Below, piece after piece: positions 1 through 64,000 of a stretch of DNA of 64,000 bases. The DNA comes from Nocardiopsis kunsanensis DSM 44524 (GTDB taxonomy: Bacteria; Actinomycetota; Actinomycetes; Streptosporangiales; Streptosporangiaceae). Positions within the stretch are counted from its first letter, which is position 1; every line of letters begins with the position of its first letter. The notes beneath the pieces were generated by a model. That model saw only the letters and a program-made list of their open reading frames with translations. It ran no database searches and had not been told where the DNA came from. Position numbers and translations under genes: made by a program. The stretch lies in the NCBI RefSeq assembly GCF_000340965.1, contig NZ_ANAY01000024.1:1-64000 (forward strand), read 5' to 3'.

Positions 1-22
1 TGCTGCCACGGTTTTTCTTGGG

Positions 23-59
23 GAGGGGTTGCCTGTTGTGGGTGGCCCCTCTTCTTTTT
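23..59 (+). terminator. Intrinsic terminator of a gene left of the window
   Basis: GAGGGG (23-28) pairs with CCCCTC (46-51), extended by wobble pairs around a short loop, and is followed by a T-rich run (52-59). It reads as a terminator for a plus-strand gene that ends before the window. Confidence 0.6.
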
Positions 60-97
60 GTGTGGCTTGTGAACATGTGAAAAACAAGTTCGGGCAC

Positions 98-135
98 AAA
101 AAATGGAGACGCGCCTCAGCGCGGCCCCATTTTTC
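98..135 (-). terminator. Intrinsic terminator of serB
   Basis: An AAAAATGG/CCATTTTT outer stem with an inner GCGC/GCGC pairing lies just after the serB stop. Read on the minus strand it ends in a T run, so it is a canonical terminator for serB and possibly for the DUF1707 gene upstream of it. Confidence 0.7.
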
Positions 136-146
136 TCCGGAAAAGG

Positions 147-1370
147 CTAGTCGTGGGAACCGTCGTCCAGGTCGGCTTCCTCGATCTCTTCCCGGGTGAC
201 TCCCAGGATGTAGGCGATCGTGTCCAGGTAGGGCACGTTGACGGCGGTGTCCGCCTGTTGCCGCACGACCGGTTTCGCGTTGAAGGCGACCCCGAGCCCC
301 GCGGCCTGCAGCATGTCCAGGTCGTTGGCGCCGTCACCGATAGCCACGGTCTGGCTCAGCGGAACGCCGGCTTCCGTGGCGAACTGCTCCAGAGTGACCG
401 CCTTGCCCTTGCGGTCGATGATCGGCCCCACCAGCTTGCCGGTGAGCTTGCCGTCGACGACCTCCAAGGTGTTCGCGGCGGAGTGGTCCAAGCCCAGCGA
501 CTCGGCGAGCCCGTCGGTGATCTGGGTGAAACCGCCGCTGACGATGCCGCACTCGTACCCGAGGCGCTTGAGCGTGCGGATGAGGGTGCGGGCACCCGGC
601 GTCAACTGGATGTCGTCCCGGACCCGCTCCATGGCCGAGGCGTCCAGCCCCTCCAACAGGGCGACCCGGCGGCGAAGCGACTCCTCGAAGTCCAGTTCGC
701 CGCGCATGGCTTCCTCGGTGACCCGGGCGACCTCGTCGGCGCAGCCCGCGTGTGCGGCCAGCAACTCGATGACTTCCCCCTGGATCAGAGTGGAGTCCAC
801 GTCCATCACGATGAGGTGCTTGCCGCGCCGCTGGAGTCCGCTGGCCTGGACAGCGACGTCCACCCCCTGGGTGGAGGCCTCCATGGCCAGCTCGGCGCGG
901 AGCTGTTCGGTGTCACCACCGGAGATGTCCATCTCGACGGAGGTGACCGGGTATCCGGAGAGACGTTCGATGCGTTCGATGTTGGAACCTGCGCGGGCCA
1001 CACACGACGTGAGTGCGCTCAGCGCTCCAGGGCGCAGAGGTGCGGCGAGGACGGTGACGCGGAGTCGATTGCCTCCCACACCTTTCACCCGGCCGTTCCC
1101 CGCGGAGTACTCGACCTCCATGTCGAGGTCGATCGCGGTCTTGTCCAGGGCTGTACGGATCTCCTCGAAGACTCGGCCCCGGCTCACACCGGGGGCGACC
1201 CCCTCGTCCACGTCGATGACTGTGCCCAGGACCAGGCGTCCTGCGAGGACGACCTGTTCGAGGTCGACGACGGTCACGGGAAAGACGGAGAGAGTGCTCA
1301 ACAAGCGTGCGCTGATGCCCGGACGATCGCGCCCGGTCACCGTCACCAACAACGTGGAATCATCATTCAT
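147..1370 (-). CDS. serB: Phosphoserine phosphatase with N-terminal ACT domains
   Basis: Last step of serine biosynthesis in the cytosol: dephosphorylation of O-phosphoserine. About 407 residues. The N-terminal half holds two ACT-like regions (a TVTGRDRPGIS motif near the start), which bind amino acids in this family. The C-terminal half is a HAD phosphatase: DVDSTL carries the catalytic Asp, IVSGGF is motif II, and GDGANDLDML is the metal-binding motif. Length and order match actinobacterial and mycobacterial SerB. I chose the ATG at 1370; an in-frame GTG four codons upstream (1382) is equally possible because neither has a strong ribosome site. It lies downstream of a same-strand DUF1707 gene with a gap of about 100 bases and ends in a clear terminator. 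Confidence 0.95.
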   Translation of the reverse strand: MNDDSTLLVTVTGRDRPGISARLLSTLSVFPVTVVDLEQVVLAGRLVLGTVIDVDEGVAPGVSRGRVFEEIRTALDKTAIDLDMEVEYSAGNGRVKGVGGNRLRVTVLAAPLRPGALSALTSCVARAGSNIERIERLSGYPVTSVEMDISGGDTEQLRAELAMEASTQGVDVAVQASGLQRRGKHLIVMDVDSTLIQGEVIELLAAHAGCADEVARVTEEAMRGELDFEESLRRRVALLEGLDASAMERVRDDIQLTPGARTLIRTLKRLGYECGIVSGGFTQITDGLAESLGLDHSAANTLEVVDGKLTGKLVGPIIDRKGKAVTLEQFATEAGVPLSQTVAIGDGANDLDMLQAAGLGVAFNAKPVVRQQADTAVNVPYLDTIAYILGVTREEIEEADLDDGSHD

Positions 1371-1471
1371 GGCGTTTTCCACGTTACTCGGGGCGAGTGT
1401 GGTGACTGTGTGCAGGGACCCCCTACCACCTGGTGTTGCGGTGTGCGGGCTGACACAGGGGTGGAGGAGGA

Positions 1472-2122
1472 TCAGCCCTGTTTGCGGCCCTTCCTGCGCT
1501 TGAGGCCCTTGGCCTTGACGTCCACACCGCCGAGCATGCAGGTACCCGTGAGCCTGACCACCGGTGCGTTGGGGTCGACCACCTGATCGGTGTTGTGCAG
1601 TTCAGCACCGCCCAGAATCGCTGACGTGTCGTTGATCACACGGACCCCGTTGGGCACGGTGATGTCGACCCCGCCCAGGATGACGGCGAGCTGGATGGTC
1701 ACCTCGTGCTGGCTCAGTACGGCCTCGCGAAGGTCCAGCTCCACCCCGCCGAACAGTACCGACACGTTCGTGCGGGGCTCGACCAGCCACCGGCCCTTGC
1801 GTTCGCAGCCGCCGAAGACCGCGACGATGTTCTCCGACCCCTTGCTCTGTCCGGCGAGGTCCCGGGCCTCGCTGCCGAGGATCTCCATACTGCTCGGTTC
1901 GGCGAAGGCGGAGCGGTGGGAAGAGGAGGGCTCCGGGGACGCGGCTCCGGGAAGGTCGTCGATGATGGGAGAGAGCTCGCCGACGGTCTTGGCCTTGTAG
2001 AGGGTGTCGAGGCGCTCTCCGTGTTCGGCGGGGGTGAGCCGGCCTTCCGCCAGGGCCTCGCGCAGCCGTTCGGCGACCTGGTCACGATCGGTGTCTGAGG
2101 CTCGGATGTGCTCGGGCTGCAT
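1472..2122 (-). CDS. DUF1707 and LiaF-like (cell wall-active antibiotics response) domain protein
   Basis: A 216-residue soluble protein. Residues about 5-57 form a DUF1707/SHOCT-like module (RASDTDRDQVAERLREALAEG pattern, shared with the protein at 43692-44168). The C-terminal half is a run of beta strands with repeated FGG/LGG turns (AVFGG, VLFGGVELDL, VILGGVDI, AILGGAEL, CMLGGVDV), typical of the LiaF/DUF2154 beta-helix domain. No membrane segment is visible. The family is linked to cell-envelope stress sensing in other bacteria, but the role here is unknown. The ATG start is preceded by GAGGAGAC at a usable distance. Confidence 0.8.
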   Translation of the reverse strand: MQPEHIRASDTDRDQVAERLREALAEGRLTPAEHGERLDTLYKAKTVGELSPIIDDLPGAASPEPSSSHRSAFAEPSSMEILGSEARDLAGQSKGSENIVAVFGGCERKGRWLVEPRTNVSVLFGGVELDLREAVLSQHEVTIQLAVILGGVDITVPNGVRVINDTSAILGGAELHNTDQVVDPNAPVVRLTGTCMLGGVDVKAKGLKRRKGRKQG

Positions 2123-2309
2123 GATGGCGGGTCTCCTCTGGCTCCTGCGTTCGGGGAATGCCTTCCCTTCCTCGGCCGCCCCCTCAGTATCGCCCTTTCC
2201 GACCGCCGGGCGGATCAGGTATCACCCCTGGAACAACCCGGAGGCCGTTTCCCCCTTTCCCAGGGTCCCACCCGGCCGGGACCTGGGAAAGGGGCGCAGG
2301 CCGGGCCGG

Positions 2310-3083
2310 TCACCCGAGCCCTCGGGGCTGCAACACGGCAGCGTGTGCGGCGATCATGGCCCTGCGTACTGCCGCGTCCAAGCGGCGCAGTGCGTCCGCG
2401 CGTGTGTTCATCTGGTGGACGTTGAGGCCTCTCGCTCCGGAGGGATCGGCCAGGCGGACGACCTTGGAGAGGCGTTCGGCCTGGGTGGCGACCCTGTGGG
2501 CACGGGGCGGGTACCCGTGGGCCAGGGGAGGAGAGCCCCGAGAACCCGTGTCACCGAGCTCCCGGTGCACGGCCGGAGCGAAGGAGGCCACGTCGTCGAC
2601 GCCTTCGAGGGTCTGTGTGACCTGCACGAGAGTGACCTTCATCTCGCTCTCTGCCTCGGGGAGGGAAGGGACCTGCGGCCGGGTGTCCTCGGCACGGTAC
2701 GGGGTCCAGGAGACACCGACGTAGGATGAACCACGCCGGTCCACGGAGGGCACCAGCCCCATTTGCCGGTCGGTGAGCTGCACCAGGGCCCCCTCGCCGG
2801 CTTCGATGGCGGCCTGGTTGAGCTCCTTGGGGCCGACGAGGCCCAAGGGATCACCCCAGGTGGGCAGTGCCAGGCGGAACGCGGACAAGCCCAGGCCACG
2901 CAGCTGTATCAGGGCAGCTCTCAGCGGGACGTCACTGTCGAACGGTAGATCGCTTGCGGGTACTGTCCCGAGCAGGTTGGGGCCACTGCGACGCTCGACC
3001 GCGTCGACGGCGTCGTCCAGCCCGACGTGTCCGGTGAGCCAGGCATTGCCCCAGGCAACGAGCGGTGCGGACGTCAAATGCAT
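2310..3083 (-). CDS. Conserved hypothetical protein (actinomycete type)
   Basis: A 257-residue soluble protein I do not recognise as a named enzyme. It opens with MHLTSAPLVAWGNAWL and has no signal peptide or membrane span. Codon usage is typical of the window. It is divergent from the ABC ATPase at 3140 with only about 56 bases between starts, so the two may share a promoter region. The ORF extends nine codons further upstream, but the chosen ATG fits the start of recognisable coding sequence. No catalytic motif was found. Confidence 0.7.
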   Translation of the reverse strand: MHLTSAPLVAWGNAWLTGHVGLDDAVDAVERRSGPNLLGTVPASDLPFDSDVPLRAALIQLRGLGLSAFRLALPTWGDPLGLVGPKELNQAAIEAGEGALVQLTDRQMGLVPSVDRRGSSYVGVSWTPYRAEDTRPQVPSLPEAESEMKVTLVQVTQTLEGVDDVASFAPAVHRELGDTGSRGSPPLAHGYPPRAHRVATQAERLSKVVRLADPSGARGLNVHQMNTRADALRRLDAAVRRAMIAAHAAVLQPRGLG

Positions 3084-3139
3084 TGCTACAGGGTAGGGCG
3101 GCCCGTGCACCTGCGTGGGACGTGACGTGAAGGAGGACT

Positions 3140-3925
3140 ATGGACGGGCGAGTGCTTGGCCTGGACGGGGTCACGGTCCGGCGTGGGAAGGCAGAGCTGC
3201 TCAGCGGCATCGACTGGTCGGTCCGTGAGGGTGAACGCTGGGCCGTGCTGGGGCCCAACGGTGCGGGCAAGACCACACTGCTGAACGTGGCCCACACACA
3301 GCTGCACCCCACCGAGGGCCGGGTCGAGGTGCTCGAGGAACGTGTGGGCGCGGTCGACGTCTTCGAACTGCGCGCCATGGTGGGTTACGCGGGTGCCGCG
3401 GTGGCCGCGCGGGTGGAGGAGGGCACGACCGCTCTGGACCTGGTGGTCAGTGCCGCCTACGGCTACGTGGGCCGTTTCCGCGAGGAGTACGGAAGCCCCG
3501 ACCTGGGCCGCGCGCGTTCACTGCTGGGGCACTGGGGCGTGGGAGACCTGGCCGACCGGACCTTCCACACCCTCTCCGAGGGTGAGCGCAAGCGTGTCCT
3601 CATCGCGCGGGCCCTGATGTCCGACCCCGAGCTGCTGCTCCTGGACGAGCCGGCAGCAGGTCTGGACCTGGGTGGGCGCGAGGACCTGGTGCGCCGTCTG
3701 GGCAAGCTGGCCCTGAACGAGGACTCGCCCTCCCTCGTGGTCGTCTCCCACCACGTCGAGGAGATCCCGGCCGGTTTCACGCACGCGCTGCTGCTGCGTG
3801 AGGGCAGCGCCGTGGCGGCAGGCCCGTTGGACGAGGTCATGACCCCCGACCTGCTCTCGGAGGCTTTCGGGCTCACCCTCAAGGTCGAACGCGACGGTGA
3901 GCGCTGGACCGCGCGAGCGGCCTGA
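3140..3925 (+). CDS. Stand-alone ABC transporter ATP-binding protein
   Basis: A 261-residue ATPase with a complete set of motifs: Walker A GPNGAGKTT, signature LSEGERKR, Walker B LLLLDEP, and a switch His in VVVSHHVEE. No permease gene lies beside it, so the partner is encoded elsewhere or it belongs to the soluble YlmA-like subgroup. AAGGAGG lies six bases before the ATG. It is probably monocistronic, since an AT-rich gap of over 300 bases follows. Confidence 0.9.
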   Translation: MDGRVLGLDGVTVRRGKAELLSGIDWSVREGERWAVLGPNGAGKTTLLNVAHTQLHPTEGRVEVLEERVGAVDVFELRAMVGYAGAAVAARVEEGTTALDLVVSAAYGYVGRFREEYGSPDLGRARSLLGHWGVGDLADRTFHTLSEGERKRVLIARALMSDPELLLLDEPAAGLDLGGREDLVRRLGKLALNEDSPSLVVVSHHVEEIPAGFTHALLLREGSAVAAGPLDEVMTPDLLSEAFGLTLKVERDGERWTARAA

Positions 3926-3985
3926 GATCGGGGATTCCGGTCCGGGTGGGATACGTCCTGCCCGGACCTTCGTCGATAGGGAACA

Positions 3986-4010
3986 GGACAATGTAGAAAA
4001 TCTATTGTCC
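3986..4010. repeat. Inverted repeat in an AT-rich intergenic stretch
   Basis: GGACAAT and ATTGTCC form 7-base arms around an 11-base loop, within the 315-base gap (3926-4240) between the ABC ATPase and the SPFH gene. The surrounding 70 bases are unusually AT-rich for this genome. It could be an operator, or a promoter element for the SPFH gene. Nothing else was recognised in this gap. Confidence 0.4.
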
Positions 4011-4240
4011 AAAACCGGAATTGTGGTCCATATATGGCTCTCTGGTTCATTCATGGGGTAGCGTCGACGATCGGTGAGCGGATCGCTCCTTTCCGGCGCG
4101 CCCGATGAATCATCGGCTCGGCGGGGCCGGACATGCGTGGGGTCCGCACCCCCAGCACCTGCATCCCGCCAGGAGACCACCGGAGCCGCCCAGATGTCGC
4201 CCTCTCCCCTCGACCCTCGGCACGATGACGGGGGTCCCGC

Positions 4241-5167
4241 ATGACGTCGATCCTCATTGTCGCGCTTTTCGTAGCCGTCCTCCTGGTCATCTTCTGGCGC
4301 AGTGTGCGCATCGTTCCGCACTCGATGGAGGACGTCGTCGAGCGCTTCGGGAAGTTCCACCGGACCCTCAGCTCGGGCTTCAACGTCGTCATCCCCGGCG
4401 TCGACCATGTCCGGGAACGTATCGACCGCAGGGTCCAGGTCGTCAGCTTCCCGCCGCAGTCGGCAATCACCGAGGACAACCTCGCCGTCGAGGTCGACTC
4501 CGCCGTCTACATCCGGGTCGTGGACGCCTACCGGGCCACCTACGAGGTCGCCAACTTCATCCAGGCCGTCGAGCAGCTCACCCTGGCGACGCTGCGCAAC
4601 GTCATCGGGGGGATGAACCTGGAAGGCACGCTCACCTCCCGGGACGAGATCAACCGCGAGCTCAAGTCGGTACTGGACGAGGCCACCTCCAACTGGGGTA
4701 TCGAGATCAGCCGGATCGAGCTCAAGGGCATCGAACCGCCCTCCTCCGTGCAGGAGGCGATGGAGATGCAGATGCGCGCCGACCGCGAGAAGCGTGCGCA
4801 GCTGCTCAGCGCCGAGGGCGAGAAGCAGTCCGCGGTCCTGAGGGCCGAGGGTGAACAGCAGTCCGCGGTCCTGAGGGCCCGAGGTGAGGCCGATGCGGTG
4901 GAGCTGACCGCCGTCGCCGACGCCAAGGCGCAGACCACCCGGGCGCGTGGTGAGGCCGATGCCATCCACATGGTCTTCAAGGCGTTGCACACCAGCCGGG
5001 TCGACCCGGACGTGCTCGCCTACCACTACTTGCAGAAGCTGCCGGAGATCGCCAAGGGGGACGCGAACAAGGTGTGGGTCGTGCCCGCCGAGATGGGCCA
5101 GGCCCTGCAGGGCGTCGGCAGCGCCTTCGAGCGGATCAAGGACGAGGTCGTCAAGGAACCCAGCTGA
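4241..5167 (+). CDS. SPFH domain (stomatin/prohibitin family) membrane protein
   Basis: A 308-residue protein with one N-terminal membrane helix (residues about 3-20), then an SPFH/Band 7 domain: VPHSMEDVVERFGKFHRTL, and later NVIGGMNLEGTLTSRDEIN and GIEISRIELKGIEPP, all standard for the stomatin group. A coiled-coil region follows with an 11-residue repeat (AEGEKQSAVLR then AEGEQQSAVLR) copied at DNA level with a 33-base period near 4826-4880. Such proteins form oligomeric rings at membrane microdomains. No NfeD gene, the frequent partner, is adjacent. Confidence 0.92.
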   Translation: MTSILIVALFVAVLLVIFWRSVRIVPHSMEDVVERFGKFHRTLSSGFNVVIPGVDHVRERIDRRVQVVSFPPQSAITEDNLAVEVDSAVYIRVVDAYRATYEVANFIQAVEQLTLATLRNVIGGMNLEGTLTSRDEINRELKSVLDEATSNWGIEISRIELKGIEPPSSVQEAMEMQMRADREKRAQLLSAEGEKQSAVLRAEGEQQSAVLRARGEADAVELTAVADAKAQTTRARGEADAIHMVFKALHTSRVDPDVLAYHYLQKLPEIAKGDANKVWVVPAEMGQALQGVGSAFERIKDEVVKEPS

Positions 5168-5193
5168 TCCCCCGGGGCCGCTTGACGCCGGTG

Positions 5194-5227
5194 CCCCCTC
5201 ACCCGCACCGCGGTGAAGGTGAGGGGG
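5194..5227 (+). terminator. Terminator-like hairpin after the SPFH gene
   Basis: CCCCCTCACC pairs with GGTGAGGGGG, a perfect 10-base stem about 27 bases after the SPFH stop. There is no T tract. It is a likely terminator or transcript-stabilising hairpin. Confidence 0.5.
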
Positions 5228-5360
5228 AACCGACTGTTCGGGAATGATCGGTCGGTGTCCTGCCCGCCCCCGGTCCGATCTCCCGGTGATCGGTTCTCGT
5301 ACTCTGTTCCCGCTCCCGGGGGTACACCGGGGGCGGCACGTGCGAGAAAGGCCGACGCGC

Positions 5361-6119
5361 ATGGAACTGTGGGAAGCGGCGCTGATCCTCCTGGCCGGTA
5401 TGGCTGCGGGGGGTATCAACGCGGTGGCGGGATCCGGGACGCTCTTCACCTTTCCCGTGCTCCTGGCGCTGGGGTATCCGCCCGTAGTGGCCACGGTCTC
5501 CAACAGCATCGGCCTGGCGCCGGGCAGTTTCGGCGGCACGTGGGCCTACCGGCGGGAACTGGCCGGGCAGCGGTCCCGGGCGCTGAGGCTGGGTTCCATG
5601 TCCTTTCTGGGTGCGGTCACCGGTGCGCTGTTGTTGGTCTCGTTGCCGCCGGGTGTGTTCGAGTCCGTGGTCCCGTTCATGATCGGTCTGGCGTGTGTGC
5701 TGATCATCCTCCAACCGCGCATCACCGCGTGGGCGCGTACACGTCGGCCGGGCCGCAAGGACGGCGGTGCGTTGCTGTCGTTGGGCGCCTACGGGGCGGG
5801 CACCTACGGGGGCTACTTCGCGGCTGCTCAGGGGATCGTCCTGCTGAGCATGCTCGGCATGGCGATCGACGACGACCTGCAGCGCATCAATGCTCTGAAG
5901 AACTTCCTGACCACGATCGCCAACACCACCGCGGCGGTGTTCTACACCGTCCTGGCCTCCCCGGCATGGCCGGTGGTCGGACTCATCGCTGTCGGTGCGA
6001 TGACCGGCGGCTACCTGGGGGCGCGGTTCGGCCGGAAACTGAGCCCGACCGCGCTGCGGGTGTGCGTGGTGATCGTGGGTCTGGCGGCGGCCGTGCAGCT
6101 CCTCATGGGTCGTGTGTGA
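5361..6119 (+). CDS. TauE/SafE family sulfite or organosulfonate exporter-like permease
   Basis: A 252-residue polytopic membrane protein with about seven or eight hydrophobic segments. The motifs GGINAVAGSGTLFTFPVLLALGYPP (residues about 16 onward) and LKNFLTTIANTTAAV (second half) are the two pseudo-repeats of the DUF81/TauE family. The family exports sulfite, sulfonates or other anions; the substrate here is not predictable. The ATG at 5361 was chosen over an upstream extension rich in Arg and Pro. It converges on the HD gene with a 10-base gap. Confidence 0.88.
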   Translation: MELWEAALILLAGMAAGGINAVAGSGTLFTFPVLLALGYPPVVATVSNSIGLAPGSFGGTWAYRRELAGQRSRALRLGSMSFLGAVTGALLLVSLPPGVFESVVPFMIGLACVLIILQPRITAWARTRRPGRKDGGALLSLGAYGAGTYGGYFAAAQGIVLLSMLGMAIDDDLQRINALKNFLTTIANTTAAVFYTVLASPAWPVVGLIAVGAMTGGYLGARFGRKLSPTALRVCVVIVGLAAAVQLLMGRV

Positions 6120-6129
6120 CCCGGGAGCC

Positions 6130-6753
6130 TCAGGCCGGGAAGTAACCGCGCCGGTCGGCGTCGTCGATCAGGGCGGTGGCGTAGGCGCCCAGGGCCTCGG
6201 AGCCCTCGGAGATGAGTTTGACCTTCTTCAGAACCTCTGCGCGGGGCACCCCGAAGCGTGTCCAGGTACCGCCCTCGTTGTGCCAGTTGGCGACCATGGG
6301 GTGCAGGCGGTCCACCGCACGTGCGAAGCGTGCCTCGGGGGTCCGTTGTGCCTCGAACTCCTCCCACAGCTGGTGGGCGCGCTGTGCCTGGTCCTCGGGC
6401 AGCAGGGGGAAGATGCGCTCGGCGGCCTCCCGTTCGCGCGCGGCCTGGGTCTCGGCGTCGGCCCTGTCGAAGGCGAAGGTGTCGCCGGCGTCGATCTCGA
6501 CGATGTCGTGCAGGACGAGCATCTCGATGACACGGTCGACGTCGGTGCCCTCGGGCGCGTACTCGGCGAAGGTACGGGCGAACAGGGTCAGGTGCCAGGA
6601 GTGTTCGGCGGAGTTCTCGCGGCGGGAGCCGTCCACCAGCAGGTTCTTGCGCAGAACACGCTTGAGTTTGTCCGCTTCCAGGAGGAAACGGAGTTGCGCG
6701 TTCAGGCGTTCGTTGTCGACCCCGCTGGCAAAGACCGGTGCCGGTTCCGTCAC
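6130..6753 (-). CDS. HD domain hydrolase (YfbR-like nucleotidase family)
   Basis: A 207-residue HD-superfamily protein. Metal-binding residues are visible in ENSAEHSWHL and LVLHDIVEIDAGD (His...His-Asp), and RAVDRLHP supplies the later Asp. This pattern matches the HD_3/YfbR group, some of which are 5'-deoxynucleotidases. The GTG start at 6753 is supported by AGGAGGG ten bases upstream, while the ORF open further upstream lacks one. It converges with the TauE/SafE gene. Confidence 0.85.
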   Translation of the reverse strand: MTEPAPVFASGVDNERLNAQLRFLLEADKLKRVLRKNLLVDGSRRENSAEHSWHLTLFARTFAEYAPEGTDVDRVIEMLVLHDIVEIDAGDTFAFDRADAETQAAREREAAERIFPLLPEDQAQRAHQLWEEFEAQRTPEARFARAVDRLHPMVANWHNEGGTWTRFGVPRAEVLKKVKLISEGSEALGAYATALIDDADRRGYFPA

Positions 6754-6957
6754 GTGGTTCGCCCTCCTGAGGGATGAGTCGGAACTGTCTGATGAGGGCC
6801 GCTTCACGGCCGTTCTTGGATGATCCCATGGAACACGGGCCGGCGGAGGCGTTGCGGTCCGCGGGATCGGGGCCGCGTGCGTCGGTGTTACCGGGTGCGT
6901 GAGCGATGAGGCCGGCTGCGTGGCGCGGTTGGCCCCGACCGTACCGCTCGTGGGGAA

Positions 6958-7830
6958 CTAGGTGTCCGATTGCGTCCGGACCTGCGGGGAAATAGTGAGG
7001 AAACGGTGGAACCACTCCGTGAGTGCCCGGTCGGCCAGGACCCCTGCAGGGGTCGGGGGCGGCGGCCTGAGCCCGGGCTCGGGGCCGATCACGTGGGCCA
7101 GGTCCGGGACCACGATGTGATGCAGTGCATGTTCGGGCATCCAGGGTCGCAGGGCCTCGTACATGTGGTGTCCCGTCCGGGGGGTGATGACCGAGTCACG
7201 TCCGCCGTTGACCACGAGGAGGGGCGTCTGGTTCCGGGCGACCTCCGGGGCGCGGTCGGGGAAGTCGAGCCGGGACCGGGTGCGGCGGGCCTGATCGTGC
7301 CAGGTGTAGGGCTCCCCGGTGCGTTGCTCGCGGGTCGTCAGGACGGGGGCGGGGTCCAGGACCGGGTTGACGACGGCGGCGGCGTCCACGGGCAGACGGT
7401 CCTCGGCCAGAGCGAGCAGAACGGCGGATCCGCCCGCGCCGACCCCGATGAGTCCGGTGGGTGACTCGGTGACGGGCAAGGTGGAGCGCAGGTCGCTCTC
7501 GGCCCGGGCGAGTTCGGCGGCGGCCTCCTCCACCACCGGGCCGAAGAGCTCGACGAGGTAGTCGCGTTCGCCGCGCCGGTTGATCTCTGCGACCCCGCCC
7601 TCGGGCAGGCGTGCGCCGAAGAGGGGTAGTCCCAGACAGACCCGCCAGGCCGGAAGTGAGGCCATGGGCAGGGCACCGGCGAGGGCGGCCTCGCTGCGGG
7701 GCGGTTCGAAGGCGTGCAGCCCCAGAACGAGCGGGGCGGGGGCCGGGCCGGTCGCGGGAGGCAGAGCGAGGTAGGGGACCCCTGCTGCGGTGCCGGTGAT
7801 CGGCCGGGCCGGGACATGGTCGTCGGTCAC
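6958..7830 (-). CDS. Alpha/beta hydrolase-fold protein
   Basis: About 290 residues with dienelactone hydrolase/prolyl oligopeptidase-like features: LVLGLHAF (oxyanion strand), GVGAGGSAVL where the nucleophile elbow should lie, LLVVNGGRDSVITP (acid residue) and VPDLAHVIGPEPG (His). The elbow is GAGGSA rather than classical GxSxG, so the nucleophile assignment is uncertain. The GTG start overlaps the TetR gene stop (GTGA), so it is translationally coupled to its likely regulator. The substrate is unknown. Confidence 0.75.
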   Translation of the reverse strand: MTDDHVPARPITGTAAGVPYLALPPATGPAPAPLVLGLHAFEPPRSEAALAGALPMASLPAWRVCLGLPLFGARLPEGGVAEINRRGERDYLVELFGPVVEEAAAELARAESDLRSTLPVTESPTGLIGVGAGGSAVLLALAEDRLPVDAAAVVNPVLDPAPVLTTREQRTGEPYTWHDQARRTRSRLDFPDRAPEVARNQTPLLVVNGGRDSVITPRTGHHMYEALRPWMPEHALHHIVVPDLAHVIGPEPGLRPPPPTPAGVLADRALTEWFHRFLTISPQVRTQSDT

Positions 7831-8582
7831 CACGGGTCGTCGCCTCCGCCGGGGTCGGAGAACCGGGACAGGTAGCTGAGGACCAGGCGTTTGGCCTCCG
7901 CGATGAGCTCGGGGTGGCCCTCGGGATCGTGGCGGAAAGCCAGTTTCAGGACGGCGTCGGCGGCCTCCACGGACACGTGGAAGGCCCGGTCGAGTTCTTC
8001 GCTGTCGGGCAGGCCGTTGTGGGAGACGATGATCTGGCGCAGGCGCACCGAGATGACCCGGTTGTTGTCGACCCCGCGGTCCAGGAGCTGAGGGTCGACG
8101 ATGTCGCCGAAGTGGAGGCTGCGGAACCCGGTGACCGTACGGTGCATATCCACGTACTCGTCGACAACGGCGTCGATGGCCCCGATCCAGTCGTCGTGGG
8201 CCACGCCGGAGAGCCGGTCGGTGAACCGGGCGGCGAACTGGTCGAGGAAACGTAGCCCGAGCGCCTGGGTGATGGCCTTCTTGTCCGGGAAGAACTGGTA
8301 CACCGAGCCGATGGCGACACCGGCACGTTCGGCGATGCGTGTGGTGGAAAGGTTGGCGTAGCCGACCTCGTCGAGGAGTTCGGCGCAGCAGTCCAGCATG
8401 CGCTGGACGCGGAGCATGCTCCGTTGCTGAGCGGGCAGGCGTCGCAGGGGCGCCTGCGCGAAACCGAGTTCGGCGTGGGCGAGGCCGTCCTTGCTGCGGG
8501 TGGGACGCTTGCCGTGTCCGCGGGTGGAGCCGGTGGTCCAGTGGGCCCGCGGTGGTGTTGAGCTTCGGGAATTTGTCGTCAC
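7827..8582 (-). CDS. TetR family transcriptional regulator
   Basis: A 251-residue regulator. The helix-turn-helix is at about residues 62-105, with LSTTRIAERAGVAIGSVYQFFPDKKAI as the conserved region. The N-terminal 45 residues are basic and Ser/Arg-rich, longer than usual. The C-terminal ligand domain is of the QsdR/Bm3R1-like size. It is the first gene of a two-gene unit with the hydrolase and is divergent from the aldehyde dehydrogenase, with a strong palindrome (8725-8749) in the shared upstream region. The GTG start has only a weak ribosome site. Confidence 0.9.
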   Translation of the reverse strand: MTTNSRSSTPPRAHWTTGSTRGHGKRPTRSKDGLAHAELGFAQAPLRRLPAQQRSMLRVQRMLDCCAELLDEVGYANLSTTRIAERAGVAIGSVYQFFPDKKAITQALGLRFLDQFAARFTDRLSGVAHDDWIGAIDAVVDEYVDMHRTVTGFRSLHFGDIVDPQLLDRGVDNNRVISVRLRQIIVSHNGLPDSEELDRAFHVSVEAADAVLKLAFRHDPEGHPELIAEAKRLVLSYLSRFSDPGGGDDPW

Positions 8583-8724
8583 GAAAGCTATGATGCCTTT
8601 CCGGAATCACCTGGTTCCGGGAAAATTGAGTTTCGTGCCGAGAGGTCGCCCGGAAGTGCCCCCGGTCGGCCCAGTGCGGGTGTTTCACGAGGCCGCCGAA
8701 GGGATCCGGTGTTCTGCTCCGCCA

Positions 8725-8749
8725 TGGCCACATGTGGCATATGTGGCCA
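8725..8749. promoter_or_regulatory. Putative TetR operator palindrome
   Basis: TGGCCACAT and ATGTGGCCA form perfect 9-base arms with a 7-base spacer in the 314-base divergent region between the TetR gene and the aldehyde dehydrogenase gene. Size and symmetry fit a TetR dimer site. The rest of 8583-8896 shows no gene. Confidence 0.55.
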
Positions 8750-8896
8750 GTGTCCATTTCTTCCTGTTGTGCCGGTGTGCGTCTGGCCGGAAACGCAACC
8801 GCCCGGTCCCCCGGGGCCACGGTTCCACGAGTGGCACATGACATGGTGGGGACGGTGCCCGATGCAGCGCACTCATCCCTCCAGGAGGCTCCCGGA

Positions 8897-10357
8897 ATGA
8901 CGACCCCCCGGAACGACACCACCCCCGCGGAGCTCGACGCGACCCTCGAACGGGCCGCGACCGCGTTCCCGCTCCTGGCCGGCCTCGCCCCCGACCAACG
9001 GGCCGTACTGCTACGGACGGTCGCCGATGCTCTCGACGCGGACGCAGACGAACTCGTCCCCCTGGCCATGGCCGAGGCCCATTACCCCGAGGCCCGCTGC
9101 CGCGGAGAACTCGCCCGCACCACTTTCCAGCTCCGCCTCTTCGCGGAGACGCTCGAGGAGGGAAGCTTCCTCGGCGCCGCCGTCGACCCCGCCGACCCCG
9201 ACTGGGGCACGCCCCGACCCGACGTGCGGCGCCTGATGCTGCCGCTCGGGCCCGTCGTGGTCTTCGGCGCCGGCAACTTCCCCTTCGCCTTCGCCACCGC
9301 CGGTGGCGACACCGCTTCTGCGCTCGCGGCCGGGTGCCCTGTCGTCGTCAAGGCCCACCCCGGCCATCCCGGACTCGCCCGCCGCACCGCCGACCTCGTC
9401 ACCACCGCCCTCGCCGGAGCCGGAGCGCCCGACGGAACCTTCGCACTCGTGGAGGGCATGGAGACCGGACGCCGCGCCGTCACCCACCCCCTCACCCGGG
9501 CCGTCGGTTTCACCGGTTCGGTCGCCGGGGGCCGCGCCCTGTACGACCTCGCCGTCTCCCGACCCGACCCGATCCCCTTCTACGGCGAACTCGGCAGCGT
9601 CAACCCCGTCTTCGTCACCAACGCCGCCGCAGCCGCGCGCGGTCCAGAGATCCTGTCCGGGTACGCCGAGTCGGCCACCCTCGGGTCCGGCCAGTTCTGC
9701 ACCAAACCCGGGGTGCTCCTGCTGCCCGAGGAGACCGACCTGACCCCGCTCACCGGCGCCCTCGCGGACCGGGGCCCTGCGCCCCTGCTCAACGACCGGG
9801 TCGAACAGGTCTTCTCCGACACTCTCGGCACACTCGCCGACCACCCCGCCACCGAAGTACTCCTCCGCGGCGGGCCCACCGGCGAGGGCTGGACCCCCAC
9901 TCTGCTGCGCACCGACCTCGGTTCCCTGATCGAACACGCCGACGTGCTGCTGGAGGAGTGTTTCGGCCCGGCCACGCTCGTGGTCACCTACGAGGACGAG
10001 CGCCGCCTACTGGAGGTCGGTGCGGCTCTGCGAGGCCAGCTCACCGTCACCGTGCACGGGGAGGAGGCCGACCCTCTGGCGCCGGCCCTGCTCTCCCTGG
10101 GGTCCTCTCTGGCCGGACGCGTCATCTGGAACGGCTGGCCCACCGGTGTGGCCGTCACCCACGCCATGACCCACGGCGGTCCTTACCCTGCCACCACGGC
10201 CCCGATCCACACCTCCGTGGGAACTGCCGCGATCCAGCGGTTCCTGCGCCCGGTCAGTTTCCAGTCCGTGCCGCAGTCGCTGCTCCCGCGGGCCCTGCGC
10301 GACGGAAACCCGCTCGGGGTGCCCCGCAGTGTGAACGGGGTGCACGAGCAGTCCTGA
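8897..10357 (+). CDS. NAD(P)-dependent aldehyde dehydrogenase (ketoglutarate semialdehyde dehydrogenase-like)
   Basis: A 486-residue ALDH-superfamily enzyme. The catalytic Cys lies in GSGQFCTKPG, the general-base Glu in GELGSVNPVF, and the cofactor-binding region in GFTGSVAGGRAL. The arrangement PLGPVVVFGAGNFPFAF...GGDTASALAAG is characteristic of 2,5-dioxovalerate (alpha-ketoglutaric semialdehyde) dehydrogenases of sugar-acid or hydroxyproline breakdown. AGGAGG sits eight bases before the ATG. No other genes of those pathways are adjacent, so the natural substrate is uncertain. Confidence 0.9.
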   Translation: MTTPRNDTTPAELDATLERAATAFPLLAGLAPDQRAVLLRTVADALDADADELVPLAMAEAHYPEARCRGELARTTFQLRLFAETLEEGSFLGAAVDPADPDWGTPRPDVRRLMLPLGPVVVFGAGNFPFAFATAGGDTASALAAGCPVVVKAHPGHPGLARRTADLVTTALAGAGAPDGTFALVEGMETGRRAVTHPLTRAVGFTGSVAGGRALYDLAVSRPDPIPFYGELGSVNPVFVTNAAAAARGPEILSGYAESATLGSGQFCTKPGVLLLPEETDLTPLTGALADRGPAPLLNDRVEQVFSDTLGTLADHPATEVLLRGGPTGEGWTPTLLRTDLGSLIEHADVLLEECFGPATLVVTYEDERRLLEVGAALRGQLTVTVHGEEADPLAPALLSLGSSLAGRVIWNGWPTGVAVTHAMTHGGPYPATTAPIHTSVGTAAIQRFLRPVSFQSVPQSLLPRALRDGNPLGVPRSVNGVHEQS

Positions 10358-10411
10358 CACGTTGCTGTCAGGCTGCCCCGGAAAGGGTGGGCGGAGGGGT
10401 CCGGCGGCTCG

Positions 10412-10417
10412 TACGCT
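10412..10417 (+). promoter_or_regulatory. Candidate -10 element for a leaderless add transcript
   Basis: TACGCT fits the TANNNT -10 consensus of actinobacterial vegetative promoters. It ends seven bases before the add ATG, which itself lacks a ribosome-binding site. A leaderless mRNA would explain both facts; this is inferred from spacing only. Confidence 0.35.
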
Positions 10418-10424
10418 TCGTTGC

Positions 10425-11480
10425 ATGGACTCCCTGCTCACACCTACCGATGTCGACGCCCTCGTCCGCGACCTGCCCAAGGTGGAACTGCACGTACACC
10501 TCGAGGGTTCGATGCCTCCCGAGACCTTCTTCGAGCTCGCCACCGCACACGGCCTCACCGACGTTCCCACCAGTCTCGATGCCCTCCGCGACTGGTACGC
10601 CTTCACCGACTTCCCCCACTTCGCCGAGGTCTACCTCGCGTCGGTGCGCACCCTGTGCGAGGAGGACGACTTCGCCCTCCTCGCCTCGGTCGTGGCCCAC
10701 AACCTCGCCCGGCACAATGTCCGCTACGCCGAGGTCCACGTCAGCCTCTACGCCCATCTCGTACGCGGGGTTCCGGCAGCAACCGTCTTCGCGGGTATCG
10801 AACGCGCCCGCCTGGAGGCCGAACGCGACCTCGGGATCCAGCTGCGGTGGATCCCCGACTTCCCTGCCGACTTCGGTGTGCAGTCCGCCGAACGCACGAT
10901 CGCCGCCACCCTCGAACACGGCCCTCCCAGTGTCGTGGGTTTCGGCGTCGGCGGTGTCGAGACGCCTCTGGAGCAGTACACCCACGTGTTCGACCGTGCC
11001 CGCGCCGCCGGACTGGCCAGCCTGCCGCACGCCGGGGAGCAGGGCGGGTCCGCACGGGTCCGTGAGGCGCTCGACGCCCTGCGCGCCGAGCGCATCGGCC
11101 ACGGGATCGACGCCCTGCAGGACCCCGAGCTGGTCGCCCGCCTCGTCGACGAGCAGATCCCCCTCGACGTCAGCCCCACCTCCAACGTGTGCACCCGCGC
11201 CGTCGACCGGATCGAGGAGCACCCGCTGCCGTCCATGCTCGACGCCGGTCTGCTCGTCACCCTCAACAGCGACGACCCGCCCATGTTCGGCACCGATCTG
11301 ACCCGCGAGTACCGCACGGCCCACAGCCTCGGACTGGACGCCTCCGCGCTCGTCCGGCTCGCAGCGAACGGGGTGCACGCCTCCTACCTCGGGGCGGCCC
11401 GCCGACGTGCTCTGCTCCGTGAGATCGACGGCGTCGCTCGCCGCCACGGGGTCGACGTCCCGTCCGGAGCGCTCGTCTGA
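10425..11480 (+). CDS. add: Adenosine deaminase
   Basis: A 351-residue purine-salvage enzyme converting adenosine to inosine. Zinc and catalytic motifs are present: KVELHVHLEGS (two zinc His), LPHAGEQGG (His-Ala-Gly-Glu), RIGHGIDAL, DVSPTSNV and TLNSDDPPMFGT (the conserved Asp pair). Length is normal. The ATG at 10425 is the start that places KVELHVHLEG at the usual distance from the N-terminus. It has no Shine-Dalgarno sequence but a -10-like box close upstream. A long hairpin at 11614-11652 ends the unit. Confidence 0.95.
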   Translation: MDSLLTPTDVDALVRDLPKVELHVHLEGSMPPETFFELATAHGLTDVPTSLDALRDWYAFTDFPHFAEVYLASVRTLCEEDDFALLASVVAHNLARHNVRYAEVHVSLYAHLVRGVPAATVFAGIERARLEAERDLGIQLRWIPDFPADFGVQSAERTIAATLEHGPPSVVGFGVGGVETPLEQYTHVFDRARAAGLASLPHAGEQGGSARVREALDALRAERIGHGIDALQDPELVARLVDEQIPLDVSPTSNVCTRAVDRIEEHPLPSMLDAGLLVTLNSDDPPMFGTDLTREYRTAHSLGLDASALVRLAANGVHASYLGAARRRALLREIDGVARRHGVDVPSGALV

Positions 11481-11613
11481 GGTGCTCGGTACCGGCCCGG
11501 AACGGTGGTCTCGGTCGGCGGCGAGCGGGACGTCCGGCGGGTCCGGGCCGCTGATGGCCCGGGGCCAGTATGGATGACCAGCGTTTCGGCGGGAGCAGAG
11601 CCCTGGTTCGCAT

Positions 11614-11652
11614 GCCTCGGACACCGGGTGGTGGATGCCCGGTGTCCGAGGC
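11614..11652 (+). terminator. Strong hairpin downstream of add
   Basis: Perfect 15-base arms (GCCTCGGACACCGGG and its complement) enclose a 9-base loop, about 130 bases after the add stop. No T run follows. It is probably a rho-independent-like terminator of the type common in actinomycetes. Confidence 0.6.
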
Positions 11653-12140
11653 GCTCGGCTCGCAGTGTCGAGTCGGGCCTTCCGGTTTCTTTGCGACTTT
11701 TCCGGCATTACGCAACTTTGGGGATGAGGCGTTTGCAGGTGTGCGAAAAATGAGATTACTAAGGTATTTAGTTAGTTAGTCCGGAAGGTTCACGGACACA
11801 TTTTTCTTCTTTGTTGGGCACCCTGTGTCATCTTGTGAGGACACTGAGTTATGGACTGTGCCGCTCTGGCCTGCTGTTATTGCTTAGGGTAGTTGATTGA
11901 TAACAAAAAGTTTTGACAGCTGTGGTGTCCGTTTTCTGAAAATGCTTGTGAGTGCCATGTGGCTTGCTAGCGTTTCGGTCTGTCGGCAGTTCGCCGCGGA
12001 GGTGGCCCATGCGGTCGCTTCGGCGGACATGGCCGAAGCGGGTCACCCCGCCGTCCCGCCCAACCGCGGTGACGGACCCGCCCTGCCGTCCACGTGGGCG
12101 GCGACAGTCCCCTGCGTTCGTTCCTGCGAAAGGCAGCACC
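11653..12140. other. Long AT-rich upstream region of the chaplin gene
   Basis: About 490 bases with no convincing gene. Bases 11730-11960 are strikingly AT-rich for this genome, with a TTAGTTAGTTAG tract near 11768. A long, AT-rich leader is consistent with a developmentally controlled promoter for the chaplin gene. No sigma consensus can be assigned with confidence. Confidence 0.5.
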
Positions 12141-13193
12141 ATGCGCAACACGCTCCGTTACTCCTTCGCCACGGCCCTCACTGCCGGCCTGGTCGTGACC
12201 CCCATAGCTGCCGCCTACGCCGACAGTGTCACCGGCGGCTCCGGCGGTGTCGGCAGCGGCAACCAGATCAACGTGCCCGTCGACATCGAGGCCGACCTGT
12301 GCGGCAACTCGCTCGCCGTGCTCGGTATCTCCCAGGCCGAGTGCACCAAGGTCTCGGAGGTCCTCTACGAGTCGAGCGGCCAGGCCGAGACCGACGGCTC
12401 GGGTGGTGTGGCCAGCGGCAACCAGATCCTCATCCCGGTCGACGCCGCCATCGACGCCTGCGGCAACTCCGTCGCGGTGGGCGGGGTGTCGGAGGCCGAG
12501 TGCGTCGAGGTCGTCGAGAAGCTCGAGGAGGAGGTCGGCAGCGAGTCCGCCGACACGCTCAGCACCGACGGCTCGGGTGGTGTGGCCAGCGGCAACCAGA
12601 TCAACCTGCCCGTGGACGCAGCCATCGACATCTGCGGCAACTCCGTGGCCGTCCTCGGCGGCTCGAGTGCCAAGTGCACCACCGTCATCAACGTCATCAA
12701 GGCCTCCGACGACAACGAGGCCGCAGATGAGAACGCGGACTCCGGCGGTTCATCCACCGACGGCTCGGGCGGCGTCGCCAGCGGCAACCAGGTCAACGTG
12801 CCCGTGGACGCCGCGGTCGACATCTGCGGTAACGCCATCGCCGTGCTCGGCGTCGCCGAGGCCCAGTGCCTGGAGACCATCTCCGAGGAGGAGCCCCCCG
12901 AGGACGGTGGCGAGGAGGAGCCCCCCGAGGACGGCGGTGAGGAAGAGCCCCCCGAGAAGCCCGCCCCCGAGGAGCCGGGTGACGACGGCAAGGACGAGGA
13001 GCCCGGTGACGACGGTGGTTCCGAGGCCCCGTCCGACGACAAGCCCGCCCCCGAGGAGTCCGCGTCCGAGCTGCCCGTCACCGGTGGTGCCCTGACCGGC
13101 CTGGTCGCCGCCGGTCTGGCCGCCCTCGGCGCCGGTGGTGCCGGCCTCTACTTCGCCCGTAAGCGCAAGGCCGCGGTCGGCGTCGAGGAGTAG
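12141..13193 (+). CDS. Long chaplin with four chaplin domains and an LPxTG sorting signal
   Basis: Surface amphipathic protein for aerial hyphae. The 350 residues comprise a signal peptide (1-27), chaplin domains at about 32-68, 85-121, 143-179 and 207-243, a Glu/Pro/Gly-rich spacer (248-308), a sortase motif LPVTG (311-315), a membrane helix and a KRK tail. Each domain has the SGGVxSGNQ opening, a PVD core and a CGNS/CGNA...C pair (Cys 54/68, 107/121, 165/179, 229/243). Streptomyces long chaplins (ChpA-C) carry two such domains; four is larger. The ATG follows GAAAGG. Function, by family: covalently anchored to peptidoglycan, lowering surface tension and forming fibrils. Confidence 0.93.
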   Translation: MRNTLRYSFATALTAGLVVTPIAAAYADSVTGGSGGVGSGNQINVPVDIEADLCGNSLAVLGISQAECTKVSEVLYESSGQAETDGSGGVASGNQILIPVDAAIDACGNSVAVGGVSEAECVEVVEKLEEEVGSESADTLSTDGSGGVASGNQINLPVDAAIDICGNSVAVLGGSSAKCTTVINVIKASDDNEAADENADSGGSSTDGSGGVASGNQVNVPVDAAVDICGNAIAVLGVAEAQCLETISEEEPPEDGGEEEPPEDGGEEEPPEKPAPEEPGDDGKDEEPGDDGGSEAPSDDKPAPEESASELPVTGGALTGLVAAGLAALGAGGAGLYFARKRKAAVGVEE

Positions 13194-13335
13194 GAGCTCC
13201 CGACCAGGACCGTCGCCTCCCCCCTTCCCCAGTGGAGGCCGGTCCGATCCCCACGACGCGGGGCCGCCGGCACCACCGGTGGCCCCGCGCACGTGTCTGC
13301 GGCAGGGCCGGTGCGGACCGGGCACCACCGTCTCT

Positions 13336-13341
13336 TAACCT
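13336..13341 (+). promoter_or_regulatory. Candidate -10 element for a leaderless SURF1 transcript
   Basis: TAACCT matches TANNNT and ends seven bases before the GTG start of the SURF1 gene, which has no ribosome site. The layout resembles that at add. Inferred only. Confidence 0.3.
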
Positions 13342-13348
13342 CGAAGAC

Positions 13349-14230
13349 GTGCTCAAAGTCCTGTCCTCCTCACGCATGCTGGCCTTCCACGCACTGGTGC
13401 TCGTGGTCGTGCCCAGCTTCATCTGGCTGGGTTTCTGGCAGCTCGACCGGTGGGAGGAACGCAGCGTCTCGGCGAACCTGCAGCAGGACAACGTCGCCGC
13501 CGAACCCGTGCCCGTCGAGGACCTGGCTTCCGTGGGTACCGACGTCGCCCCCGAGGACCGCTGGCGCACCGTCGAGGCCACCGGGACCTGGGACACCGAC
13601 AACGAAGTGCTGTTGCGCAACCGGGACGGGTCCCAGGGCGTGGGTTTCCACGTGTTGACCCCGCTGGTCACCGAGGAAGGGCCCGCACTCCTGGTCAACC
13701 GCGGATGGATCCAACGCGGTGAGAACGCCCGGGACACCCCCGAACCGCCGGCCGTGCCCGGCGGCGAGGTCACCGTCCAGGGCCGCCTGCACTACTCCGA
13801 GAACGAGGACAACACCGGTCTGTCGAACCGCGACGACCTGCCCGCGGGACAGATCATGATCGTGGACGTCGACGAACTGGCCGACGTGCTGCCACACGAC
13901 GTCTACGGGGGCTACATCGAACTCACCGACCAGGCCCCCGTCCCCGAGAACCCGCCCGAGCGTGTCCCGCTCCATGAGGAGGACACGGGGATGAGCGCCT
14001 CCTACGCCGTGCAATGGTGGGTCTTCGCCGTTGTCGCCGTCGTCGGATGGATCGTCCTCATGCGCCGTGAGGTCCGAGACGCCCGCGAACTCGAGGCTTC
14101 CGGCGGTGACGGGGACGACCCGGGACCCGCGGACGGGACGGACCCCGACAGCGGGGACGGCACAGGATCCGGCGGCGGGCCCGCCGCCGGCGGAGCAGCG
14201 GGCACCTGCCCCCACGCCGCGGTGGACTAG
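13349..14230 (+). CDS. SURF1 family protein (cytochrome oxidase assembly)
   Basis: About 293 residues with the SURF1 layout: an N-terminal membrane helix (about 11-30, ending GFWQLDRWEER), a periplasm-facing domain with VLLRNRDGSQGVGFHVLTPL and ALLVNRGWIQ, and a second helix near 215-240 before a cytosolic tail. In this family the protein helps insert heme a into the aa3 oxidase. The tail is extended by about 45 Gly/Asp-rich residues, which is low complexity. The GTG at 13349 places the first helix correctly; upstream sequence in frame is not helix-compatible. Confidence 0.88.
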   Translation: MLKVLSSSRMLAFHALVLVVVPSFIWLGFWQLDRWEERSVSANLQQDNVAAEPVPVEDLASVGTDVAPEDRWRTVEATGTWDTDNEVLLRNRDGSQGVGFHVLTPLVTEEGPALLVNRGWIQRGENARDTPEPPAVPGGEVTVQGRLHYSENEDNTGLSNRDDLPAGQIMIVDVDELADVLPHDVYGGYIELTDQAPVPENPPERVPLHEEDTGMSASYAVQWWVFAVVAVVGWIVLMRREVRDARELEASGGDGDDPGPADGTDPDSGDGTGSGGGPAAGGAAGTCPHAAVD

Positions 14231-14262
14231 GGAGCGGGACTGCGAGAGTCGAGGAGGACGGC

Positions 14263-15096
14263 GTGTTCGAGGAAGCCGACTACCCCGGACCCGGTCGTGT
14301 CGCACGCCGCGGTGTGGGCCCCGGCGAGAGCGCCCGCGCCGGACGTCTCTGGTGGGACGAGGCCGCCGACGCCTACCAGGCCGAGAACGGCGCCTTCCTC
14401 GGCGACGCAGGCTTCGTGTGGGGGCCCGAGGGGCTGACCGAGGACGAGGTGCACCTGCTCGGTGCCCCCGACACACTCCGTGGCGCCCGGGTGCTCGAGA
14501 TCGGGTGCGGGGCCGGACAGTGCGGCCGGTGGTTGCGCTCCCGGGGTGTGGAGCGTGTCGTGGGTTTCGACGTCTCCCACCGCCAGCTCCTGCACTCCCG
14601 CCGTATCGATGCCGACACCGGCCACGAACTCGCCACGGTGCAGGCGGACGCCCAGTACCTTCCCTTCACCGGTGCCGCCTTCGACGTGGTCTTCTCCTCC
14701 TTCGGCGCGCTGCCGTTCGTTCCCTCGGCCGAGATCGCCCTGGCCGAGGCCACGCGGGTCCTGCGCCCCGGCGGCCGGCTCGCTTTCTCCGTGACCCACC
14801 CGGTGCGGTGGGCGTTCCCCGATGACCCGACCGAGCACGGTTTCACCCTGACCCAGTCCTACTTCGACCGGACCCCGTACCTGGAGGAGGACCGCTCCGG
14901 GCGCGCGGTCTACGTCGAGCACCACCACACGGTCGGCGACTGGGTCCGGGCCGTCGCGGGCGCCGGATTGGTACTGGCCGATCTGGTCGAACCCGAGTGG
15001 CCCGAGCACAACGACCACGTCTGGGGCGGATGGGGGCCGGTCCGGGGACGGATGCTGCCCGGGACCGCGGTCTTCGTCGCCGACAAGCCCGGCTGA
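14263..15096 (+). CDS. Class I SAM-dependent methyltransferase
   Basis: A 277-residue methyltransferase with motif I VLEIGCGAGQCGRWL, an acidic motif II (VVGFDVSHRQLL), and motif III near LRPGGRLAFSVTHP, all in canonical order. The type 11 fold is clear; the substrate is not. The GTG start has GAGGAGG eight bases upstream. It follows the SURF1 gene by 32 bases and may be cotranscribed with it. Confidence 0.88.
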   Translation: MFEEADYPGPGRVARRGVGPGESARAGRLWWDEAADAYQAENGAFLGDAGFVWGPEGLTEDEVHLLGAPDTLRGARVLEIGCGAGQCGRWLRSRGVERVVGFDVSHRQLLHSRRIDADTGHELATVQADAQYLPFTGAAFDVVFSSFGALPFVPSAEIALAEATRVLRPGGRLAFSVTHPVRWAFPDDPTEHGFTLTQSYFDRTPYLEEDRSGRAVYVEHHHTVGDWVRAVAGAGLVLADLVEPEWPEHNDHVWGGWGPVRGRMLPGTAVFVADKPG

Positions 15097-15209
15097 GGAA
15101 CCGGTTTCCTCCACGTGGGACGGCGTGGATCGTATGGTCCTCGAACCGCGTCCTCGGTCCGGTCGACGGGGACGGAATAGGTCGTCCGGAGACAGGGGTT
15201 ACCCGGGAC

Positions 15210-16139
15210 ATGAAGGCTGTAGGGATCACAGAAGCAGGAAACCCCGACGTCCTCCAGGTGCTGAACCTGCCCGAGCCGCAGGCCGGGCCCGGTGAGGTAC
15301 GTATCCGTGTGCGTGCGGCTGCGGTGAATCCGACCGACACCGTGCTGCGTTCGGGCGCCCGCGGCAGCCCCGACGGGCCGGCCGTTCCCGGGATGGACGC
15401 TGCCGGGGTCGTGGACCAGATCGGCCCCGAGGTGGGCGAGCGCCTCGCCGTCGGCCAGGAGGTGGCCGCGCTCGTGGTGCCCCGGGGCGCACACGGTGCT
15501 TACGCGGAGCAGATCGTGCTGCCCGCCGCCTCGGTCGTGCCCGCGCCCGCGGGAGCCGGTCCCGCGGCCGCCGCGACCCTGCTCATGAACGCCATGACCG
15601 CACGCCTGGCGCTCGACGCGCTCGGACTGTCGCCCGGGGACACGCTGGCCGTGACCGGCGCGGCCGGGGCTTTCGGCGGGTACGTGGTCCAGCTGGGCAA
15701 GGCGGACGGGCTGCGTGTGATCGCCGACGCGAAGGACTCCGACGTGGACCTCGTACGCGGACTCGGCGCCGACGAGGTGGTCGAGCGCGGGGACGGCTTC
15801 GCCGACCGTGTTCGGGAGCGCGTTCCCGGCGGCGTACCGGGCCTGGCCGACGGTGCGCTGCTCAACGAGAAGGCCGTCCCCGCAGTTGCCGACGGCGGGC
15901 GGGTCGTGACCGTGCGCGGGTGGGACGGGCCCGCCGAACGTGGTGTGACCGTGCACCCGGTGCTGGTGGTCGACGGTGCCACCGACACCGGGGCATTGGA
16001 GCGGCTGGTCCGCCAGGCCGAGGAAGGTGTGCTGAGCCTGCGCGTGGCGCAGGTGTTGCCGGCGGAGAACGCCTCGGAGGCACATCGGTTGATGGAGGCG
16101 GGTGGTGTGCGCGGCCGTCTCGTGCTGGACTTCGACTGA
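15210..16139 (+). CDS. Zinc-independent NADPH:quinone oxidoreductase-like MDR protein
   Basis: A 309-residue medium-chain dehydrogenase/reductase. GroES-like part: VRAAAVNPTDTVLRSG. Nucleotide-binding part: TLAVTGAAGAFGGYVVQLGK (an AAGAFGG variant of the Rossmann Gly motif). Zinc-ligand Cys residues of alcohol dehydrogenases are absent, so it belongs with quinone reductases and enoyl reductases. The ATG was chosen at the family-typical MKAVGI opening. It converges with the MerR gene. Confidence 0.87.
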   Translation: MKAVGITEAGNPDVLQVLNLPEPQAGPGEVRIRVRAAAVNPTDTVLRSGARGSPDGPAVPGMDAAGVVDQIGPEVGERLAVGQEVAALVVPRGAHGAYAEQIVLPAASVVPAPAGAGPAAAATLLMNAMTARLALDALGLSPGDTLAVTGAAGAFGGYVVQLGKADGLRVIADAKDSDVDLVRGLGADEVVERGDGFADRVRERVPGGVPGLADGALLNEKAVPAVADGGRVVTVRGWDGPAERGVTVHPVLVVDGATDTGALERLVRQAEEGVLSLRVAQVLPAENASEAHRLMEAGGVRGRLVLDFD

Positions 16140-16166
16140 TCCGGTCGCCGCTGCGGCGGGCCCGGG

Positions 16167-16790
16167 TCAGGGTTCCTGCTGCCCCCGGGAGATGCTGGCC
16201 TGTGCCAGGCGCCGCAGGGCGGCCAGGAGGCTGTCGCCCAGGACCGTACCGATCACCGCTTTCTCCAGTAGTTCGTCGACGTCGGTGAGGCCGCCCACGT
16301 ATTCCAGGTCGGCCTGTGCTAGCCGGTCGGCCGCCGCAGCGTAGCTGTCGAGCCAGTCCTGGTCGAGTTCCATGCCGAGGGCCCGGAAGGTTGCCAGGAC
16401 CTGGGCGAGGCGGTCCCGCATGGGGGAGTCCGGGTAGACGTGCCAGCCCTGCTTGCCGGTCAGGGTGTCGGCGAGTTCCAGGTCGCGCTGTTGCGGCCCC
16501 GAGCTGTCCCGGACGTCGGCGTCCACTGTCATGAGCGTGCGCCCGAGCAGGTCGTGGTGGCTGGGGCTCTCCCCGTCGACGCCCTCCAGCAGTGCGCGTG
16601 TGTCGGCGATGGAGAGCCCGCCGACCTCGGTGAGAGCGCGGATGAGACGCAGGCGGCGCAGGTGGCTCCGGTCGTAGCGCGCCTGGTTGGGGCTGGTGCG
16701 CTCGCCCCTGTGGAGCAGCCCTTCGCGCAGGTAGTACTTGATGCTCGGTACCGGGCTGCCCGAGTGCTCGCTCAATTCCGAGATGCGCAT
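16167..16790 (-). CDS. MerR family transcriptional regulator
   Basis: A 207-residue regulator. The N-terminal winged helix-turn-helix starts MRISELSEHSGSPVPSIKYYLREGLL and continues into LRRLRLIRALTEVGGLSIADTRALL, as in MerR proteins. The C-terminal effector domain has no Cys pair, so a metal ligand is unlikely and an organic ligand more so. GAGGGG lies five bases before the ATG. It is divergent from the membrane protein at 16893, with a nested palindrome between them. Confidence 0.9.
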   Translation of the reverse strand: MRISELSEHSGSPVPSIKYYLREGLLHRGERTSPNQARYDRSHLRRLRLIRALTEVGGLSIADTRALLEGVDGESPSHHDLLGRTLMTVDADVRDSSGPQQRDLELADTLTGKQGWHVYPDSPMRDRLAQVLATFRALGMELDQDWLDSYAAAADRLAQADLEYVGGLTDVDELLEKAVIGTVLGDSLLAALRRLAQASISRGQQEP

Positions 16791-16836
16791 GTCGCCCCTC
16801 CGTCGGGTCGGACCCCTTGTGCTTTCCGGCCTCAAC

Positions 16837-16880
16837 ATGGATAGTGAAGGTATCGATACCGGATACTGAGACTATCCATG
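16837..16880. promoter_or_regulatory. Nested palindromes, probable MerR operator
   Basis: Outer arms CATGGATAGT (16837-16846) and ACTATCCATG (16871-16880) are perfect reverse complements. Inside lies GGTATCGATACC (16849-16860), a perfect 12-base palindrome, followed by GGATAC. They fill the 102-base gap between the MerR gene and the membrane gene. Confidence 0.6.
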
Positions 16881-16892
16881 TGAGGTTTTCCC

Positions 16893-17906
16893 ATGTTATC
16901 GCTCCGCGAAGTCCGCTCCTGGCATCGCCCCCTGGTGGACACCGCACTACTGTGCATCGTGCTCCTGCTGGTCTCCCTCGTCGGTCTGGTCCTCGACCAG
17001 CGTCTGATCAACGGCGACCCGGCCTGGGCCAAACCCGCCAAGTTCGCAATGTCCATCACCGTCTACAACCTCACCCTCGCCTGGCTGCTGTCCCTGGCCC
17101 ACCGGTGGCGGCGCCTGGGATGGTGGATGGGCACCGTCGTCGCCGCGGTCACCGTGGCCGAGATGGCGGTGATCATCACGCAGGTCGTGCGTGGGACCAT
17201 GAGCCACTTCAACTACGGGACCCCGTTCGACCTCGCCCTTTACGCCTTCATGGGGACCATGATCAGCGGCCTCTGGGTCGCCACGTTCGTCATCGCGGTC
17301 CTGCTCATGCGCCAGCGACTGCGGGACCGTGCCACGACCTGGGCGGTCCGGTTCGGCGTGTGGATCGCGCTCCTCGGTATGGCCGTGGGACCGCTCATGT
17401 CCGTGCCCACCTCTGCGCAGCGCGAGGCCCTCGTCGAGGGCGGAACCGACGTGCTGGGCGCGCACACCGTCGGATCGGCCGACGGCGGCCCGGGGCTGCC
17501 CTTCGTCGGTTGGAGCACCCTCGGCGGGGATCTGAGGGTGGGGCACTTCGTGGGGATGCACGGGCTCCAGGTGATGATCCTGTTGGCCCTCGTGCTCGTC
17601 CTCCTCGCCCCCCGTGTGCCCCGCCTGCGCGACGGCGGGGTGCGTCTGCGGGTGGTGTGCGTGTTCGGCCTCGCCCATACCGGACTGACCCTGCTCACCG
17701 TGTGGCAGGCCCTGCGCGGGCAGTCCGTCATCGACCCCGACACCCTCACCCTCGCGGCGCTGGGGGTGCTCGCCGCGGGCACGGCCCTGGGGTTGGTGTG
17801 GGCGCTGCGCGTATCATCCCGGAAAAGCGAGGAGGAGGAAGTGTGCGGCTCAAACTCGACCTGCACGACATCTACAACAAGGGCCGGAGTATCGACCAGG
17901 CCCTGA
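16893..17906 (+). CDS. Polytopic membrane protein under probable MerR control
   Basis: A 337-residue protein with about eight hydrophobic segments. The first spans about residues 14-34 (ALLCIVLLLVSLVGLVL), and others are at about 68-84, 90-108, 118-143, 157-173, 223-243, 255-275 and 290-310. A region GHFVGMHGLQ contains conserved-looking His residues. I do not recognise a transporter family. The last 21 codons overlap the smr start in another frame, and its C-terminal residues (CGSNSTCTTSTTRAG) are low-quality, so the true C-terminus matters little to function. Confidence 0.75.
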   Translation: MLSLREVRSWHRPLVDTALLCIVLLLVSLVGLVLDQRLINGDPAWAKPAKFAMSITVYNLTLAWLLSLAHRWRRLGWWMGTVVAAVTVAEMAVIITQVVRGTMSHFNYGTPFDLALYAFMGTMISGLWVATFVIAVLLMRQRLRDRATTWAVRFGVWIALLGMAVGPLMSVPTSAQREALVEGGTDVLGAHTVGSADGGPGLPFVGWSTLGGDLRVGHFVGMHGLQVMILLALVLVLLAPRVPRLRDGGVRLRVVCVFGLAHTGLTLLTVWQALRGQSVIDPDTLTLAALGVLAAGTALGLVWALRVSSRKSEEEEVCGSNSTCTTSTTRAGVSTRP

Positions 17907-18094
17907 ACGACATCATGGACGAGGCCGAGCAGAAGAAGGCCAAGACGGTCGAGATCATCCCAGGCAAGGGTTCGGGCCAGCTCAAGAAGCGTGTGCTGCG
18001 CTTCCTCGACCGCAAGGACGTCAAGGCCCGCTATCACCGGGTCGAGAAGGATTCCAAGAACTTCGGTCGCCTATGGGTTCATTTTCGTCACTGA
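17843..18094 (+). CDS. Small Smr-domain protein
   Basis: An 83-residue protein consisting of a single Smr (MutS2 C-terminal) domain. LKLDLHDIYNKGRSIDQAL matches the LDLHG box with His retained, and EIIPGKGSGQLKKRVLRFL matches the GxGxxxLxxxV loop. Smr domains bind or nick branched nucleic acids, or cleave RNA. The GTG at 17843 has GGAGGAGGAAG just upstream and lies 64 bases inside the upstream gene. The last dozen codons (from about 18062) appear to be supplied by an inserted toxin-antitoxin cassette; see the remnant at 18722. Confidence 0.88.
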   Translation: MRLKLDLHDIYNKGRSIDQALNDIMDEAEQKKAKTVEIIPGKGSGQLKKRVLRFLDRKDVKARYHRVEKDSKNFGRLWVHFRH

Positions 18095-18108
18095 TTAGTG
18101 ACTGGCTG

Positions 18109-18369
18109 TCACTTCCCGTAGTGGTATCTACAGGCGGCTATGCGGATCTCGTCCTCGGCCAGCTTGTACACGAGCCGGTGTTCATCGGTGATGCGGCGGG
18201 ACCAATAGCCCTGGAAGCCGTGCCGTAGCGGCTCCGGCTTCCCCAAACCCTCGTTGCCGTTGCGGACTATATCCTTGATCAGAACGTTGATGCGCTTGAG
18301 GATCTTCCGGTCCTGGTTCTGCCACCAGACATAGTCCTCCCAGGCGCTCTCCGCCCATACCAGCTTCAC
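18109..18369 (-). CDS. yoeB: YoeB/Txe family toxin (ribosome-dependent mRNA interferase)
   Basis: An 86-residue RelE-superfamily toxin. The family hallmark SRRITDEHRLVYK and the C-terminal ACRYHYGK carry the catalytic Arg, His and Tyr known in E. coli YoeB; the Glu lies in GKPEPLRHG. The GTG start overlaps the antitoxin stop (GTGA), the normal translational coupling for this pair. GC content is clearly lower than in neighbours, consistent with horizontal arrival. Confidence 0.93.
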   Translation of the reverse strand: MKLVWAESAWEDYVWWQNQDRKILKRINVLIKDIVRNGNEGLGKPEPLRHGFQGYWSRRITDEHRLVYKLAEDEIRIAACRYHYGK

Positions 18370-18617
18370 TCGTCCGGCTCCCGCTCGATTCCGTGGCCAG
18401 ACTCCAATTCCTCGATCGCGGTCACCAGGCGTCGCGCGTTCTCTGGGCTGCGCAGTAGGTAAGCGGTCTCTCGGAGGGTCTCGTACTCGGACAGTGCGAC
18501 CATGACCACCGACTCTCTTCCTGATCTGGTGATGACGACCTCTTCGCGGTCCTCGACCACGGAGTCGAGGGTGGCGGCGTAGTTGGCGCGGGACTCGGAG
18601 TAGGTGATGGTCTTCAT
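18366..18617 (-). CDS. yefM: YefM family antitoxin (Phd/YefM)
   Basis: An 83-residue antitoxin. The N-terminal DNA-binding and dimerisation part has MKTITYSESRANYAATLDSV and VITRSGRESVVMVALSEYE, both diagnostic. The acidic C-terminal tail is the likely toxin-neutralising segment. GAGAAGGGACGAGG precedes the ATG. It represses its own promoter in known systems, and a matching operator lies at 18657-18672. Confidence 0.94.
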   Translation of the reverse strand: MKTITYSESRANYAATLDSVVEDREEVVITRSGRESVVMVALSEYETLRETAYLLRSPENARRLVTAIEELESGHGIEREPDE

Positions 18618-18656
18618 GCCTCGTCCCTTCTCGGTACGATCGGGCTCAGATTAACT

Positions 18657-18672
18657 GTACAAGAAATTGTAC
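18657..18672 (-). promoter_or_regulatory. YefM-type operator
   Basis: GTACAAGAAATTGTAC is a perfect inverted repeat 40 bases upstream of the yefM start, and its left side reads TGTACA. TGTACA-cored palindromes are the documented binding motif of E. coli YefM-YoeB. The 331-base gap 18618-18948 also holds the smr remnant and nothing else recognised. Confidence 0.65.
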
Positions 18673-18721
18673 GCTTGTGCTTGGGGTGCTGAGATTGCTG
18701 ATCGGTCAAGTGCATCGAGCC

Positions 18722-18760
18722 AAGTACTTTGGTCGCCTGTTCGTGCACTTCAAGCACTGA
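18722..18760 (+). pseudogene. Displaced 3' end of smr
   Basis: This stretch encodes KYFGRLFVHFKH followed by a stop, a near copy of the Smr C-terminus KNFGRLWVHFRH at 18059-18094. It uses GC-rich codons like the host, whereas the current smr tail uses AT-richer ones. It is best read as the original gene end, cut off by insertion of the yefM-yoeB cassette. Confidence 0.65.
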
Positions 18761-18948
18761 CGTGCCACAGGTCCCCCCGTTACCCGGGACTCGCTGAACA
18801 CGTCGCAGCGCCCGTATCGCGCTCGTGGCACGGCGATGACCGGAACCAGTGTCCGTCTCGACCCGCGCCGGAACACACGCGGACCGCGCGAGGCCGGACG
18901 TGGCGTCCTGTTCATCAGTGCTGTCCGCCCCGGCTGATGCGGTGCCGC

Positions 18949-19890
18949 TCAGAAGCCGGAGACCCCGTGCTCGGCGGCGAAGGCGGCCAGTTCCGCGCGG
19001 GTCGGTGAGGTCGCCGGCCCGCGCAGCGTCACTGCCCGGGCCGCCGACACGTTGGCGCGCCGGGCCGCCGCATCCAGATCCAGGCCCTCGGCGAGCGCGG
19101 CCAGCAACGAACCCACGTGTGCGTCCCCGGCCCCGTTCGTGTCCACGGCCGACACCACGGTGCCCGGGACCCGCACCGGGGCACGGTCTGCTGCGGCGAC
19201 CACACACCCTCCTGCGCCGTCGCGCACCAGCACGGCCCCGCCCGGGCGCACGCGCGAGGCCAGCGATGCGGCCGCCCGCTCCGGACCGGCCCCGTCCGTG
19301 AGCACCGCGGCCTCGGTCGCGTTGGGGCTGAACACGTCCACACGTTCCATCACCCCGGCCAGCAGCGCCGGCTCGATCGAGTCCACCACCGGTGCGGGAT
19401 CCAACGCCACGAGTACCTGCGGGTGCAGCCCCGTGATCCACGACGCCAAGTCCTCCGCCCGGGGACCGGGCAGCAGTGCGTACCCCACGACGTAGACCGT
19501 GTCGCCCGGTGCGGGGGACAAGGAGCGCAGCGTTTCCGGGGGCAGTTCGCTCTCCGCACCCAAACTGGTGACGAAGGTACGTTCGGCGTCCGCCTCCACG
19601 AACGCCACACAGAAACCGGTGTCGGAAGCGGACAGCGGAGCGTGTGCCACCTCGACACCCTCCGTCCGCATCGCTTCCCGCGCCAGGTCACCGTTGGGGC
19701 CGGTCCCGTGGGCCCCGCCGTAGACCACCGGCATCCCGGCGCGGGAGGCCGCAGCCATCACGTTGAACCCGCCCCCGGGCAGGGCGCGGTGGCTGTCGGC
19801 CAGTGTGTCGCCGCCGGGCCGGGGCATGCGGTCGATGGTCATCACCAGGTCGATGATGACCGGACTCACACTGATCAGGCGGCCGCTCAC
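18949..19890 (-). CDS. PfkB family carbohydrate kinase
   Basis: A 313-residue ribokinase-like enzyme. PGGDTLADSHRALPGGGFNVMAAASRAG gives the substrate side (PfkB signature 1), and SAVDTNGAGDAHVGSLL is signature 2 with the catalytic Asp and anion hole GAGD. The acid residue region EADAERTFVTSLGAE is also typical. The sugar substrate cannot be told. The GTG start at 19890 has AAGGAGAG upstream; the ORF is open further, but without support. Confidence 0.9.
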   Translation of the reverse strand: MSGRLISVSPVIIDLVMTIDRMPRPGGDTLADSHRALPGGGFNVMAAASRAGMPVVYGGAHGTGPNGDLAREAMRTEGVEVAHAPLSASDTGFCVAFVEADAERTFVTSLGAESELPPETLRSLSPAPGDTVYVVGYALLPGPRAEDLASWITGLHPQVLVALDPAPVVDSIEPALLAGVMERVDVFSPNATEAAVLTDGAGPERAAASLASRVRPGGAVLVRDGAGGCVVAAADRAPVRVPGTVVSAVDTNGAGDAHVGSLLAALAEGLDLDAAARRANVSAARAVTLRGPATSPTRAELAAFAAEHGVSGF

Positions 19891-20063
19891 GCGTGCTCTC
19901 CTTCCACTCAGGACACCCCAGGATCCCTGGTCCGGGGTGTCTGTGCCACACGGGGTCAATGAGCGGCAAGGCCGAGTTGTGCGAGTTTTTGCCGTGGGCA
20001 ACCCCTGAACGCCGGTGCCCCGGGTGAGACTCGTTCCAGACACAACCAGTGAGAGGGGAAGGC

Positions 20064-20858
20064 ATGATCACGACCGATCTCGGGCCGGGGACGCCCTGCT
20101 GGCTGGAGCTGAACACACCCGATGTGGCGGCCACGGCCGACTTCTACAACCGTGTGTTCGGGTGGACCCTGCACGACATCGGCTTCGATGCCGGGGGCTA
20201 CCGGTCCATGAGCCGTGGTGGTAAGTCCGCGGCGGCGATCGGTCCTCTGGAACACGAGGAACAACGCCCGGGATGGACGCTCATCTTCGCGTGCGACGAC
20301 CTCGAGGGCGCTGTCGAGGAGGCCGAGCGCCTCGGCGGTTCGGTCTACGTGGAGCCCTTCTCGATCCCCGCGGTGGGCCAGATGGCTGTCCTCATCGATC
20401 CACAAGGGGGTGTGTTCGGCCTCTGGCGCGCGCAGAAGTTCGCCGGGTTCGAAGTGGTCAACGAGCCGGACAGCTTCGGATGGGCCGAACTGTGGACCCC
20501 TGACGCGGAGGCGTCCAAGTCCTTCTACGCCGGTGTCCTCGGATGGCAGTACGAGGTCCTCGATCAGGGTGAGAAGGGGTGGTACACGGTGGCGCGCAAC
20601 GCCGGCGCCCCCTTGGAGGAGTCGCACGGCGGCATCATGCAGCTCAGCCGGGAGTACCTCGCCGACACCGGGGGCGCTCCCGACTGGCACCCGGTCTTCA
20701 TCGCGGCCGACTGTGATGCGAGCGCCCGGCTGGTGCGGGACAGCGGCGGGAAGGTGCACATGGGGCCGGTCGACGTCCCGCAGGCCGGGAGACTGGCTTT
20801 CTGCTCCGATGTGGTCGGTGGCGAATTCGTGTTGCTCACGCCGTCGCCGGCGGGCTGA
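20064..20858 (+). CDS. Two-domain VOC (glyoxalase/bleomycin resistance-like) protein
   Basis: A 264-residue protein made of two vicinal-oxygen-chelate domains, residues about 10-128 and 138-262. Each opens with a similar phrase: PCWLELNTPDVAATADFYNRVFGW in the first and FGWAELWTPDAEASKSFYAGVLGW in the second. This duplication is common in actinomycete VOC proteins, which include hydrolases and resistance proteins. GAGGGGAAGG precedes the ATG. The substrate is unknown. Confidence 0.88.
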   Translation: MITTDLGPGTPCWLELNTPDVAATADFYNRVFGWTLHDIGFDAGGYRSMSRGGKSAAAIGPLEHEEQRPGWTLIFACDDLEGAVEEAERLGGSVYVEPFSIPAVGQMAVLIDPQGGVFGLWRAQKFAGFEVVNEPDSFGWAELWTPDAEASKSFYAGVLGWQYEVLDQGEKGWYTVARNAGAPLEESHGGIMQLSREYLADTGGAPDWHPVFIAADCDASARLVRDSGGKVHMGPVDVPQAGRLAFCSDVVGGEFVLLTPSPAG

Positions 20859-21002
20859 CCCCTCGATGGTCGTCCCTCCGCCCCGGTCTCCTGGGGGCGG
20901 AGGGGCTTGACGTGTGCGGTCTCCGGACCGGCCGAGACATGCTGCTGCCTTCGTAGGGCGGACCGCGCTGCAGGCTGTCGCGCGGCCACGGCTCGGCAGG
21001 GC

Positions 21003-22163
21003 TCAGCCCCGGCTGCTCTCCCCGGACGATTCCGCAGCCCGTTGCCGCTGCTCGTGCTTCTCCCGGAAGGCCTCGCGCCTTTCACGCTCGCGCAGGCTGA
21101 AGGCAGCGTTGCGTACCGAGTCCTCGCTCTCGAAACCCGACCCGATGGCGCCCGCCACCGTTGCCGCGGACGTCACCAGCAGCGTTATCAGCAGGTAGGT
21201 GCTCACACCCACCGACCCCGTGACGTAGGACTGCAGGAGCTCTGAAGGGAGCAACACCAGGCTCGCCGTCAGGTTCACCAGGCACAGGCCGATGTACATG
21301 AAGGCCACCCCGGTCCCCAGGGTCAGCACCGTCGAGGCGTTGAACAGAACGGCCTCCTCACGTTCGCCGCGGGGGCGCTCCCTGACCGGTTCCCACAGGT
21401 GGTGGTAGACCACGAGCCAACCGGTCATCACCGCCAGAGCCCCGATCACGGTCAGGATCATCCGCCAGGACGAGAGGGTGGTCGCCATTTCCCAGACCGT
21501 GGAATTGAGCAGGTAGAAAGCGCTGAAGGCGAAAGCGCCGACCAAGGGCCCGGTCAGCCCCCACACCAGGCGCCAGGGCCGGTTGGCGCGCACCATCCCC
21601 AACAGCAACTGGGGGGAGCCCCACCGGGAGGCGATGCGGGAATCGACCCCGTCCTGGTCCGGGGTCTGTCGCTGAAAGCGTCGGTTCAGCACAGGAAGGC
21701 GTCTGCGTGCGTGCTGTTCGGTGCCTTCCTCGGGGGTTCCGGGCCGGTACACATCGGCGATCAGCTGGGCCACGACCGCAAGGACCCGGCGTTGCAACCT
21801 CACGGCTCCGAAAGCCGGCAGGGAGACCACGACCACGCGCCGCCCGTTGTTCACATCGCCCATGATCGCCTGCTTGCCGACGCGCATGGGCAGGTCGGTG
21901 ATGCAGACGGCGATGTCCCAGCCGCGCTCGCCCATCTCGGTCGCGGCCAGCTCCATCATCGCCGTGTGCCGGCTGTCACTGGGAGGCAGTCTCTCCTCGC
22001 GCGTCTGCACGCTCCATTCCCGGCTGGAGTCGACATGCTCGCTCAACACCCGGGGCAGGTCCTGGGCGAGCTGCCTCCCGAGCAGAACCGGCATTGCCAC
22101 GGGGTCGGTGATGACCCCTATCGTGATGTGTCTCTCGCCGTTGTCCGTTCCTGATTCGGTCAC
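21003..22163 (-). CDS. Conserved actinomycete membrane protein with four C-terminal helices
   Basis: A 386-residue protein. The first 190 residues are a soluble alpha/beta domain (TIGVITDPVAMPVLLGRQLA; WDIAVCITDLPM), and four membrane helices follow at about 205-230, 240-262, 283-312 and 322-346. A charged C-terminal tail (RERERREAFREKHEQ) ends it. I do not recognise a named family. The GTG start at 22163 follows GGAAAGG. It is probably monocistronic. Confidence 0.7.
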   Translation of the reverse strand: MTESGTDNGERHITIGVITDPVAMPVLLGRQLAQDLPRVLSEHVDSSREWSVQTREERLPPSDSRHTAMMELAATEMGERGWDIAVCITDLPMRVGKQAIMGDVNNGRRVVVVSLPAFGAVRLQRRVLAVVAQLIADVYRPGTPEEGTEQHARRRLPVLNRRFQRQTPDQDGVDSRIASRWGSPQLLLGMVRANRPWRLVWGLTGPLVGAFAFSAFYLLNSTVWEMATTLSSWRMILTVIGALAVMTGWLVVYHHLWEPVRERPRGEREEAVLFNASTVLTLGTGVAFMYIGLCLVNLTASLVLLPSELLQSYVTGSVGVSTYLLITLLVTSAATVAGAIGSGFESEDSVRNAAFSLRERERREAFREKHEQRQRAAESSGESSRG

Positions 22164-22626
22164 GACCCCGGCCCTTTCCTGTTCGGCGTGCTGACTGCGA
22201 CCCGCAGATCTCACTCACCGTACACATTCGGGCCGAAAGGGTTGTCTGCTGCCGTGCTGCGGGAGGCCTGTTTCCCGGTGCTGCTCCTTCGCCCCTTCCG
22301 GGCACGGGAGGCCCTGCGATGGGGGCGCGTACGTCCGGTCGGTCCCGCCGTGCTGCCGGACAGGCACGGACGCAGGCGGGTTCGGGGCAGGGGCGTGGCG
22401 GCCCGGACGGCGGAGCCGGTGCGGGCAGGAACCTCTTCCGGCCCGCTGCTCCAACGGATCGACACTCTCGGAGCGGGCCGAGGTGCGGACGAGACGTCTT
22501 CGGCGGCGCTCTTGGGCCCGCGCTGCCCGGAGGGTCCGACCTCGCCGAGCAGTGGCCGGAGGCGGAGGCTGCGGCCGTCGGGTGTGTGCAGTTGGTACGG
22601 ATCCTGTGCCGACAGGCCCCGGTCAT
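22164..22626. other. Intergenic region without a recognised gene
   Basis: About 460 bases between the membrane protein start and the tRNA terminator. Several ORFs cross it in different frames, but none has a ribosome site or domain-like sequence. I see no gene here. Confidence 0.5.
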
Positions 22627-22675
22627 GAAAAAACCTGGGGCTTCTCTCACTTTCGTGATGCGAGAAGCCCCAGGT
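22627..22675 (-). terminator. Intrinsic terminator of tRNA-Ser
   Basis: Perfect 14-base stem ACCTGGGGCTTCTC/GAGAAGCCCCAGGT (arms 22633-22646 and 22662-22675), followed on the minus strand by TTTTTT. A textbook terminator seven bases after the tRNA. Confidence 0.85.
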
Positions 22676-22681
22676 CAGGAG

Positions 22682-22768
22682 CGGAGGATGAGGGATTTGA
22701 ACCCTCGAGGGGATTACTCCCCAACCGCATTAGCAGTGCGGCGCCCTAGGCCTCTAGGCGAATCCTCC
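22682..22768 (-). tRNA. tRNA-Ser (anticodon GCU)
   Basis: On the minus strand, the acceptor arm GGAGGAT pairs with ATCCTCC, followed by discriminator G typical of serine. The anticodon arm CCGCA-CTGCTAA-TGCGG gives GCU, reading AGC/AGU. A long variable arm (TTGGGGAGTAATCCCC) marks a class II tRNA, and the T arm is GAGGG-TTCAAAT-CCCTC. CCA is not encoded. Confidence 0.95.
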
Positions 22769-22903
22769 TGGCTGTGATCAGCCTACAGGTCGCGGGGAGG
22801 GCGCGCAAAACGGAATGCCCAGGCAGGACTCGGGCCTGCGGCGTGCGCCATGGGAGCGGGCCCCTCCGGGGGCGGAGACGGCCGGGAGCCGGTTCGGCGT
22901 TGG

Positions 22904-23431
22904 TCAGGAGGTCGTGCGTTCGATGATGAGGTCGGCGTCCTGGCGGAGCTTCTCCGTGGCCCGCGAGAGTGTGCTCTTGACCGTGCCGAGCGTGACCCCG
23001 AGGCGTGCGGCGATCTGTGCTTCGGTGAGGTCGTCGTAGTAGCGCAGAACCACGGCCGCGCGCTGGCGGTCGGGCAGGCGGTCGACGGCGCGGGCGACCA
23101 CGTCGGCCAGGTCGCTGCGCCAGGTGGGGTCCTCCGTCCGCTGCTCGGGGATCTCGTCGGTGGGGAAGACCTCCAGGCGGCTGCGGCGCCACTCGGAGAT
23201 CTGGGTGTTGATCATCGCTCGCCGCACGTACCCGTCCAGGGCCCTGGGGTTGGTGATGCGGTCCCAGGACAGGAAGGTCTTCACGAGGGCTGCCTGGAGC
23301 AGGTCCTCGGCGTCGGTATGACTGTTGGTGAGGTTGCGGGCCATGCGGAGCAGGGCCGGTCCCCGCTCGGCGACGTATCCGCTGAAGTCGTCGAACCTGG
23401 GGCTCTGGGTGGTCCCCGCCACGGCGATCAC
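22904..23431 (-). CDS. SigE family RNA polymerase sigma factor (ECF type)
   Basis: A 175-residue sigma factor. Region 2: ALLRMARNLTNSHTDAEDLLQAALVKTFLSWDRI. Region 4: LPDRQRAAVVLRYYDDLTEAQIAARLGVTLGTVKSTLSRA. The short linker and the YVRRAMINTQISEWRR segment are diagnostic of the actinomycete SigE-like family (TIGR02983 type). The GTG at 23431 has GGAGAGGG upstream. It is divergent from the RlpA-like gene at 23673. No anti-sigma factor gene is next to it. Confidence 0.9.
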   Translation of the reverse strand: MIAVAGTTQSPRFDDFSGYVAERGPALLRMARNLTNSHTDAEDLLQAALVKTFLSWDRITNPRALDGYVRRAMINTQISEWRRSRLEVFPTDEIPEQRTEDPTWRSDLADVVARAVDRLPDRQRAAVVLRYYDDLTEAQIAARLGVTLGTVKSTLSRATEKLRQDADLIIERTTS

Positions 23432-23672
23432 CGACCCTCTCCGTGACGTGATGTGCTTTTTGTCCCATTTCTCTTCCTCACTGTCACACAGCACCGGCAA
23501 AAGCTCGGGAGTATGGACACCACGCACTCGCAAACCGGCATCTTTCCAGGCCACGCATGCGGCACTCCAAGGACACGAATCGGTGCGTACCGGCGTGTAA
23601 CCGGAGTCGGAGGGGCCACATCGGCAGAATGGGCACGGAGGACGAGACGGGGGACAAGGGGGCGCAAACGAC

Positions 23673-24644
23673 ATGTCAGTGATCACCGAGAGCGGACGGG
23701 ACCGGGCGCGGTTCACGGCCGCGGTACTCGGACCCGACACGGCGCCCGTGCCCACACCGATCGGGATCCGTGTGGCGCGCGGTGTAGTGGTCGGCGTGAC
23801 CTCCTACATGCTGTGCCTGGCCACCGAACGGGGCGAGGAACGGTTCCTGTTCGAACGGGTCACCACGTTCTGGCGGGGCGGCGAGTCCGGGGCAGAGGAC
23901 CTGCGTGTGGGCGACGACGCCGTCGTCCGCTGTTCCCGTGACGGACGCCTGGTCGCCGAACGGGTGTGGGCCCAGCTCGCCCGCGCCACGGGTGTGATCG
24001 TCGACCGGCAGGGCGAGTCGATCGTCGTCGACCCCGGCCACGGGAGGAAACGCCGGACCGTGGTCCTGCCCTACCGCACCTCCGGGCGGATCTCCGTGCG
24101 GCACCCGCGGCTGGTCCCGGGTTACGTGTTCGACGCCGTCGGTGTGTGGCGCGACGACGAGGTCTGGGCCGCCCGGCCCGCGACCACCCAGCCGCCCCAT
24201 CCGCTGCGGGCCGCGCCGCCCCGGCCGCCGGTGCGTACACACAGGAGCACACTCAACGGCATCGCGACCTGGTACGACCCCTCGTGGGGCCGGTCCACGC
24301 ACCTCGACCCGCGGGCCACGGCCGCAGGCGCGGCCTACCCGGTCCTGGACCGGGAGAGCCACACATCCGGCTGTGACGCCCGTACCCCGTGTGTGCCGCT
24401 GCCCCAGTTGTCGGTGGGCGCACGGCTGAGCCTGCGCAACGACTGCACGCGGGAGTCCGGCGTACTGGAAGTCCTCGGCTGCGCCGCGGCCGACAGCTGG
24501 CTGTGCGATCTGTGCCCCGCGTGCGGCGGCCAGGGGGCCGGTCGCGTCGCATCCCTCACCCTGGCTTCCTTCGTCGCCCTCGGCGGGCAGCCGGAGGAAG
24601 GGTGCTTCAACGCCACCGTGACCGTAGCGACCGGGGAGGAATGA
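23673..24644 (+). CDS. Hypothetical protein with RlpA-like double-psi beta-barrel C-terminus
   Basis: A 323-residue protein. Residues about 190-320 contain STLNGIATWYDPSWGRSTHLDPRA and later Cys-containing strands, resembling the RlpA/expansin double-psi beta barrel, a peptidoglycan- or glycan-interacting fold. The N-terminal 150 residues are beta-rich and unfamiliar. There is no signal peptide, which is odd for an RlpA-like domain. It overlaps the next gene by 4 bases (ATGA). The domain call is moderate. Confidence 0.6.
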   Translation: MSVITESGRDRARFTAAVLGPDTAPVPTPIGIRVARGVVVGVTSYMLCLATERGEERFLFERVTTFWRGGESGAEDLRVGDDAVVRCSRDGRLVAERVWAQLARATGVIVDRQGESIVVDPGHGRKRRTVVLPYRTSGRISVRHPRLVPGYVFDAVGVWRDDEVWAARPATTQPPHPLRAAPPRPPVRTHRSTLNGIATWYDPSWGRSTHLDPRATAAGAAYPVLDRESHTSGCDARTPCVPLPQLSVGARLSLRNDCTRESGVLEVLGCAAADSWLCDLCPACGGQGAGRVASLTLASFVALGGQPEEGCFNATVTVATGEE

Positions 24645-25639
24645 GTATGCCCACGGAGCTGATGCAGGTCGTCGAGGCCGCCAGGGAGGTGCAGTTGCCG
24701 CTCCTGGCGGTACTGCTGGCCCTTGCGGCCGCTGCCAAACTCACGCCGCGCGGTGCCGGGGGCGGCCTTGCCGTTCTGGTGCCCGAGCGGCTCAGGGTCG
24801 CGTCCGCCGTCGCCGTCGGCCTGTCGGAAGCGGTCCTGGCGGTCGGCCTCCTCGTGGCCGACGGCCTCCTGGGGGAGGGCTCCCGTGCCCTGACCGCGTT
24901 CCTCTTCGCCGGATCGGCGGCCGTGCTCCTGCTCGTGCGGCGCCGCGCCCCCGAGGCCGGGTGCGGGTGTTTCGGCGGACTCAGCAGGGAGCCCGTCGGA
25001 TGGCGCTCCCTCACCCGCGCGGGCCTGCTGTCCGCCGCTGCTCTGGCCGCACTCGGCCTGGCTCCCGCCGGGTGGGAGGTGCTGGCCTCGTTCACCTGGG
25101 CCCACGCAGCGGTGCTCGGGGTGGAGCTGCTCGTCCTGGCCTCACTCAGCCCCGAGCTGCGCGTCCTGGCCGCACGGCTCCTGCGGCGGGAACCGTGCGA
25201 GCTGCGCCGGCACCCGCTCCGCCGGTCCCGGCGCCGGTTGCGTCGCAGCGAGGTGTGGCGCACCAACCGGCCCACCCTGCTGTCCGAGGAGCACGAGGAC
25301 CAGTGGCGGCACGGCTGCTGGCGATTCCTGCGCCACGACGGGCTGCGGCACGGACGCAGGGTCGACGTCGTCTTCGCGGTCCGTTCCGGCGGCAAACGCA
25401 ACACCGCGGTGCGGGCCACCGTCGTCGACCGGGAGAGTCAGGACGTGCTGGCTTCCTACGGGGCCGTGTCGACCCGGCCTCTTCCCGAGCCGCCCCGCAA
25501 ACTCCAGGCACCGCGACGGGCCGCACGCCAGAAGGCCGGGTTCCGGGACGAGGCCGAGGCCGAGCGCACGCTGAACGAGGCCCTGGAGAACCGTTCCGGC
25601 AAGCCCCGAAAGGACCCGGAGGCGGGACGTCCCGTCTGA
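24641..25639 (+). CDS. MauE/DoxX-like membrane protein with basic cytosolic tail
   Basis: A 332-residue protein. Residues 15-165 contain four hydrophobic segments and a CGCFGG motif after an Arg-rich loop, the pattern of MauE (methylamine utilisation)/DoxX-like proteins, which help disulfide formation. The C-terminal half is soluble, strongly basic (RRHPLRRSRRRLRR) and then mixed, with no known domain. It starts inside the stop of the RlpA-like gene, so the two are translationally coupled; cysteines in both hint at linked redox or export roles (inference). Confidence 0.7.
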   Translation: MSMPTELMQVVEAAREVQLPLLAVLLALAAAAKLTPRGAGGGLAVLVPERLRVASAVAVGLSEAVLAVGLLVADGLLGEGSRALTAFLFAGSAAVLLLVRRRAPEAGCGCFGGLSREPVGWRSLTRAGLLSAAALAALGLAPAGWEVLASFTWAHAAVLGVELLVLASLSPELRVLAARLLRREPCELRRHPLRRSRRRLRRSEVWRTNRPTLLSEEHEDQWRHGCWRFLRHDGLRHGRRVDVVFAVRSGGKRNTAVRATVVDRESQDVLASYGAVSTRPLPEPPRKLQAPRRAARQKAGFRDEAEAERTLNEALENRSGKPRKDPEAGRPV

Positions 25640-25765
25640 GCGGGGCTGGGCGTGCGGCAGACGCAGCAGCCATCGGTGCCCGCCGGACGCGCAGGGGTGT
25701 GTCCGGTGGGCACTTCCCGTCGCGGTGGTCTTCCCCCGGACGCGGGCGGACGTGCCGATTGCCTC

Positions 25766-26521
25766 CTACCCCAGGGTCTGGTTCTGCCGGTCGATCGCGG
25801 CCTCGGTGAACCCGACCAGCATCTCCTCGTACTCGGCGGGGTCGCCGTCGCCGATGACGGAGGTCGTGCCGAGCACGCCGTCGTTGCGGTAGAGGACGCT
25901 GATCATGCTGCTGAGCTCGCCGTCGGTCTCCACGTCGATGCTGTGTGCGCGTGACTCGTCCCCCACCTCCTGAAGGTCCAGATCACCGACGCTGTATTCG
26001 GAGCTGGTGCCGTCCTCGTAAGTGGCGGTGTATTCGCTGCAGTCCGCGGGAGGGGTCTCGTCGAGCGCCTCGGAGGCCTCCTCGGACGGCAACTGCACCA
26101 GCAGACTGGTGACCACGCCCTTCTCCCACTCGTAGGTGGCCACGGAGGTGGGGGCGTCCTGGACCGTGTCGAGGTCGCCCCACCGGTTGGTGGCGTCGAC
26201 ACACTCGGGTTTGTCCAGTTCGGTGCCGTCGCGGATCTCGGCGCTGTACTGGACGGTGGTCAGCTCCGAGTACGCTCCGGACTCACCGCCCTCCGACAGC
26301 TGGGTGACGTCCTGGAACTGCAGGAGCTGTGCCTCGTGCAGTTGGTCGGCGTCACCCTGTGCCTCGGCGCCTCCGCCACCGCACGCGGTCAGTCCCAGGG
26401 CCAGGGCCGCGGCCGCCGTCGTGCGGAGCCCGGGGGGGGAGAACGGGGGAAGGATTGCCAGGTTGCCCTTGTGACCAGCGTCGACCCGGTGGGAGCGTGG
26501 TGGACGATGGCATGAACGCAT
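25766..26521 (-). CDS. Putative secreted lipoprotein
   Basis: A 251-residue protein with an N-terminal signal region, long for its type, ending in lipobox LGLTAC followed by GGGG (Cys about residue 47). The mature part is acidic with repeated Tyr/Glu-rich strands and two more Cys residues (KPECVD and PADCSEY) that could form a disulfide. No known domain was recognised. GAGGAG lies ten bases before the ATG. It is divergent from hisC. Confidence 0.75.
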   Translation of the reverse strand: MRSCHRPPRSHRVDAGHKGNLAILPPFSPPGLRTTAAAALALGLTACGGGGAEAQGDADQLHEAQLLQFQDVTQLSEGGESGAYSELTTVQYSAEIRDGTELDKPECVDATNRWGDLDTVQDAPTSVATYEWEKGVVTSLLVQLPSEEASEALDETPPADCSEYTATYEDGTSSEYSVGDLDLQEVGDESRAHSIDVETDGELSSMISVLYRNDGVLGTTSVIGDGDPAEYEEMLVGFTEAAIDRQNQTLG

Positions 26522-26625
26522 GGTGTTATCTCCTCGTTTGTGCAATATTGCCGCTGGGAGCGGTGACCGACCCCGATAGCTCAGTGTGATTCGGGGTTAG
26601 CACAAAGTATTGAGGAAGGACGAAG

Positions 26626-27705
26626 GTGTCGGAGTCGAAACCGCAATATCTGCGGTCCGTACTGGAGAGCATCCCGGCCTACAAGCCCGGAAAGAAGGTC
26701 GTCGGGCCCGAGGGGCGCTCCATCAAACTGTCCTCCAACGAGAGCCCTCACGGGCCGCTCCCGTCGGTGCGTGAGGCCATTGCGCAGGCCTCCGCCGAGA
26801 TCAACCGCTACCCCGACCCCGGGGCGGCCGAGCTCACTGCGGCCCTGGCCGCACGCCTGGATGTGCCCGAGGAGCACCTCGCCCTCGGCGCCGGATCGGT
26901 CGGGGTGCTCCAGCAGCTCCTGGCGGCCGTCGGCGAACCCGGCTCGGAACTCGTCTACGCGTGGCGCTCCTTCGAGGCCTATCCGCTGCTCGCGGAGCTC
27001 TCGGGCATGACCTCGGTGCGCGTGCCCCTGCGCGAGGAGGTCCACGATCTCGACGCCATGGCCGACGCCATCACCGACCGGACCCGCATGGTCCTGGTCT
27101 GCAACCCCAACAACCCCACGGGCACCACCGTGCGCGAGGACGAACTCACTGCTTTCCTCGACCGTGTGCCCGACCACGTCCTGGTCGTGCTGGACGAGGC
27201 CTACTGCGAGTACGTACGGGACCCCGCCGTACCCGACGGCCTCGACCTGTACCGTGACCGTCCCAACGTCGCCGTCCTTCGCACCTTCTCCAAGGCCTAC
27301 GGCCTTGCCGCGGTCCGTCTGGGCTTCCTCGTCGGCCACCCGCAGGTCACCTCGGCCGTCAGGAAGACCCTCGTACCGTTCGCGGTCAACCACCTGGCCC
27401 AGGCAGCCGGGGTCGCATCCCTCGCCGCGGAGAAGGAACTCCTGGAGCGTGTGCAGGCCACCGTGGAGGAACGCGCGCGCGTACGCGACGCCCTCCTGGA
27501 GGCCGGCTGGACCGTGCCCCCGACCGAGGCCAACTTCGTGTGGCTGCGTGCGGGCGAGGACACTCTCGACCTCGCCGAGGCCTGTGCCGAGGTCGGGGTC
27601 TCCGTGCGTCCCTTCGATGGAGAGGGCGCCCGTGTCAGCATCGGCACCCCGGAGGAGAACGACGTGTTCCTGTCGGTGGCCACGGAGTACCCCCGGCGCC
27701 GTTAG
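26626..27705 (+). CDS. hisC: Histidinol-phosphate/aromatic aminotransferase (class I/II PLP enzyme)
   Basis: A 359-residue aminotransferase. [15 protein letters not shown] (N-terminal HisC signature), [10 protein letters not shown] (PLP phosphate contact), LDEAYCEY and [16 protein letters not shown], whose Lys binds PLP, are all present. The protein could be HisC or the close aromatic aminotransferase (PatA/Pat); isolation from other his genes leaves this open. The GTG start follows GAGGAAGGACGAAG. A strong terminator follows at 27782. Confidence 0.88.
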
Positions 27706-27781
27706 GGAGCGTGCAGGAGTGCGGGGGGCGACCAGCTCCCCAGCACCCTCATCACGCGCGGGGCCCTGATCCCTTTCTCGC

Positions 27782-27825
27782 AGGGGCACCGGAGCAAGGT
27801 CCGAAGGACCGGCTCCGGTGCCCCT
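27782..27825 (+). terminator. Terminator after hisC
   Basis: AGGGGCACCGGAGC pairs perfectly with GCTCCGGTGCCCCT (14 bases) around a 16-base loop. It insulates hisC from the RiPP locus. Confidence 0.8.
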
Positions 27826-28109
27826 CTTGCTGTGTCGGCCGCTTTGCGGACCGGAGCTCCAGGCCGTCCAGGAGTCCGCCATGGGACGGCAAGCCGCTCC
27901 ACCCGGCGGGGCAAGCCGCCCACCACGACTGCCGGTTCGACGCTCGGAACCCCTGCAATCCCGAAGCAAGCGATGTGCAAGGGAGCGTCCCGATGCTGGG
28001 TTCTGCGTTCCGCACCGATGGAAGGCACGCCAGGTGCACCCTCCACGTCCATCGGGACCGGTGCGGCGTACCCGTCGAGACCGATCCTTGTGAGCAGGGG
28101 ACCACTTCC
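27826..28109. other. Promoter-bearing gap upstream of the RiPP operon
   Basis: About 285 bases with no credible gene between the hisC terminator and the first RiPP gene. This is where the main promoter of the biosynthetic run should lie. I cannot assign -35/-10 elements or SARP-type direct repeats with confidence. Confidence 0.4.
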
Positions 28110-30296
28110 ATGCAGGCAGATCCCAGGGGCGCGGAGGCCGAGGGCGAGCACCACGATGCAGTGTGGTCGGCCCGGCCGCGTCTGCGCCACGACGTCCTCT
28201 TCGCCGACACCGGGTCCGGGGTGCTCCTCAGGCACGCCGAGGCCAGCTTCGTCGTCAAGGGACGCAGCGCCTACCGCTTCTTCTCGGCCCTGTCGCCGTT
28301 CCTCGACGGCGAGGCCACCGTCGAGGAACTGGCCGCGGCCGTCCCCGCCGGTCAGCACCCCATGTTGCTCGGGCTGATGCGTACCCTGCTCGACCGCGGT
28401 TTCGCGCGTGACCGGAGCCCTGCGAACGACGACGCTCTCGACGAGCACGTCCGGAAACACTTCCGGCGCCAGATCGACTACGTCGAGCATTACGCCGATG
28501 GTGCCGTGGAACGCTTCGCGCGCTTCCGTGGCCTGCACGTACTCGTGGCGGGCGAAGGGGACGTCGCCGAGTGGGCCGCTCTGGCCCTGATCCGGAACGG
28601 AGCGGCCGCCGTACACACAGCGGGCCCGACCCAGGCCCCGGAGCGTGTGTCCGAGGAGGCCCGGAACCTGGAAGAGCAGGGGTGCACGGCCCGGGTGCGT
28701 GCGACCGACCTCGTCCTCGACGACCTGCGCGCCAAGGACCTGGGCGGTTACGACGTGGTCCTGCTCGCCGACCCCCACGCTCCGTCCCGGGTCTGGCACC
28801 TGTGCACGGACGAGGACGCGCCCCCTCTCCTGCCCACCGTGGTCATGGGCGACCGCGCGATGCTCGGACCGCTCCATACGCCGGAGACCGGCAGCTGCTG
28901 GAACTGTGCCCTCCTCAGATACACCGATGCGGCCCCCGCGGACGAGGCCGCACGTGTGTGGCGCGGCCTCACGGTCGGCGAGAGCCCCGGGCAGAGCGGC
29001 GCACTGCCGGGCCCGCAGGCAGCGATGCTCGGCAACGCCCTGGCCTTCGAGGTGTTCCGCTGGTCGACGGGTGTCCTGGACACGGAGACCGTGGGCGCGG
29101 CACTGTTCCAGGACATCCGCACCCTCGACACCTCGTCTGAGCAGGTACTGCCGCATCCCCGGTGCCCGCGCTGCCCCGAGAGCGCTGGGTCCCGCGGCAC
29201 GTCCGTGCCCGCCCTGGCCGACGTGGTCCCCGGCCCCTCCGACGACACCTCGGTGGAGACGGGGTACGAGGCGGCCGAGAACATGGTCGGCCCCCGGGCA
29301 GGCCTGATCACCGAGCACCTCGACCTCGAACTGTCCCAGTCCCCGTTGAAGGTCGGCAGGGTCGCGCTCGCCGGACACGGGAACAGGGGGCACGAGATCG
29401 CCCGTGCGGACATCCACACCACGCTGCGGGCGCGCTTGCGGACCCTGCGGGCCGCCGCCCTGCACCACGTGAGTGAGAACGCGGTACTGCTCCCGGTCCC
29501 CGGCACCGAGGAGCCGGTACCGCTGGGCGCCGACCGGATCAGCACCGCCACGGGTGCCCCCGAGGTCCTCGGCGGAGGGGAACGGGCCCACGGGGTCGGT
29601 CTGCTCGACCGCACCGTCTACGAGGTCCCCGCCGCAGCGGTCCACCCGCTCTCCGGTCTCAACACAGCTGGTGCCTTCGAACGCACCCGCGCCGGCGAGG
29701 GGGCCGGGAGCGAACCGGGACACGCGGTCCACGACGCCCTCCTCAGCGCCGCCGCCTTCGACGGCCTGCGTGCCGTGCTCGCCGGACACCCCGCCCAGCG
29801 GGTGTCGCCGGGTGCACATCCCGAGAACAGCGAACTGGGTTTCCTGATGAGCGTGGCCGGGACCATGGACCTGGAGACGGAGATGTTGCGTCTGCCCGGG
29901 CCTGCGGCCGCTGTCCTGGTCCGGGACACCGGCTCGACGGATTGGGAGATCGGGTACGGCAGCACACCGATGGAGGCGGTGACCGCCGCCCTACGGGACC
30001 TGATCGCCCGGATCCAGTACGCCGAGGCCGGGGTCGACGGCACCGCGACCGGCCCTTCCTGGTCGGCGACCCTGGATCCACGAGCTCTGCCCGTGGGAGG
30101 ACAGGCGCCGGAAGGGTGGTTGACCGACACCGCCCCCGTCGGCGCCGAGCAGGTCTGCGCAGAGCTGGCACGTGAAGGACGTGAAGCCGTCGTCGTCCCC
30201 ACCGGTACGCCCGACCTGGTCGGTTGTGGTGTCCACACGGCCAGGGTGTTGCTCACGAGGGCCGCCGACACCGTGCGAAACGAAGCATCCGAATGA
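28110..30296 (+). CDS. RiPP leader-binding E1-like protein (TOMM cyclodehydratase partner)
   Basis: A 728-residue protein and first gene of the RiPP run. Residues about 20-100 look like a PqqD/RRE leader-recognition domain (LLRHAEASFVVKGRSAYRF, then DGEATVEEL). Residues 140-360 form an E1/ThiF-like fold (LHVLVAGEGDVAEW) with a zinc site of two CxxC pairs (Cys 263/266 and 352/355). The last 350 residues resemble a YcaO-type domain start (VGPRAGLI), but the later ATP-binding signature is not evident. In this family the protein binds the leader and delivers the precursor to the YcaO enzyme. The ATG has AGGGGA upstream. Its end overlaps the next gene (ATGA). Confidence 0.85.
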   Translation: MQADPRGAEAEGEHHDAVWSARPRLRHDVLFADTGSGVLLRHAEASFVVKGRSAYRFFSALSPFLDGEATVEELAAAVPAGQHPMLLGLMRTLLDRGFARDRSPANDDALDEHVRKHFRRQIDYVEHYADGAVERFARFRGLHVLVAGEGDVAEWAALALIRNGAAAVHTAGPTQAPERVSEEARNLEEQGCTARVRATDLVLDDLRAKDLGGYDVVLLADPHAPSRVWHLCTDEDAPPLLPTVVMGDRAMLGPLHTPETGSCWNCALLRYTDAAPADEAARVWRGLTVGESPGQSGALPGPQAAMLGNALAFEVFRWSTGVLDTETVGAALFQDIRTLDTSSEQVLPHPRCPRCPESAGSRGTSVPALADVVPGPSDDTSVETGYEAAENMVGPRAGLITEHLDLELSQSPLKVGRVALAGHGNRGHEIARADIHTTLRARLRTLRAAALHHVSENAVLLPVPGTEEPVPLGADRISTATGAPEVLGGGERAHGVGLLDRTVYEVPAAAVHPLSGLNTAGAFERTRAGEGAGSEPGHAVHDALLSAAAFDGLRAVLAGHPAQRVSPGAHPENSELGFLMSVAGTMDLETEMLRLPGPAAAVLVRDTGSTDWEIGYGSTPMEAVTAALRDLIARIQYAEAGVDGTATGPSWSATLDPRALPVGGQAPEGWLTDTAPVGAEQVCAELAREGREAVVVPTGTPDLVGCGVHTARVLLTRAADTVRNEASE

Positions 30297-32284
30297 GCCG
30301 GGCAGTACAGCGGGGCGGGGCGCACACCCCGCCGGAGCGGGTGGACGACCCGCTGGAGCGGTCACGGAAGTTCCTGGAAGAGGCGCTCCGTCCCGAGGCC
30401 GTGTCCTTCGGGCCGGGGACACGGATCACGGTCGGGCTCCTGGGTGAGCGTGACCTGTTGTGGGATCCGGACGAGCGTTGGTGGGCGGAGATGGACGCCG
30501 GGCAGACCTGCCTGCCCGTCCTCCTGTACGACACGTCCGTGCTCGTGGGCCCGGTCGTCGGGCACGGGAGCACCCGGGCCCCGGGGTGCGCCGTGTGTCT
30601 CGCGCGCCGGTGGCAGCAGTTGAGACCGGACGAGGACCGCGACGCGCTGGAGCACGGGAGCCGCATGGGGGCGCCCCGTGAATCGCCCTTCATCACCGGG
30701 TTCGGGATCGACACGGTCAGGGCGGTGATCGCCTCGTCGACCTCCGACGCCCTGCGCGGGGCGGCCGACGTCCAGGGCAACAGGTACGTCCGCCGGGTGG
30801 ACCTGACGGATCTGAGTGTGCGGCGGCACCCCTTGCTCGCCGATGCGCACTGCCCGCTCTGCGGGGGGATGCCCGACGAGGACGCACAGAGCGCGGAGCT
30901 CGCGATGGCCGCACGGCCCGAGACGGCGCCCGGCAGCAGCCGGACACACGCGGTGTCGGAGTACACGATCTCCGAGGAGGCCCTTGCCAACCCCGTGTGC
31001 GGGGCCCTGGCTGCGCGGGGCATCATGCGTCTGGGCAACACGACGACGGCTCCGACGGTCGGCTACGTCTCCGTACGCGGATCCGGGTACCTGCATCCCT
31101 CGTTCTGGGGCGGCCACGCCGACACCTACGCCGCCAGCCTGCGGCTGGGACTCCTCGAAGGGATGGAACGCCAGTCGGGACTGCTGCCCAGGAACCGCCG
31201 TCCGGCCGTCAGGGGCAGTTACCGGGAACTGGCGGACGAGGCGCTCGACCCCAGGGAGCTGGGGACCTACGACGACCGGTTCTACGAACACAACCCGGGG
31301 TTCCAGCGGTTCTCCGAGGACACACCGCTGACCTGGGTCCGGGCGTACTCCCTGGGCCGGCAGCGTCCCGTCCTGGTACCCGAGGTCTCGGTCTACTACC
31401 ACGGGAACGGTGACGACAAGAAGATCGTCCAGGAGTGCTCCAACGGGTGCGCCACCGGTGGCAGCCCGGAGGAGGCCGCCCTGCACGGGCTGCTGGAACG
31501 GATCGAACGCGACGCCTTCCTACTGGCCTGGTACGGACAGTTGCCGACCACGGAGATCGACGCCGACAGCTGGCGTTCCCGCCCGTTGCGATGGCTGATC
31601 CGGCGGTTGGCCCTGTACGGCTACCGTGCACGGTTCTTCGACGCCCGTCCGGCCTTCGACGTCCCCGTGGTGGTGGCGGTCGCCGAGCGTGTCGACGGCG
31701 GCCCCGGAACTCTGTGTTTCGGCGCGAGTGCGGCCCCGGACCCGGAAGCGGCTGCCGAAGCTGCGCTCCGCGAGACGGCCTACGAAGTGCCGCACGCCGC
31801 GGGGTACGCCGCCCACAGCCGCCAACGGTTGCTGTCCATGGCGGCCGATTTCACGCGGATCAGGGAGCTGGCGGACCACCCGCGCCTGTACGGCCTGCCG
31901 GAGATGCGCACCCACGCGGACCACTTCCTCGGTCCCCGGGGCGCTGACCGCGAGACCGTCCCCGCGGAACAGGTCTACGAGGAGTGGTACCGCAAGCGAC
32001 CGCACACCGGAGACCTCACCGACGATCTGCGGTACTGCCGGGACGAGCTCGCACGGGCCGGGTTCGACACCCTCGTGGTCGACCAGACCTCGCCCGAGCA
32101 GCGACGCAGCGGGGTGCACACGGTGTGTGTGCTGACCCCCGGTCTCCTCCCCATCGACTTCGGCTGGGACCGGCAGCGGGCACTCCTCATGCCGAGGATC
32201 GGCCGGGTCGCCCGGGACCACGGGTGGGAACCGCAACGTGTCCGCGAGGCCCTCTCGGCCGCCGTCCCCCACCCGTTCCCGTGA
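30293..32284 (+). CDS. YcaO cyclodehydratase 1 (thiazoline/oxazoline-forming)
   Basis: A 663-residue protein. The N-terminal 190 residues carry a zinc ribbon (CAVC at 99-102, CPLC at 187-190). The YcaO domain follows, with LGLLEGMERQSG, ECSNGCATGGSPEEAALHGLLERIERDAF (ATP/Mg-binding Glu and Arg) and ETAYEVP. The C-terminus is PHPFP, the proline-rich end required for activity in azoline-forming YcaO enzymes. It phosphorylates the backbone amide during cyclisation of Cys, Ser or Thr. It overlaps the E1-like gene by 4 bases, so a stoichiometric complex is likely. A paralogue lies at 41702. Confidence 0.93.
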   Translation: MSRAVQRGGAHTPPERVDDPLERSRKFLEEALRPEAVSFGPGTRITVGLLGERDLLWDPDERWWAEMDAGQTCLPVLLYDTSVLVGPVVGHGSTRAPGCAVCLARRWQQLRPDEDRDALEHGSRMGAPRESPFITGFGIDTVRAVIASSTSDALRGAADVQGNRYVRRVDLTDLSVRRHPLLADAHCPLCGGMPDEDAQSAELAMAARPETAPGSSRTHAVSEYTISEEALANPVCGALAARGIMRLGNTTTAPTVGYVSVRGSGYLHPSFWGGHADTYAASLRLGLLEGMERQSGLLPRNRRPAVRGSYRELADEALDPRELGTYDDRFYEHNPGFQRFSEDTPLTWVRAYSLGRQRPVLVPEVSVYYHGNGDDKKIVQECSNGCATGGSPEEAALHGLLERIERDAFLLAWYGQLPTTEIDADSWRSRPLRWLIRRLALYGYRARFFDARPAFDVPVVVAVAERVDGGPGTLCFGASAAPDPEAAAEAALRETAYEVPHAAGYAAHSRQRLLSMAADFTRIRELADHPRLYGLPEMRTHADHFLGPRGADRETVPAEQVYEEWYRKRPHTGDLTDDLRYCRDELARAGFDTLVVDQTSPEQRRSGVHTVCVLTPGLLPIDFGWDRQRALLMPRIGRVARDHGWEPQRVREALSAAVPHPFP

Positions 32285-32328
32285 GCCGCCGCGCCGCCGG
32301 TGCCTGCCAACAGCCGAAGGAGCCAGCC

Positions 32329-33897
32329 ATGTCAGCCGTGGACACCTATGTCGAGGCCATCGTGCGCCGGGCGAGGGAACCGATGGAGCCGCACGGTTTC
32401 GAGCCCGACTGGGCGGACCAGCCGCGCCGACACAAGTACTACCCGGGTGCCGAGCACCATCCCCTTCCCTCCGCCGCACCGCTCCCCGGGACCCTGGAAG
32501 AGGGCCTGGACCCCGTCCGGGACGTGGACGCCGTCGGCCGGTGGTCGGTCGAGAGCCTGTCCTCGCTGCTGCGGGACTCCTACGGGCTCACGGGGCGGCG
32601 CCTGGCCGTGCACGGCAACCCGGATCTGCGCGGTATGCCGTGGTACCCCTCGGCGACCTGGTCGCGCGGGACCGCGTCCGGGGGAGGGCTCTACCCCTTG
32701 GAGATCTACTGGGTCGCCGGAGCAGGCGGGCCTCTGACCCCGGGCGTCTACAACTACAGCTCGCCCCACCACTCCATGCAGCGTCTCCTGACCGGAGACG
32801 TCAGCGCACACGTGCACCGGGCACTGCCGGAGGGGGCCCCGTACAGCGGCCAGTACCTGTTGGTCTCCGTCAAGTTCTGGAAGAACTCCTTCAAGTACAA
32901 CAGCTTCTCCTACCACGCAGTCACCATGGACCTCGGCACGCTCCTGGGGACCTGGCGGGCGAACGCACGGGCGGCAGGCCTCGACCTGCGGCCGCACTTG
33001 TGGTTCGACGAGCCGGCGTTGGACCGGTTGCTGGGGTTGGACCCGACGGACGAGAGCGTCATGGCCGTGATCCCCCTGCCGTGGCAGGACGGCGGACCTG
33101 CGGCCCCCTCGCCCCCGGCCGGGTCCCCCTCGGTGCGGCTCCCGGAGTCGGAACGGTCGCGTGCGACGGTGCGCTTCTCCCAGGTGACCGAGGCACACGA
33201 GCAGACCCTGGATGCCCCGGCGGTCGAACCCGAGCCGCGCCGGTTCGAGGGTGTCCGGGGGCCTGTCCCTTCCTCCGGCGCGGACGAACACCGGCTCCCC
33301 GTGCCCCGGCCGCTCGACACCTCCCTGATCACGGCCCTGCGCGAGAGGCGCAGCAGTTTCGGCCGGTTCAGTTCTTCGACACGGATGGAGCCGCAGGAGC
33401 TCTCCACGGTCCTGGCCGCTGCGGACCGCGCGACCGGCCTCGTGAACGGTTCGGGGACGAGCCGGACGGCGGTGTTCGTCAACCACGTCGCCGATCTGGC
33501 CCCCGGAGCCTACGACCACGTGCCCGGTACGTCGGCCCTGCGCCGGGTGCGCGAGGGCCCCGTGGCCGATTTCCTGCAGAGCAACTACTTCCTCAACAAC
33601 TACAACCTGGAGCAGTGCGCCGCCGTGCTCACGGTCGTGGCGCGTCCCACCGCGGTGACCTCGGCTGTAGGACCGCGCGGCTACAGGTTGGCCAACGCCG
33701 AGGTCGGAGCCGTGGCCCAGAGCGTGTACCTGGCGTGCGCCGCGCTCGGCCTCGGGTGCGGTGCGGCCCTGGGCTTCGACAACGTCTCTTACCGGGACGA
33801 ACTGCGCATCGAGGACCGACATGAGTGGCCGCTGCTGATTCTCATGATCGGCCATGAACGTACAGGTCAACCGGAGTTCGTGTACCGAAATGACTGA
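32329..33897 (+). CDS. SagB-type azoline dehydrogenase (FMN)
   Basis: A 522-residue nitroreductase-fold protein with two related halves: residues about 30-260 (SSLLRDSYGLTG; SGGGLYPLEIYW) and about 310-515 (ALRERRSSFGRF; GPRGYRLANAEVGAVAQSVYLACAALGLG; LRIEDRHEWPLLILMIGH). SagB enzymes oxidise azolines to aromatic azoles using FMN. The full double-domain length is typical of actinobacterial clusters. The start at 32329 follows AAGGAGCC, 44 bases after YcaO 1. It indicates thiazoles/oxazoles rather than azolines in the product. Confidence 0.92.
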   Translation: MSAVDTYVEAIVRRAREPMEPHGFEPDWADQPRRHKYYPGAEHHPLPSAAPLPGTLEEGLDPVRDVDAVGRWSVESLSSLLRDSYGLTGRRLAVHGNPDLRGMPWYPSATWSRGTASGGGLYPLEIYWVAGAGGPLTPGVYNYSSPHHSMQRLLTGDVSAHVHRALPEGAPYSGQYLLVSVKFWKNSFKYNSFSYHAVTMDLGTLLGTWRANARAAGLDLRPHLWFDEPALDRLLGLDPTDESVMAVIPLPWQDGGPAAPSPPAGSPSVRLPESERSRATVRFSQVTEAHEQTLDAPAVEPEPRRFEGVRGPVPSSGADEHRLPVPRPLDTSLITALRERRSSFGRFSSSTRMEPQELSTVLAAADRATGLVNGSGTSRTAVFVNHVADLAPGAYDHVPGTSALRRVREGPVADFLQSNYFLNNYNLEQCAAVLTVVARPTAVTSAVGPRGYRLANAEVGAVAQSVYLACAALGLGCGAALGFDNVSYRDELRIEDRHEWPLLILMIGHERTGQPEFVYRND

Positions 33898-33919
33898 TGT
33901 AAACGACGGTGGAGCCACG

Positions 33920-36697
33920 ATGACCGAGAACCCCGCACAGGAGCGGAGCTGGTCCCGGGCCGAGGGCCGGTGGACCAGTACGGACGTGTTCATGCTCAGG
34001 GCGGGCGGCCTGCCGTGGTCGGCAGTCGAACCGCTCGCATCCGAGGCCATGGCCGACTGGGCCGCCTCGGTCCTGGAGCTCGAGGACCGGCTGAGCACAC
34101 AGGCACAGGAGATCAGCGACCTGATCGGCCCCCTGGTGACCGAGCACGAACACGCCACACGCCAGAAACTGCTCTCGCTCCGCCGGGACGTGTTCAATCT
34201 CAGAGCACCCAAGGGGCGGACCCGCACCGCCGAAGCCCTGGCCGCGCTGCCGGACGGGATCTCCGCCACGGTCTCCGAGTGGATCTCCCTGCGGGAAGAG
34301 CTCTCCGAGAAGAAGGCGGAGGGCCAGGACCTGCTCGCGGGGGAGACCGAACGCCAACGCGACCACCTCCGGACGCTCGCACGGGACCCCAGGCTCCGGG
34401 ACGGCCTTCTGCTGGCCTCGCCCTCCTTGGAACGCCACCTGCCGACCTACCTCGACGCCGGGCACGGCCGCCTGTCCAAACGGGCCCGGAAGATCGAACG
34501 CTCGTTGGTGGAGTACGTCCTGCGCACCGCGTGCAAGACGAGCCCCTTCAGCACCCTGACCACGGTCGCGGTGGGCTCTTTCGCCCAGGGCGTCGGTGAC
34601 GCTTTCAGCTCCGATCCCCGGGGAGTGGACGGCCACAGTCACGTCAGGATCAACGTGGCCGCGCTCGGTCGGGTCGCCGACGCCGTGACCGAGGACTGGG
34701 AGCGGCTGACCGACCTCCCGGTGATCCTGTCCTCGGGGCACAGTCTCGACCACGAGAGAGTGCGCTACGTCCGTCGGACCAAACTCGGCGGGGAGAACAG
34801 CGAACCGGGTGCCTTCGACTCGCTGCGCGAGGAACTCTTCTTCCTCTCCCACAGCGGGCTGCTCGACGAGGTCATGGAAGTACTGGACAAAGAACCGGGC
34901 ATCCGCCTCGGAGAGCTCCTGGAGCGCCTCTACGGCTCCGCCGGGAGAGAGCCCGAACAGGTGCGTGCCTACGTGGAGGCACTGATCCGGCTGAGCCTGG
35001 TCCGGTTGCCGAGCTTGGACGTGGACATCCACAGCGGGGACCCGCTCCGTACCTTCCGTGACGGTCTGGCCGACCTCCGACGCCCGTGGGCCGACGCGGT
35101 CGTCACCGAACTGGACCACAGCGCCGGCCTGGTGGAGGCCTACGCGGGAGCGGACACCGATGGGCGCCGAGAACTGCGGGACGGCGTGCGGGACTCGTTC
35201 GCGCGGGTCTCGGAATCGTTGGGGACCGACCCGGCGGCGATGCCTCAGGGACTCCTCTACGAGGACGTCTCCCTGCCCGGACTCGACCTGCGCGCCGACA
35301 AGGAGATCTGGGACGGGAGCCTCCTGGCCGACCTGCAACGCTTGTCGGACATCCTGCCGTTGTTCGACATGCTGCTGCCGCACAGGCTCGTCCTCCTGGG
35401 CTTCTTCCGGGCCCGCTACGGCGAGGACGGGGTGTGCGACGACATCCTCACGTTCGTCCACGAGTTCCACCGCGACATCTACGACCAGTACCTCCAGTCC
35501 AGCTCCCGCAGGCAGGACTTCGACGAGGACGGTGAGTACGTTCCTCTGGACAACTGGTTGCGCATGCCGGAGGTCGACGCCCTCAACGACGCCCGCAAGG
35601 AGCTCATCGGCCGAATGCGCCGGGCCTACGCCGACCTGCCCGATCCCGACACCGAACTCGTCCTCGACGACGACTTCATGGACGGGGTGGCGGAGCGGCT
35701 CCCCGCCCCCGTCCACCAACTCGACTCCCGCAGTTTCTTCCTCCAGGCCTCCGAGCAGGACGGGCGGCTCACCGGGGTGGTCAACCGTTCCTACAGCGGC
35801 CTGACCCTGCTCTACTCACGGTTCCTCCACTGCTTCGAGCAGACACGTGACCCGGCCCTCGCCGACGAGCTGCGGCACACACTGCAACGGGTCTGCCCGG
35901 AGGGAACGGTCTTCGCCGAACTCACCGGCGGTTACGACACCACCAACCTCAACCTGCACCCTCCGGTCACCGAGTACGAGATCGTGTGCCCCGGCGAGTC
36001 CAGTTCCCGTCCGCCCGAGGAGTGCGTCCGGGTCGAAGAGCTCCAGATCAGGTATCGGGCCGAACAAGGGCTGCACCTGTACTGCCCGCGGATCGACCGG
36101 GTGGTGATCCCCGTCTACCTGGGATTCCTGCTGCCGCTCGCGCTGCCGGAGGTGCAACGGGCCCTGCTCCTGTTCTCCCCCACGTCGATGGCGCCCCTGG
36201 ACCTGTGGCAGGGCACCGACAGGCCGCTCGGCGACGCCCCGATCGGCGGCCACCCCCGTGTGCGCTACGGCGACCTGGTCCTGACCCGCCACACCTGGAA
36301 GACCGCGCCCGACCGCCTGCCCCGCCGGCAGCCGGATCAGAGCGACGCCGAGTGGTTCCTCTCCTGGCAGCGGTGGCGCTCCGAGCATCGGCTCCCGCGC
36401 AGGGTGTTCGCGGCCGTGGACACGGGCGGGGCGCCGGAAGGGGGCGAGGCCGACGAGGGGCCCACGCACCCGTCCAAACCGCAGTACGTGGACTTCGACA
36501 GTTTCTTCTCCCTGCAGCTGCTGGACCACATGGTCGCCAAGGCGAAACGGCGCGTGGTGATGACGGAGATGCTCCCCGGCCCCGACGACCTGTGGCTGCA
36601 GGGGGACGAGGGCGCCCACGTGGCCGAACAGACGGTGGAGATCACCAGGACCCCCGTGACCGGGGCCGACGACGAGAACGGGAGGTACCGACGATGA
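33920..36697 (+). CDS. LanB-type dehydratase, tRNA-Glu-dependent glutamylation protein
   Basis: A 925-residue Lant_dehydr_N protein. Near the N-terminus FMLRAGGLPWSAV, then RRDVFNLRAPKG and LRTACKTSPFSTLTTVAVGSF, match the conserved segments of split LanB glutamylation enzymes of thiopeptides and goadsporin. It transfers Glu from Glu-tRNA to Ser/Thr of the precursor, the first half of dehydration. The elimination domain is absent and encoded by the next gene, with which it overlaps (ATGA). Start 33920 has GGTGGAG upstream; an alternative ATG at 33890 overlaps the sagB stop. Confidence 0.92.
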   Translation: MTENPAQERSWSRAEGRWTSTDVFMLRAGGLPWSAVEPLASEAMADWAASVLELEDRLSTQAQEISDLIGPLVTEHEHATRQKLLSLRRDVFNLRAPKGRTRTAEALAALPDGISATVSEWISLREELSEKKAEGQDLLAGETERQRDHLRTLARDPRLRDGLLLASPSLERHLPTYLDAGHGRLSKRARKIERSLVEYVLRTACKTSPFSTLTTVAVGSFAQGVGDAFSSDPRGVDGHSHVRINVAALGRVADAVTEDWERLTDLPVILSSGHSLDHERVRYVRRTKLGGENSEPGAFDSLREELFFLSHSGLLDEVMEVLDKEPGIRLGELLERLYGSAGREPEQVRAYVEALIRLSLVRLPSLDVDIHSGDPLRTFRDGLADLRRPWADAVVTELDHSAGLVEAYAGADTDGRRELRDGVRDSFARVSESLGTDPAAMPQGLLYEDVSLPGLDLRADKEIWDGSLLADLQRLSDILPLFDMLLPHRLVLLGFFRARYGEDGVCDDILTFVHEFHRDIYDQYLQSSSRRQDFDEDGEYVPLDNWLRMPEVDALNDARKELIGRMRRAYADLPDPDTELVLDDDFMDGVAERLPAPVHQLDSRSFFLQASEQDGRLTGVVNRSYSGLTLLYSRFLHCFEQTRDPALADELRHTLQRVCPEGTVFAELTGGYDTTNLNLHPPVTEYEIVCPGESSSRPPEECVRVEELQIRYRAEQGLHLYCPRIDRVVIPVYLGFLLPLALPEVQRALLLFSPTSMAPLDLWQGTDRPLGDAPIGGHPRVRYGDLVLTRHTWKTAPDRLPRRQPDQSDAEWFLSWQRWRSEHRLPRRVFAAVDTGGAPEGGEADEGPTHPSKPQYVDFDSFFSLQLLDHMVAKAKRRVVMTEMLPGPDDLWLQGDEGAHVAEQTVEITRTPVTGADDENGRYRR

Positions 36698-37773
36698 CCC
36701 GAGCCGACGGTAGCGGCGAGTGGATGGCGATGCACATCTTCTACGCCGCCGATTCACGCCCCGTACTGACCGAGTGCCTGCGCCCCTTGGTTCACGACCT
36801 GCGGGAACGGAACCTGCTGGAGCGCTTCTTCTTCATCAACTACTGGCTGGAAGGCCAGCATGTCAGGTTCCGTGTCAAGCCCAGGACCCCGGAGCTGGCC
36901 GGGGAGGTCCGGGAACGTGTGGTGGAGGCCGTGACGGCCTACCTCAAGAGGCGGCCTGCGCTCTACGACTACGACTCCGAGTTCCTGCTCGAGATGTACG
37001 AGGACATGTTCCGCCTGGAGTACTCGGAGGAGGAACGGGTCGAGCGCTACGGCAGCGACGGGCCGATGCCCCTGCGGGAGAACAACACCTTCGCGTTCCT
37101 GCCCTACGAACCCGAGTACGCCAAGTACGGGGGACCGAAAGGGATCGAACTCGCCGAATGGCATTTCGAACACTCCAGTGACCTGGTGCTCAACATCCTC
37201 GCCCGCACCAACACCCACCTGCGTACCGTTCTGCTCGGTATTGCTTCCCAGCTCATGATGGTCATGGGAACGACCTTCATGCCGGACCGCGGCGATCTGG
37301 GTACCTTCTGGACCCGGTACCACGATTTCTGGCAGCACGCCTTCAAGCTCACCGACCTGGCCACGGTCGAGAAGTACGAAGAGAACTTCGACCAGATGTC
37401 CGCACGCCTCTCCCAGCGTTTCCACGACATCGAAGCGGGTGTGCACGGCACCGACGGGACCCGGCTGAGCTCCTTCGCCCACGACTGGGCCGAGCACTGT
37501 GCCGAACTGCGTGCCCGTGTGGTCGACCTGAGCGCCAAGGGCGACCTGCTCTTTCCCGCCTGGGACCCGGAGCGGATGCGCCACTCCGACGGCGCCGGGG
37601 AGTTCGAACCGGTCACGGACCCGGACACCGCACTCCGGATCCTGCTGTCCCCCTACATGCACATGACCAACAACAGGCTGGGAGCGACCATCGTCGACGA
37701 GGCCTACCTGTCGTACCTGCTCGCCCGTGTGGTGGGCCGGCCCTCCTTCCCGCTCTCGGAACGGGCCTCATGA
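36694..37773 (+). CDS. Split LanB elimination protein (SpaB C-terminal domain)
   Basis: A 359-residue thiopeptide-type biosynthesis domain protein. HIFYAADSRPVLTECLRPLV opens it; NYWLEGQHVRFRVKP, YEPEYAKYGGPKGIELAEWHFEHSSDLVL and YMHMTNNRLGATIVDEA are the hallmark SpaB_C segments. It removes glutamate to give dehydroalanine/dehydrobutyrine. Thiopeptide pyridine synthases are distant relatives; the intact KYGG and HMxxNRL motifs favour elimination, and only one such gene is present here. It is coupled on both sides by 4-base overlaps. Confidence 0.88.
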   Translation: MTRADGSGEWMAMHIFYAADSRPVLTECLRPLVHDLRERNLLERFFFINYWLEGQHVRFRVKPRTPELAGEVRERVVEAVTAYLKRRPALYDYDSEFLLEMYEDMFRLEYSEEERVERYGSDGPMPLRENNTFAFLPYEPEYAKYGGPKGIELAEWHFEHSSDLVLNILARTNTHLRTVLLGIASQLMMVMGTTFMPDRGDLGTFWTRYHDFWQHAFKLTDLATVEKYEENFDQMSARLSQRFHDIEAGVHGTDGTRLSSFAHDWAEHCAELRARVVDLSAKGDLLFPAWDPERMRHSDGAGEFEPVTDPDTALRILLSPYMHMTNNRLGATIVDEAYLSYLLARVVGRPSFPLSERAS

Positions 37774-39014
37774 TCGCGGGGAACGACCCGGCCGACGCCC
37801 GCCCCCGGATCCGTGAGGACATCGTCGTCGGGCCTGCCCTGATCAGGGGCAGCCGACCGATCCACGTGATCAAGGATCCGGTGTCGGAACGGATGATGAC
37901 GGTCGGGGCCCGGGAACACTTCATCATCTCCCGCCTCGACGGGCACCACAGTCTCGCCGACATCACCGCCGAGTACGGGGCCGAGTTCGGCCGGCGTCTC
38001 GACGAGCGGGCCTGGGGCGGGGTCATGTCGACGTTGGCCGGTCGTTCCCTCCTGGAGGGGAGTCCCCCTCCGAAAGCCGCTGAACCGGACGCCGGCAGCG
38101 GTCCCACGCTCCTCAACGCACGGATCGAGCTCCTGCGTCCGGGACCGTGGCTGGAACACACCGCCGCACGGGTGGCATGGGCCTTCTCCCCGGCGTTCGT
38201 ACTCATCGCGATGGCCGCAGCGATGGTGGCCTGCGCCACGGTGGCCCTGAACCTGGGCCCGCTCTTCGGGACCGCGACCCAGGTCTGGTCCGACCCCTGG
38301 ACCGGGGCCCTCGCGCTCGTCGTCCTCTGGGGCGTGGTGGCCCTGCACGAACTCGGCCACGGCCTGGCCGCCGTGCGGTTCGGTGCACGGGTGCGCGACT
38401 TCGGCATCGCCTGGCGGTTCCCCCTGATCGCACCGTACTGCGCGGTCGAAGAGGTCCAGGTCCTGCCGTCCCGGGACCGGGTGCGTATCGCCTTCGCCGG
38501 GGTCTTCGTCAGTCTCCTCGTGCTGCCGGTGGCTCTGCTGCTCTGGCTCCTGGCCCCGGAGGGGAGCGGCCTGTACACGTTCGCGTCGGTGCTCCTGCTG
38601 TTCGGCACCTTCGCGGCCCTGATCAACTTCGTGCCGTTCCTCAAGCTGGACGGCTACTCCATGCTCAACCACGCCCTCGGCACGGAGAACCTCGCGCGGG
38701 ACGCCCGCAGCCATGTGCTCGGACGACTGCGTGCACGGTTCGGCGGAGCTGAGCAACCCCCCAGTCCCCCACGGCCGATCGGGTTCGCTTACGTGACCTA
38801 TGCGACCTCGTCGGTGCTCTTCCACACGGCCCTCACAGCTGTTCTCGCGGCCTGGTGGTTCACCTTTCTGGACCACCTCATCGGCCCGTGGACTGCTGCA
38901 GGGCTCCTCGCTGCGACGGCCGTCGCGATCATCGCCGTCTACCGGACCAGAGCGGTCCGCCGACGCGCCGCCAGCGACACACGACACCGGTCGACAGGCA
39001 AGGAAGGAACATGA
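37770..39014 (+). CDS. M50-like membrane metalloprotease with N-terminal PqqD-like domain
   Basis: A 414-residue protein. Residues about 20-97 form a PqqD/RRE-like winged helix (RSRPIHVIKDPVSERMMTVG pattern, then LDGHHSLADITAEYG). Then come several membrane helices with HELGHG (193-198, zinc ligands) and NFVPFLKLDG (286-295), the two site-2 protease motifs. Such proteins occur in RiPP loci, where the role is uncertain; leader recognition plus intramembrane cleavage would make it the leader peptidase. No other protease is in the locus. Coupled at both ends. Confidence 0.85.
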   Translation: MIAGNDPADARPRIREDIVVGPALIRGSRPIHVIKDPVSERMMTVGAREHFIISRLDGHHSLADITAEYGAEFGRRLDERAWGGVMSTLAGRSLLEGSPPPKAAEPDAGSGPTLLNARIELLRPGPWLEHTAARVAWAFSPAFVLIAMAAAMVACATVALNLGPLFGTATQVWSDPWTGALALVVLWGVVALHELGHGLAAVRFGARVRDFGIAWRFPLIAPYCAVEEVQVLPSRDRVRIAFAGVFVSLLVLPVALLLWLLAPEGSGLYTFASVLLLFGTFAALINFVPFLKLDGYSMLNHALGTENLARDARSHVLGRLRARFGGAEQPPSPPRPIGFAYVTYATSSVLFHTALTAVLAAWWFTFLDHLIGPWTAAGLLAATAVAIIAVYRTRAVRRRAASDTRHRSTGKEGT

Positions 39015-39931
39015 ACAGAGAAGACGACGGTGTGAACGCCGTGGTTGTGGAGGCCCTGACCAAGGCCTACGGAGGAAAGACCGTGGTCGACGGGGTATCG
39101 CTCACCGTTCGTGAGGGTGAGTTCTTCGGTCTCCTCGGCCCCAACGGCGCGGGCAAGACCACGACGATGGAGATGATGGAGGGGCTGCGCAAGGCCGACA
39201 GCGGTTCGGTGAGCCTCCTCGGCTCCTCGCCCCAGCCCCGCAACACCGCGCTACTGCCGAGGATCGGGGTCCAACTCCAGGCTTCGGCCTTCTTCGAGCG
39301 CCTCACGGCACACGAACAGCTGGTCACTTTCGCGGCCCTCTACGGTGCGTCCACGGACCGTGTCGACGACACCCTGGAACTGGTGGGGCTCACCGAGCAC
39401 TCCCATGTCCGGGAGGACAAGCTCTCCGGCGGCCAACGCCAACGGTTGTCGATCGCCTGTGCACTGGTCCACGACCCCGAGCTCCTCTTCCTGGACGAGC
39501 CGACCGCCTCCCTGGACCCGCAAGCGCGCCGCAATCTGTGGGACGTGCTGCGCGGGATCAAGGAGCGAGGCAAGACGATCGTCTACACCACGCACTACAT
39601 CGAGGAGGCGGAGCGTCTGTGCGACCGGATCGCCATCCTCGACCACGGCCGTGTGGTCGCGATGGACACGCCCGGTGCTCTGGTCGGTGGCCTGGGCACC
39701 GCCATGAGCATGGAGCTCCCCGAAGGTGTCCTCGGCGTCGACGAGCTCCTCTCCCTCCCGGGCGTGGACGACGTGCGAACGGAGGGGGACCGGATCCGCA
39801 TCACCGCATCCGACAGCAATGCCGTCATGCGTGCCCTCACCGATCGCGGTGCGGCGGGCCGGCTCCGGACCCGTGACGCCTCGTTGGAGGACGTCTTTCT
39901 CGAACTCACCGGAAGGGAGTACCGGTCGTGA
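39011..39931 (+). CDS. ABC exporter ATPase (DrrA-like)
   Basis: A 306-residue ATPase with Walker A GPNGAGKTT, signature LSGGQRQRLSIA, Walker B LLFLDEPTASLDP and the DrrA-type C-terminal extension. No C39 peptidase domain is fused, so leader removal must be separate. AAGGAAGGAAC precedes the ATG, which overlaps the M50 gene stop. With the next gene it forms the exporter, and perhaps self-immunity, of the RiPP. Confidence 0.94.
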   Translation: MNREDDGVNAVVVEALTKAYGGKTVVDGVSLTVREGEFFGLLGPNGAGKTTTMEMMEGLRKADSGSVSLLGSSPQPRNTALLPRIGVQLQASAFFERLTAHEQLVTFAALYGASTDRVDDTLELVGLTEHSHVREDKLSGGQRQRLSIACALVHDPELLFLDEPTASLDPQARRNLWDVLRGIKERGKTIVYTTHYIEEAERLCDRIAILDHGRVVAMDTPGALVGGLGTAMSMELPEGVLGVDELLSLPGVDDVRTEGDRIRITASDSNAVMRALTDRGAAGRLRTRDASLEDVFLELTGREYRS

Positions 39932-40680
39932 TCGCCTTTCAGCAGATGTCCGTTGCGGTCGGCAAGGGTTTCGTCCGCGACCGGGCCGCCCTGTTCTTCT
40001 CGTTCCTGCTGCCGCTGTTCTTCCTGGTCCTCTTCGCGATCCTCTTCGGGGCCATGGAAGGGTCGGAGAACACCCTCGAGCCCATCCAGTACATCGCGCC
40101 GGGGATCCTCTCGTTCGGTATCGCGATGTCGGCGGTGACCGCGTCCGCGCTCACCCTGGTCACCTGGCGCCAGAACGGCTTGCTGCGCAGGCTCCGACTG
40201 ACCCCGGTGAACCCGTTCACCATCCTGACCTCGCGTTTTGCCGTGACCGTGGTGGTAGCGGTGCTGCAAGCGGCACTGTTCCTCGGGGTGGCTTTCCTCC
40301 CGTTCTTCGGATTGCGCCTGGAGAGCACCTGGTGGATGGCGATCCCGCTCTTCCTCATCGGGGTGCTCTCGTTCTTCTCGCTCGGGATCCTCATCGGGTC
40401 CCTCTTCAGGACGGAGCAGTCGGCCTCGGCCGCTGCCAACCTGATCGTGCTTCCGCTGGGCTTCCTCTCGGGCACCTTCTTCCCCTTGGACTTCGCGCCC
40501 TCCTGGATGGACACGGTCTCCCTGGCCAGCCCTCTGCGGCACATGAACGACGGAATGCTGGCGCTCCTGGTCCGCGGAGAAGGGCCGGAGGCGCTGTTGG
40601 TGCCCTGCGGTGTGCTTCTCCTGTTCACCCTGGTCACCACCGGTCTGGCGGGTTACTTCATCACACGCGGGGAGCAGTGA
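39928..40680 (+). CDS. ABC-2 type permease of the RiPP exporter
   Basis: A 250-residue permease with six hydrophobic segments: about 20-43 (LFFSFLLPLFFLVLFAILF), 55-80, 102-125, 137-157, 168-185 and 223-245. LRRLRLTPVNPFTIL between helices 2 and 3 is typical of DrrB-like proteins. The GTG start overlaps the ATPase stop (GTGA). Product export or resistance is inferred from context. Confidence 0.92.
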   Translation: MIAFQQMSVAVGKGFVRDRAALFFSFLLPLFFLVLFAILFGAMEGSENTLEPIQYIAPGILSFGIAMSAVTASALTLVTWRQNGLLRRLRLTPVNPFTILTSRFAVTVVVAVLQAALFLGVAFLPFFGLRLESTWWMAIPLFLIGVLSFFSLGILIGSLFRTEQSASAAANLIVLPLGFLSGTFFPLDFAPSWMDTVSLASPLRHMNDGMLALLVRGEGPEALLVPCGVLLLFTLVTTGLAGYFITRGEQ

Positions 40681-40827
40681 GGCGGGGAGCGCCGGTACGG
40701 GCAAGAGCGCTGCCATGAGTCTGCAAGCAGCGGACGGAACCATGGTTGCTCGGGCGCGCGACCCCTCCTCCTCGCGGGGCGGGGACGCGTACCCGGTCCA
40801 TGTGACGACCGTCGAAAGGAAGCACTG

Positions 40828-41022
40828 ATGCGCAGAGGAACCGGACCGGACGCGCTGTCCGGGCTCCAGGGTGAGCTGGAGCTCCTGGAGTCGGAGACCT
40901 TCGAGGTCCTCGACCTGGTCGAGGCCCGCGAGGAGATGCTCGGCAGCACCACCTCCACCACCAGCTGCACCTCCAGCTGCTCCAGCAGCAGCTGCTCCAG
41001 CACCAGCTGCTCCGGCGGCTGA
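40828..41022 (+). CDS. RiPP precursor peptide 1
   Basis: A 64-residue precursor. The leader (about 1-40) has LLESETFEVLDL and REEMLGS, shared with the other three. The core (41-64) begins TTSTTSCTSSCSSSSC and is Ser/Thr/Cys except for two final Gly: 22 of 24 residues can be modified, with four Cys. GAAAGGAAG lies seven bases before the ATG. It is the most divergent of the four copies. The exact cleavage site, placed after MLGS, is inferred. Confidence 0.9.
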   Translation: MRRGTGPDALSGLQGELELLESETFEVLDLVEAREEMLGSTTSTTSCTSSCSSSSCSSTSCSGG

Positions 41023-41041
41023 CGAGGAAGGACACGTCGCC

Positions 41042-41215
41042 TTGACGAACGGCAACCTCGACCTCCTGCACAACGAACTGGAGCAGCTCGAGTCGGAGAC
41101 CTTCGAGGTCCTGGACTTCGCCGGCTCCCCGGAGGAGATGCTCGCCGGCACCACCTCCACCAGCAGCACCAGTACGTGCAGCAGCTGCAGTAGTTGCACC
41201 AGCTGCGCGTCCTGA
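41042..41215 (+). CDS. RiPP precursor peptide 2 (TTG start)
   Basis: A 57-residue precursor beginning at TTG, the only in-frame start that keeps a leader of family length; GAGGAAGGA lies about ten bases upstream, right after the stop of precursor 1. The leader has QLESETFEVLDFA and PEEMLAG. The core (37-57) starts TTSTSSTSTCSSCSSC and ends in a Cys-Ala-Ser; 20 of 21 residues are Ser, Thr or Cys, with four Cys. Use of TTG may lower its translation relative to its siblings. Confidence 0.85.
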   Translation: MTNGNLDLLHNELEQLESETFEVLDFAGSPEEMLAGTTSTSSTSTCSSCSSCTSCAS

Positions 41216-41250
41216 TACACGAACCCCATGACGAGTGAAGGAAGAGTGGC

Positions 41251-41424
41251 ATGAGTCAGCCCCTGTACGGTCTGCGGACCGAGCTGGAGCAGCTCGAGTC
41301 GGAGACCTTCGAGGTCCTGGACTTCGCTGACTCCCCGGAGGAGATGCTCGCCGGCACCACCTCCACCAGCAGCACCAGCTGCTGCTCGAGCTGCACCAGT
41401 TGCACCAGCTGCGCGTCCTTCTGA
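41251..41424 (+). CDS. RiPP precursor peptide 3
   Basis: A 57-residue precursor. The leader opens MSQPLYGLRTELEQLESETF and ends PEEMLAG. The core (36-57) starts TTSTSSTSCCSSCTSC and ends Ala-Ser-Phe; it has five Cys including a Cys-Cys pair, and 20 of 22 residues are Ser, Thr or Cys. The terminal Phe is the only aromatic residue in any core. GAAGGAAGAG precedes the ATG. Near-identical to precursor 4, including 5' flanking sequence. Confidence 0.92.
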   Translation: MSQPLYGLRTELEQLESETFEVLDFADSPEEMLAGTTSTSSTSCCSSCTSCTSCASF

Positions 41425-41458
41425 GGCGCCTCCCCCGCACGAGTGAAAGAAGAGTGAC

Positions 41459-41638
41459 ATGAGTCAGCCCCTGTACGGTCTGCGCAACGAGCTGGAGCAG
41501 CTCGAGTCGGAGACCTTCGAGGTCCTGGACTTCGCCGAGTCCCCCGAGGAGATGCTCTCCGGTACCACCTCCACCAGCAGCACCAGCTGCTGCTCGAGCT
41601 GCACCAGCTGCACCAGCACGGCCAGCAGCTGTGCCTAG
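41459..41638 (+). CDS. RiPP precursor peptide 4
   Basis: A 59-residue precursor. The leader opens MSQPLYGLRNELEQLESETF and ends PEEMLSG. The core (36-59) starts as in peptide 3 (TTSTSSTSCCSSCTSC) but ends with a Ser/Thr/Ala segment and Cys-Ala; 22 of 24 residues are Ser, Thr or Cys, with five Cys. The ATG follows AAAGAAGAG. With peptide 3 it reflects a recent tandem duplication. Confidence 0.92.
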   Translation: MSQPLYGLRNELEQLESETFEVLDFAESPEEMLSGTTSTSSTSCCSSCTSCTSTASSCA

Positions 41639-41643
41639 CTGAA

Positions 41644-41688
41644 GCGGCCGCCGTCCCCGAGTGCCCCGAGGAACCCCCCCTCGGCCGC
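41644..41688 (+). promoter_or_regulatory. Hairpin between precursor 4 and YcaO 2
   Basis: GCGGCCG and CGGCCGC form perfect 7-base arms around a 31-base loop in the 63-base gap. It could act as an attenuator or mRNA processing site, so that precursor message exceeds that of YcaO 2. Modest evidence. Confidence 0.35.
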
Positions 41689-41701
41689 GGCAGGGGACGG
41701 T

Positions 41702-43678
41702 ATGCCCACCGCCGCCGTACCGGGACCTTTCCGGTACGGCGGTCCTGACGACGTGAAGGAGACCGGAAGACAGGTGTACGACATGGGAACCGCCGAGGGC
41801 GGTCTGGCGTTCCTGAGCCGAGAGCTGGACCTGCGCTGGTCGCGGTCCGGGCTCCCCGCGGGCCGGAACCCCCGGGTCCGTGAACTGGGTGAGCGGGACA
41901 TGGTGCCGAACACCGCGGGCAGCCGGCACACCGAAGTCTTCCTCACGCCCCGTTCGGTGTTGATCGGCCCGGTCGGCGGGGGAGAGGCCGGTCCGTGCAC
42001 GCGGTGTCTGGTGGGCCGTTGGCAGCGGCTGCGGCCCGAGGCCGAGCGCAGGGCCCTGGAGGCCGACACGGCCTTCGAACGCAGGGCCGCTGATCCCTGG
42101 ATCACCGACTTCACTGTCGAGAGCGTCCATCAGCTGTACACCGATGCCGTCCTGAACGGTCGTGACCACGGGTGGTCCGACCGGACCGCCGGTGTGGTCG
42201 AGCTGGCCCTGTCCTCGCTCACGGTGCGGACCTTTCCGCTGCTGGCCGACTCCGGTTGTCCCCACTGTGCCCGGCCGGTGCCGACGAGCCCGGAGACCGC
42301 TCTGCCCGAGCTGCGCACGAGGACCAAACCCGACCAGGACACCTACCGGCTCCGCGGCTCCGACGGGTTCGACGTCGACACGAGTGTCTTCGTCAACCCT
42401 GTCTGCGGTGTGCTCGGAGAGACCGTCCACGTGGACCTGACGTCCCCGACCATGGCTCCGGCGACGGGGAACATGCGGATCACGGCCGCCGGCCTGTTGC
42501 TGGACGTGGGATGGTCCGGTCAAACCGATTCCTACGCCACGAGCCGGCTCTTCGGTGTCTTCGAGGGGCTCGAACGCCATGCGGGTACACAGCAGAGGCG
42601 CCACGACACCCTGGTGACGGGCAGCCGCAACGAACTCCTCGACCGCGGTCTACGGGTGCTGGACCCCTCGGAGTGCGGACTCTACGACGACGCGTTCCAC
42701 GGCGAGGACGGGACCCGTCTGAACCCGTACACCCCGGATCTGCGGACACGGTGGGTGTGGGGGCGCTCGCTGCGCGACGACGAGCCGGTCCTGGTGCCCG
42801 AACAGCTCGTCTACTACGTACGGGACGGTGAACCCGGAGCCTTCGTGGACGAGTGCTCCAACGGGTGTGCGGTCGGCAGTACTCCGGAGGAAGCGCTCCT
42901 GCACGGTCTCCTGGAACTGGTGGAGCGCGACGCCTTCGTCCTCGCCTGGTACGCCGGGCTTGCGTTGCCGGAGATCGACATTACCTCGCTGGCCGATCCC
43001 GAGACCCGCCACATGATCGACCGCATCCGTCTGCACGGATACGACGTGCGCCTCTTCGACAACCGGATCGATCTGCCCTTCCCCGTGGTCAACGCGGTAG
43101 GGGTGCGTCGGGACGGCGGGATGGGCAGCTTGTGTTTCGCCGCGGGCTCGGGCCTCGACCCGGGTTCAGCCGTGCGCTCGGCCGTGGAGGAGATCGCCAC
43201 CTACATCCCGTCGCTTCCTCTGCGCACCGAGCGACGCCGCACGGAGATCGAGGCCATGGTGGACGACCACGGCCTGGTGCGTGAGCTGAAGGACCACCCG
43301 TTGCTGTTCGCCCTGCCCAGGATGGCCCCGGAAGCGGACTTCCTGTTGGGGGAGCGCCGGGAGCGCCGGTTCGAGGACCTGTACCGGGACTGGGAGTCCA
43401 GGCGCCCCCGCAGCGAGGACCTGTCGGAGGATCTGCGTTCGTGCGTCTCGGTCCTGACCGAACGCGGCTTCGACGTCCTCGGGGTCGACCAGACCTCACC
43501 CGAGCAGGCTGCCGCCGGGTTGTCCAACGTGGCCGTGATCGTGCCGGGTCTGACACCCATCGACTTCGGTTGGCACAAACAGCGTGTGTTCACCCTGCCG
43601 CGCTTCCGTGAATTGGTGGAGCGGACCGCTGGAGCGGGGGCAGGGGTACCGAACCCGGTCCCCCACCCCTTCCCCTAG
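41702..43678 (+). CDS. YcaO cyclodehydratase 2
   Basis: A 658-residue paralogue of the protein at 30293. Zinc-ribbon pairs fall at almost the same positions (CTRC 99-102, CPHC 186-189). The YcaO core has FEGLERHAG, ECSNGCAVGSTPEEALLHGLLELVERDAF and VEEIATY, and the C-terminus is again PHPFP. Both copies therefore look active. It may act on different residues (Cys versus Ser/Thr) or at different core positions. The ATG is preceded by AGGGGAC. It lies beyond the precursors, apart from the other enzymes, and is convergent with the DUF1707 gene 13 bases away. Confidence 0.93.
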   Translation: MPTAAVPGPFRYGGPDDVKETGRQVYDMGTAEGGLAFLSRELDLRWSRSGLPAGRNPRVRELGERDMVPNTAGSRHTEVFLTPRSVLIGPVGGGEAGPCTRCLVGRWQRLRPEAERRALEADTAFERRAADPWITDFTVESVHQLYTDAVLNGRDHGWSDRTAGVVELALSSLTVRTFPLLADSGCPHCARPVPTSPETALPELRTRTKPDQDTYRLRGSDGFDVDTSVFVNPVCGVLGETVHVDLTSPTMAPATGNMRITAAGLLLDVGWSGQTDSYATSRLFGVFEGLERHAGTQQRRHDTLVTGSRNELLDRGLRVLDPSECGLYDDAFHGEDGTRLNPYTPDLRTRWVWGRSLRDDEPVLVPEQLVYYVRDGEPGAFVDECSNGCAVGSTPEEALLHGLLELVERDAFVLAWYAGLALPEIDITSLADPETRHMIDRIRLHGYDVRLFDNRIDLPFPVVNAVGVRRDGGMGSLCFAAGSGLDPGSAVRSAVEEIATYIPSLPLRTERRRTEIEAMVDDHGLVRELKDHPLLFALPRMAPEADFLLGERRERRFEDLYRDWESRRPRSEDLSEDLRSCVSVLTERGFDVLGVDQTSPEQAAAGLSNVAVIVPGLTPIDFGWHKQRVFTLPRFRELVERTAGAGAGVPNPVPHPFP

Positions 43679-43691
43679 ACGGGCGTCCGGC

Positions 43692-44168
43692 TCAGGACCG
43701 GCGTCGGCGCACGAGTGTCACGATCAGCGGTGGGATGCCCCAGAAACCGCAGAAGAGCGCCCACCCGAGCACACCCACCGGGTAGCCCATGACCAGAGCC
43801 GGGACCGCCCAGATGAAGAACATGACCGCGCTGAAGATCCCCCAGACGGCGAGGGGGCTCAGCCGTGAGCCCTCGTCGTCCTCCCCGGTGTCCTCCACCT
43901 CATCGGTGCTCTCCACCTCCTCGGAACCCTTCTGCGACCGGTGGGGCCGCTCCGGGTGACTCTCACCGGTCGCCGCGAGGTCGGTCACGAGGGTCTCGAG
44001 CTCACCACGGGTCCGTGCTCCGAGAGCGGCGTCGACCCGCTCGGCGTGCTCGTCCTGCGCCAGCCGCCCCTCCTCGAAAGCGGTCCGCAACATGGTTGTG
44101 GCGGCATCGCGGTCGGCGTCCGAGACACGCTGCAAGTCATCGCTGCGGTCGTCCTGCACTGTGGTCAT
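43692..44168 (-). CDS. DUF1707 protein with two C-terminal membrane helices
   Basis: A 158-residue protein. Residues about 10-65 are a DUF1707 module (RVSDADRDAATTMLRTAFEEGRL). An acidic linker (EEVESTDEVEDTGEDDEG) follows, then two helices (about 104-123 and 128-150) ending RRRRS. The start overlaps the regulator stop (ATGA on the minus strand), so it is translationally coupled to the SARP gene, an unusual link suggesting a shared signalling role. Function unknown. Confidence 0.8.
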   Translation of the reverse strand: MTTVQDDRSDDLQRVSDADRDAATTMLRTAFEEGRLAQDEHAERVDAALGARTRGELETLVTDLAATGESHPERPHRSQKGSEEVESTDEVEDTGEDDEGSRLSPLAVWGIFSAVMFFIWAVPALVMGYPVGVLGWALFCGFWGIPPLIVTLVRRRRS

Positions 44169-46060
44169 CCTCCGGTTTCTTCGGCCGCCGCGAGCGGGGC
44201 ACGGGACGTGGTCACGACTTCTCGGAGCAGTCGGTAGACGCCGAGGCGGTCGGTACCACAATGGTGGATCAGGGAGGCGTCGTACAGCTCTCCCAGAGCT
44301 TGGTCGAATTCGGTGGCTGTTCCGGGGAAGTCCGCGTAGAGCTCCCGTGCGGCCACCCCCTGGTGCTCGCCGGCGGCCAGGCCGAGGAAGAGGCGTTGGG
44401 CCGGCCTGCTCACTTCGTCGAAGCAGTGCAGGAACTCCTCCCGTAGTGAGAACTCCGATTCCGAAGCGGCCGAGAGCTGCTCGAAGGGCGAGTCCTCCAG
44501 CAACGTGGCGAACTCCTCCAGTGCGAGATGCGGAGTGGAGACGAATTTGGCCCCCGCCAACCGGACCGCTCCGGGAAGGCCGCCGCACGCGTCGGCGATG
44601 CGTTGCAGAACTGCGGGGCCCCGGACCTCGGCCTCCTCCCCGATGATGTGGCTCAGGAGTCGGACCGCGTGGTTACGGCTCAACGGGGCGAGGCTGTGGG
44701 GCCGGGCCCCGTGGAAGGCGATCAGACGGGGGAGCGCGTTACGGCTGGTGACGAGTGCTCGGGATTCCGAGGACGGAGGGAGCAGGGGAACCGACTCGGC
44801 GGAGTGACGGACACCGTCGACGACGAGGAGGCAGGGGCGGTCGGCCACCACCGACTGCCAAGCGCTGAGCAGTCGAGCCTCGTGTGTGGCCCGGCCGGCC
44901 TCCGGACCCAGCTCCACCCCTGCCTGCCGTAGCAGGTCGCACAGGACCGAGGGCCGGTCCCGGCGGGTGCCGTCGGGCCGGTCGAAACGCGCAAGGTAGA
45001 CACCTCCGCTGAATCTGTCCTCGCAACGTTTCGCTGTACGCAAGGCCGTCTCCGTCTTGCCGACGGAGGGAGGTCCGGTCACGACCACGACCGGTGTGTC
45101 GGTGTCGATCACCTCCTCGACCAGTGACTCGACCGTCTCGCAGCGTCCGAAGAAATCGGGGGACAGGGGGAGGTGGTTGGGGCCGGAGCGCCTCGGGACC
45201 GGATCCTTGTCGGGTGGAGGGGCGGGGGCCTCGGTGCCGGTCCAGCGCCGACTTCGTGGGATCAGGGTCACGGCCTCGCCGGCGCCGCCCGACGGGGGCA
45301 TGACATCGGCCTGACGCAGCACTTGGAGGTGGAGTTCCTGCAGGCTCTGGCGGGGTTCGATGCCCAACTCGGTGGTGAGGTACTCGTGGACCTTGCGGTA
45401 CTCGTTCAGGGCCTCCGTCGTGCGTCCGGAGCGGTAGAGCGCTTCGATGAGCTGTTCCCAGTAGCGTTCCCGCTCAGGACGGTGGGTGATGGCTTGGCGG
45501 ACCTGGGGTGCCAGGCCCTCGAAGTCCCCCAGGGTCAGGTCGATGGTGAACCGGCGCTCGAGCACGTCGAACCATTGGTCGTTCAGCGAGGGGGTCTCCT
45601 CGCGGTGCAGGGTCTCCGAGGGGATGTTGGACAGCGCCGGTCCCTTCCACAGTTTCTCGGCCCGGACGAGTGCCGAGCGTTCGTTCTCCACCTCCCCCGA
45701 GGACCGGTAGGCGGAGCCCTTCTCCACCAGCCGGCGGAAGACGAGGAGGTCGAGGGAGTCGCTGTTGGCGGGAATGTTTATGGAATACCCGCGGGGCATG
45801 GTGGTGATCGGGTCGGCGTCGCGGTCGTACTTCCGGAGAAGTCGTCGGAGCCGGAGTATGTATGTCGGCAGGGTGACATCGGCGTTGGCCGGTGCATCCT
45901 CACCCCAAAGTGCGTACTTCAGGTACTCGAGAGAGACGAAGGAGTTGCACTTGAGGAGAAGGCTCGCGAGTATGGCGCTCGGTTTCGTCGAGGGCAGGAC
46001 GACGTCCTCGCCGTCCGAGACGACGGTGGCGGGCCCGAGGATCTCGAATCTGTAGTTCAT
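44165..46060 (-). CDS. AfsR/SARP family regulator lacking the TPR region
   Basis: A 631-residue activator, probably of the RiPP locus. It has an OmpR-like winged helix (1-95; MNYRFEILGPATVV, PTYILRLRRLL), a bacterial transcriptional activator domain (about 100-245; ERERYWEQLIEALYRSGRTTEALNEYRKV), and an NB-ARC ATPase (Walker A GPPSVGKTET near 325; CLLVVDGV Walker B). It stops after the winged-helix part of NB-ARC, with no TPR repeats as in AfsR. The ATG gives the family-typical beginning. It is upstream of and coupled to the DUF1707 gene. Confidence 0.88.
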   Translation of the reverse strand: MNYRFEILGPATVVSDGEDVVLPSTKPSAILASLLLKCNSFVSLEYLKYALWGEDAPANADVTLPTYILRLRRLLRKYDRDADPITTMPRGYSINIPANSDSLDLLVFRRLVEKGSAYRSSGEVENERSALVRAEKLWKGPALSNIPSETLHREETPSLNDQWFDVLERRFTIDLTLGDFEGLAPQVRQAITHRPERERYWEQLIEALYRSGRTTEALNEYRKVHEYLTTELGIEPRQSLQELHLQVLRQADVMPPSGGAGEAVTLIPRSRRWTGTEAPAPPPDKDPVPRRSGPNHLPLSPDFFGRCETVESLVEEVIDTDTPVVVVTGPPSVGKTETALRTAKRCEDRFSGGVYLARFDRPDGTRRDRPSVLCDLLRQAGVELGPEAGRATHEARLLSAWQSVVADRPCLLVVDGVRHSAESVPLLPPSSESRALVTSRNALPRLIAFHGARPHSLAPLSRNHAVRLLSHIIGEEAEVRGPAVLQRIADACGGLPGAVRLAGAKFVSTPHLALEEFATLLEDSPFEQLSAASESEFSLREEFLHCFDEVSRPAQRLFLGLAAGEHQGVAARELYADFPGTATEFDQALGELYDASLIHHCGTDRLGVYRLLREVVTTSRAPLAAAEETGG

Positions 46061-46653
46061 CGCTTTGCTGCGCGCCTCGTCTGTCAGGGGATGGCCTTCC
46101 GGGGGAGCCCGAGTTCTCTCGGGCCCGTTCCTCCCGCGCGGGCCGAGCTGTGCCGGCGCGGTCACTGCAGGGTTGGGACATGGTGGGTAGAACGTGGGGC
46201 GGGCCTCGACGGAGGTGTTTCACGGAGTGCCGGTCTCAGCAATACGTTTCGGCTCTCACTGCCGAGGGGCCGGGGCTTGTGGCCCGTCTTTCCCATTTTC
46301 TTGTGGAACGATCCTGTTCCAGGAAATTCATGTCGAGTACCCGTTGTCATCCCCTCGGGCGGGAAGATTGGTTCTCCGTGCCGGGGGCAGGGGATCACCG
46401 TCTGCGAGTGCACTGTGACCGCTGGGGTTACGCTCGGTTCCGATCTCCCTTCAGTCTGTTGCGGGATGTTGGTGTTTGTGGCTGATGTCCTTTATATCTA
46501 TTTATTACGCCTCACTTGTGAGTGCAACTGTTTTCGCCGAGAGAAATTCAATCGCAATTAAGGGACTTGGTCCCGATGGGTATCTCGGTCGGCCGCCCCT
46601 GCTACGGCCGAGCGCGGGCCTGCGCAGAACAGGTACCGGAAGCCGGACACACA
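46061..46653. other. Intergenic region upstream of the SARP gene
   Basis: About 590 bases without a credible gene; ORFs across it are short and lack ribosome sites. Bases 46480-46560 are AT-rich (TTTATATCTATTTATTACG) and probably hold the SARP promoter on the minus strand or a remnant. Nothing else was recognised. Confidence 0.45.
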
Positions 46654-46685
46654 GAGGGGGTGTCTCCCGCGGGAGACACCCCCTC
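46654..46685. terminator. Perfect 32-base palindrome, probable terminator
   Basis: Two 16-base arms (GAGGGGGTGTCTCCCG and its complement) abut without a loop, 24 bases past the stop of the 46709 gene. Likely a terminator for that gene; it may act in both directions. Confidence 0.65.
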
Positions 46686-46708
46686 TTGTGCGAACGGAGC
46701 GTTGCTGC

Positions 46709-48028
46709 CTACTTGCCGGCCGCGTCCTTGTCGAGCTTCTCGATGATCAGCCGGTAGAGCTGGCGCGGACGGCCGGGCTGCAGAGTGCGGTTGGGCGGCA
46801 GGGGCCAGGCCAGGCCCTCCTCCACCAGGGTGCGCAGCAGGCGCCGTGCGGTCCGGGAGGTGACCCCGAGCATGCGCCCGGCGTTCTCCGCGTCCACGAC
46901 GAGCGGCCCGTCCTCTTCGGCGATCTTCTCCGACAGACGCATCAGCGTCTCGCGTCCCTTGGTGCGCAGCGGCTCCGAGGGCTGCCGTGCGGGCGCGCGC
47001 TGGGCCGGGACCAGGGAACGCCCCTCACGGTCCACTGCGAAGCTCTGACGCGACGCCTGAGCGCGGTTCAGGGCGGCCCGTGCGTGTGTCTCGGCGTCCT
47101 GGGTGGTGCGGCCCATCCCGATACCGACCTCGATGGCGATGCCCAGTTCGGCCTTGATGCGTTCCACGAACGGCGGCTGGCGGAACCCCTCCGTCGCCGT
47201 GACCAACGACCCGCGGGTCGCCGTGATCATGAACGAGTGGTCGTCCAGCCGGTGGGCGGTCGCGTTGATCCTGTGCGCCTCCTGCAGCAGCAGGCGGTGC
47301 AGGGACAGGCGCAGTTCCTCCCGCCAGTAACGCGGGGTCGAGCGCCGTGAGGAGTCCCGCAGAGTGGGCACGTCCACGACGACCACCCCGAGCTGTGCCT
47401 CCTCCAAGCGGTGGTGGGCCCCCAGCAACCCGGCGGTCTGCAGAGCGCTGCGCACACCGGCGTTGGTCGGACGCAACCGGATCACCGGAACCCCGATGGC
47501 CTCCAGGCGTTCGGCGACCCCGCGTACGCACGTGATCGCCATCCTGGTGGCCTTGCGGCGCCACAGACCCTCGTGGAAGGAGGTGAGCTGGGCGGTGTTG
47601 GTGAGCTCCTCGTGGACATGGATACCGTCGACCGGTAGGTCGACCTCGGAATAGGCTTCGACCACATCCGCGCGACCGAGCATGTCCAAGCTGGCTCTGG
47701 TCGGATCGAAGCGATCGTCCAGGGTCGCTCGGAGCAGTGCTTCGTGCAGACTCGCCCCTCCGAGCGGCACGAAGGTGGCGGGCATCGTCAGCACGCCGGC
47801 CTTTCGTGCGAACTCGTAGGGGACAGGGCTGGCGAACAGGTATGCGTCGATCGCCGAACCCAGCCTGACGACCTTGTCCGTCGCCTCTTGTTCCTCTCGG
47901 TACGCGGCGGCGATGAGTCTGGCGTTGAGGGGCCCCGTGGACCCCGGACCCATGAGCATGACGCGCTCGACCACCTCATGGGGTCCGATGACGCCGATCG
48001 TCAAATCGCCAGTACGCTGGGCACTCAC
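46709..48028 (-). CDS. Regulator with cyclase-like domain and C-terminal winged helix
   Basis: A 439-residue protein. The first 150 residues are an alpha/beta sensory part (LTIGVIGPHEVVERVMLM). The middle (about 210-340) has ferredoxin-like strands with GIAIEVGIGMGRTTQDAETHARAALNRA, resembling GGDEF/GTP cyclohydrolase IIa-type domains without an obvious catalytic motif. The C-terminal 90 residues (NAGRMLGVTSRTARRLLRTLVEEGLA) are a winged helix-turn-helix. It is a conserved actinomycete regulator whose ligand may be a nucleotide. GTG start. It is downstream of the MurA paralogue's end region on the same strand but separated by 190 bases. Confidence 0.7.
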   Translation of the reverse strand: MSAQRTGDLTIGVIGPHEVVERVMLMGPGSTGPLNARLIAAAYREEQEATDKVVRLGSAIDAYLFASPVPYEFARKAGVLTMPATFVPLGGASLHEALLRATLDDRFDPTRASLDMLGRADVVEAYSEVDLPVDGIHVHEELTNTAQLTSFHEGLWRRKATRMAITCVRGVAERLEAIGVPVIRLRPTNAGVRSALQTAGLLGAHHRLEEAQLGVVVVDVPTLRDSSRRSTPRYWREELRLSLHRLLLQEAHRINATAHRLDDHSFMITATRGSLVTATEGFRQPPFVERIKAELGIAIEVGIGMGRTTQDAETHARAALNRAQASRQSFAVDREGRSLVPAQRAPARQPSEPLRTKGRETLMRLSEKIAEEDGPLVVDAENAGRMLGVTSRTARRLLRTLVEEGLAWPLPPNRTLQPGRPRQLYRLIIEKLDKDAAGK

Positions 48029-48221
48029 CTCGGGCTGCTCCCCGCTACCATTCCACGCTCTTCACTATGTGCGCCCACTGGTTTCCCGACCTGGTCTCTG
48101 TCACGACATGATTGCCGCGATCGTACCCATTGTGCGGGGCCAAGGAAGATCGTTTTCCATATCAACGCCGAAAGCCCGGGCGGGAGAGGCCCCCCACCCC
48201 GGCTTGAACTGCGTTTTCGGC

Positions 48222-49523
48222 CTAGGAGAAGTTCACGCGCTCCACGTCCGCTCCCAGAGCGGCGAGGCGTGTCGCGAACTGGGCATGGCCGCGGTCCACC
48301 AGATACCCGGGCGCTACGATCGTCTCACCCTCGGCGACCAGTCCGGCCAGGACCAGCGCCGCACCGGTGCGGAGGTCGTGTGCGATGACCTCGGCCCCGC
48401 GGAGCTCGGTCGGGCCGTGCACGATGGCGCGCGTACCCTCGACCTCGATCTTGGCGCCCATCTTGTTGAGCTCGTCCGCCAGGGCGAAGCGGCCGTCGTA
48501 GATGGCCTCGTGGATGTAGCTCTCGCCCTCGGCCATCGTGGCCAGAGCCATCAGCGGCGACTGCAGGTCCGTGGCAAAGCCCGGGAACGGCGACGTGACC
48601 GCGTTGATCGGGCGCAGCCGCACGGACGGGTCGCGCTGGACGTGCAGAACGGCTCCCTCCTGGGAGAAACCCACGCCCATCTGCTCGAGTTTCCAACGGG
48701 CCACACCCAGGTGGTCCAGGTGCGCGCCGACCAGGCTGACCTCGCCACCGGTGGCGGCCACGGTCATGGCGAACACACCGGCGTCGATACGGTCGGACAT
48801 GATCGTGTGCTCGACGGCGGTGAGCTCCTCGACACCCTCGACGGTGATGAGGCCGGTCCCGCCGCCGCTGATCTTGGCGCCCATGGCGCTCAGGAAGTCG
48901 ATGACGTCGAGGACCTCGGGCTCCAGGGCCGCGTGCTCGATGACCGTGGTGCCGGGCGCGAGCACGGCCGCCATGAGCAGGTTCTCGGTGCCCGTGTGCG
49001 ACGGGGTGTCCAGGTAGAGACGGCCACCGCGCAGGTTGGAGGCCTCGACGTTGATGTGGTTGCGTTCGGCGTCCTCGGTCACCTCGGCGCCCAGGCGGGC
49101 GAAACCGCGGTAGTGGAAGTCCAGGTTGCGGCTGCCGAGGTTGCAGCCGCCCACACCCTCGATACGGGCGGAGCCGGTGCGGTGCATCAGCGCGGGAACG
49201 AAGAGGACGGAGCCGCGGAACTTGGCCGCGATGTCCGCCGGAAGGACGGCACGCTCGGGGTCGTTCAACTGGGACGCGTCGATGACGACGGTGCGCTCTT
49301 CCTCGTGGAAGGCGACCTTGGCGCCCACGTGCTCAGCGAGCTCCAGTGCGCGGTAGACGTCCTCGATGACAGGGACGTTCCGCAGCACTGTGCGGCCCTT
49401 GGCCGCGAGGAGCGCGGCCCCGATCATCGGCAGGACGGCATTCTTCGCGCCTTGGATGAACGCTGTTCCACTGAGGGGGCGCCCGCCGCGGACGCGGTAA
49501 CGAACCTCCTGGCCCATGCTCAT
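48222..49523 (-). CDS. UDP-N-acetylglucosamine 1-carboxyvinyltransferase paralogue (MurA-like)
   Basis: A 433-residue EPSP synthase-fold enzyme adding enolpyruvate to a sugar nucleotide. Catalytic residues of E. coli MurA have counterparts: Lys-Asn in FIQGAKNAVLP, Cys in VGGCNLGSRNLDFHY, Asp in FPGFATDLQSP and Arg in HDLRTGAALVLAG. The Cys loop differs from the usual GxRPxDxH form, so it may be a second MurA rather than the main one. GAAGGAG precedes the first of two close ATGs. It sits alone near purine genes, not in a cell-wall cluster. Confidence 0.85.
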   Translation of the reverse strand: MSMGQEVRYRVRGGRPLSGTAFIQGAKNAVLPMIGAALLAAKGRTVLRNVPVIEDVYRALELAEHVGAKVAFHEEERTVVIDASQLNDPERAVLPADIAAKFRGSVLFVPALMHRTGSARIEGVGGCNLGSRNLDFHYRGFARLGAEVTEDAERNHINVEASNLRGGRLYLDTPSHTGTENLLMAAVLAPGTTVIEHAALEPEVLDVIDFLSAMGAKISGGGTGLITVEGVEELTAVEHTIMSDRIDAGVFAMTVAATGGEVSLVGAHLDHLGVARWKLEQMGVGFSQEGAVLHVQRDPSVRLRPINAVTSPFPGFATDLQSPLMALATMAEGESYIHEAIYDGRFALADELNKMGAKIEVEGTRAIVHGPTELRGAEVIAHDLRTGAALVLAGLVAEGETIVAPGYLVDRGHAQFATRLAALGADVERVNFS

Positions 49524-49635
49524 GTGCTCCTTCGTCAGGCAGATGTGTGAAGGGTCCACCCTCGTCGGGTTTTGCCTATGTGCGTTGAGACGCGGGTTTC
49601 CCCTGGAACGTTGCGACCATCTTGCGCTTGACCTG

Positions 49636-49678
49636 CGTGGCCGTTGGGTCGATGGCCCGCGACGACCCCGTGGCCACG
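49636..49678 (-). terminator. Imperfect hairpin after purC
   Basis: CGTGGCC...GGGTCG pairs with CGACCC-like and GGCCACG segments over about 15 bases with internal mismatches. It lies in the 368-base gap 49524-49891 between purC and the MurA-like gene, and may end the pur transcript. No gene is seen in the gap. Confidence 0.35.
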
Positions 49679-49891
49679 GCTCGCGCATGACAGACCCAGG
49701 ACGTGGTATACCCGCAGATCACGGATAGAGTCCCGGCAAACGGTCAAAGTGGTGTCCGTCCGACGGGAAAGACCAGGGATGCCGGACGCGTGGGTGTCCG
49801 CCAAGCGGCGGCGCGCACGACGTACACCACCATACGTGGTATCGAAAGTGAAACGGCGCTCCCGTGTGCTGAATCACTGTGCCGTGGAAGG

Positions 49892-50797
49892 TCAGAGAGA
49901 GGGCTCCGAGCCGGTCAACCGCAGGTGGATCTCGGTGTAACGGCTCAGAGTGTGCTCCACCACGTTCTCGGGCAGCGCGGGCGGCGGGTCCTCCGAAGCA
50001 CGGTCCCACCCGGAGGCCCGCGAGGTGAGCCAGTCGCGCAGGACCTGCTTGTCGAAGGAAGGCTGCGGCTTGCCCGGTACCCACTCGTCGGCCGGCCAGT
50101 ACCGGGAGGAATCCGGGGTCAACACCTCGTCACCCAGCACGAGCGTGCCGTCCCGGTCCCGGCCGAACTCGAACTTGGTGTCGGCCAGGATCACCCCGCG
50201 CTCGGCCGCGATCTCGCGTCCCCGCTCGTACAGGCGCAGGGTCGTCCCGCGCAGTTCGGCGGCGAGGGCGTGCCCGTGCCGGTCCGCAACCGCGGCGTAG
50301 GGGACGTTCTCGTCGTGTTCGCCCACCTCGGCCTTGACCGCCGGGGTGAAGACCGGCTCCGGCAGGAGCGACCCGTCGGTCAGCCCGTCGGGGAGCTCGA
50401 CACCGCACACCGTGCCCTCGGCGCGGTACTCGGCCAACCCCGAGCCCGCCAGATGGCCTCGGGCGACACACTCGACCGGCACCATGTCCAAGGGTTTGCA
50501 CACCAGGGTGCGGCCGGCCCAGTCGGCGGGTGCACCCTCCGGCGGGACGTCCGAGACCACGTGGTCGGGTACCAGATCGCCCAAACGCTCGAACCACCAC
50601 AGCGACAGCTGTGTGAGGATCCGGCCCTTTCCGGGGATCTCGGTGGGCAGGACCCAGTCGTAGGCCGAGATGCGGTCACTGGCCACCATGACCAGGTGTC
50701 CGTCGGCCGTGGAGTAGAGGTCGCGCACCTTGCCGGTGTGCAGATGTGTGAGGCCCTCGACCCGGGCGGGCTCCGGGCGGGTGACAAAACCGCTCAT
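49892..50797 (-). CDS. purC: SAICAR synthetase
   Basis: A 301-residue enzyme that joins aspartate to CAIR in purine synthesis. HLHTGKVRDLYST (ATP-binding loop), ASDRISAYDWVLP, VECVARGHLAGSG and ILADTKFEFGRD are all signature segments, and length is that of the longer actinobacterial/yeast-type form. The start lies eight bases after the purD stop, so it is cotranscribed with purD. No regulatory element could be seen inside the unit. Confidence 0.96.
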   Translation of the reverse strand: MSGFVTRPEPARVEGLTHLHTGKVRDLYSTADGHLVMVASDRISAYDWVLPTEIPGKGRILTQLSLWWFERLGDLVPDHVVSDVPPEGAPADWAGRTLVCKPLDMVPVECVARGHLAGSGLAEYRAEGTVCGVELPDGLTDGSLLPEPVFTPAVKAEVGEHDENVPYAAVADRHGHALAAELRGTTLRLYERGREIAAERGVILADTKFEFGRDRDGTLVLGDEVLTPDSSRYWPADEWVPGKPQPSFDKQVLRDWLTSRASGWDRASEDPPPALPENVVEHTLSRYTEIHLRLTGSEPSL

Positions 50798-50805
50798 GGT
50801 GCCTT

Positions 50806-52062
50806 TCAGGCCTGCAACTGTGTGACGGCGTGCTCGGCGATGTCGGTGCGGTGGAAGGAACCGCGCAGCTCGATGCGCGAGACCGCCGCGTAGGCACGGT
50901 CGCGGGCCTGACGCAGGTCCGCGCCGGTGCCCACCGCGTTCAGCACCCGACCGCCGTTGGCCTTGACCCCGCCGTCGGGCGCCCACGCCGTGCCGGCGTG
51001 CAGAACGTAGGCACCCTCCAGGGCGTTGGCGGCGTCCAGCCCGTGCACGAGGTCGCCCTTGACCGGGTCGCCGGGGTAGTTCTCGGCGGCGACCACCACG
51101 GTCACGGCCGCACCCGTCTTCCAGTTCAGTGAACCGATCGCGCCCAGCCCGCCCGTGTCGGTGGCCTGCAGGACCGCGCCGACCGGTGTGGACAGGCGGT
51201 CCAGGATCACCTGGGTCTCCGGGTCACCGAAGCGCGCGTTGAACTCGATCACCCGGGGGCCCTGCGAGGTCAGGGACAGGCCGACGTACAGCAGCCCCTG
51301 GTAGCGGGCTCCGCGCCGGTTCATCTCCACGAGCGTGGGACGCACGACCGACCCCATGACCTCGTCGGTCAGGCCGGCCGGGGCCCACGGAACGGGGGAG
51401 TAGGCACCCATCCCGCCGGTGTTGGGGCCCAGGTCGCCGTCGTGGGCGCGCTTGAAGTCCTGGGCCGGCAGCAGCGGGAGCGCGTGCTTGCCGTCGCTGA
51501 GCACGAACAACGACACCTCGGGGCCGTCGAGGAACTCCTCGACGACCACACGTCCGCATTCGCGCGCGTGGCGCTCGGCGAGTGCACGGTCCTCGGTGAC
51601 CACGACACCCTTGCCGGCGGCCAGGCCGTCGTTCTTGACCACGTAGGGCGGGCCGAAGGTGTCGAGGGCCTCGGCGACCTGGCTCGCGGTGCGGCACGCC
51701 CGGGCCTTCGCGGTGGGCACACCGGCGGCCTCCATGACCTCCTTGGCGAAGGCCTTGGACCCCTCCAGCCGTGCGGCGTCCTGGTCGGGGCCGAACACGG
51801 GGATACCGCGTTCGCGCAGGGCGTCGGGCACCCCGGCCACCAGAGGTGCCTCGGGTCCGATGACGACGAGCTCGGCGCGGATACGTGCGGCCAGCTCCGT
51901 CACTGCCAGGCCGTCGGTCACGTTGATCACGTGGTTCTCGGCCAGTTCGGAGATACCCGGGTTGCCGGGGGCACAGTGCAGGTCGGTGATGCCCGGGTCC
52001 AGGGACAGGGCTCGGACGAGTGCGTGCTCGCGGCCTCCGCCGCCGAGAACGAGGGCTTTCAC
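50806..52062 (-). CDS. purD: Phosphoribosylamine-glycine ligase (GAR synthetase)
   Basis: A 418-residue ATP-grasp enzyme for the second step of purine synthesis. KALVLGGGGREHALVRAL opens it, VIGPEAPLVAGV and HDGDLGPNTGGMGAYSPVPW are diagnostic, and RFGDPETQVIL completes the ATP-grasp site. The GTG start at 52062 follows a GGCCCCCTCCA-complement stretch with a weak ribosome site. It lies 53 bases downstream of purA and just upstream of purC on the same strand. Confidence 0.96.
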   Translation of the reverse strand: MKALVLGGGGREHALVRALSLDPGITDLHCAPGNPGISELAENHVINVTDGLAVTELAARIRAELVVIGPEAPLVAGVPDALRERGIPVFGPDQDAARLEGSKAFAKEVMEAAGVPTAKARACRTASQVAEALDTFGPPYVVKNDGLAAGKGVVVTEDRALAERHARECGRVVVEEFLDGPEVSLFVLSDGKHALPLLPAQDFKRAHDGDLGPNTGGMGAYSPVPWAPAGLTDEVMGSVVRPTLVEMNRRGARYQGLLYVGLSLTSQGPRVIEFNARFGDPETQVILDRLSTPVGAVLQATDTGGLGAIGSLNWKTGAAVTVVVAAENYPGDPVKGDLVHGLDAANALEGAYVLHAGTAWAPDGGVKANGGRVLNAVGTGADLRQARDRAYAAVSRIELRGSFHRTDIAEHAVTQLQA

Positions 52063-52115
52063 TGGAGGGGGCCTCTTCGTGATGGAAGGACTGGTGCGTG
52101 CGGTGGCGGTCGGGG

Positions 52116-53411
<1,296 letters not shown>

Positions 53412-53593
53412 TTAGTTCGACACCGGAGCCGGGGTGCAACAGGCCCCGAACATGGATGAACCCCTGGCGCAAGGCAGCGACAGGGGCCGTTGCGTATTGA
53501 GCGTACACGACCTGCGGTTCCCGGTTAAGAGGAGATCTGTCCACTGCGGGCAGCGGGAAATGTGGGGCACGGCACGCTCACGCTGACGCCGTC

Positions 53594-54010
53594 TCAGCTG
53601 TTGAGAGCCTTGTCGGCCTCGGTGCTGGACTCACGCAGGAGCGTCGAGCAGCGGTCGGCCTCCTCGGCGTCACCGATCTGCTCGGAGGCCCGGGCGAGGG
53701 CGTTCAGGGCGCGCAGGAAACCGCGGTTGGGCTCGTGGTCCCACGGGATCGGCCCGTGGCCCTTCCACCCGGAGCGGCGGAGCTGGTCCAGGCCGCGGTG
53801 GTAACCGGTGCGCGCGTAGGCGTAGGCGGTCACCGGCTCCCCGTCGGCCAGGGCGCGCTCGGCCAGGAGGGCCCAGGCAGCGGAGAAAGCGGGGAAACGG
53901 CCGGCGACCGGCTTGGGGTCGTCGGCGGACTCGAGGGCCTCGCGCGCTTCCTGGTTGTCGGGCAGGCGTGTCTCGGGCGGGTCGTTCAGCAGGTTCTGGT
54001 GCAGGTTCAT
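53594..54010 (-). CDS. DUF3151 family protein
   Basis: A 138-residue soluble helical protein typical of actinobacteria and commonly found near fba. AYAYARTGYHRGLDQLRRSGWKGHGPIPW and NRGFLRALNALARASEQIGD are its conserved parts; the helical pairs suggest a TPR-like fold. Function unknown. It lies about 100 bases downstream of fba on the same strand and probably shares its transcript. Confidence 0.85.
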   Translation of the reverse strand: MNLHQNLLNDPPETRLPDNQEAREALESADDPKPVAGRFPAFSAAWALLAERALADGEPVTAYAYARTGYHRGLDQLRRSGWKGHGPIPWDHEPNRGFLRALNALARASEQIGDAEEADRCSTLLRESSTEADKALNS

Positions 54011-54109
54011 GCCCCCATCCTGCCACCGAGCAGGGCAGGACCTGCGATCGCCCGGCGGCCGGGTGGCGGCCGCCGGGCGGGGGCCCGGGCGTCCCCTCGG
54101 GGAGAGGCG

Positions 54110-55132
54110 TCACCGCATCTTGTTGCCCGCGGACTTCAGGCTCTTGGCGGCCTCGACGACACGGGCGGCCATGCCGGCCTCGGCGACCTTGCCGTAGGCG
54201 CGCGGGTCGTAGGCCTTCTTGCTACCGATCTCTCCGTCGATCTTCAGCACACCGTCGTAGTTCTTCATGATGTGGTCGACGACCGGACGCGTGTAGGCGT
54301 ACTGGGTGTCGGTGTCGACGTTCATCTTCACGACGCCGTAGTCGATGGCCTCGTGGATCTCCTCCAGGGTGGAGCCGGAGCCCCCGTGGAAGACGAAGTC
54401 GAACGGCTTGTCCTTGCCGTGCTTCTCGGAGACGGCGGTCTGGGCGTTCTTGAGTACCTCGGGGCGCAGCTTCACGAAGCCGGGCTTGTAGGAGCCGTGC
54501 ACGTTGCCGAAGGTCAGGGCGGTCATGTAGTAGCCCTTCTCGCCCAGGCCGAGGACCTCGGCGGTGCGCAGCGCGTCCTGCGGGGTGGTGTAGAGCTTCT
54601 CGTTGATCTCGCCGACGATGCCGTCCTCCTCGCCGCCGACGACGCCCACCTCGATCTCCAGGATCGTGTTGGCGGCCTTGGACGAGAGCAGCAGCTCCTC
54701 GGCGATGCGCAGGTTGTCCTCGAGCTCCACGGCCGAGCCGTCCCACATGTGCGACTGGAACAGCGGCTCCTGGCCCTTGGAAGCGCGCTCCTTGGAGATC
54801 TCGAGCAGCGGGCGCACGAAGCTGTCGAGCTTGTTCTCGGGGCAGTGGTCGGTGTGCAGGGCGATGTTGACCGAGTACTTCTCGGCGACCACGCGTGCGA
54901 ACTCGGCGAAGGCGACCGAACCGGTCACCATGTCCTTGACGGAGGCGCCGGACAGGAACTCCGCGCCACCGGTGGAGATCTGGATGATGCCGTCGCTCTC
55001 GGCCTCCGCGAAGCCGCGCAGGGCGGCGTGCAGCGTCTGGCTGGAGGTCACGTTGATCGCCGGGTAGGCGAAACCCTCGGTCTTGGCGCGCTGAAGCATC
55101 TCGGCGTAGACGTCGGGGCTGGCGATGGGCAT
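54110..55132 (-). CDS. fba: Class II fructose-bisphosphate aldolase
   Basis: A 340-residue zinc aldolase of glycolysis/gluconeogenesis. ALHTDHCPENKLDSF holds the catalytic Asp and first zinc His, FGNVHGSYKPG the second zinc His, and FVFHGGSGST the third with the phosphate-binding loop; VKMNVDTDTQYAYTRPV is also typical. Length matches the E. coli FbaA type (class IIa). The upstream gap of 248 bases should contain its promoter. Confidence 0.96.
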   Translation of the reverse strand: MPIASPDVYAEMLQRAKTEGFAYPAINVTSSQTLHAALRGFAEAESDGIIQISTGGAEFLSGASVKDMVTGSVAFAEFARVVAEKYSVNIALHTDHCPENKLDSFVRPLLEISKERASKGQEPLFQSHMWDGSAVELEDNLRIAEELLLSSKAANTILEIEVGVVGGEEDGIVGEINEKLYTTPQDALRTAEVLGLGEKGYYMTALTFGNVHGSYKPGFVKLRPEVLKNAQTAVSEKHGKDKPFDFVFHGGSGSTLEEIHEAIDYGVVKMNVDTDTQYAYTRPVVDHIMKNYDGVLKIDGEIGSKKAYDPRAYGKVAEAGMAARVVEAAKSLKSAGNKMR

Positions 55133-55380
55133 GGCTTGCCTCCCTGGGTTCGGCGGTGTCGTCCAAGTATCGCGAATCCGTGGAGCCGTTGAAAAGGTCT
55201 AGACCAAAGTGCCCGGCGTTGTCGGTTTCACGTGGAGCGCGGGATGCCCGTTCCTTGCGCTTCTCCCAGGGAGCGTAGTCGACGGGATGATCTGTGAAGA
55301 TGTGACCGAATTGTGTGATCGGTGCGGCTACTGGACGACTGCTGTCGCTTTTTGCCGTGATACACGCTACATTCGACGCC

Positions 55381-55806
55381 GTGGGAAGGCATAGGAACGA
55401 TCCTCGTGGCGTTGGTCAGGTGATGGCCATCGTTCTGGCCGTCGTGCTCTTGGTGGGCATGGTCGGCTTGGGCGTGTTTTTCTTCTACCGCTCGCTGCCG
55501 TCGACAGACACCAGCGTGAACGCGAACGCCTCCGAGGCATCCGTCGAAGAAGAACGTCCCGAGAACCTGGGAGCCCTGTACATCCAGGTCGTCGGGGAGT
55601 CCAGCAACGTCCATGTCCGGGAGCCCGGCGGCGACGTGCTCCTCGACTACGAGCTCAGACAGGGCCAGTCGGTGAACTACACCAGCGCAGAGGGCGGCCT
55701 CGAGGTCACCATCGAGGACCCGACCGCCGTGGAGGTCTTCGTCCACGGCGAGGAGCGCGACCTCTCCGACCGCGACCCGGAGTTCAGCTTCAGCATCGAC
55801 GGCTGA
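55381..55806 (+). CDS. Membrane-anchored protein with RodZ C-terminal (DUF4115)-like beta domain
   Basis: About 141 residues. A short basic N-terminus (GRHRNDPRG) precedes a membrane helix (AIVLAVVLLVGMVGLGVFFFY), then an external domain of about 80 residues: LYIQVVGESSNVHVREPGGDVLLDYELRQGQ and VTIEDPTAVEVFVHG. That pattern of strands resembles the DUF4115 domain at the end of RodZ, but the cytosolic helix-turn-helix is missing. The start is uncertain: GTG 55381 keeps the positive residues; ATG 55423 would begin at the helix. Convergent with pyrE. Confidence 0.6.
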   Translation: MGRHRNDPRGVGQVMAIVLAVVLLVGMVGLGVFFFYRSLPSTDTSVNANASEASVEEERPENLGALYIQVVGESSNVHVREPGGDVLLDYELRQGQSVNYTSAEGGLEVTIEDPTAVEVFVHGEERDLSDRDPEFSFSIDG

Positions 55807-55857
55807 TCCCGAACCGCGATCGGCCCTCTCCCGTGTGAACCGGGCCCGCGAAGACCC

Positions 55858-56391
55858 TCAGACGTCCAGGTCGGCGACGCCGAAGACCGACCGGTACTCC
55901 ACCCCCTGCGCGGTGACCGCCTCCCGGGCTCCCCGGTCCAGGATCAACGCCACCGCGACGACCTCGGCGCCCTCCTCGCGCAGCGCCTCCACGGCGGTCA
56001 TCACCGAACCGCCCGTCGTCGAAGTGTCCTCCAGTGCCAGGACCCGGCGGCCCCGCACGTCCGGTCCCTCGATCCGCCGCTGCAGCCCGTGCGCCTTGCC
56101 GGACTTGCGCACCACGAAGGCGTCCAGCTTCCGGCCCCGCCCGTGTGCCGCGTGCATCATCGCCGAAGCCACCGGGTCCGCGCCCAGCGTCAGGCCGCCG
56201 ACCGCGTCGAAGTCCAGGTCGGCGACGTTGTCCAACATCACCGATCCCACCAGCGGTGCCGACTCGCCGTCCAGGGTCACCCGGCGCAGATCCACGTAGT
56301 AGTCGGCCTCCTGCCCCGAGGACAGGGTCACCTTCCCGCGCACGACCGCCTTATCGTTGATCTGACGCAGGAGTTCATCACGTTCGCTCAT
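55858..56391 (-). CDS. pyrE: Orotate phosphoribosyltransferase
   Basis: A 177-residue pyrimidine-synthesis enzyme. KVTLSSGQEADYYVDLRRVTLDG is the N-terminal signature, and VLALEDTSTTGGSVMTAVEAL is the PRPP-binding loop with both acidic residues. Normal length. It stands alone rather than in a pyr operon. Divergent from cutA with a 65-base gap. Confidence 0.95.
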   Translation of the reverse strand: MSERDELLRQINDKAVVRGKVTLSSGQEADYYVDLRRVTLDGESAPLVGSVMLDNVADLDFDAVGGLTLGADPVASAMMHAAHGRGRKLDAFVVRKSGKAHGLQRRIEGPDVRGRRVLALEDTSTTGGSVMTAVEALREEGAEVVAVALILDRGAREAVTAQGVEYRSVFGVADLDV

Positions 56392-56456
56392 GCTCAGTGA
56401 GCCTAGAACACCGAGGTCCCGGCACGATGCCGGGAACCCAGGCCGGAAGGGTGACC

Positions 56457-56834
56457 ATGACGAAGTCCGACGACACCGTGAAGTCCGGAGGCACCGTGAT
56501 TTCCGACGACGCCGTGCGGGTCGAGACCACCGTCGACACCGAGGAGGGTGCCCGGAACGTCGCCCGGTCAGTGGTCGAACACCAGGTCGCCGCGTGCGCC
56601 CAGGTCAGCGGACCCATCACCAGCTTCTACCGCTGGGAGGGCCAGGTGCAGAACGACCCCGAGTGGATCGTCGTGATCAAGACCACGTCCGACCGCTTGG
56701 ATGCCCTCACCAGCCGCATCCTCGACGTGCACCCCTACGACGTCCCCGAGATCGTCGCGGTCCCCGTGGTCGGCGGGAACCCCGCCTACCTCGACTGGGT
56801 GCGGGAGGAGACCCGGGCAGGCGGTACGGCTTGA
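56457..56834 (+). CDS. cutA: CutA family divalent ion tolerance protein
   Basis: A 125-residue protein of the small trimeric CutA1 family. ARSVVEHQVAACAQVSGPITSFYRWEGQVQ and VHPYDVPEIVAVPVVGGNPAYLDWV are the family hallmarks. The first 20 residues (repeated SGGT/SDDA) are a lineage-specific extension. The ATG at 56457 follows GAAGGG; an open frame continues upstream. It overlaps the next gene by 4 bases. Confidence 0.92.
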   Translation: MTKSDDTVKSGGTVISDDAVRVETTVDTEEGARNVARSVVEHQVAACAQVSGPITSFYRWEGQVQNDPEWIVVIKTTSDRLDALTSRILDVHPYDVPEIVAVPVVGGNPAYLDWVREETRAGGTA

Positions 56835-57415
56835 TCGCAGTACTGCTCCCCCCGCCCCTGAGTGCCCCCGGGCGCGTGCACACGCTCGCGCCCCACCTGG
56901 ACGAGCACGGCCTGCACCCGGTCCTGCCGGAGATCCCCGACGACGACCGCGCCCCCTACGCCGCGCGTTACGTCGCCCGCGCGAGCCTGGAGACCGGTCG
57001 GCGCCTGCCCGCGGAGGATCCCCGCGCCCCGCTCGCCCTCGTGGCCGAGGGCGGTGCCGGACCCCTGCTCGGCGCCGTCGGGGCGGCCCAGCGTGCCGCC
57101 CACCGGCCCGTCCACGCGTACGTGTTCGTCGACGCGTGGCTGCCCCAGCCCGGGAGCCCCACCCGCACCGACATTGCCGCACGGCAGAGCCCCGAGGGCA
57201 CCGTGCCCGACATGCCCGAGGTCCCGGAGGGTTACCTCACCGAGTCCCTGCCCGCCGTCGCCGACTGGCCCGACGCACCCTGCGGCTACCTGTGTGTGGA
57301 CCCGGCCTTCGCGCACGTGGCCAAACTCGCGGGGATGCGCGGATGGACGGTGCGGGAGGCGAGCCAGGAGGACGCCGGCCCCGCGCTCGCGGAGTTGATC
57401 CACGCTCTGCGTTGA
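56831..57415 (+). CDS. Conserved hypothetical protein, possible alpha/beta hydrolase-like
   Basis: A 194-residue protein starting at TTG, coupled to cutA (TTGA overlap). Strand-like segments LIAVLLPPPL, LALVAEGGAG and HAYVFVDAWLP, followed by a late His in FAHVAKLAGMRGW, are reminiscent of a small alpha/beta hydrolase with a GxGxG turn, but no GxSxG nucleophile is present. Coding character is strong. Function unknown. Confidence 0.65.
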   Translation: MIAVLLPPPLSAPGRVHTLAPHLDEHGLHPVLPEIPDDDRAPYAARYVARASLETGRRLPAEDPRAPLALVAEGGAGPLLGAVGAAQRAAHRPVHAYVFVDAWLPQPGSPTRTDIAARQSPEGTVPDMPEVPEGYLTESLPAVADWPDAPCGYLCVDPAFAHVAKLAGMRGWTVREASQEDAGPALAELIHALR

Positions 57416-57443
57416 ACACGGCGGCGGGGGCCCGGCGGCTCGA

Positions 57444-57689
57444 TCAGCCCCGCCGAGGCTCCCCGCCCCGTGCCTGCGCGAGCTTTTCGCGGAGCCGGTC
57501 GGGGATGTGCTCCCCGGCGCGGGGAAAACGCGCCGGACCCGCCCACCGTACGTACGGAGGGGACGCGCCGGCCTCCCCTTTGCCGGACGCGTCCCCGGGC
57601 GCCCCGGGGCGCCCCTCTCCGGAGGGTTCACGGGCCGCCCCCGACAGGGGCCAGAGGGCCCGGAACCGCGCTCCGGTGGGGCCGGCCAC
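57444..57689 (-). CDS. Possible small gene (81 residues)
   Basis: This minus-strand frame ends with GEHIPDRLREKLAQARGGEP, which looks like real protein with GC-rich third positions, preceded by a Gly/Ala/Pro-rich stretch that does not. There is no clear ribosome site, and a hairpin lies inside it. It may be a small actinomycete gene with a shorter start, or chance. Reported with low confidence. Confidence 0.3.
   Translation of the reverse strand: MAGPTGARFRALWPLSGAAREPSGEGRPGAPGDASGKGEAGASPPYVRWAGPARFPRAGEHIPDRLREKLAQARGGEPRRG
57559..57596. terminator. Hairpin in the convergent gap
   Basis: GGGGACGCGCCGGC pairs with GCCGGACGCGTCCCC with one bulged base. It lies between two convergent genes (57416-57791, 376 bases) in a stretch rich in further GC palindromes, and is a likely bidirectional terminator. 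Confidence 0.5.
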
Positions 57690-57791
57690 CGCCCCTCTCC
57701 CCTCTCGGGAGCAGCGGCCGGCTGGACCGTCCGACGCAGGGCCTCGTCTCCCCTCGATGCGGGCCGCGCAGCGCCGGACGGCGTCAGTGGG

Positions 57792-58583
57792 TCATCCACC
57801 TGCCAGGATGTCGAGCAGTGTCACGGCTTCCCGGTGGGTCGGAGGCAGCGCCACTTCGCACACCGAGGCACCCGTGTCGCTGCCCGGTCCCGAACGCAGG
57901 GCCTGGACCTGCCCGGCCGGATCCGGGTGAGCGGGCACCAGGACGGCCACACGTCCTCGGGAGAGCACACACACCGACTCACCGCGGGTGAAGAACCGGC
58001 CGAGCTCGTGCCCGAGCACGATCAGGCGAGCGGTGCGCCGCCATGGGTCGAGCCCGGCATCGAGCGAGACCACGAGCAACCGGTGGTGGGTGGCGGCAGG
58101 TTCGGCCTCCTCCGGGCAGCGGTAGAGCTCGGCCAAGCGGGTGCGCAGGTAGGCGTCGCTGGCCAGCCCGGTGAGCGGGTCCTGACAGGTGTCGGTACCG
58201 CGATCCGCGTCCGCCCACCCCTCTGCCAGGGCACGGAGCAGCTCCAGGGGCGGCTCGTCCCACCCGGCGACGTCGGTGAAGGCCGCCAGGTCGGTCAGGC
58301 TCTGCCCGACCCCGATGCTGTTACGGGCGCGAGCCGATCCGAGACGGGTGCAAGGGCCGGTCAGATCGCGGCCGTCGATGTGGGCCGCGCACACCGCGTC
58401 CACGGCCGGGGTCCACCAGTCCTCCGGCGCGGCCCAGCCCTTCGCCCGGCTGCGGCGTCCCCACGGAGCACGCAGGTCAAGGGCACGGGCACCGGTGTCC
58501 ACGTCTGTCTCACCCACGGCAGTCCCCCCAGGTCGGTCGCTCACCTCGACGGCTCCGCCGAGGTCCTCCTGCACCCGTCTCAC
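57792..58583 (-). CDS. Degenerate GGDEF-like protein
   Basis: A 263-residue cytosolic protein. DPLTGLASDAYLRTRLAELY, about residue 140, matches the opening helix of GGDEF domains (DPLTGLxNRxxL), and RGRVAVLVPAHPD corresponds to a later strand, but the GG(D/E)EF loop is missing. It is therefore unlikely to make cyclic di-GMP; it may bind a nucleotide or a partner protein. GTG start. Divergent from the sigma-factor fusion at 58722, suggesting functional pairing. Confidence 0.65.
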   Translation of the reverse strand: MRRVQEDLGGAVEVSDRPGGTAVGETDVDTGARALDLRAPWGRRSRAKGWAAPEDWWTPAVDAVCAAHIDGRDLTGPCTRLGSARARNSIGVGQSLTDLAAFTDVAGWDEPPLELLRALAEGWADADRGTDTCQDPLTGLASDAYLRTRLAELYRCPEEAEPAATHHRLLVVSLDAGLDPWRRTARLIVLGHELGRFFTRGESVCVLSRGRVAVLVPAHPDPAGQVQALRSGPGSDTGASVCEVALPPTHREAVTLLDILAGG

Positions 58584-58620
58584 GGAGATCGGTGGCGGCT
58601 ATGACGCAGATACGGGATAT

Positions 58621-58632
58621 TTTCTCGAGAAA
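58621..58632. promoter_or_regulatory. Palindrome in the divergent promoter region
   Basis: TTTCTCGAGAAA is a perfect 12-base palindrome in an AT-richer stretch between the GGDEF-like gene and the sigma fusion gene. Candidate operator. Confidence 0.35.
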
Positions 58633-58721
58633 GTCAGAGAAGATCGAGAACCGGCCCCTCACCTGGTGCCGGACCTCCCTCTCCCGGTCTGTGAAGACTC
58701 CCCCCGAAGAAAGGACGTTGG

Positions 58722-61706
58722 GTGACCGACGCCCGAGGCAACGACACAGAGATCCTGGTCGGTGACACCGAGCTGATCGCTCGGGTGCGCGACGGCGACA
58801 CCGGCGCCTACGCCGTCCTGTACGAACGGCACGCGGCTGCGGGGCGCGGGCTCGCCCGCCAGCTCCTGCGCGGTGACGCCGAGGTCGACGACGCCGTCGC
58901 CGAGGCCTTCACACGTGTACTCAGCGTGATCCAGCGCGGCGGTGGACCCACCGATGCCTTCCGCCCCTACCTGCTCACCGCCGTACGCAACGCCGCACAC
59001 GACCGGGGACGCGGTGACAAGCGGCAGGTGGCGACCGAGGACATGGAGAGCATCGCTCCGGGCCAGCCGTTCGTGGACCCGGCGTTGGAGGGCCTGGAAC
59101 GCTCGCTCATCGCCCGCGCTTTCCTGTCCCTGCCCGAGCGGTGGCAGGCCGTGCTGTGGCACACCGAGATCGAGGGGGCCAAGCCCGCGGAGGTCGGCCC
59201 CCTGCTCGGTATGAAGGCCAACGGTGTCGCTGCGCTCGCCTACCGGGCCCGCGAAGGGTTGCGCCAGGCCTACCTGCAGATGCACCTGGCCGGCGGGGCC
59301 GCTCCTGCGGGGTGCCGCCCCACCCTCGGCCTGCTGGGCGCCTACGTGCGCGGAGGCCTGGCCAAACGCGAGACCGGTCGGGTCGACACCCACCTGGACG
59401 GCTGCGGTCACTGCCGCGAGGTCTTCGCCGAGCTCATGGACGTCAACGTCGGGCTGCGCGGGATCGTGCTGCCGATCTTCGCCGGGGCCGGTGCCGCCGG
59501 TTACCTCGCCGCCGGGCCGGGAGCGGCCACGGGCCTGGGATGGGACCGCCTGTCCCGCGGCCGGCAGCAGGCCTCGGCAGCGGGTGCGGCGGCCGCCGCC
59601 GTGGCTGCTTCGGTCGCTCTGGCCCTGGTCAGTGCCGAGGAGCCCGTCCCGCAGGATCCGCCGCCCGTATCCGCGCCGCAGGGTTCGGCGCCCCAGGGGG
59701 ACCCGCCGGCCCCGGGCGGCGCCGATGGCCCCGATACGCCGGACGGTCCGGACACGCCACCGGGGGACGCGGGCGAGGACCCCGACACCTCCGGCCCCGG
59801 TGCTCCGGCCCCCGAGGGACAGGACCCGGAACCCGGGGACCCGGCGTCCGAACGTCCGGACGCCCCCGAACCCCCGGACGATCCGGAGGTACCCGAGGAA
59901 CCCGGTGAGGAGCCGGGTCCCCCGCAGGAACCGGTGCTGCCCGCCGACGTCCCGGAGGAGGACCTGCCCGTCGACGACGAGCTCCCGGTCTTCGCCGCGG
60001 GCGTGGACCCCGTGGGCTCCCTGCTCCCGGGGGCCGAAGGGATCATGGTCCTGGACGTACGCAACATCGGCCAGGGAACACAGGAGGACGTGACCGCCGA
60101 CTTCGCTCTCCCTCCCGGTGTGAACCTCGTCGAGGCCGGCGGCGCGGGCAGTGCCCTTCCGACCCTGTCGGGCACAGGTGACTGGAGCTGTTCGTCCGAG
60201 GGCGGCGAGGGCACGTGTGTGCTGCCCGGCCTCGGGGCGGGGGAGAACGCGACCCAGTACCTGGACGTGCGGGTGGCCCCGGACGCGCAGCCCGGGACCC
60301 CGGGGTCGGTCACCGTCAGCTCGGGTGAGACGGCCGTGACCGTCGACGGGGAGCGCGGTGTGGAGGACGAGGGTGTGCCCGCGCGGTACGCCGCCGCGGG
60401 CCAGGTCGGTTCCCAGGCCGTGGGCAACAGCCTCATGACGTGTGTGGAACCGGGCGATCCCGGACACTGGTGGCCGTGGCCGCTGGAGGGGTGGCCCCGC
60501 CCCGGGGCCCTGCCGGAGGGCGAGTTCCCCGAGGGCCCCGATACGCCTCACCCCGAGGTCCCGCTCCCCGACCCCGGTGTGCCCGGTGCGGAGGCCGATA
60601 CCGGGGACCGGAGCCGAGCCCCGGCCGAGCCCGGCGAGAGCGGCCCCGGGAACGGGGGAGAGGACAGCACGTCCCCGGACGAGGGGGCCGGGCCGGAGGA
60701 CGTGCCAGGGACCGGCCTGCCCGACGCGCCCGGGTCCCCCGAGCCCCCGGAGCTGCCCGATCCCGGCGACGGCACCGCGCCCGAGAGCCCCGAGCCCGGG
60801 GAACCCCGGGAGACTCCCGTCCCCGAGGACGGCGGCGGCCCCGTCCCGGAGGGGCCACCCGCCGAGGGGCCGGACGGGGAGGACGGCGATGCTCCCGGCT
60901 CCTGTGCCGAGACACGCGAACGCGGCGGCGGGAACCGCGACAACGACCACTGGACCATGGCTCCCCTGGACCGCGACGCGGACCCCACGACCTCGGCCTC
61001 CAGCTCCGCGCAGTGGGAGATGCCCGAGGGCGGCTCCGTTCTCTGGGCCGGGTTGTACTTCTCCGGAGCCGGGGACCCGGCCGGGCCCACCGCGCGGGTC
61101 AAGGGCCCCGGGGCGGAGTCCTACGAGAAGGTGGTGGCGAGCGAGCACTCCGACGCCCGGCTCCCCGGGTACAGCGCCTACCATGCCTTCGCCGACATCA
61201 CCCCGCTGGTGGCCGAGCACGGCCCGGGCGAATGGTGGGTGGCCGATACGCCGTACCTGGAAGGCAGCGGGGTCCACGCGGGGTGGAGTCTGGTCGTGGT
61301 GTTCGAGGACCCCTCGGTGGAGGAGTACACCCAGACGATGGTCCTGGACGACACGGTGACGGTCTTCGAAGGGGGCTCGGAAGCGCATTTTCCCGTCTCG
61401 GGCCTGCTTCCGCCCTCGGTGCAGGGGGAGATGGACGTCGTGGCCTGGGAGGGCGACGCCGATCTGGGCGGTGACCGGGTCACCGTGGACGGCGATCCCG
61501 TCTCCCCGGTGGGCGGCCACCACGGGACGGCGGACAACGCCTTCGTCTCGTCCTCGCGAGGTGCGGTCGGGGACCCTTTCACGTTCGGGACGGACGTGGC
61601 TCGATTCGCGCCTTTGCTCGGGCGGGATACGGACATCCGAATCCGGTCGGATCAGGATGCGATCGTGGTGGGAGCAGTAGCTCTCGACGCGCCGATGCGT
61701 CGCTGA
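58722..61706 (+). CDS. ECF-like sigma factor fused to zinc finger, membrane segment and large surface region
   Basis: A 994-residue protein. Residues 15-95 are sigma region 2 (DTGAYAVLYERHAAAGRGLAR; DDAVAEAFTRVLS), 120-190 region 4 (SLPERWQAVLWHTEIEGAKPAEV). A zinc-finger anti-sigma-like module follows (Cys198, His224, Cys228, Cys231). Hydrophobic segments lie at about 246-264 and 286-304. The remaining 690 residues are Pro/Glu/Asp/Gly-rich linkers around a DUF11-like beta domain (about 435-530; NIGQGTQEDVTADFALPPGVN) and a C-terminal beta-rich domain (about 740-994; LWAGLYFSGAGDP). GTG start. One-protein sigma/anti-sigma/sensor systems are known among actinobacterial ECF groups. Topology depends on whether one or two helices span the membrane. 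Confidence 0.85.
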   Translation: MTDARGNDTEILVGDTELIARVRDGDTGAYAVLYERHAAAGRGLARQLLRGDAEVDDAVAEAFTRVLSVIQRGGGPTDAFRPYLLTAVRNAAHDRGRGDKRQVATEDMESIAPGQPFVDPALEGLERSLIARAFLSLPERWQAVLWHTEIEGAKPAEVGPLLGMKANGVAALAYRAREGLRQAYLQMHLAGGAAPAGCRPTLGLLGAYVRGGLAKRETGRVDTHLDGCGHCREVFAELMDVNVGLRGIVLPIFAGAGAAGYLAAGPGAATGLGWDRLSRGRQQASAAGAAAAAVAASVALALVSAEEPVPQDPPPVSAPQGSAPQGDPPAPGGADGPDTPDGPDTPPGDAGEDPDTSGPGAPAPEGQDPEPGDPASERPDAPEPPDDPEVPEEPGEEPGPPQEPVLPADVPEEDLPVDDELPVFAAGVDPVGSLLPGAEGIMVLDVRNIGQGTQEDVTADFALPPGVNLVEAGGAGSALPTLSGTGDWSCSSEGGEGTCVLPGLGAGENATQYLDVRVAPDAQPGTPGSVTVSSGETAVTVDGERGVEDEGVPARYAAAGQVGSQAVGNSLMTCVEPGDPGHWWPWPLEGWPRPGALPEGEFPEGPDTPHPEVPLPDPGVPGAEADTGDRSRAPAEPGESGPGNGGEDSTSPDEGAGPEDVPGTGLPDAPGSPEPPELPDPGDGTAPESPEPGEPRETPVPEDGGGPVPEGPPAEGPDGEDGDAPGSCAETRERGGGNRDNDHWTMAPLDRDADPTTSASSSAQWEMPEGGSVLWAGLYFSGAGDPAGPTARVKGPGAESYEKVVASEHSDARLPGYSAYHAFADITPLVAEHGPGEWWVADTPYLEGSGVHAGWSLVVVFEDPSVEEYTQTMVLDDTVTVFEGGSEAHFPVSGLLPPSVQGEMDVVAWEGDADLGGDRVTVDGDPVSPVGGHHGTADNAFVSSSRGAVGDPFTFGTDVARFAPLLGRDTDIRIRSDQDAIVVGAVALDAPMRR

Positions 61707-61725
61707 CCCCCGAGACCGCAGTCGA

Positions 61726-61752
61726 GGGCACGCACCGGACCGGTGCGTGCCC
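61726..61752 (+). terminator. Terminator after the sigma fusion gene
   Basis: GGGCACGCACCGG and CCGGTGCGTGCCC form perfect 13-base arms around a single A, 20 bases after the stop. Confidence 0.65.
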
Positions 61753-61900
61753 GGCTCGGCACATGAAGAAAAAGAAGCCCTGTGTAGTCATTAGGTAACT
61801 TCCTGTATTTGTGAGTGGCGGGCAAAAGCAAACAGAGTTGGTTAGGCTGAGCCCCGGTCATGGAGATGACCCCTCAAACGAAAGGGAAGGGGGCGGTGTC

Positions 61901-63742
61901 GTGGACCGCTGCGCGTTGTTCGTCGACGCGGGATACCTTCTCGCGGACGGCGCGATGGCCGTGCACGGAACCCGGAACCGGGACTCCGTGTCCTGGGACT
62001 ACGCCGGGCTCGTCCAGTTCCTCAACGAGGTGGCCCGGGACCGCACCGGTCTTCCGCTGTTGCGTTGCTACTGGTACGAGGCGGTGGCCGACGAGCGGCG
62101 CTCCCAGGAGCAGGACGGCATCGCGGACATCCCCGGAATCAAGTTCCGGGGCGCCAGGATCAGACCCGGACGCCGGGAGGGCGTGGAGAGTTACGTCCAG
62201 CGCGACCTGACCACCCTGGCCCGCACCGGAGTCCTGTGCGACGCCGTGCTGGTCAGCGGGGACGAGGACATGTCCTCCGTGGTCGCCGACGTCCAGGACC
62301 TGGGCGTGCGTGTCACCGTCGTGCACATCTCCGTCGAGGGGAACTGGACCATCTCCCGGGCCCTGCGGCGGGAGTGCGACGATCTCATCGAGATCGGTGC
62401 GGGACACCTGCGGCCGCACGTCAACCTCCTCGACGGCGGGGCCGCGTCCCAGGAGGAAGCGGCCAAGACCACCGCCCCCTTCGCCAACGGCCGGGCCCGT
62501 TCGGGGCCCGAGGCTCCACGGCATCCGGTCGCCGCCCGGCCCGGTGGCGAGCACGTCGAAGTGGCGGCTCCCTCCACCGGCGGGCTCGAGGCCATGTTCG
62601 CCGGCACCGGCGGGAACCCGTCGCACCAGCAGGGCAGCGCGATGGACCAGTTGCGTGCCATGCGCCGTTCCATAGCCGAACAACGCGGAGGGGACCACCT
62701 CGCGGGTCCGGAGGAGGGGCAGCCCTCGGGCGGGATCGACGCCAACGGCTTCCCCTCCGGCCAGCAGATCCCGGTCGGCGGGACCGGCGTCTACCCCGGC
62801 GCCTCGTATCCCGGCGGAGGCCACCCCCAACCGCCCCAACCACCGCAGGCACAGCAGGCCCCCCAGGCACCGCAGCCGCCGCAACAGCTGCAGCCGCCGC
62901 AGTCATCCCAGCAGCTGCAAGCACCACAGCAGCACCATGCGCCCCAACACCCCCAACGGCAGAACGCGTACCCGCAGCACCCGAGTCGGCAGGACCAGCC
63001 CCCGCCCGGGCAGGCACCGGCCGGTGCCCAGCCCGGGTACGCCTCCACCGGCGGTCAACCGTCGCAGGGCACCGATCCCGACATCTACGGCGCGCCCGGA
63101 CGAGCGCCCCACGGCCATCCGATGACCGGGCCGCAGCAGCCCCCTTATCAACAGGGCACAGGCCCCCAACCCTCGTTCGCGCACGGGACCGGCCCGCAGC
63201 CCTCCTTCGCCGGAGACGCACAGGCGGGACACGCGCCGCCCCCCAGAGACGCACCCCCTCCACCGCAGGATCCGCGGTTCGGCACCGGCGAGAACCCTGG
63301 TTACGGGGGTGCGGGCGACACAAACCCTACCTATGGGACCAGTACGGCAACTGAGGCCGCCCACGGCGGTGGGCCCACCCCCGCGAACGGGGTGCGGTCA
63401 CCTGCTGGTCCCGACCACGGCACCGGTTTCGGATCGTCCGGTTACCAGGAATCCGGGTCCGCTCACGGATATCCCCAACATGGGACGGCTGCCGCGCATA
63501 CCGTTGAGGAAGCGGTGCACGTCGCGCACGAGGAAGGAAGCGGCTTCGCGGAGTCGATCGCGCGCGAGGCGCCCGCCCTGTGGGTCGAGGCCGTCCTCGC
63601 CCGCAGGCCCCGGATGCCCTCCGACCTGGAGGCGCGTCTGCTCCAGGGGTCCGCACTGCCTGTCGACCACCTGTTGCGCGACGAAGTCCGGGAAGGACTG
63701 CGTCAGGGGTTCTGGCAGGCGCTGGAGCGTGCCAGGCCCTGA
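61901..63742 (+). CDS. NYN (PIN-like) domain protein with long Pro/Gln-rich linker
   Basis: About 613 residues. Residues 1-180 form a NYN ribonuclease-like domain: DRCALFVDAGYLL, LLRCYWYEAV, and DAVLVSGDEDMSSVVADVQDLGVRVTVVH with conserved acidic residues. Residues about 250-520 are low complexity (runs such as PPQAPQQLQPPQ and GTGPQPSFA). A folded C-terminal helix bundle follows (EAPALWVEAVLARRPRMPSDLEARLL). The GTG at 61901 follows AAGGGGG; an upstream GTG (61811) would add 30 residues of unlikely sequence. NYN proteins cleave RNA; the target is unknown. Confidence 0.82.
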   Translation: MDRCALFVDAGYLLADGAMAVHGTRNRDSVSWDYAGLVQFLNEVARDRTGLPLLRCYWYEAVADERRSQEQDGIADIPGIKFRGARIRPGRREGVESYVQRDLTTLARTGVLCDAVLVSGDEDMSSVVADVQDLGVRVTVVHISVEGNWTISRALRRECDDLIEIGAGHLRPHVNLLDGGAASQEEAAKTTAPFANGRARSGPEAPRHPVAARPGGEHVEVAAPSTGGLEAMFAGTGGNPSHQQGSAMDQLRAMRRSIAEQRGGDHLAGPEEGQPSGGIDANGFPSGQQIPVGGTGVYPGASYPGGGHPQPPQPPQAQQAPQAPQPPQQLQPPQSSQQLQAPQQHHAPQHPQRQNAYPQHPSRQDQPPPGQAPAGAQPGYASTGGQPSQGTDPDIYGAPGRAPHGHPMTGPQQPPYQQGTGPQPSFAHGTGPQPSFAGDAQAGHAPPPRDAPPPPQDPRFGTGENPGYGGAGDTNPTYGTSTATEAAHGGGPTPANGVRSPAGPDHGTGFGSSGYQESGSAHGYPQHGTAAAHTVEEAVHVAHEEGSGFAESIAREAPALWVEAVLARRPRMPSDLEARLLQGSALPVDHLLRDEVREGLRQGFWQALERARP

Positions 63743-63780
63743 CCCCGGTGTGTGTGGAGTGCGAGGAGGGCATGGGGGCG

Positions 63781-64000
63781 ATGCGGGTGACCCACGTGAC
63801 GACGGCTGAGCTCGACCGGCTGGAGTTCGACGCTGTCAGGTCCGGTGAGCACGGCAGGGTCGCAGCGCAGTTGCAGGATCTGGCCAATCGTGCCGAGGCC
63901 GCGAGTGAGATCACCCGCGCCGAGCTCTTCGTGCGCGCCGGTGAGCAGTGGGAGATCGCTCAGGAGTACGAACGCGCCTGCGCGTCCTACCAACGGGCCA
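63781..64000 (+). CDS. TPR-like protein, truncated by the window end
   Basis: The frame is open from an ATG after GAGGAGGG to the last base, 73 residues. AELFVRAGEQWEIAQEYERACASYQRA resembles a TPR helix pair. It follows the NYN gene by 38 bases on the same strand and may be cotranscribed. The 3' end lies outside the window. Confidence 0.65.
   Translation, partial: MRVTHVTTAELDRLEFDAVRSGEHGRVAAQLQDLANRAEAASEITRAELFVRAGEQWEIAQEYERACASYQRA

What the first reader, a model, noticed from the sequence alone, without database searches (positions are those of the whole stretch)
40828..41638. Four RiPP precursors whose cores are almost only Ser, Thr and Cys
The sequence shows four tandem short genes with a common leader (ESETFEVLD, EEML) and cores of 21-24 residues, of which 20-22 are Ser, Thr or Cys. 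The only other core residues are a few Ala, Gly and one Phe. With a cyclodehydratase, an azoline dehydrogenase and a split LanB in the same locus, nearly every residue is a possible thiazole, oxazole/methyloxazole, dehydroalanine or dehydrobutyrine. Known linear azole peptides and thiopeptides have mixed cores; such a uniformly modifiable chain would be an unusual, heavily conjugated product. Exact modifications are inference.
Basis: partly seen in the sequence, partly recalled or inferred. Interest (0 to 1): 0.92.

Follow-up and report, generated by a model that had tools for sequence, protein, structure and literature searches.

The report
Peptide precursors almost wholly Ser/Thr/Cys
Four small genes encode peptides made almost only of serine, threonine and cysteine beside enzymes that turn such residues into rings and double bonds; the same design recurs in other actinomycetes and probably gives an unusually heavily modified linear peptide.

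Summary
In detail: four tandem precursors at 40828-41638 have cores of 21-24 residues with 20-22 Ser/Thr/Cys. They are not an unknown family: all four pass NCBIfam's thiazolylpeptide-type bacteriocin cut-off. The unusual part is the branch: the same leader and near-pure Ser/Thr/Cys cores occur in 24 genomes (54 precursors, 36 distinct cores, median 92% Ser/Thr/Cys). The locus has a dehydrogenase, split LanB, M50 protease, exporter and two paralogous fused YcaO cyclodehydratases, but no pyridine synthase was found. Best reading: a linear, goadsporin-like azole plus dehydroamino-acid peptide, not a thiopeptide. Core variation stays mostly within Ser/Thr/Cys (14 of 17 variable columns, about 27% expected). 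The 16 two-YcaO clusters have Thr-rich, Cys-poor cores and the 6 one-YcaO clusters Cys-rich ones, without overlap, though lineages are few. A close precedent in print is the predicted coryneazolisin (PMC4603692), so 'known cores are mixed' is too strong. How many residues are modified is unknown.

The parts
27540..30296 (+). TOMM F protein (ocin-ThiF-like), leader-binding partner; true start uncertain, conserved from about 28070
   Evidence: TIGR03693 72.7 bits (partial, cut-off 561.9), TIGR03882 57.4 bits over cut-off 36.9; homologues in related clusters
30293..32284 (+). YcaO1, E1-like domain fused to YcaO cyclodehydratase, C-terminus ...PHPFP
   Evidence: TIGR03604 291.8 bits, TIGR03882 98.8 bits; PF02624 1.6e-78
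32281..33897 (+). SagB-type azoline dehydrogenase (start uncertain)
   Evidence: TIGR03605 133.3 bits over cut-off 78.4; PF00881 7.8e-19
33854..36697 (+). LanB N-part: tRNA-Glu-dependent glutamylation enzyme (start uncertain)
   Evidence: PF04738 1e-39; best solved relatives 6ec7 (listed as lantibiotic dehydratase domain protein; that it is TbtB is recalled) 6.6e-35 and 9jhq (goadsporin biosynthetic protein) 1.1e-14
36694..37773 (+). LanB C-part: glutamate elimination enzyme; the only Lant_dehydr_C protein found in the cluster
   Evidence: PF14028 2.1e-45; own 100/100 clade apart from the pyridine synthases; YEPEYAKYGG and HMTNNR stretches alike in the LanB chains 5ehk and 9g04
37770..39014 (+). 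M50 intramembrane metalloprotease with weak PqqD-like N-terminus; probable leader peptidase
   Evidence: PF02163 4.3e-10; daptide_HExxH 127.9 bits, cut-off 300; PqqD E 0.016, below cut-off
39011..39931 (+). ABC exporter, ATP-binding subunit
   Evidence: PF00005 3.1e-31
39928..40680 (+). ABC-2 type exporter, membrane subunit
   Evidence: PF01061 5.5e-27
40828..41022 (+). precursor A1, core TTSTTSCTSSCSSSSCSSTSCSGG
   Evidence: NF033400 41.9 bits over cut-off 30
41042..41215 (+). precursor A2 (TTG start), core TTSTSSTSTCSSCSSCTSCAS
   Evidence: NF033400 49.2, TIGR03892 45.7 bits
41251..41424 (+). precursor A3, core TTSTSSTSCCSSCTSCTSCASF
   Evidence: NF033400 49.1, TIGR03892 43.4 bits
41459..41638 (+). 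precursor A4, core TTSTSSTSCCSSCTSCTSTASSCA
   Evidence: NF033400 52.1, TIGR03892 33.6 bits
41711..41743 (+). 15-bp RNA hairpin between precursors and YcaO2, possible attenuator or processing site
   Evidence: whole gap 41639-41785 folds at z -4.18, 0 of 200 shuffles as stable; mixed result in relatives
41783..43678 (+). YcaO2, second E1-like/YcaO cyclodehydratase (longest ORF from 41702; start chosen by eye), C-terminus ...PNPVPHPFP
   Evidence: TIGR03604 302 bits, TIGR03882 79.7 bits; YcaO1 and YcaO2 both fall inside this family's own YcaO clade
44165..46165 (-). SARP/BTAD-type regulator, likely part of the cluster
   Evidence: PF03704 1.9e-34; 64-85% identical neighbour in the Nocardiopsis clusters where that side was held

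Best explanation
This is a biosynthetic cluster for a small set of linear, hypermodified RiPPs. The F protein and the E1-like domains of the YcaOs bind the shared LESETFEVLD leader (inferred). Two paralogous cyclodehydratases make thiazolines and (methyl)oxazolines from Cys, Ser and Thr, and the SagB-type dehydrogenase oxidises them to azoles (inferred from families). The split LanB then glutamylates and eliminates Ser/Thr, most likely those just before an azole as in goadsporin and carnazolamide, giving Dha/Dhb-azole runs (inferred). No pyridine synthase closes the chain, so the product stays linear. The M50 protease removes the leader near EEML-G/A and the ABC transporter exports the product (inferred). 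The second YcaO, born by duplication inside this family, goes with Thr-rich, Cys-poor cores and may be the enzyme that extends cyclisation to Thr/Ser (weakly supported).
For: Enzymes by HMM. Related clusters with near-pure S/T/C precursors: 11 loci of the first survey including the window and one contig fragment, 54 precursors in 24 genomes overall. LanB-C is in a 100/100 clade of 11, all from these clusters, apart from a 100/100 clade of 9 that contains the two proteins over the pyridine-synthase cut-off. Its NF045556 score (98.6) is like that of the proteins beside true pyridine synthases in G006 (96.4 and 105.8 against 435.9 and 389.7), and it is the only NF045556 match in the host genome. 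LanB-N is nearest in the PDB to a lantibiotic dehydratase domain protein (6ec7) and a goadsporin protein. Mostly low pN/pS and a conserved alphabet. YcaO1/YcaO2 duplication. No overlap in core composition between 6 one-YcaO and 16 two-YcaO clusters.
Against: No expression or chemistry. The precursors belong to NCBIfam families named after thiazolylpeptides. By profile the LanB-C alignment finds the pyridine synthase TbtD first in the PDB (2.5e-17), TsrE second (2.4e-11) and the LanB chain 5ehk third (7.5e-10); the single sequence also ranks TbtD first (0.0037) before 5ehk (0.0075). The tree does not firmly join this clade to known elimination enzymes (the fork above it has 74/90). Core pN/pS was 1.08 in the unnamed f20 group, perhaps inflated by AGN/TCN serine switches. 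The YcaO-number pattern rests on few independent lineages.
Confidence: 0.77

Rival explanations
1. A thiopeptide or pyritide: LanB-C also, or instead, carries out the [4+2] cycloaddition, or a divergent pyridine synthase was missed.
For: Precursors match NCBIfam thiazolylpeptide models; LanB-C hits TbtD best in the PDB; other Nocardiopsis clusters use a divergent pyridine-synthase-like protein that PF14028 does not list.
Against: One Lant_dehydr_C protein only; the large ORFs between about 27.5 and 43.7 kb are all assigned to other functions; no further NF045556 match in the genome; clade apart from pyridine synthases; it has both the YxxExxxYGG and HxxxNR stretches of LanB chains; TbtD and PbtD rows show neither, TsrE shows only the first in part.
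Confidence: 0.1
2. A class I lanthipeptide-like product: Dha/Dhb are trapped by the many Cys to give thioether rings.
For: Split LanB and many Cys next to Ser/Thr.
Against: No LanC-type cyclase among the cluster proteins scanned (no dedicated search made); two YcaOs and an azoline dehydrogenase point to azoles; LanB-N is nearest to 6ec7 and a goadsporin protein.
Confidence: 0.05
3. The second YcaO is not for Ser/Thr but for a different part of the core or a different precursor, and composition differs between lineages by history alone.
For: One-YcaO clusters are few and five of six form one YcaO clade; paralogues could be regiospecific rather than residue-specific.
Against: Complete non-overlap: mean Thr fraction 0.12-0.17 (6 one-YcaO clusters) against 0.19-0.36 (16 two-YcaO clusters); Cys 0.25-0.27 against 0.10-0.20. 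G273 and G309 carry the same genus label, differ in YcaO number and follow the rule.
Confidence: 0.5
4. Silent or decaying cluster: the small genes are not translated or not modified.
For: No expression data; A2 has a TTG start; a strong hairpin lies before YcaO2.
Against: Low pN/pS and conserved cores across Nocardiopsis; intact enzyme sets in many genomes.
Confidence: 0.05

Closest known systems
Coryneazolisin (predicted TOMM group, Cox et al. 2015, PMC4603692)
   Same: Two D proteins, lanthipeptide-like dehydratases, no [4+2] enzyme, core nearly all Cys/Ser/Thr (sections 12 and 26 and passages read).
   Different: There one D protein is discrete and one fused, here both carry an E1-like domain; their core has an Ile; other hosts. 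Sequences not compared here.
Goadsporin (and spongiicolazolicins)
   Same: Azoles plus Dha from YcaO, dehydrogenase and split LanB, linear product; LanB-N hits a goadsporin protein.
   Different: The azole motif X-(S/T/C)-X leaves other residues between azoles (passages); one cyclodehydratase GodD; I saw no acetyltransferase among the proteins scanned here. Spongiicolazolicins known here only from passages of later papers.
Thiopeptides (thiomuracin, berninamycin, TP-1161)
   Same: Precursor family name, F protein, YcaO, dehydrogenase, split LanB; some occasionally have an additional fused cyclodehydratase.
   Different: No pyridine synthase found.
Dehydrazoles, e.g. carnazolamide (PMC10676384)
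   Same: 8 azoles and 8 Dha in one peptide, Dha just before azoles (abstract and parts 1-2 of 7 read).
   Different: Dehydration by a LanM-type enzyme, nitrile-hydratase-like leader, from a Flavobacteriia; 20 S/T/C in a 30-residue core.
Streptolysin S-type and plantazolicin-type linear azole peptides
   Same: Stretches of adjacent modifiable residues, SagB/SagD-type enzymes (recalled).
   Different: No LanB; more other residues in the core (recalled, not tested).

Membership tests
NCBIfam thiazolylpeptide-type bacteriocin precursors (NF033400 / TIGR03892) | Score over the curated cut-off | tested here: met
   NF033400: 4 of 4 window precursors; TIGR03892: 3 of 4. Of 4 relatives tested, 2 pass at least one and 2 neither.
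TOMM / azole-containing RiPP | Cyclodehydratase (YcaO plus E1-like partner) beside a Cys/Ser/Thr-rich precursor | tested here: met
TOMM / azole-containing RiPP | Azoles present in the product | not testable with these tools
   Needs MS or NMR
Thiopeptide | [4+2] pyridine synthase in the cluster | tested here: not met
   Only NF045556 match in the genome is LanB-C at 98.6 bits (cut-off 325), in another clade than the pyridine synthases
Thiopeptide | Split LanB and F protein | tested here: met
   the F match TIGR03693 is partial and below its cut-off
Goadsporin-type linear azole peptide | YcaO, dehydrogenase and split LanB without pyridine synthase | tested here: met
Goadsporin-type linear azole peptide | N-acetyltransferase (godH-like) | tested here: inconclusive
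   None among the cluster proteins scanned; no dedicated search made
Goadsporin-type linear azole peptide | Core with X-(S/T/C)-X spacing | tested here: not met
   Cores are nearly continuous S/T/C (motif)
Coryneazolisin | Two D proteins, LanB-like dehydratases, no [4+2] enzyme | tested here: met
   against the text
Coryneazolisin | One discrete and one fused D protein | tested here: not met
   Both YcaOs carry TIGR03882
Coryneazolisin | Sequence relation of enzymes and leader | not tested
   Corynebacterium sequences were not fetched

The most novel reading that the evidence does not exclude
A distinct, undescribed class of linear RiPPs spread through several actinomycete families, in which a sequence of 20-37 residues drawn from a three-letter alphabet (Ser, Thr, Cys) is converted along most of its length to azoles and dehydroamino acids, giving an extended, conjugated and stiff backbone; two duplicated cyclodehydratases have split the work between Cys and Ser/Thr, and the alphabet rather than the exact order is what selection keeps.
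Probability: 0.35. Interest if true: 0.82.

Novelty: new variant of a known kind. Interest (0 to 1): 0.6.

Why it matters
It gives a natural, multi-genus set of substrates in a three-letter alphabet in which site selection by YcaO and LanB can be read almost without other residues in between, and a clean test of what a second YcaO does (Thr-rich cores with it, Cys-rich without). If the chains are modified along most of their length they would be among the most densely backbone-modified ribosomal peptides, a new scaffold for antibiotic or metal-binding chemistry (inference).

Tried and rejected
Rejected: thiopeptide (no pyridine synthase found). Rejected: chance low-complexity DNA (only these four of 898 reading frames in the window; selection). 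Rejected: wholly unknown precursor family. Rejected as hits of profile A1: G458 (no S/T/C core) and G212 (related leader, mixed core), so 18 rather than 20 of 394 class genomes (own genome counted) carry this kind of core; one of the 18, G434, has a short core, 9 of 11 S/T/C. One of the six loci, L006 (Streptomyces sp. YIM 130001), matched only at the end of the query and showed no such precursor in the scan.

Led nowhere: Pfam gives no match for the precursors. Rfam finds only a tRNA in the window. The gap holding the hairpin folds better than shuffles in the window (0 of 200 as stable) and L043 (0 of 200), less so in L040 (6 of 200), and not significantly in L041 (31 of 200). Word searches for six leader and core strings found 0 papers. 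The other nine literature searches listed no paper that I recognised as being about this group; I saw the listings only, apart from the seven papers of which parts were read, and the library holds open-licence papers only.

Rows dropped: the LanB-C tree used 35 of the 52 PF14028 matches (7 duplicates of the same genomes and 10 weak or partial ones left out) plus 7 matches found by NF045556 only. The YcaO tree used 39 of the 103 matches, those inside regions already held; it carries a long-branch warning, and the Actinomadura YcaO1 and the Stackebrandtia YcaO are unresolved in it. The selection test used 41 of the 54 precursors (L054, L055, L117 and L124 not grouped) and only equal-length cores. 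Composition by YcaO number leaves out 2 of 24 loci (L124, L038) whose clusters are cut by contig ends; in L042 the second YcaO is itself cut by a contig end.

Full report
Observation. The four genes exist as described. Their cores have 20-22 Ser/Thr/Cys among 21-24 residues, and no other of 898 reading frames in the window ends this way. All four precursors pass the cut-off of NCBIfam NF033400 and three that of TIGR03892, both named thiazolylpeptide-type bacteriocin. The finding is therefore real, but not outside known families.

Surroundings. Reading along the plus strand: F protein, YcaO1, SagB-type dehydrogenase, LanB N-part, LanB C-part, M50 protease, ABC ATPase and permease, the four precursors, YcaO2, and a SARP-type regulator on the other strand. 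From YcaO1 to the permease the reading frames overlap by a few bases. A strong hairpin lies between A4 and YcaO2 (41711-41743). The same gap also folds into hairpins in three relatives, clearly better than shuffles in L043, marginally in L040 and not in L041. It may keep enzyme expression below that of the precursors (inference).

Relatives. A search with YcaO2 gave six named contigs: Nocardiopsis listeri (two), Nocardiopsis sp. JB363, Actinomadura rudentiformis, Stackebrandtia albiflava and a partial match in a Streptomyces; the last showed no such precursor. NF033400 matched 30 of 198 relatives, 25 of them among the 40 listed genomes of the own genus; six of those carry the type of this finding (G000, G006, G016, G022, G025, G038) and 19 another, noted below. 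Fetched clusters share F protein, YcaO, dehydrogenase, both LanB parts, M50 and an ABC ATPase, where the region or contig reaches that far. The permease was not detected by tblastn in L048, L054, L055 or L110-L113, and six clusters have one YcaO. Stackebrandtia has six precursors and Actinomadura five. In 29 aligned precursors L8, L15, E16, T19, F20, E21 and D24 (numbers of A3) are invariant. Their profile matched 20 of 394 genomes of the class and 5 of 396 of the phylum; in the class set 18 have this kind of core. In all I have 54 precursors from 24 genomes, 36 distinct cores of 11-37 residues, Ser/Thr/Cys fraction 0.82-1.00, median 0.92.

Real genes, selected alphabet. Within orthologous groups silent differences dominate per site (core pN/pS 0.04-0.25 in six of seven groups). 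The exception is the unnamed f20 group at 1.08, where serine AGN/TCN switches may inflate the count. Of 17 variable core columns involving S/T/C, 14 vary only among Ser, Thr and Cys and 3 leave the alphabet; random single-base changes that alter the residue or make a stop would stay inside in 168 of 612 cases, 27%. By hand, a binomial tail gives about 3e-6, treating columns as independent. So the modifiable character of the residues appears to be what is kept.

Linear, not a thiopeptide. A thiopeptide needs an elimination enzyme and a pyridine synthase. Here one protein of that kind is found. In the thiopeptide-like clusters G006:C7 and G006:C17 the pyridine synthases score 435.9 and 389.7 bits with NF045556 (cut-off 325) and the adjacent proteins 96.4 and 105.8; the window's protein scores 98.6 and is the genome's only match. 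In the tree of 42 proteins it lies in a 100/100 clade made only of proteins from these clusters, away from the 100/100 pyridine-synthase clade; the tree does not firmly join it to known elimination enzymes. It has the YEPEYAKYGG and HMTNNR stretches that the LanB chains 5ehk and 9g04 show in similar form; the TbtD and PbtD rows show neither, TsrE the first in part (that these stretches hold catalytic residues is recalled). Against this, sequence searches of the PDB rank TbtD first. None of 14 further genomes with related precursors has a match over the NF045556 cut-off, although G262 and G434 have other matches of 131-148 bits on other contigs.

Two cyclodehydratases. The YcaOs of these clusters form one clade (100/99), and YcaO1 and YcaO2 both lie inside it, so they seem to have arisen by duplication within the family (YcaO2 81/90; eight YcaO1 rows 97/93; the Actinomadura YcaO1 unresolved). 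Six clusters have one YcaO, sixteen have two. One-YcaO clusters have cores with 25-27% Cys and 12-17% Thr on average; two-YcaO clusters 10-20% Cys and 19-36% Thr, with no overlap. G273 and G309 bear the same genus label, differ in YcaO number and follow the rule. The lineages are not independent, so this is a lead, not a proof: the second YcaO may have opened Ser/Thr to cyclisation.

Mechanism. In goadsporin and carnazolamide azoles come first and Dha is placed at Ser just before an azole (passages of PMC5303826; abstract and the first two of seven parts of PMC10676384). Applied here, Cys would become thiazole and many Ser/Thr either azole or Dha/Dhb, giving runs of alternating units. How complete this is cannot be read from sequence. 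Carnazolamide turns 8 of its 20 core Ser/Thr/Cys into azoles and 8 into Dha and leaves Ser8, Thr13 and Ser30 intact, so dense modification has a precedent. The M50 protease is a plausible leader peptidase: M50 enzymes cleave epipeptide and pearlin precursors (passages of PMC10885120), and the best NCBIfam model is a daptide protease at 127.9 bits, below its cut-off of 300.

Comparison. The nearest description I found in print is coryneazolisin, a predicted group with two D proteins, LanB-like dehydratases, no [4+2] enzyme and a core of 10 Cys/Ser/Thr, Ile and 5-7 more (section 26 of PMC4603692). It differs in having one discrete D protein, and its sequences were not compared. Goadsporin and, by a later paper's account, spongiicolazolicins keep other residues between azoles. 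No paper in the library prints the six leader and core strings searched. I file it as a new variant: a goadsporin-like linear azole/dehydro RiPP branch with near-pure Ser/Thr/Cys cores and, here, duplicated cyclodehydratases.

Verdict. Observation confirmed; interpretation partly supported; interest 0.6, because the conserved alphabet across genera and the YcaO-number pattern make it testable, while precedents for the gene set and for near-pure cores exist.

Noticed in passing
L011-L029 (19 Nocardiopsis genomes): A second precursor family in the genus: usually two genes with cores close to SGSSSCTSTSCCGSSSCC[SG][SG]GSCG, nearly invariant between species. Where looked at (G003, G012, G033), a protein scoring 133-153 bits with the pyridine-synthase model, not listed by PF14028, lies near.
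   Followed up: partly
window 41711-41743: 15-bp hairpin between the precursors and YcaO2; the same gap in L040, L041 and L043 also folds into hairpins, above shuffles in L043, weaker in the other two.
   Followed up: partly
L056 (G000:C6:302000-321900): A further YcaO locus in the same genome with two dehydrogenase-like stretches next to it.
   Followed up: no
L119 (G212): A cluster with a related leader (LEAEVFEIEEIEE) and enzymes but a mixed core, perhaps an early or decayed branch.
   Followed up: no
window 18109-18617, minus strand: Two small overlapping ORFs that look, from recall, like a YefM/YoeB-type toxin-antitoxin pair (sequences).
   Followed up: no
window 39595-41460, minus strand: A 621-aa open frame antisense to the precursors; taken as a GC-rich artefact because the plus-strand genes look to be under purifying selection.
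   Followed up: no
L055 19579-19782: The Stackebrandtia cluster has a sixth precursor about 11 kb downstream of the other five, after the ABC gene.
   Followed up: no
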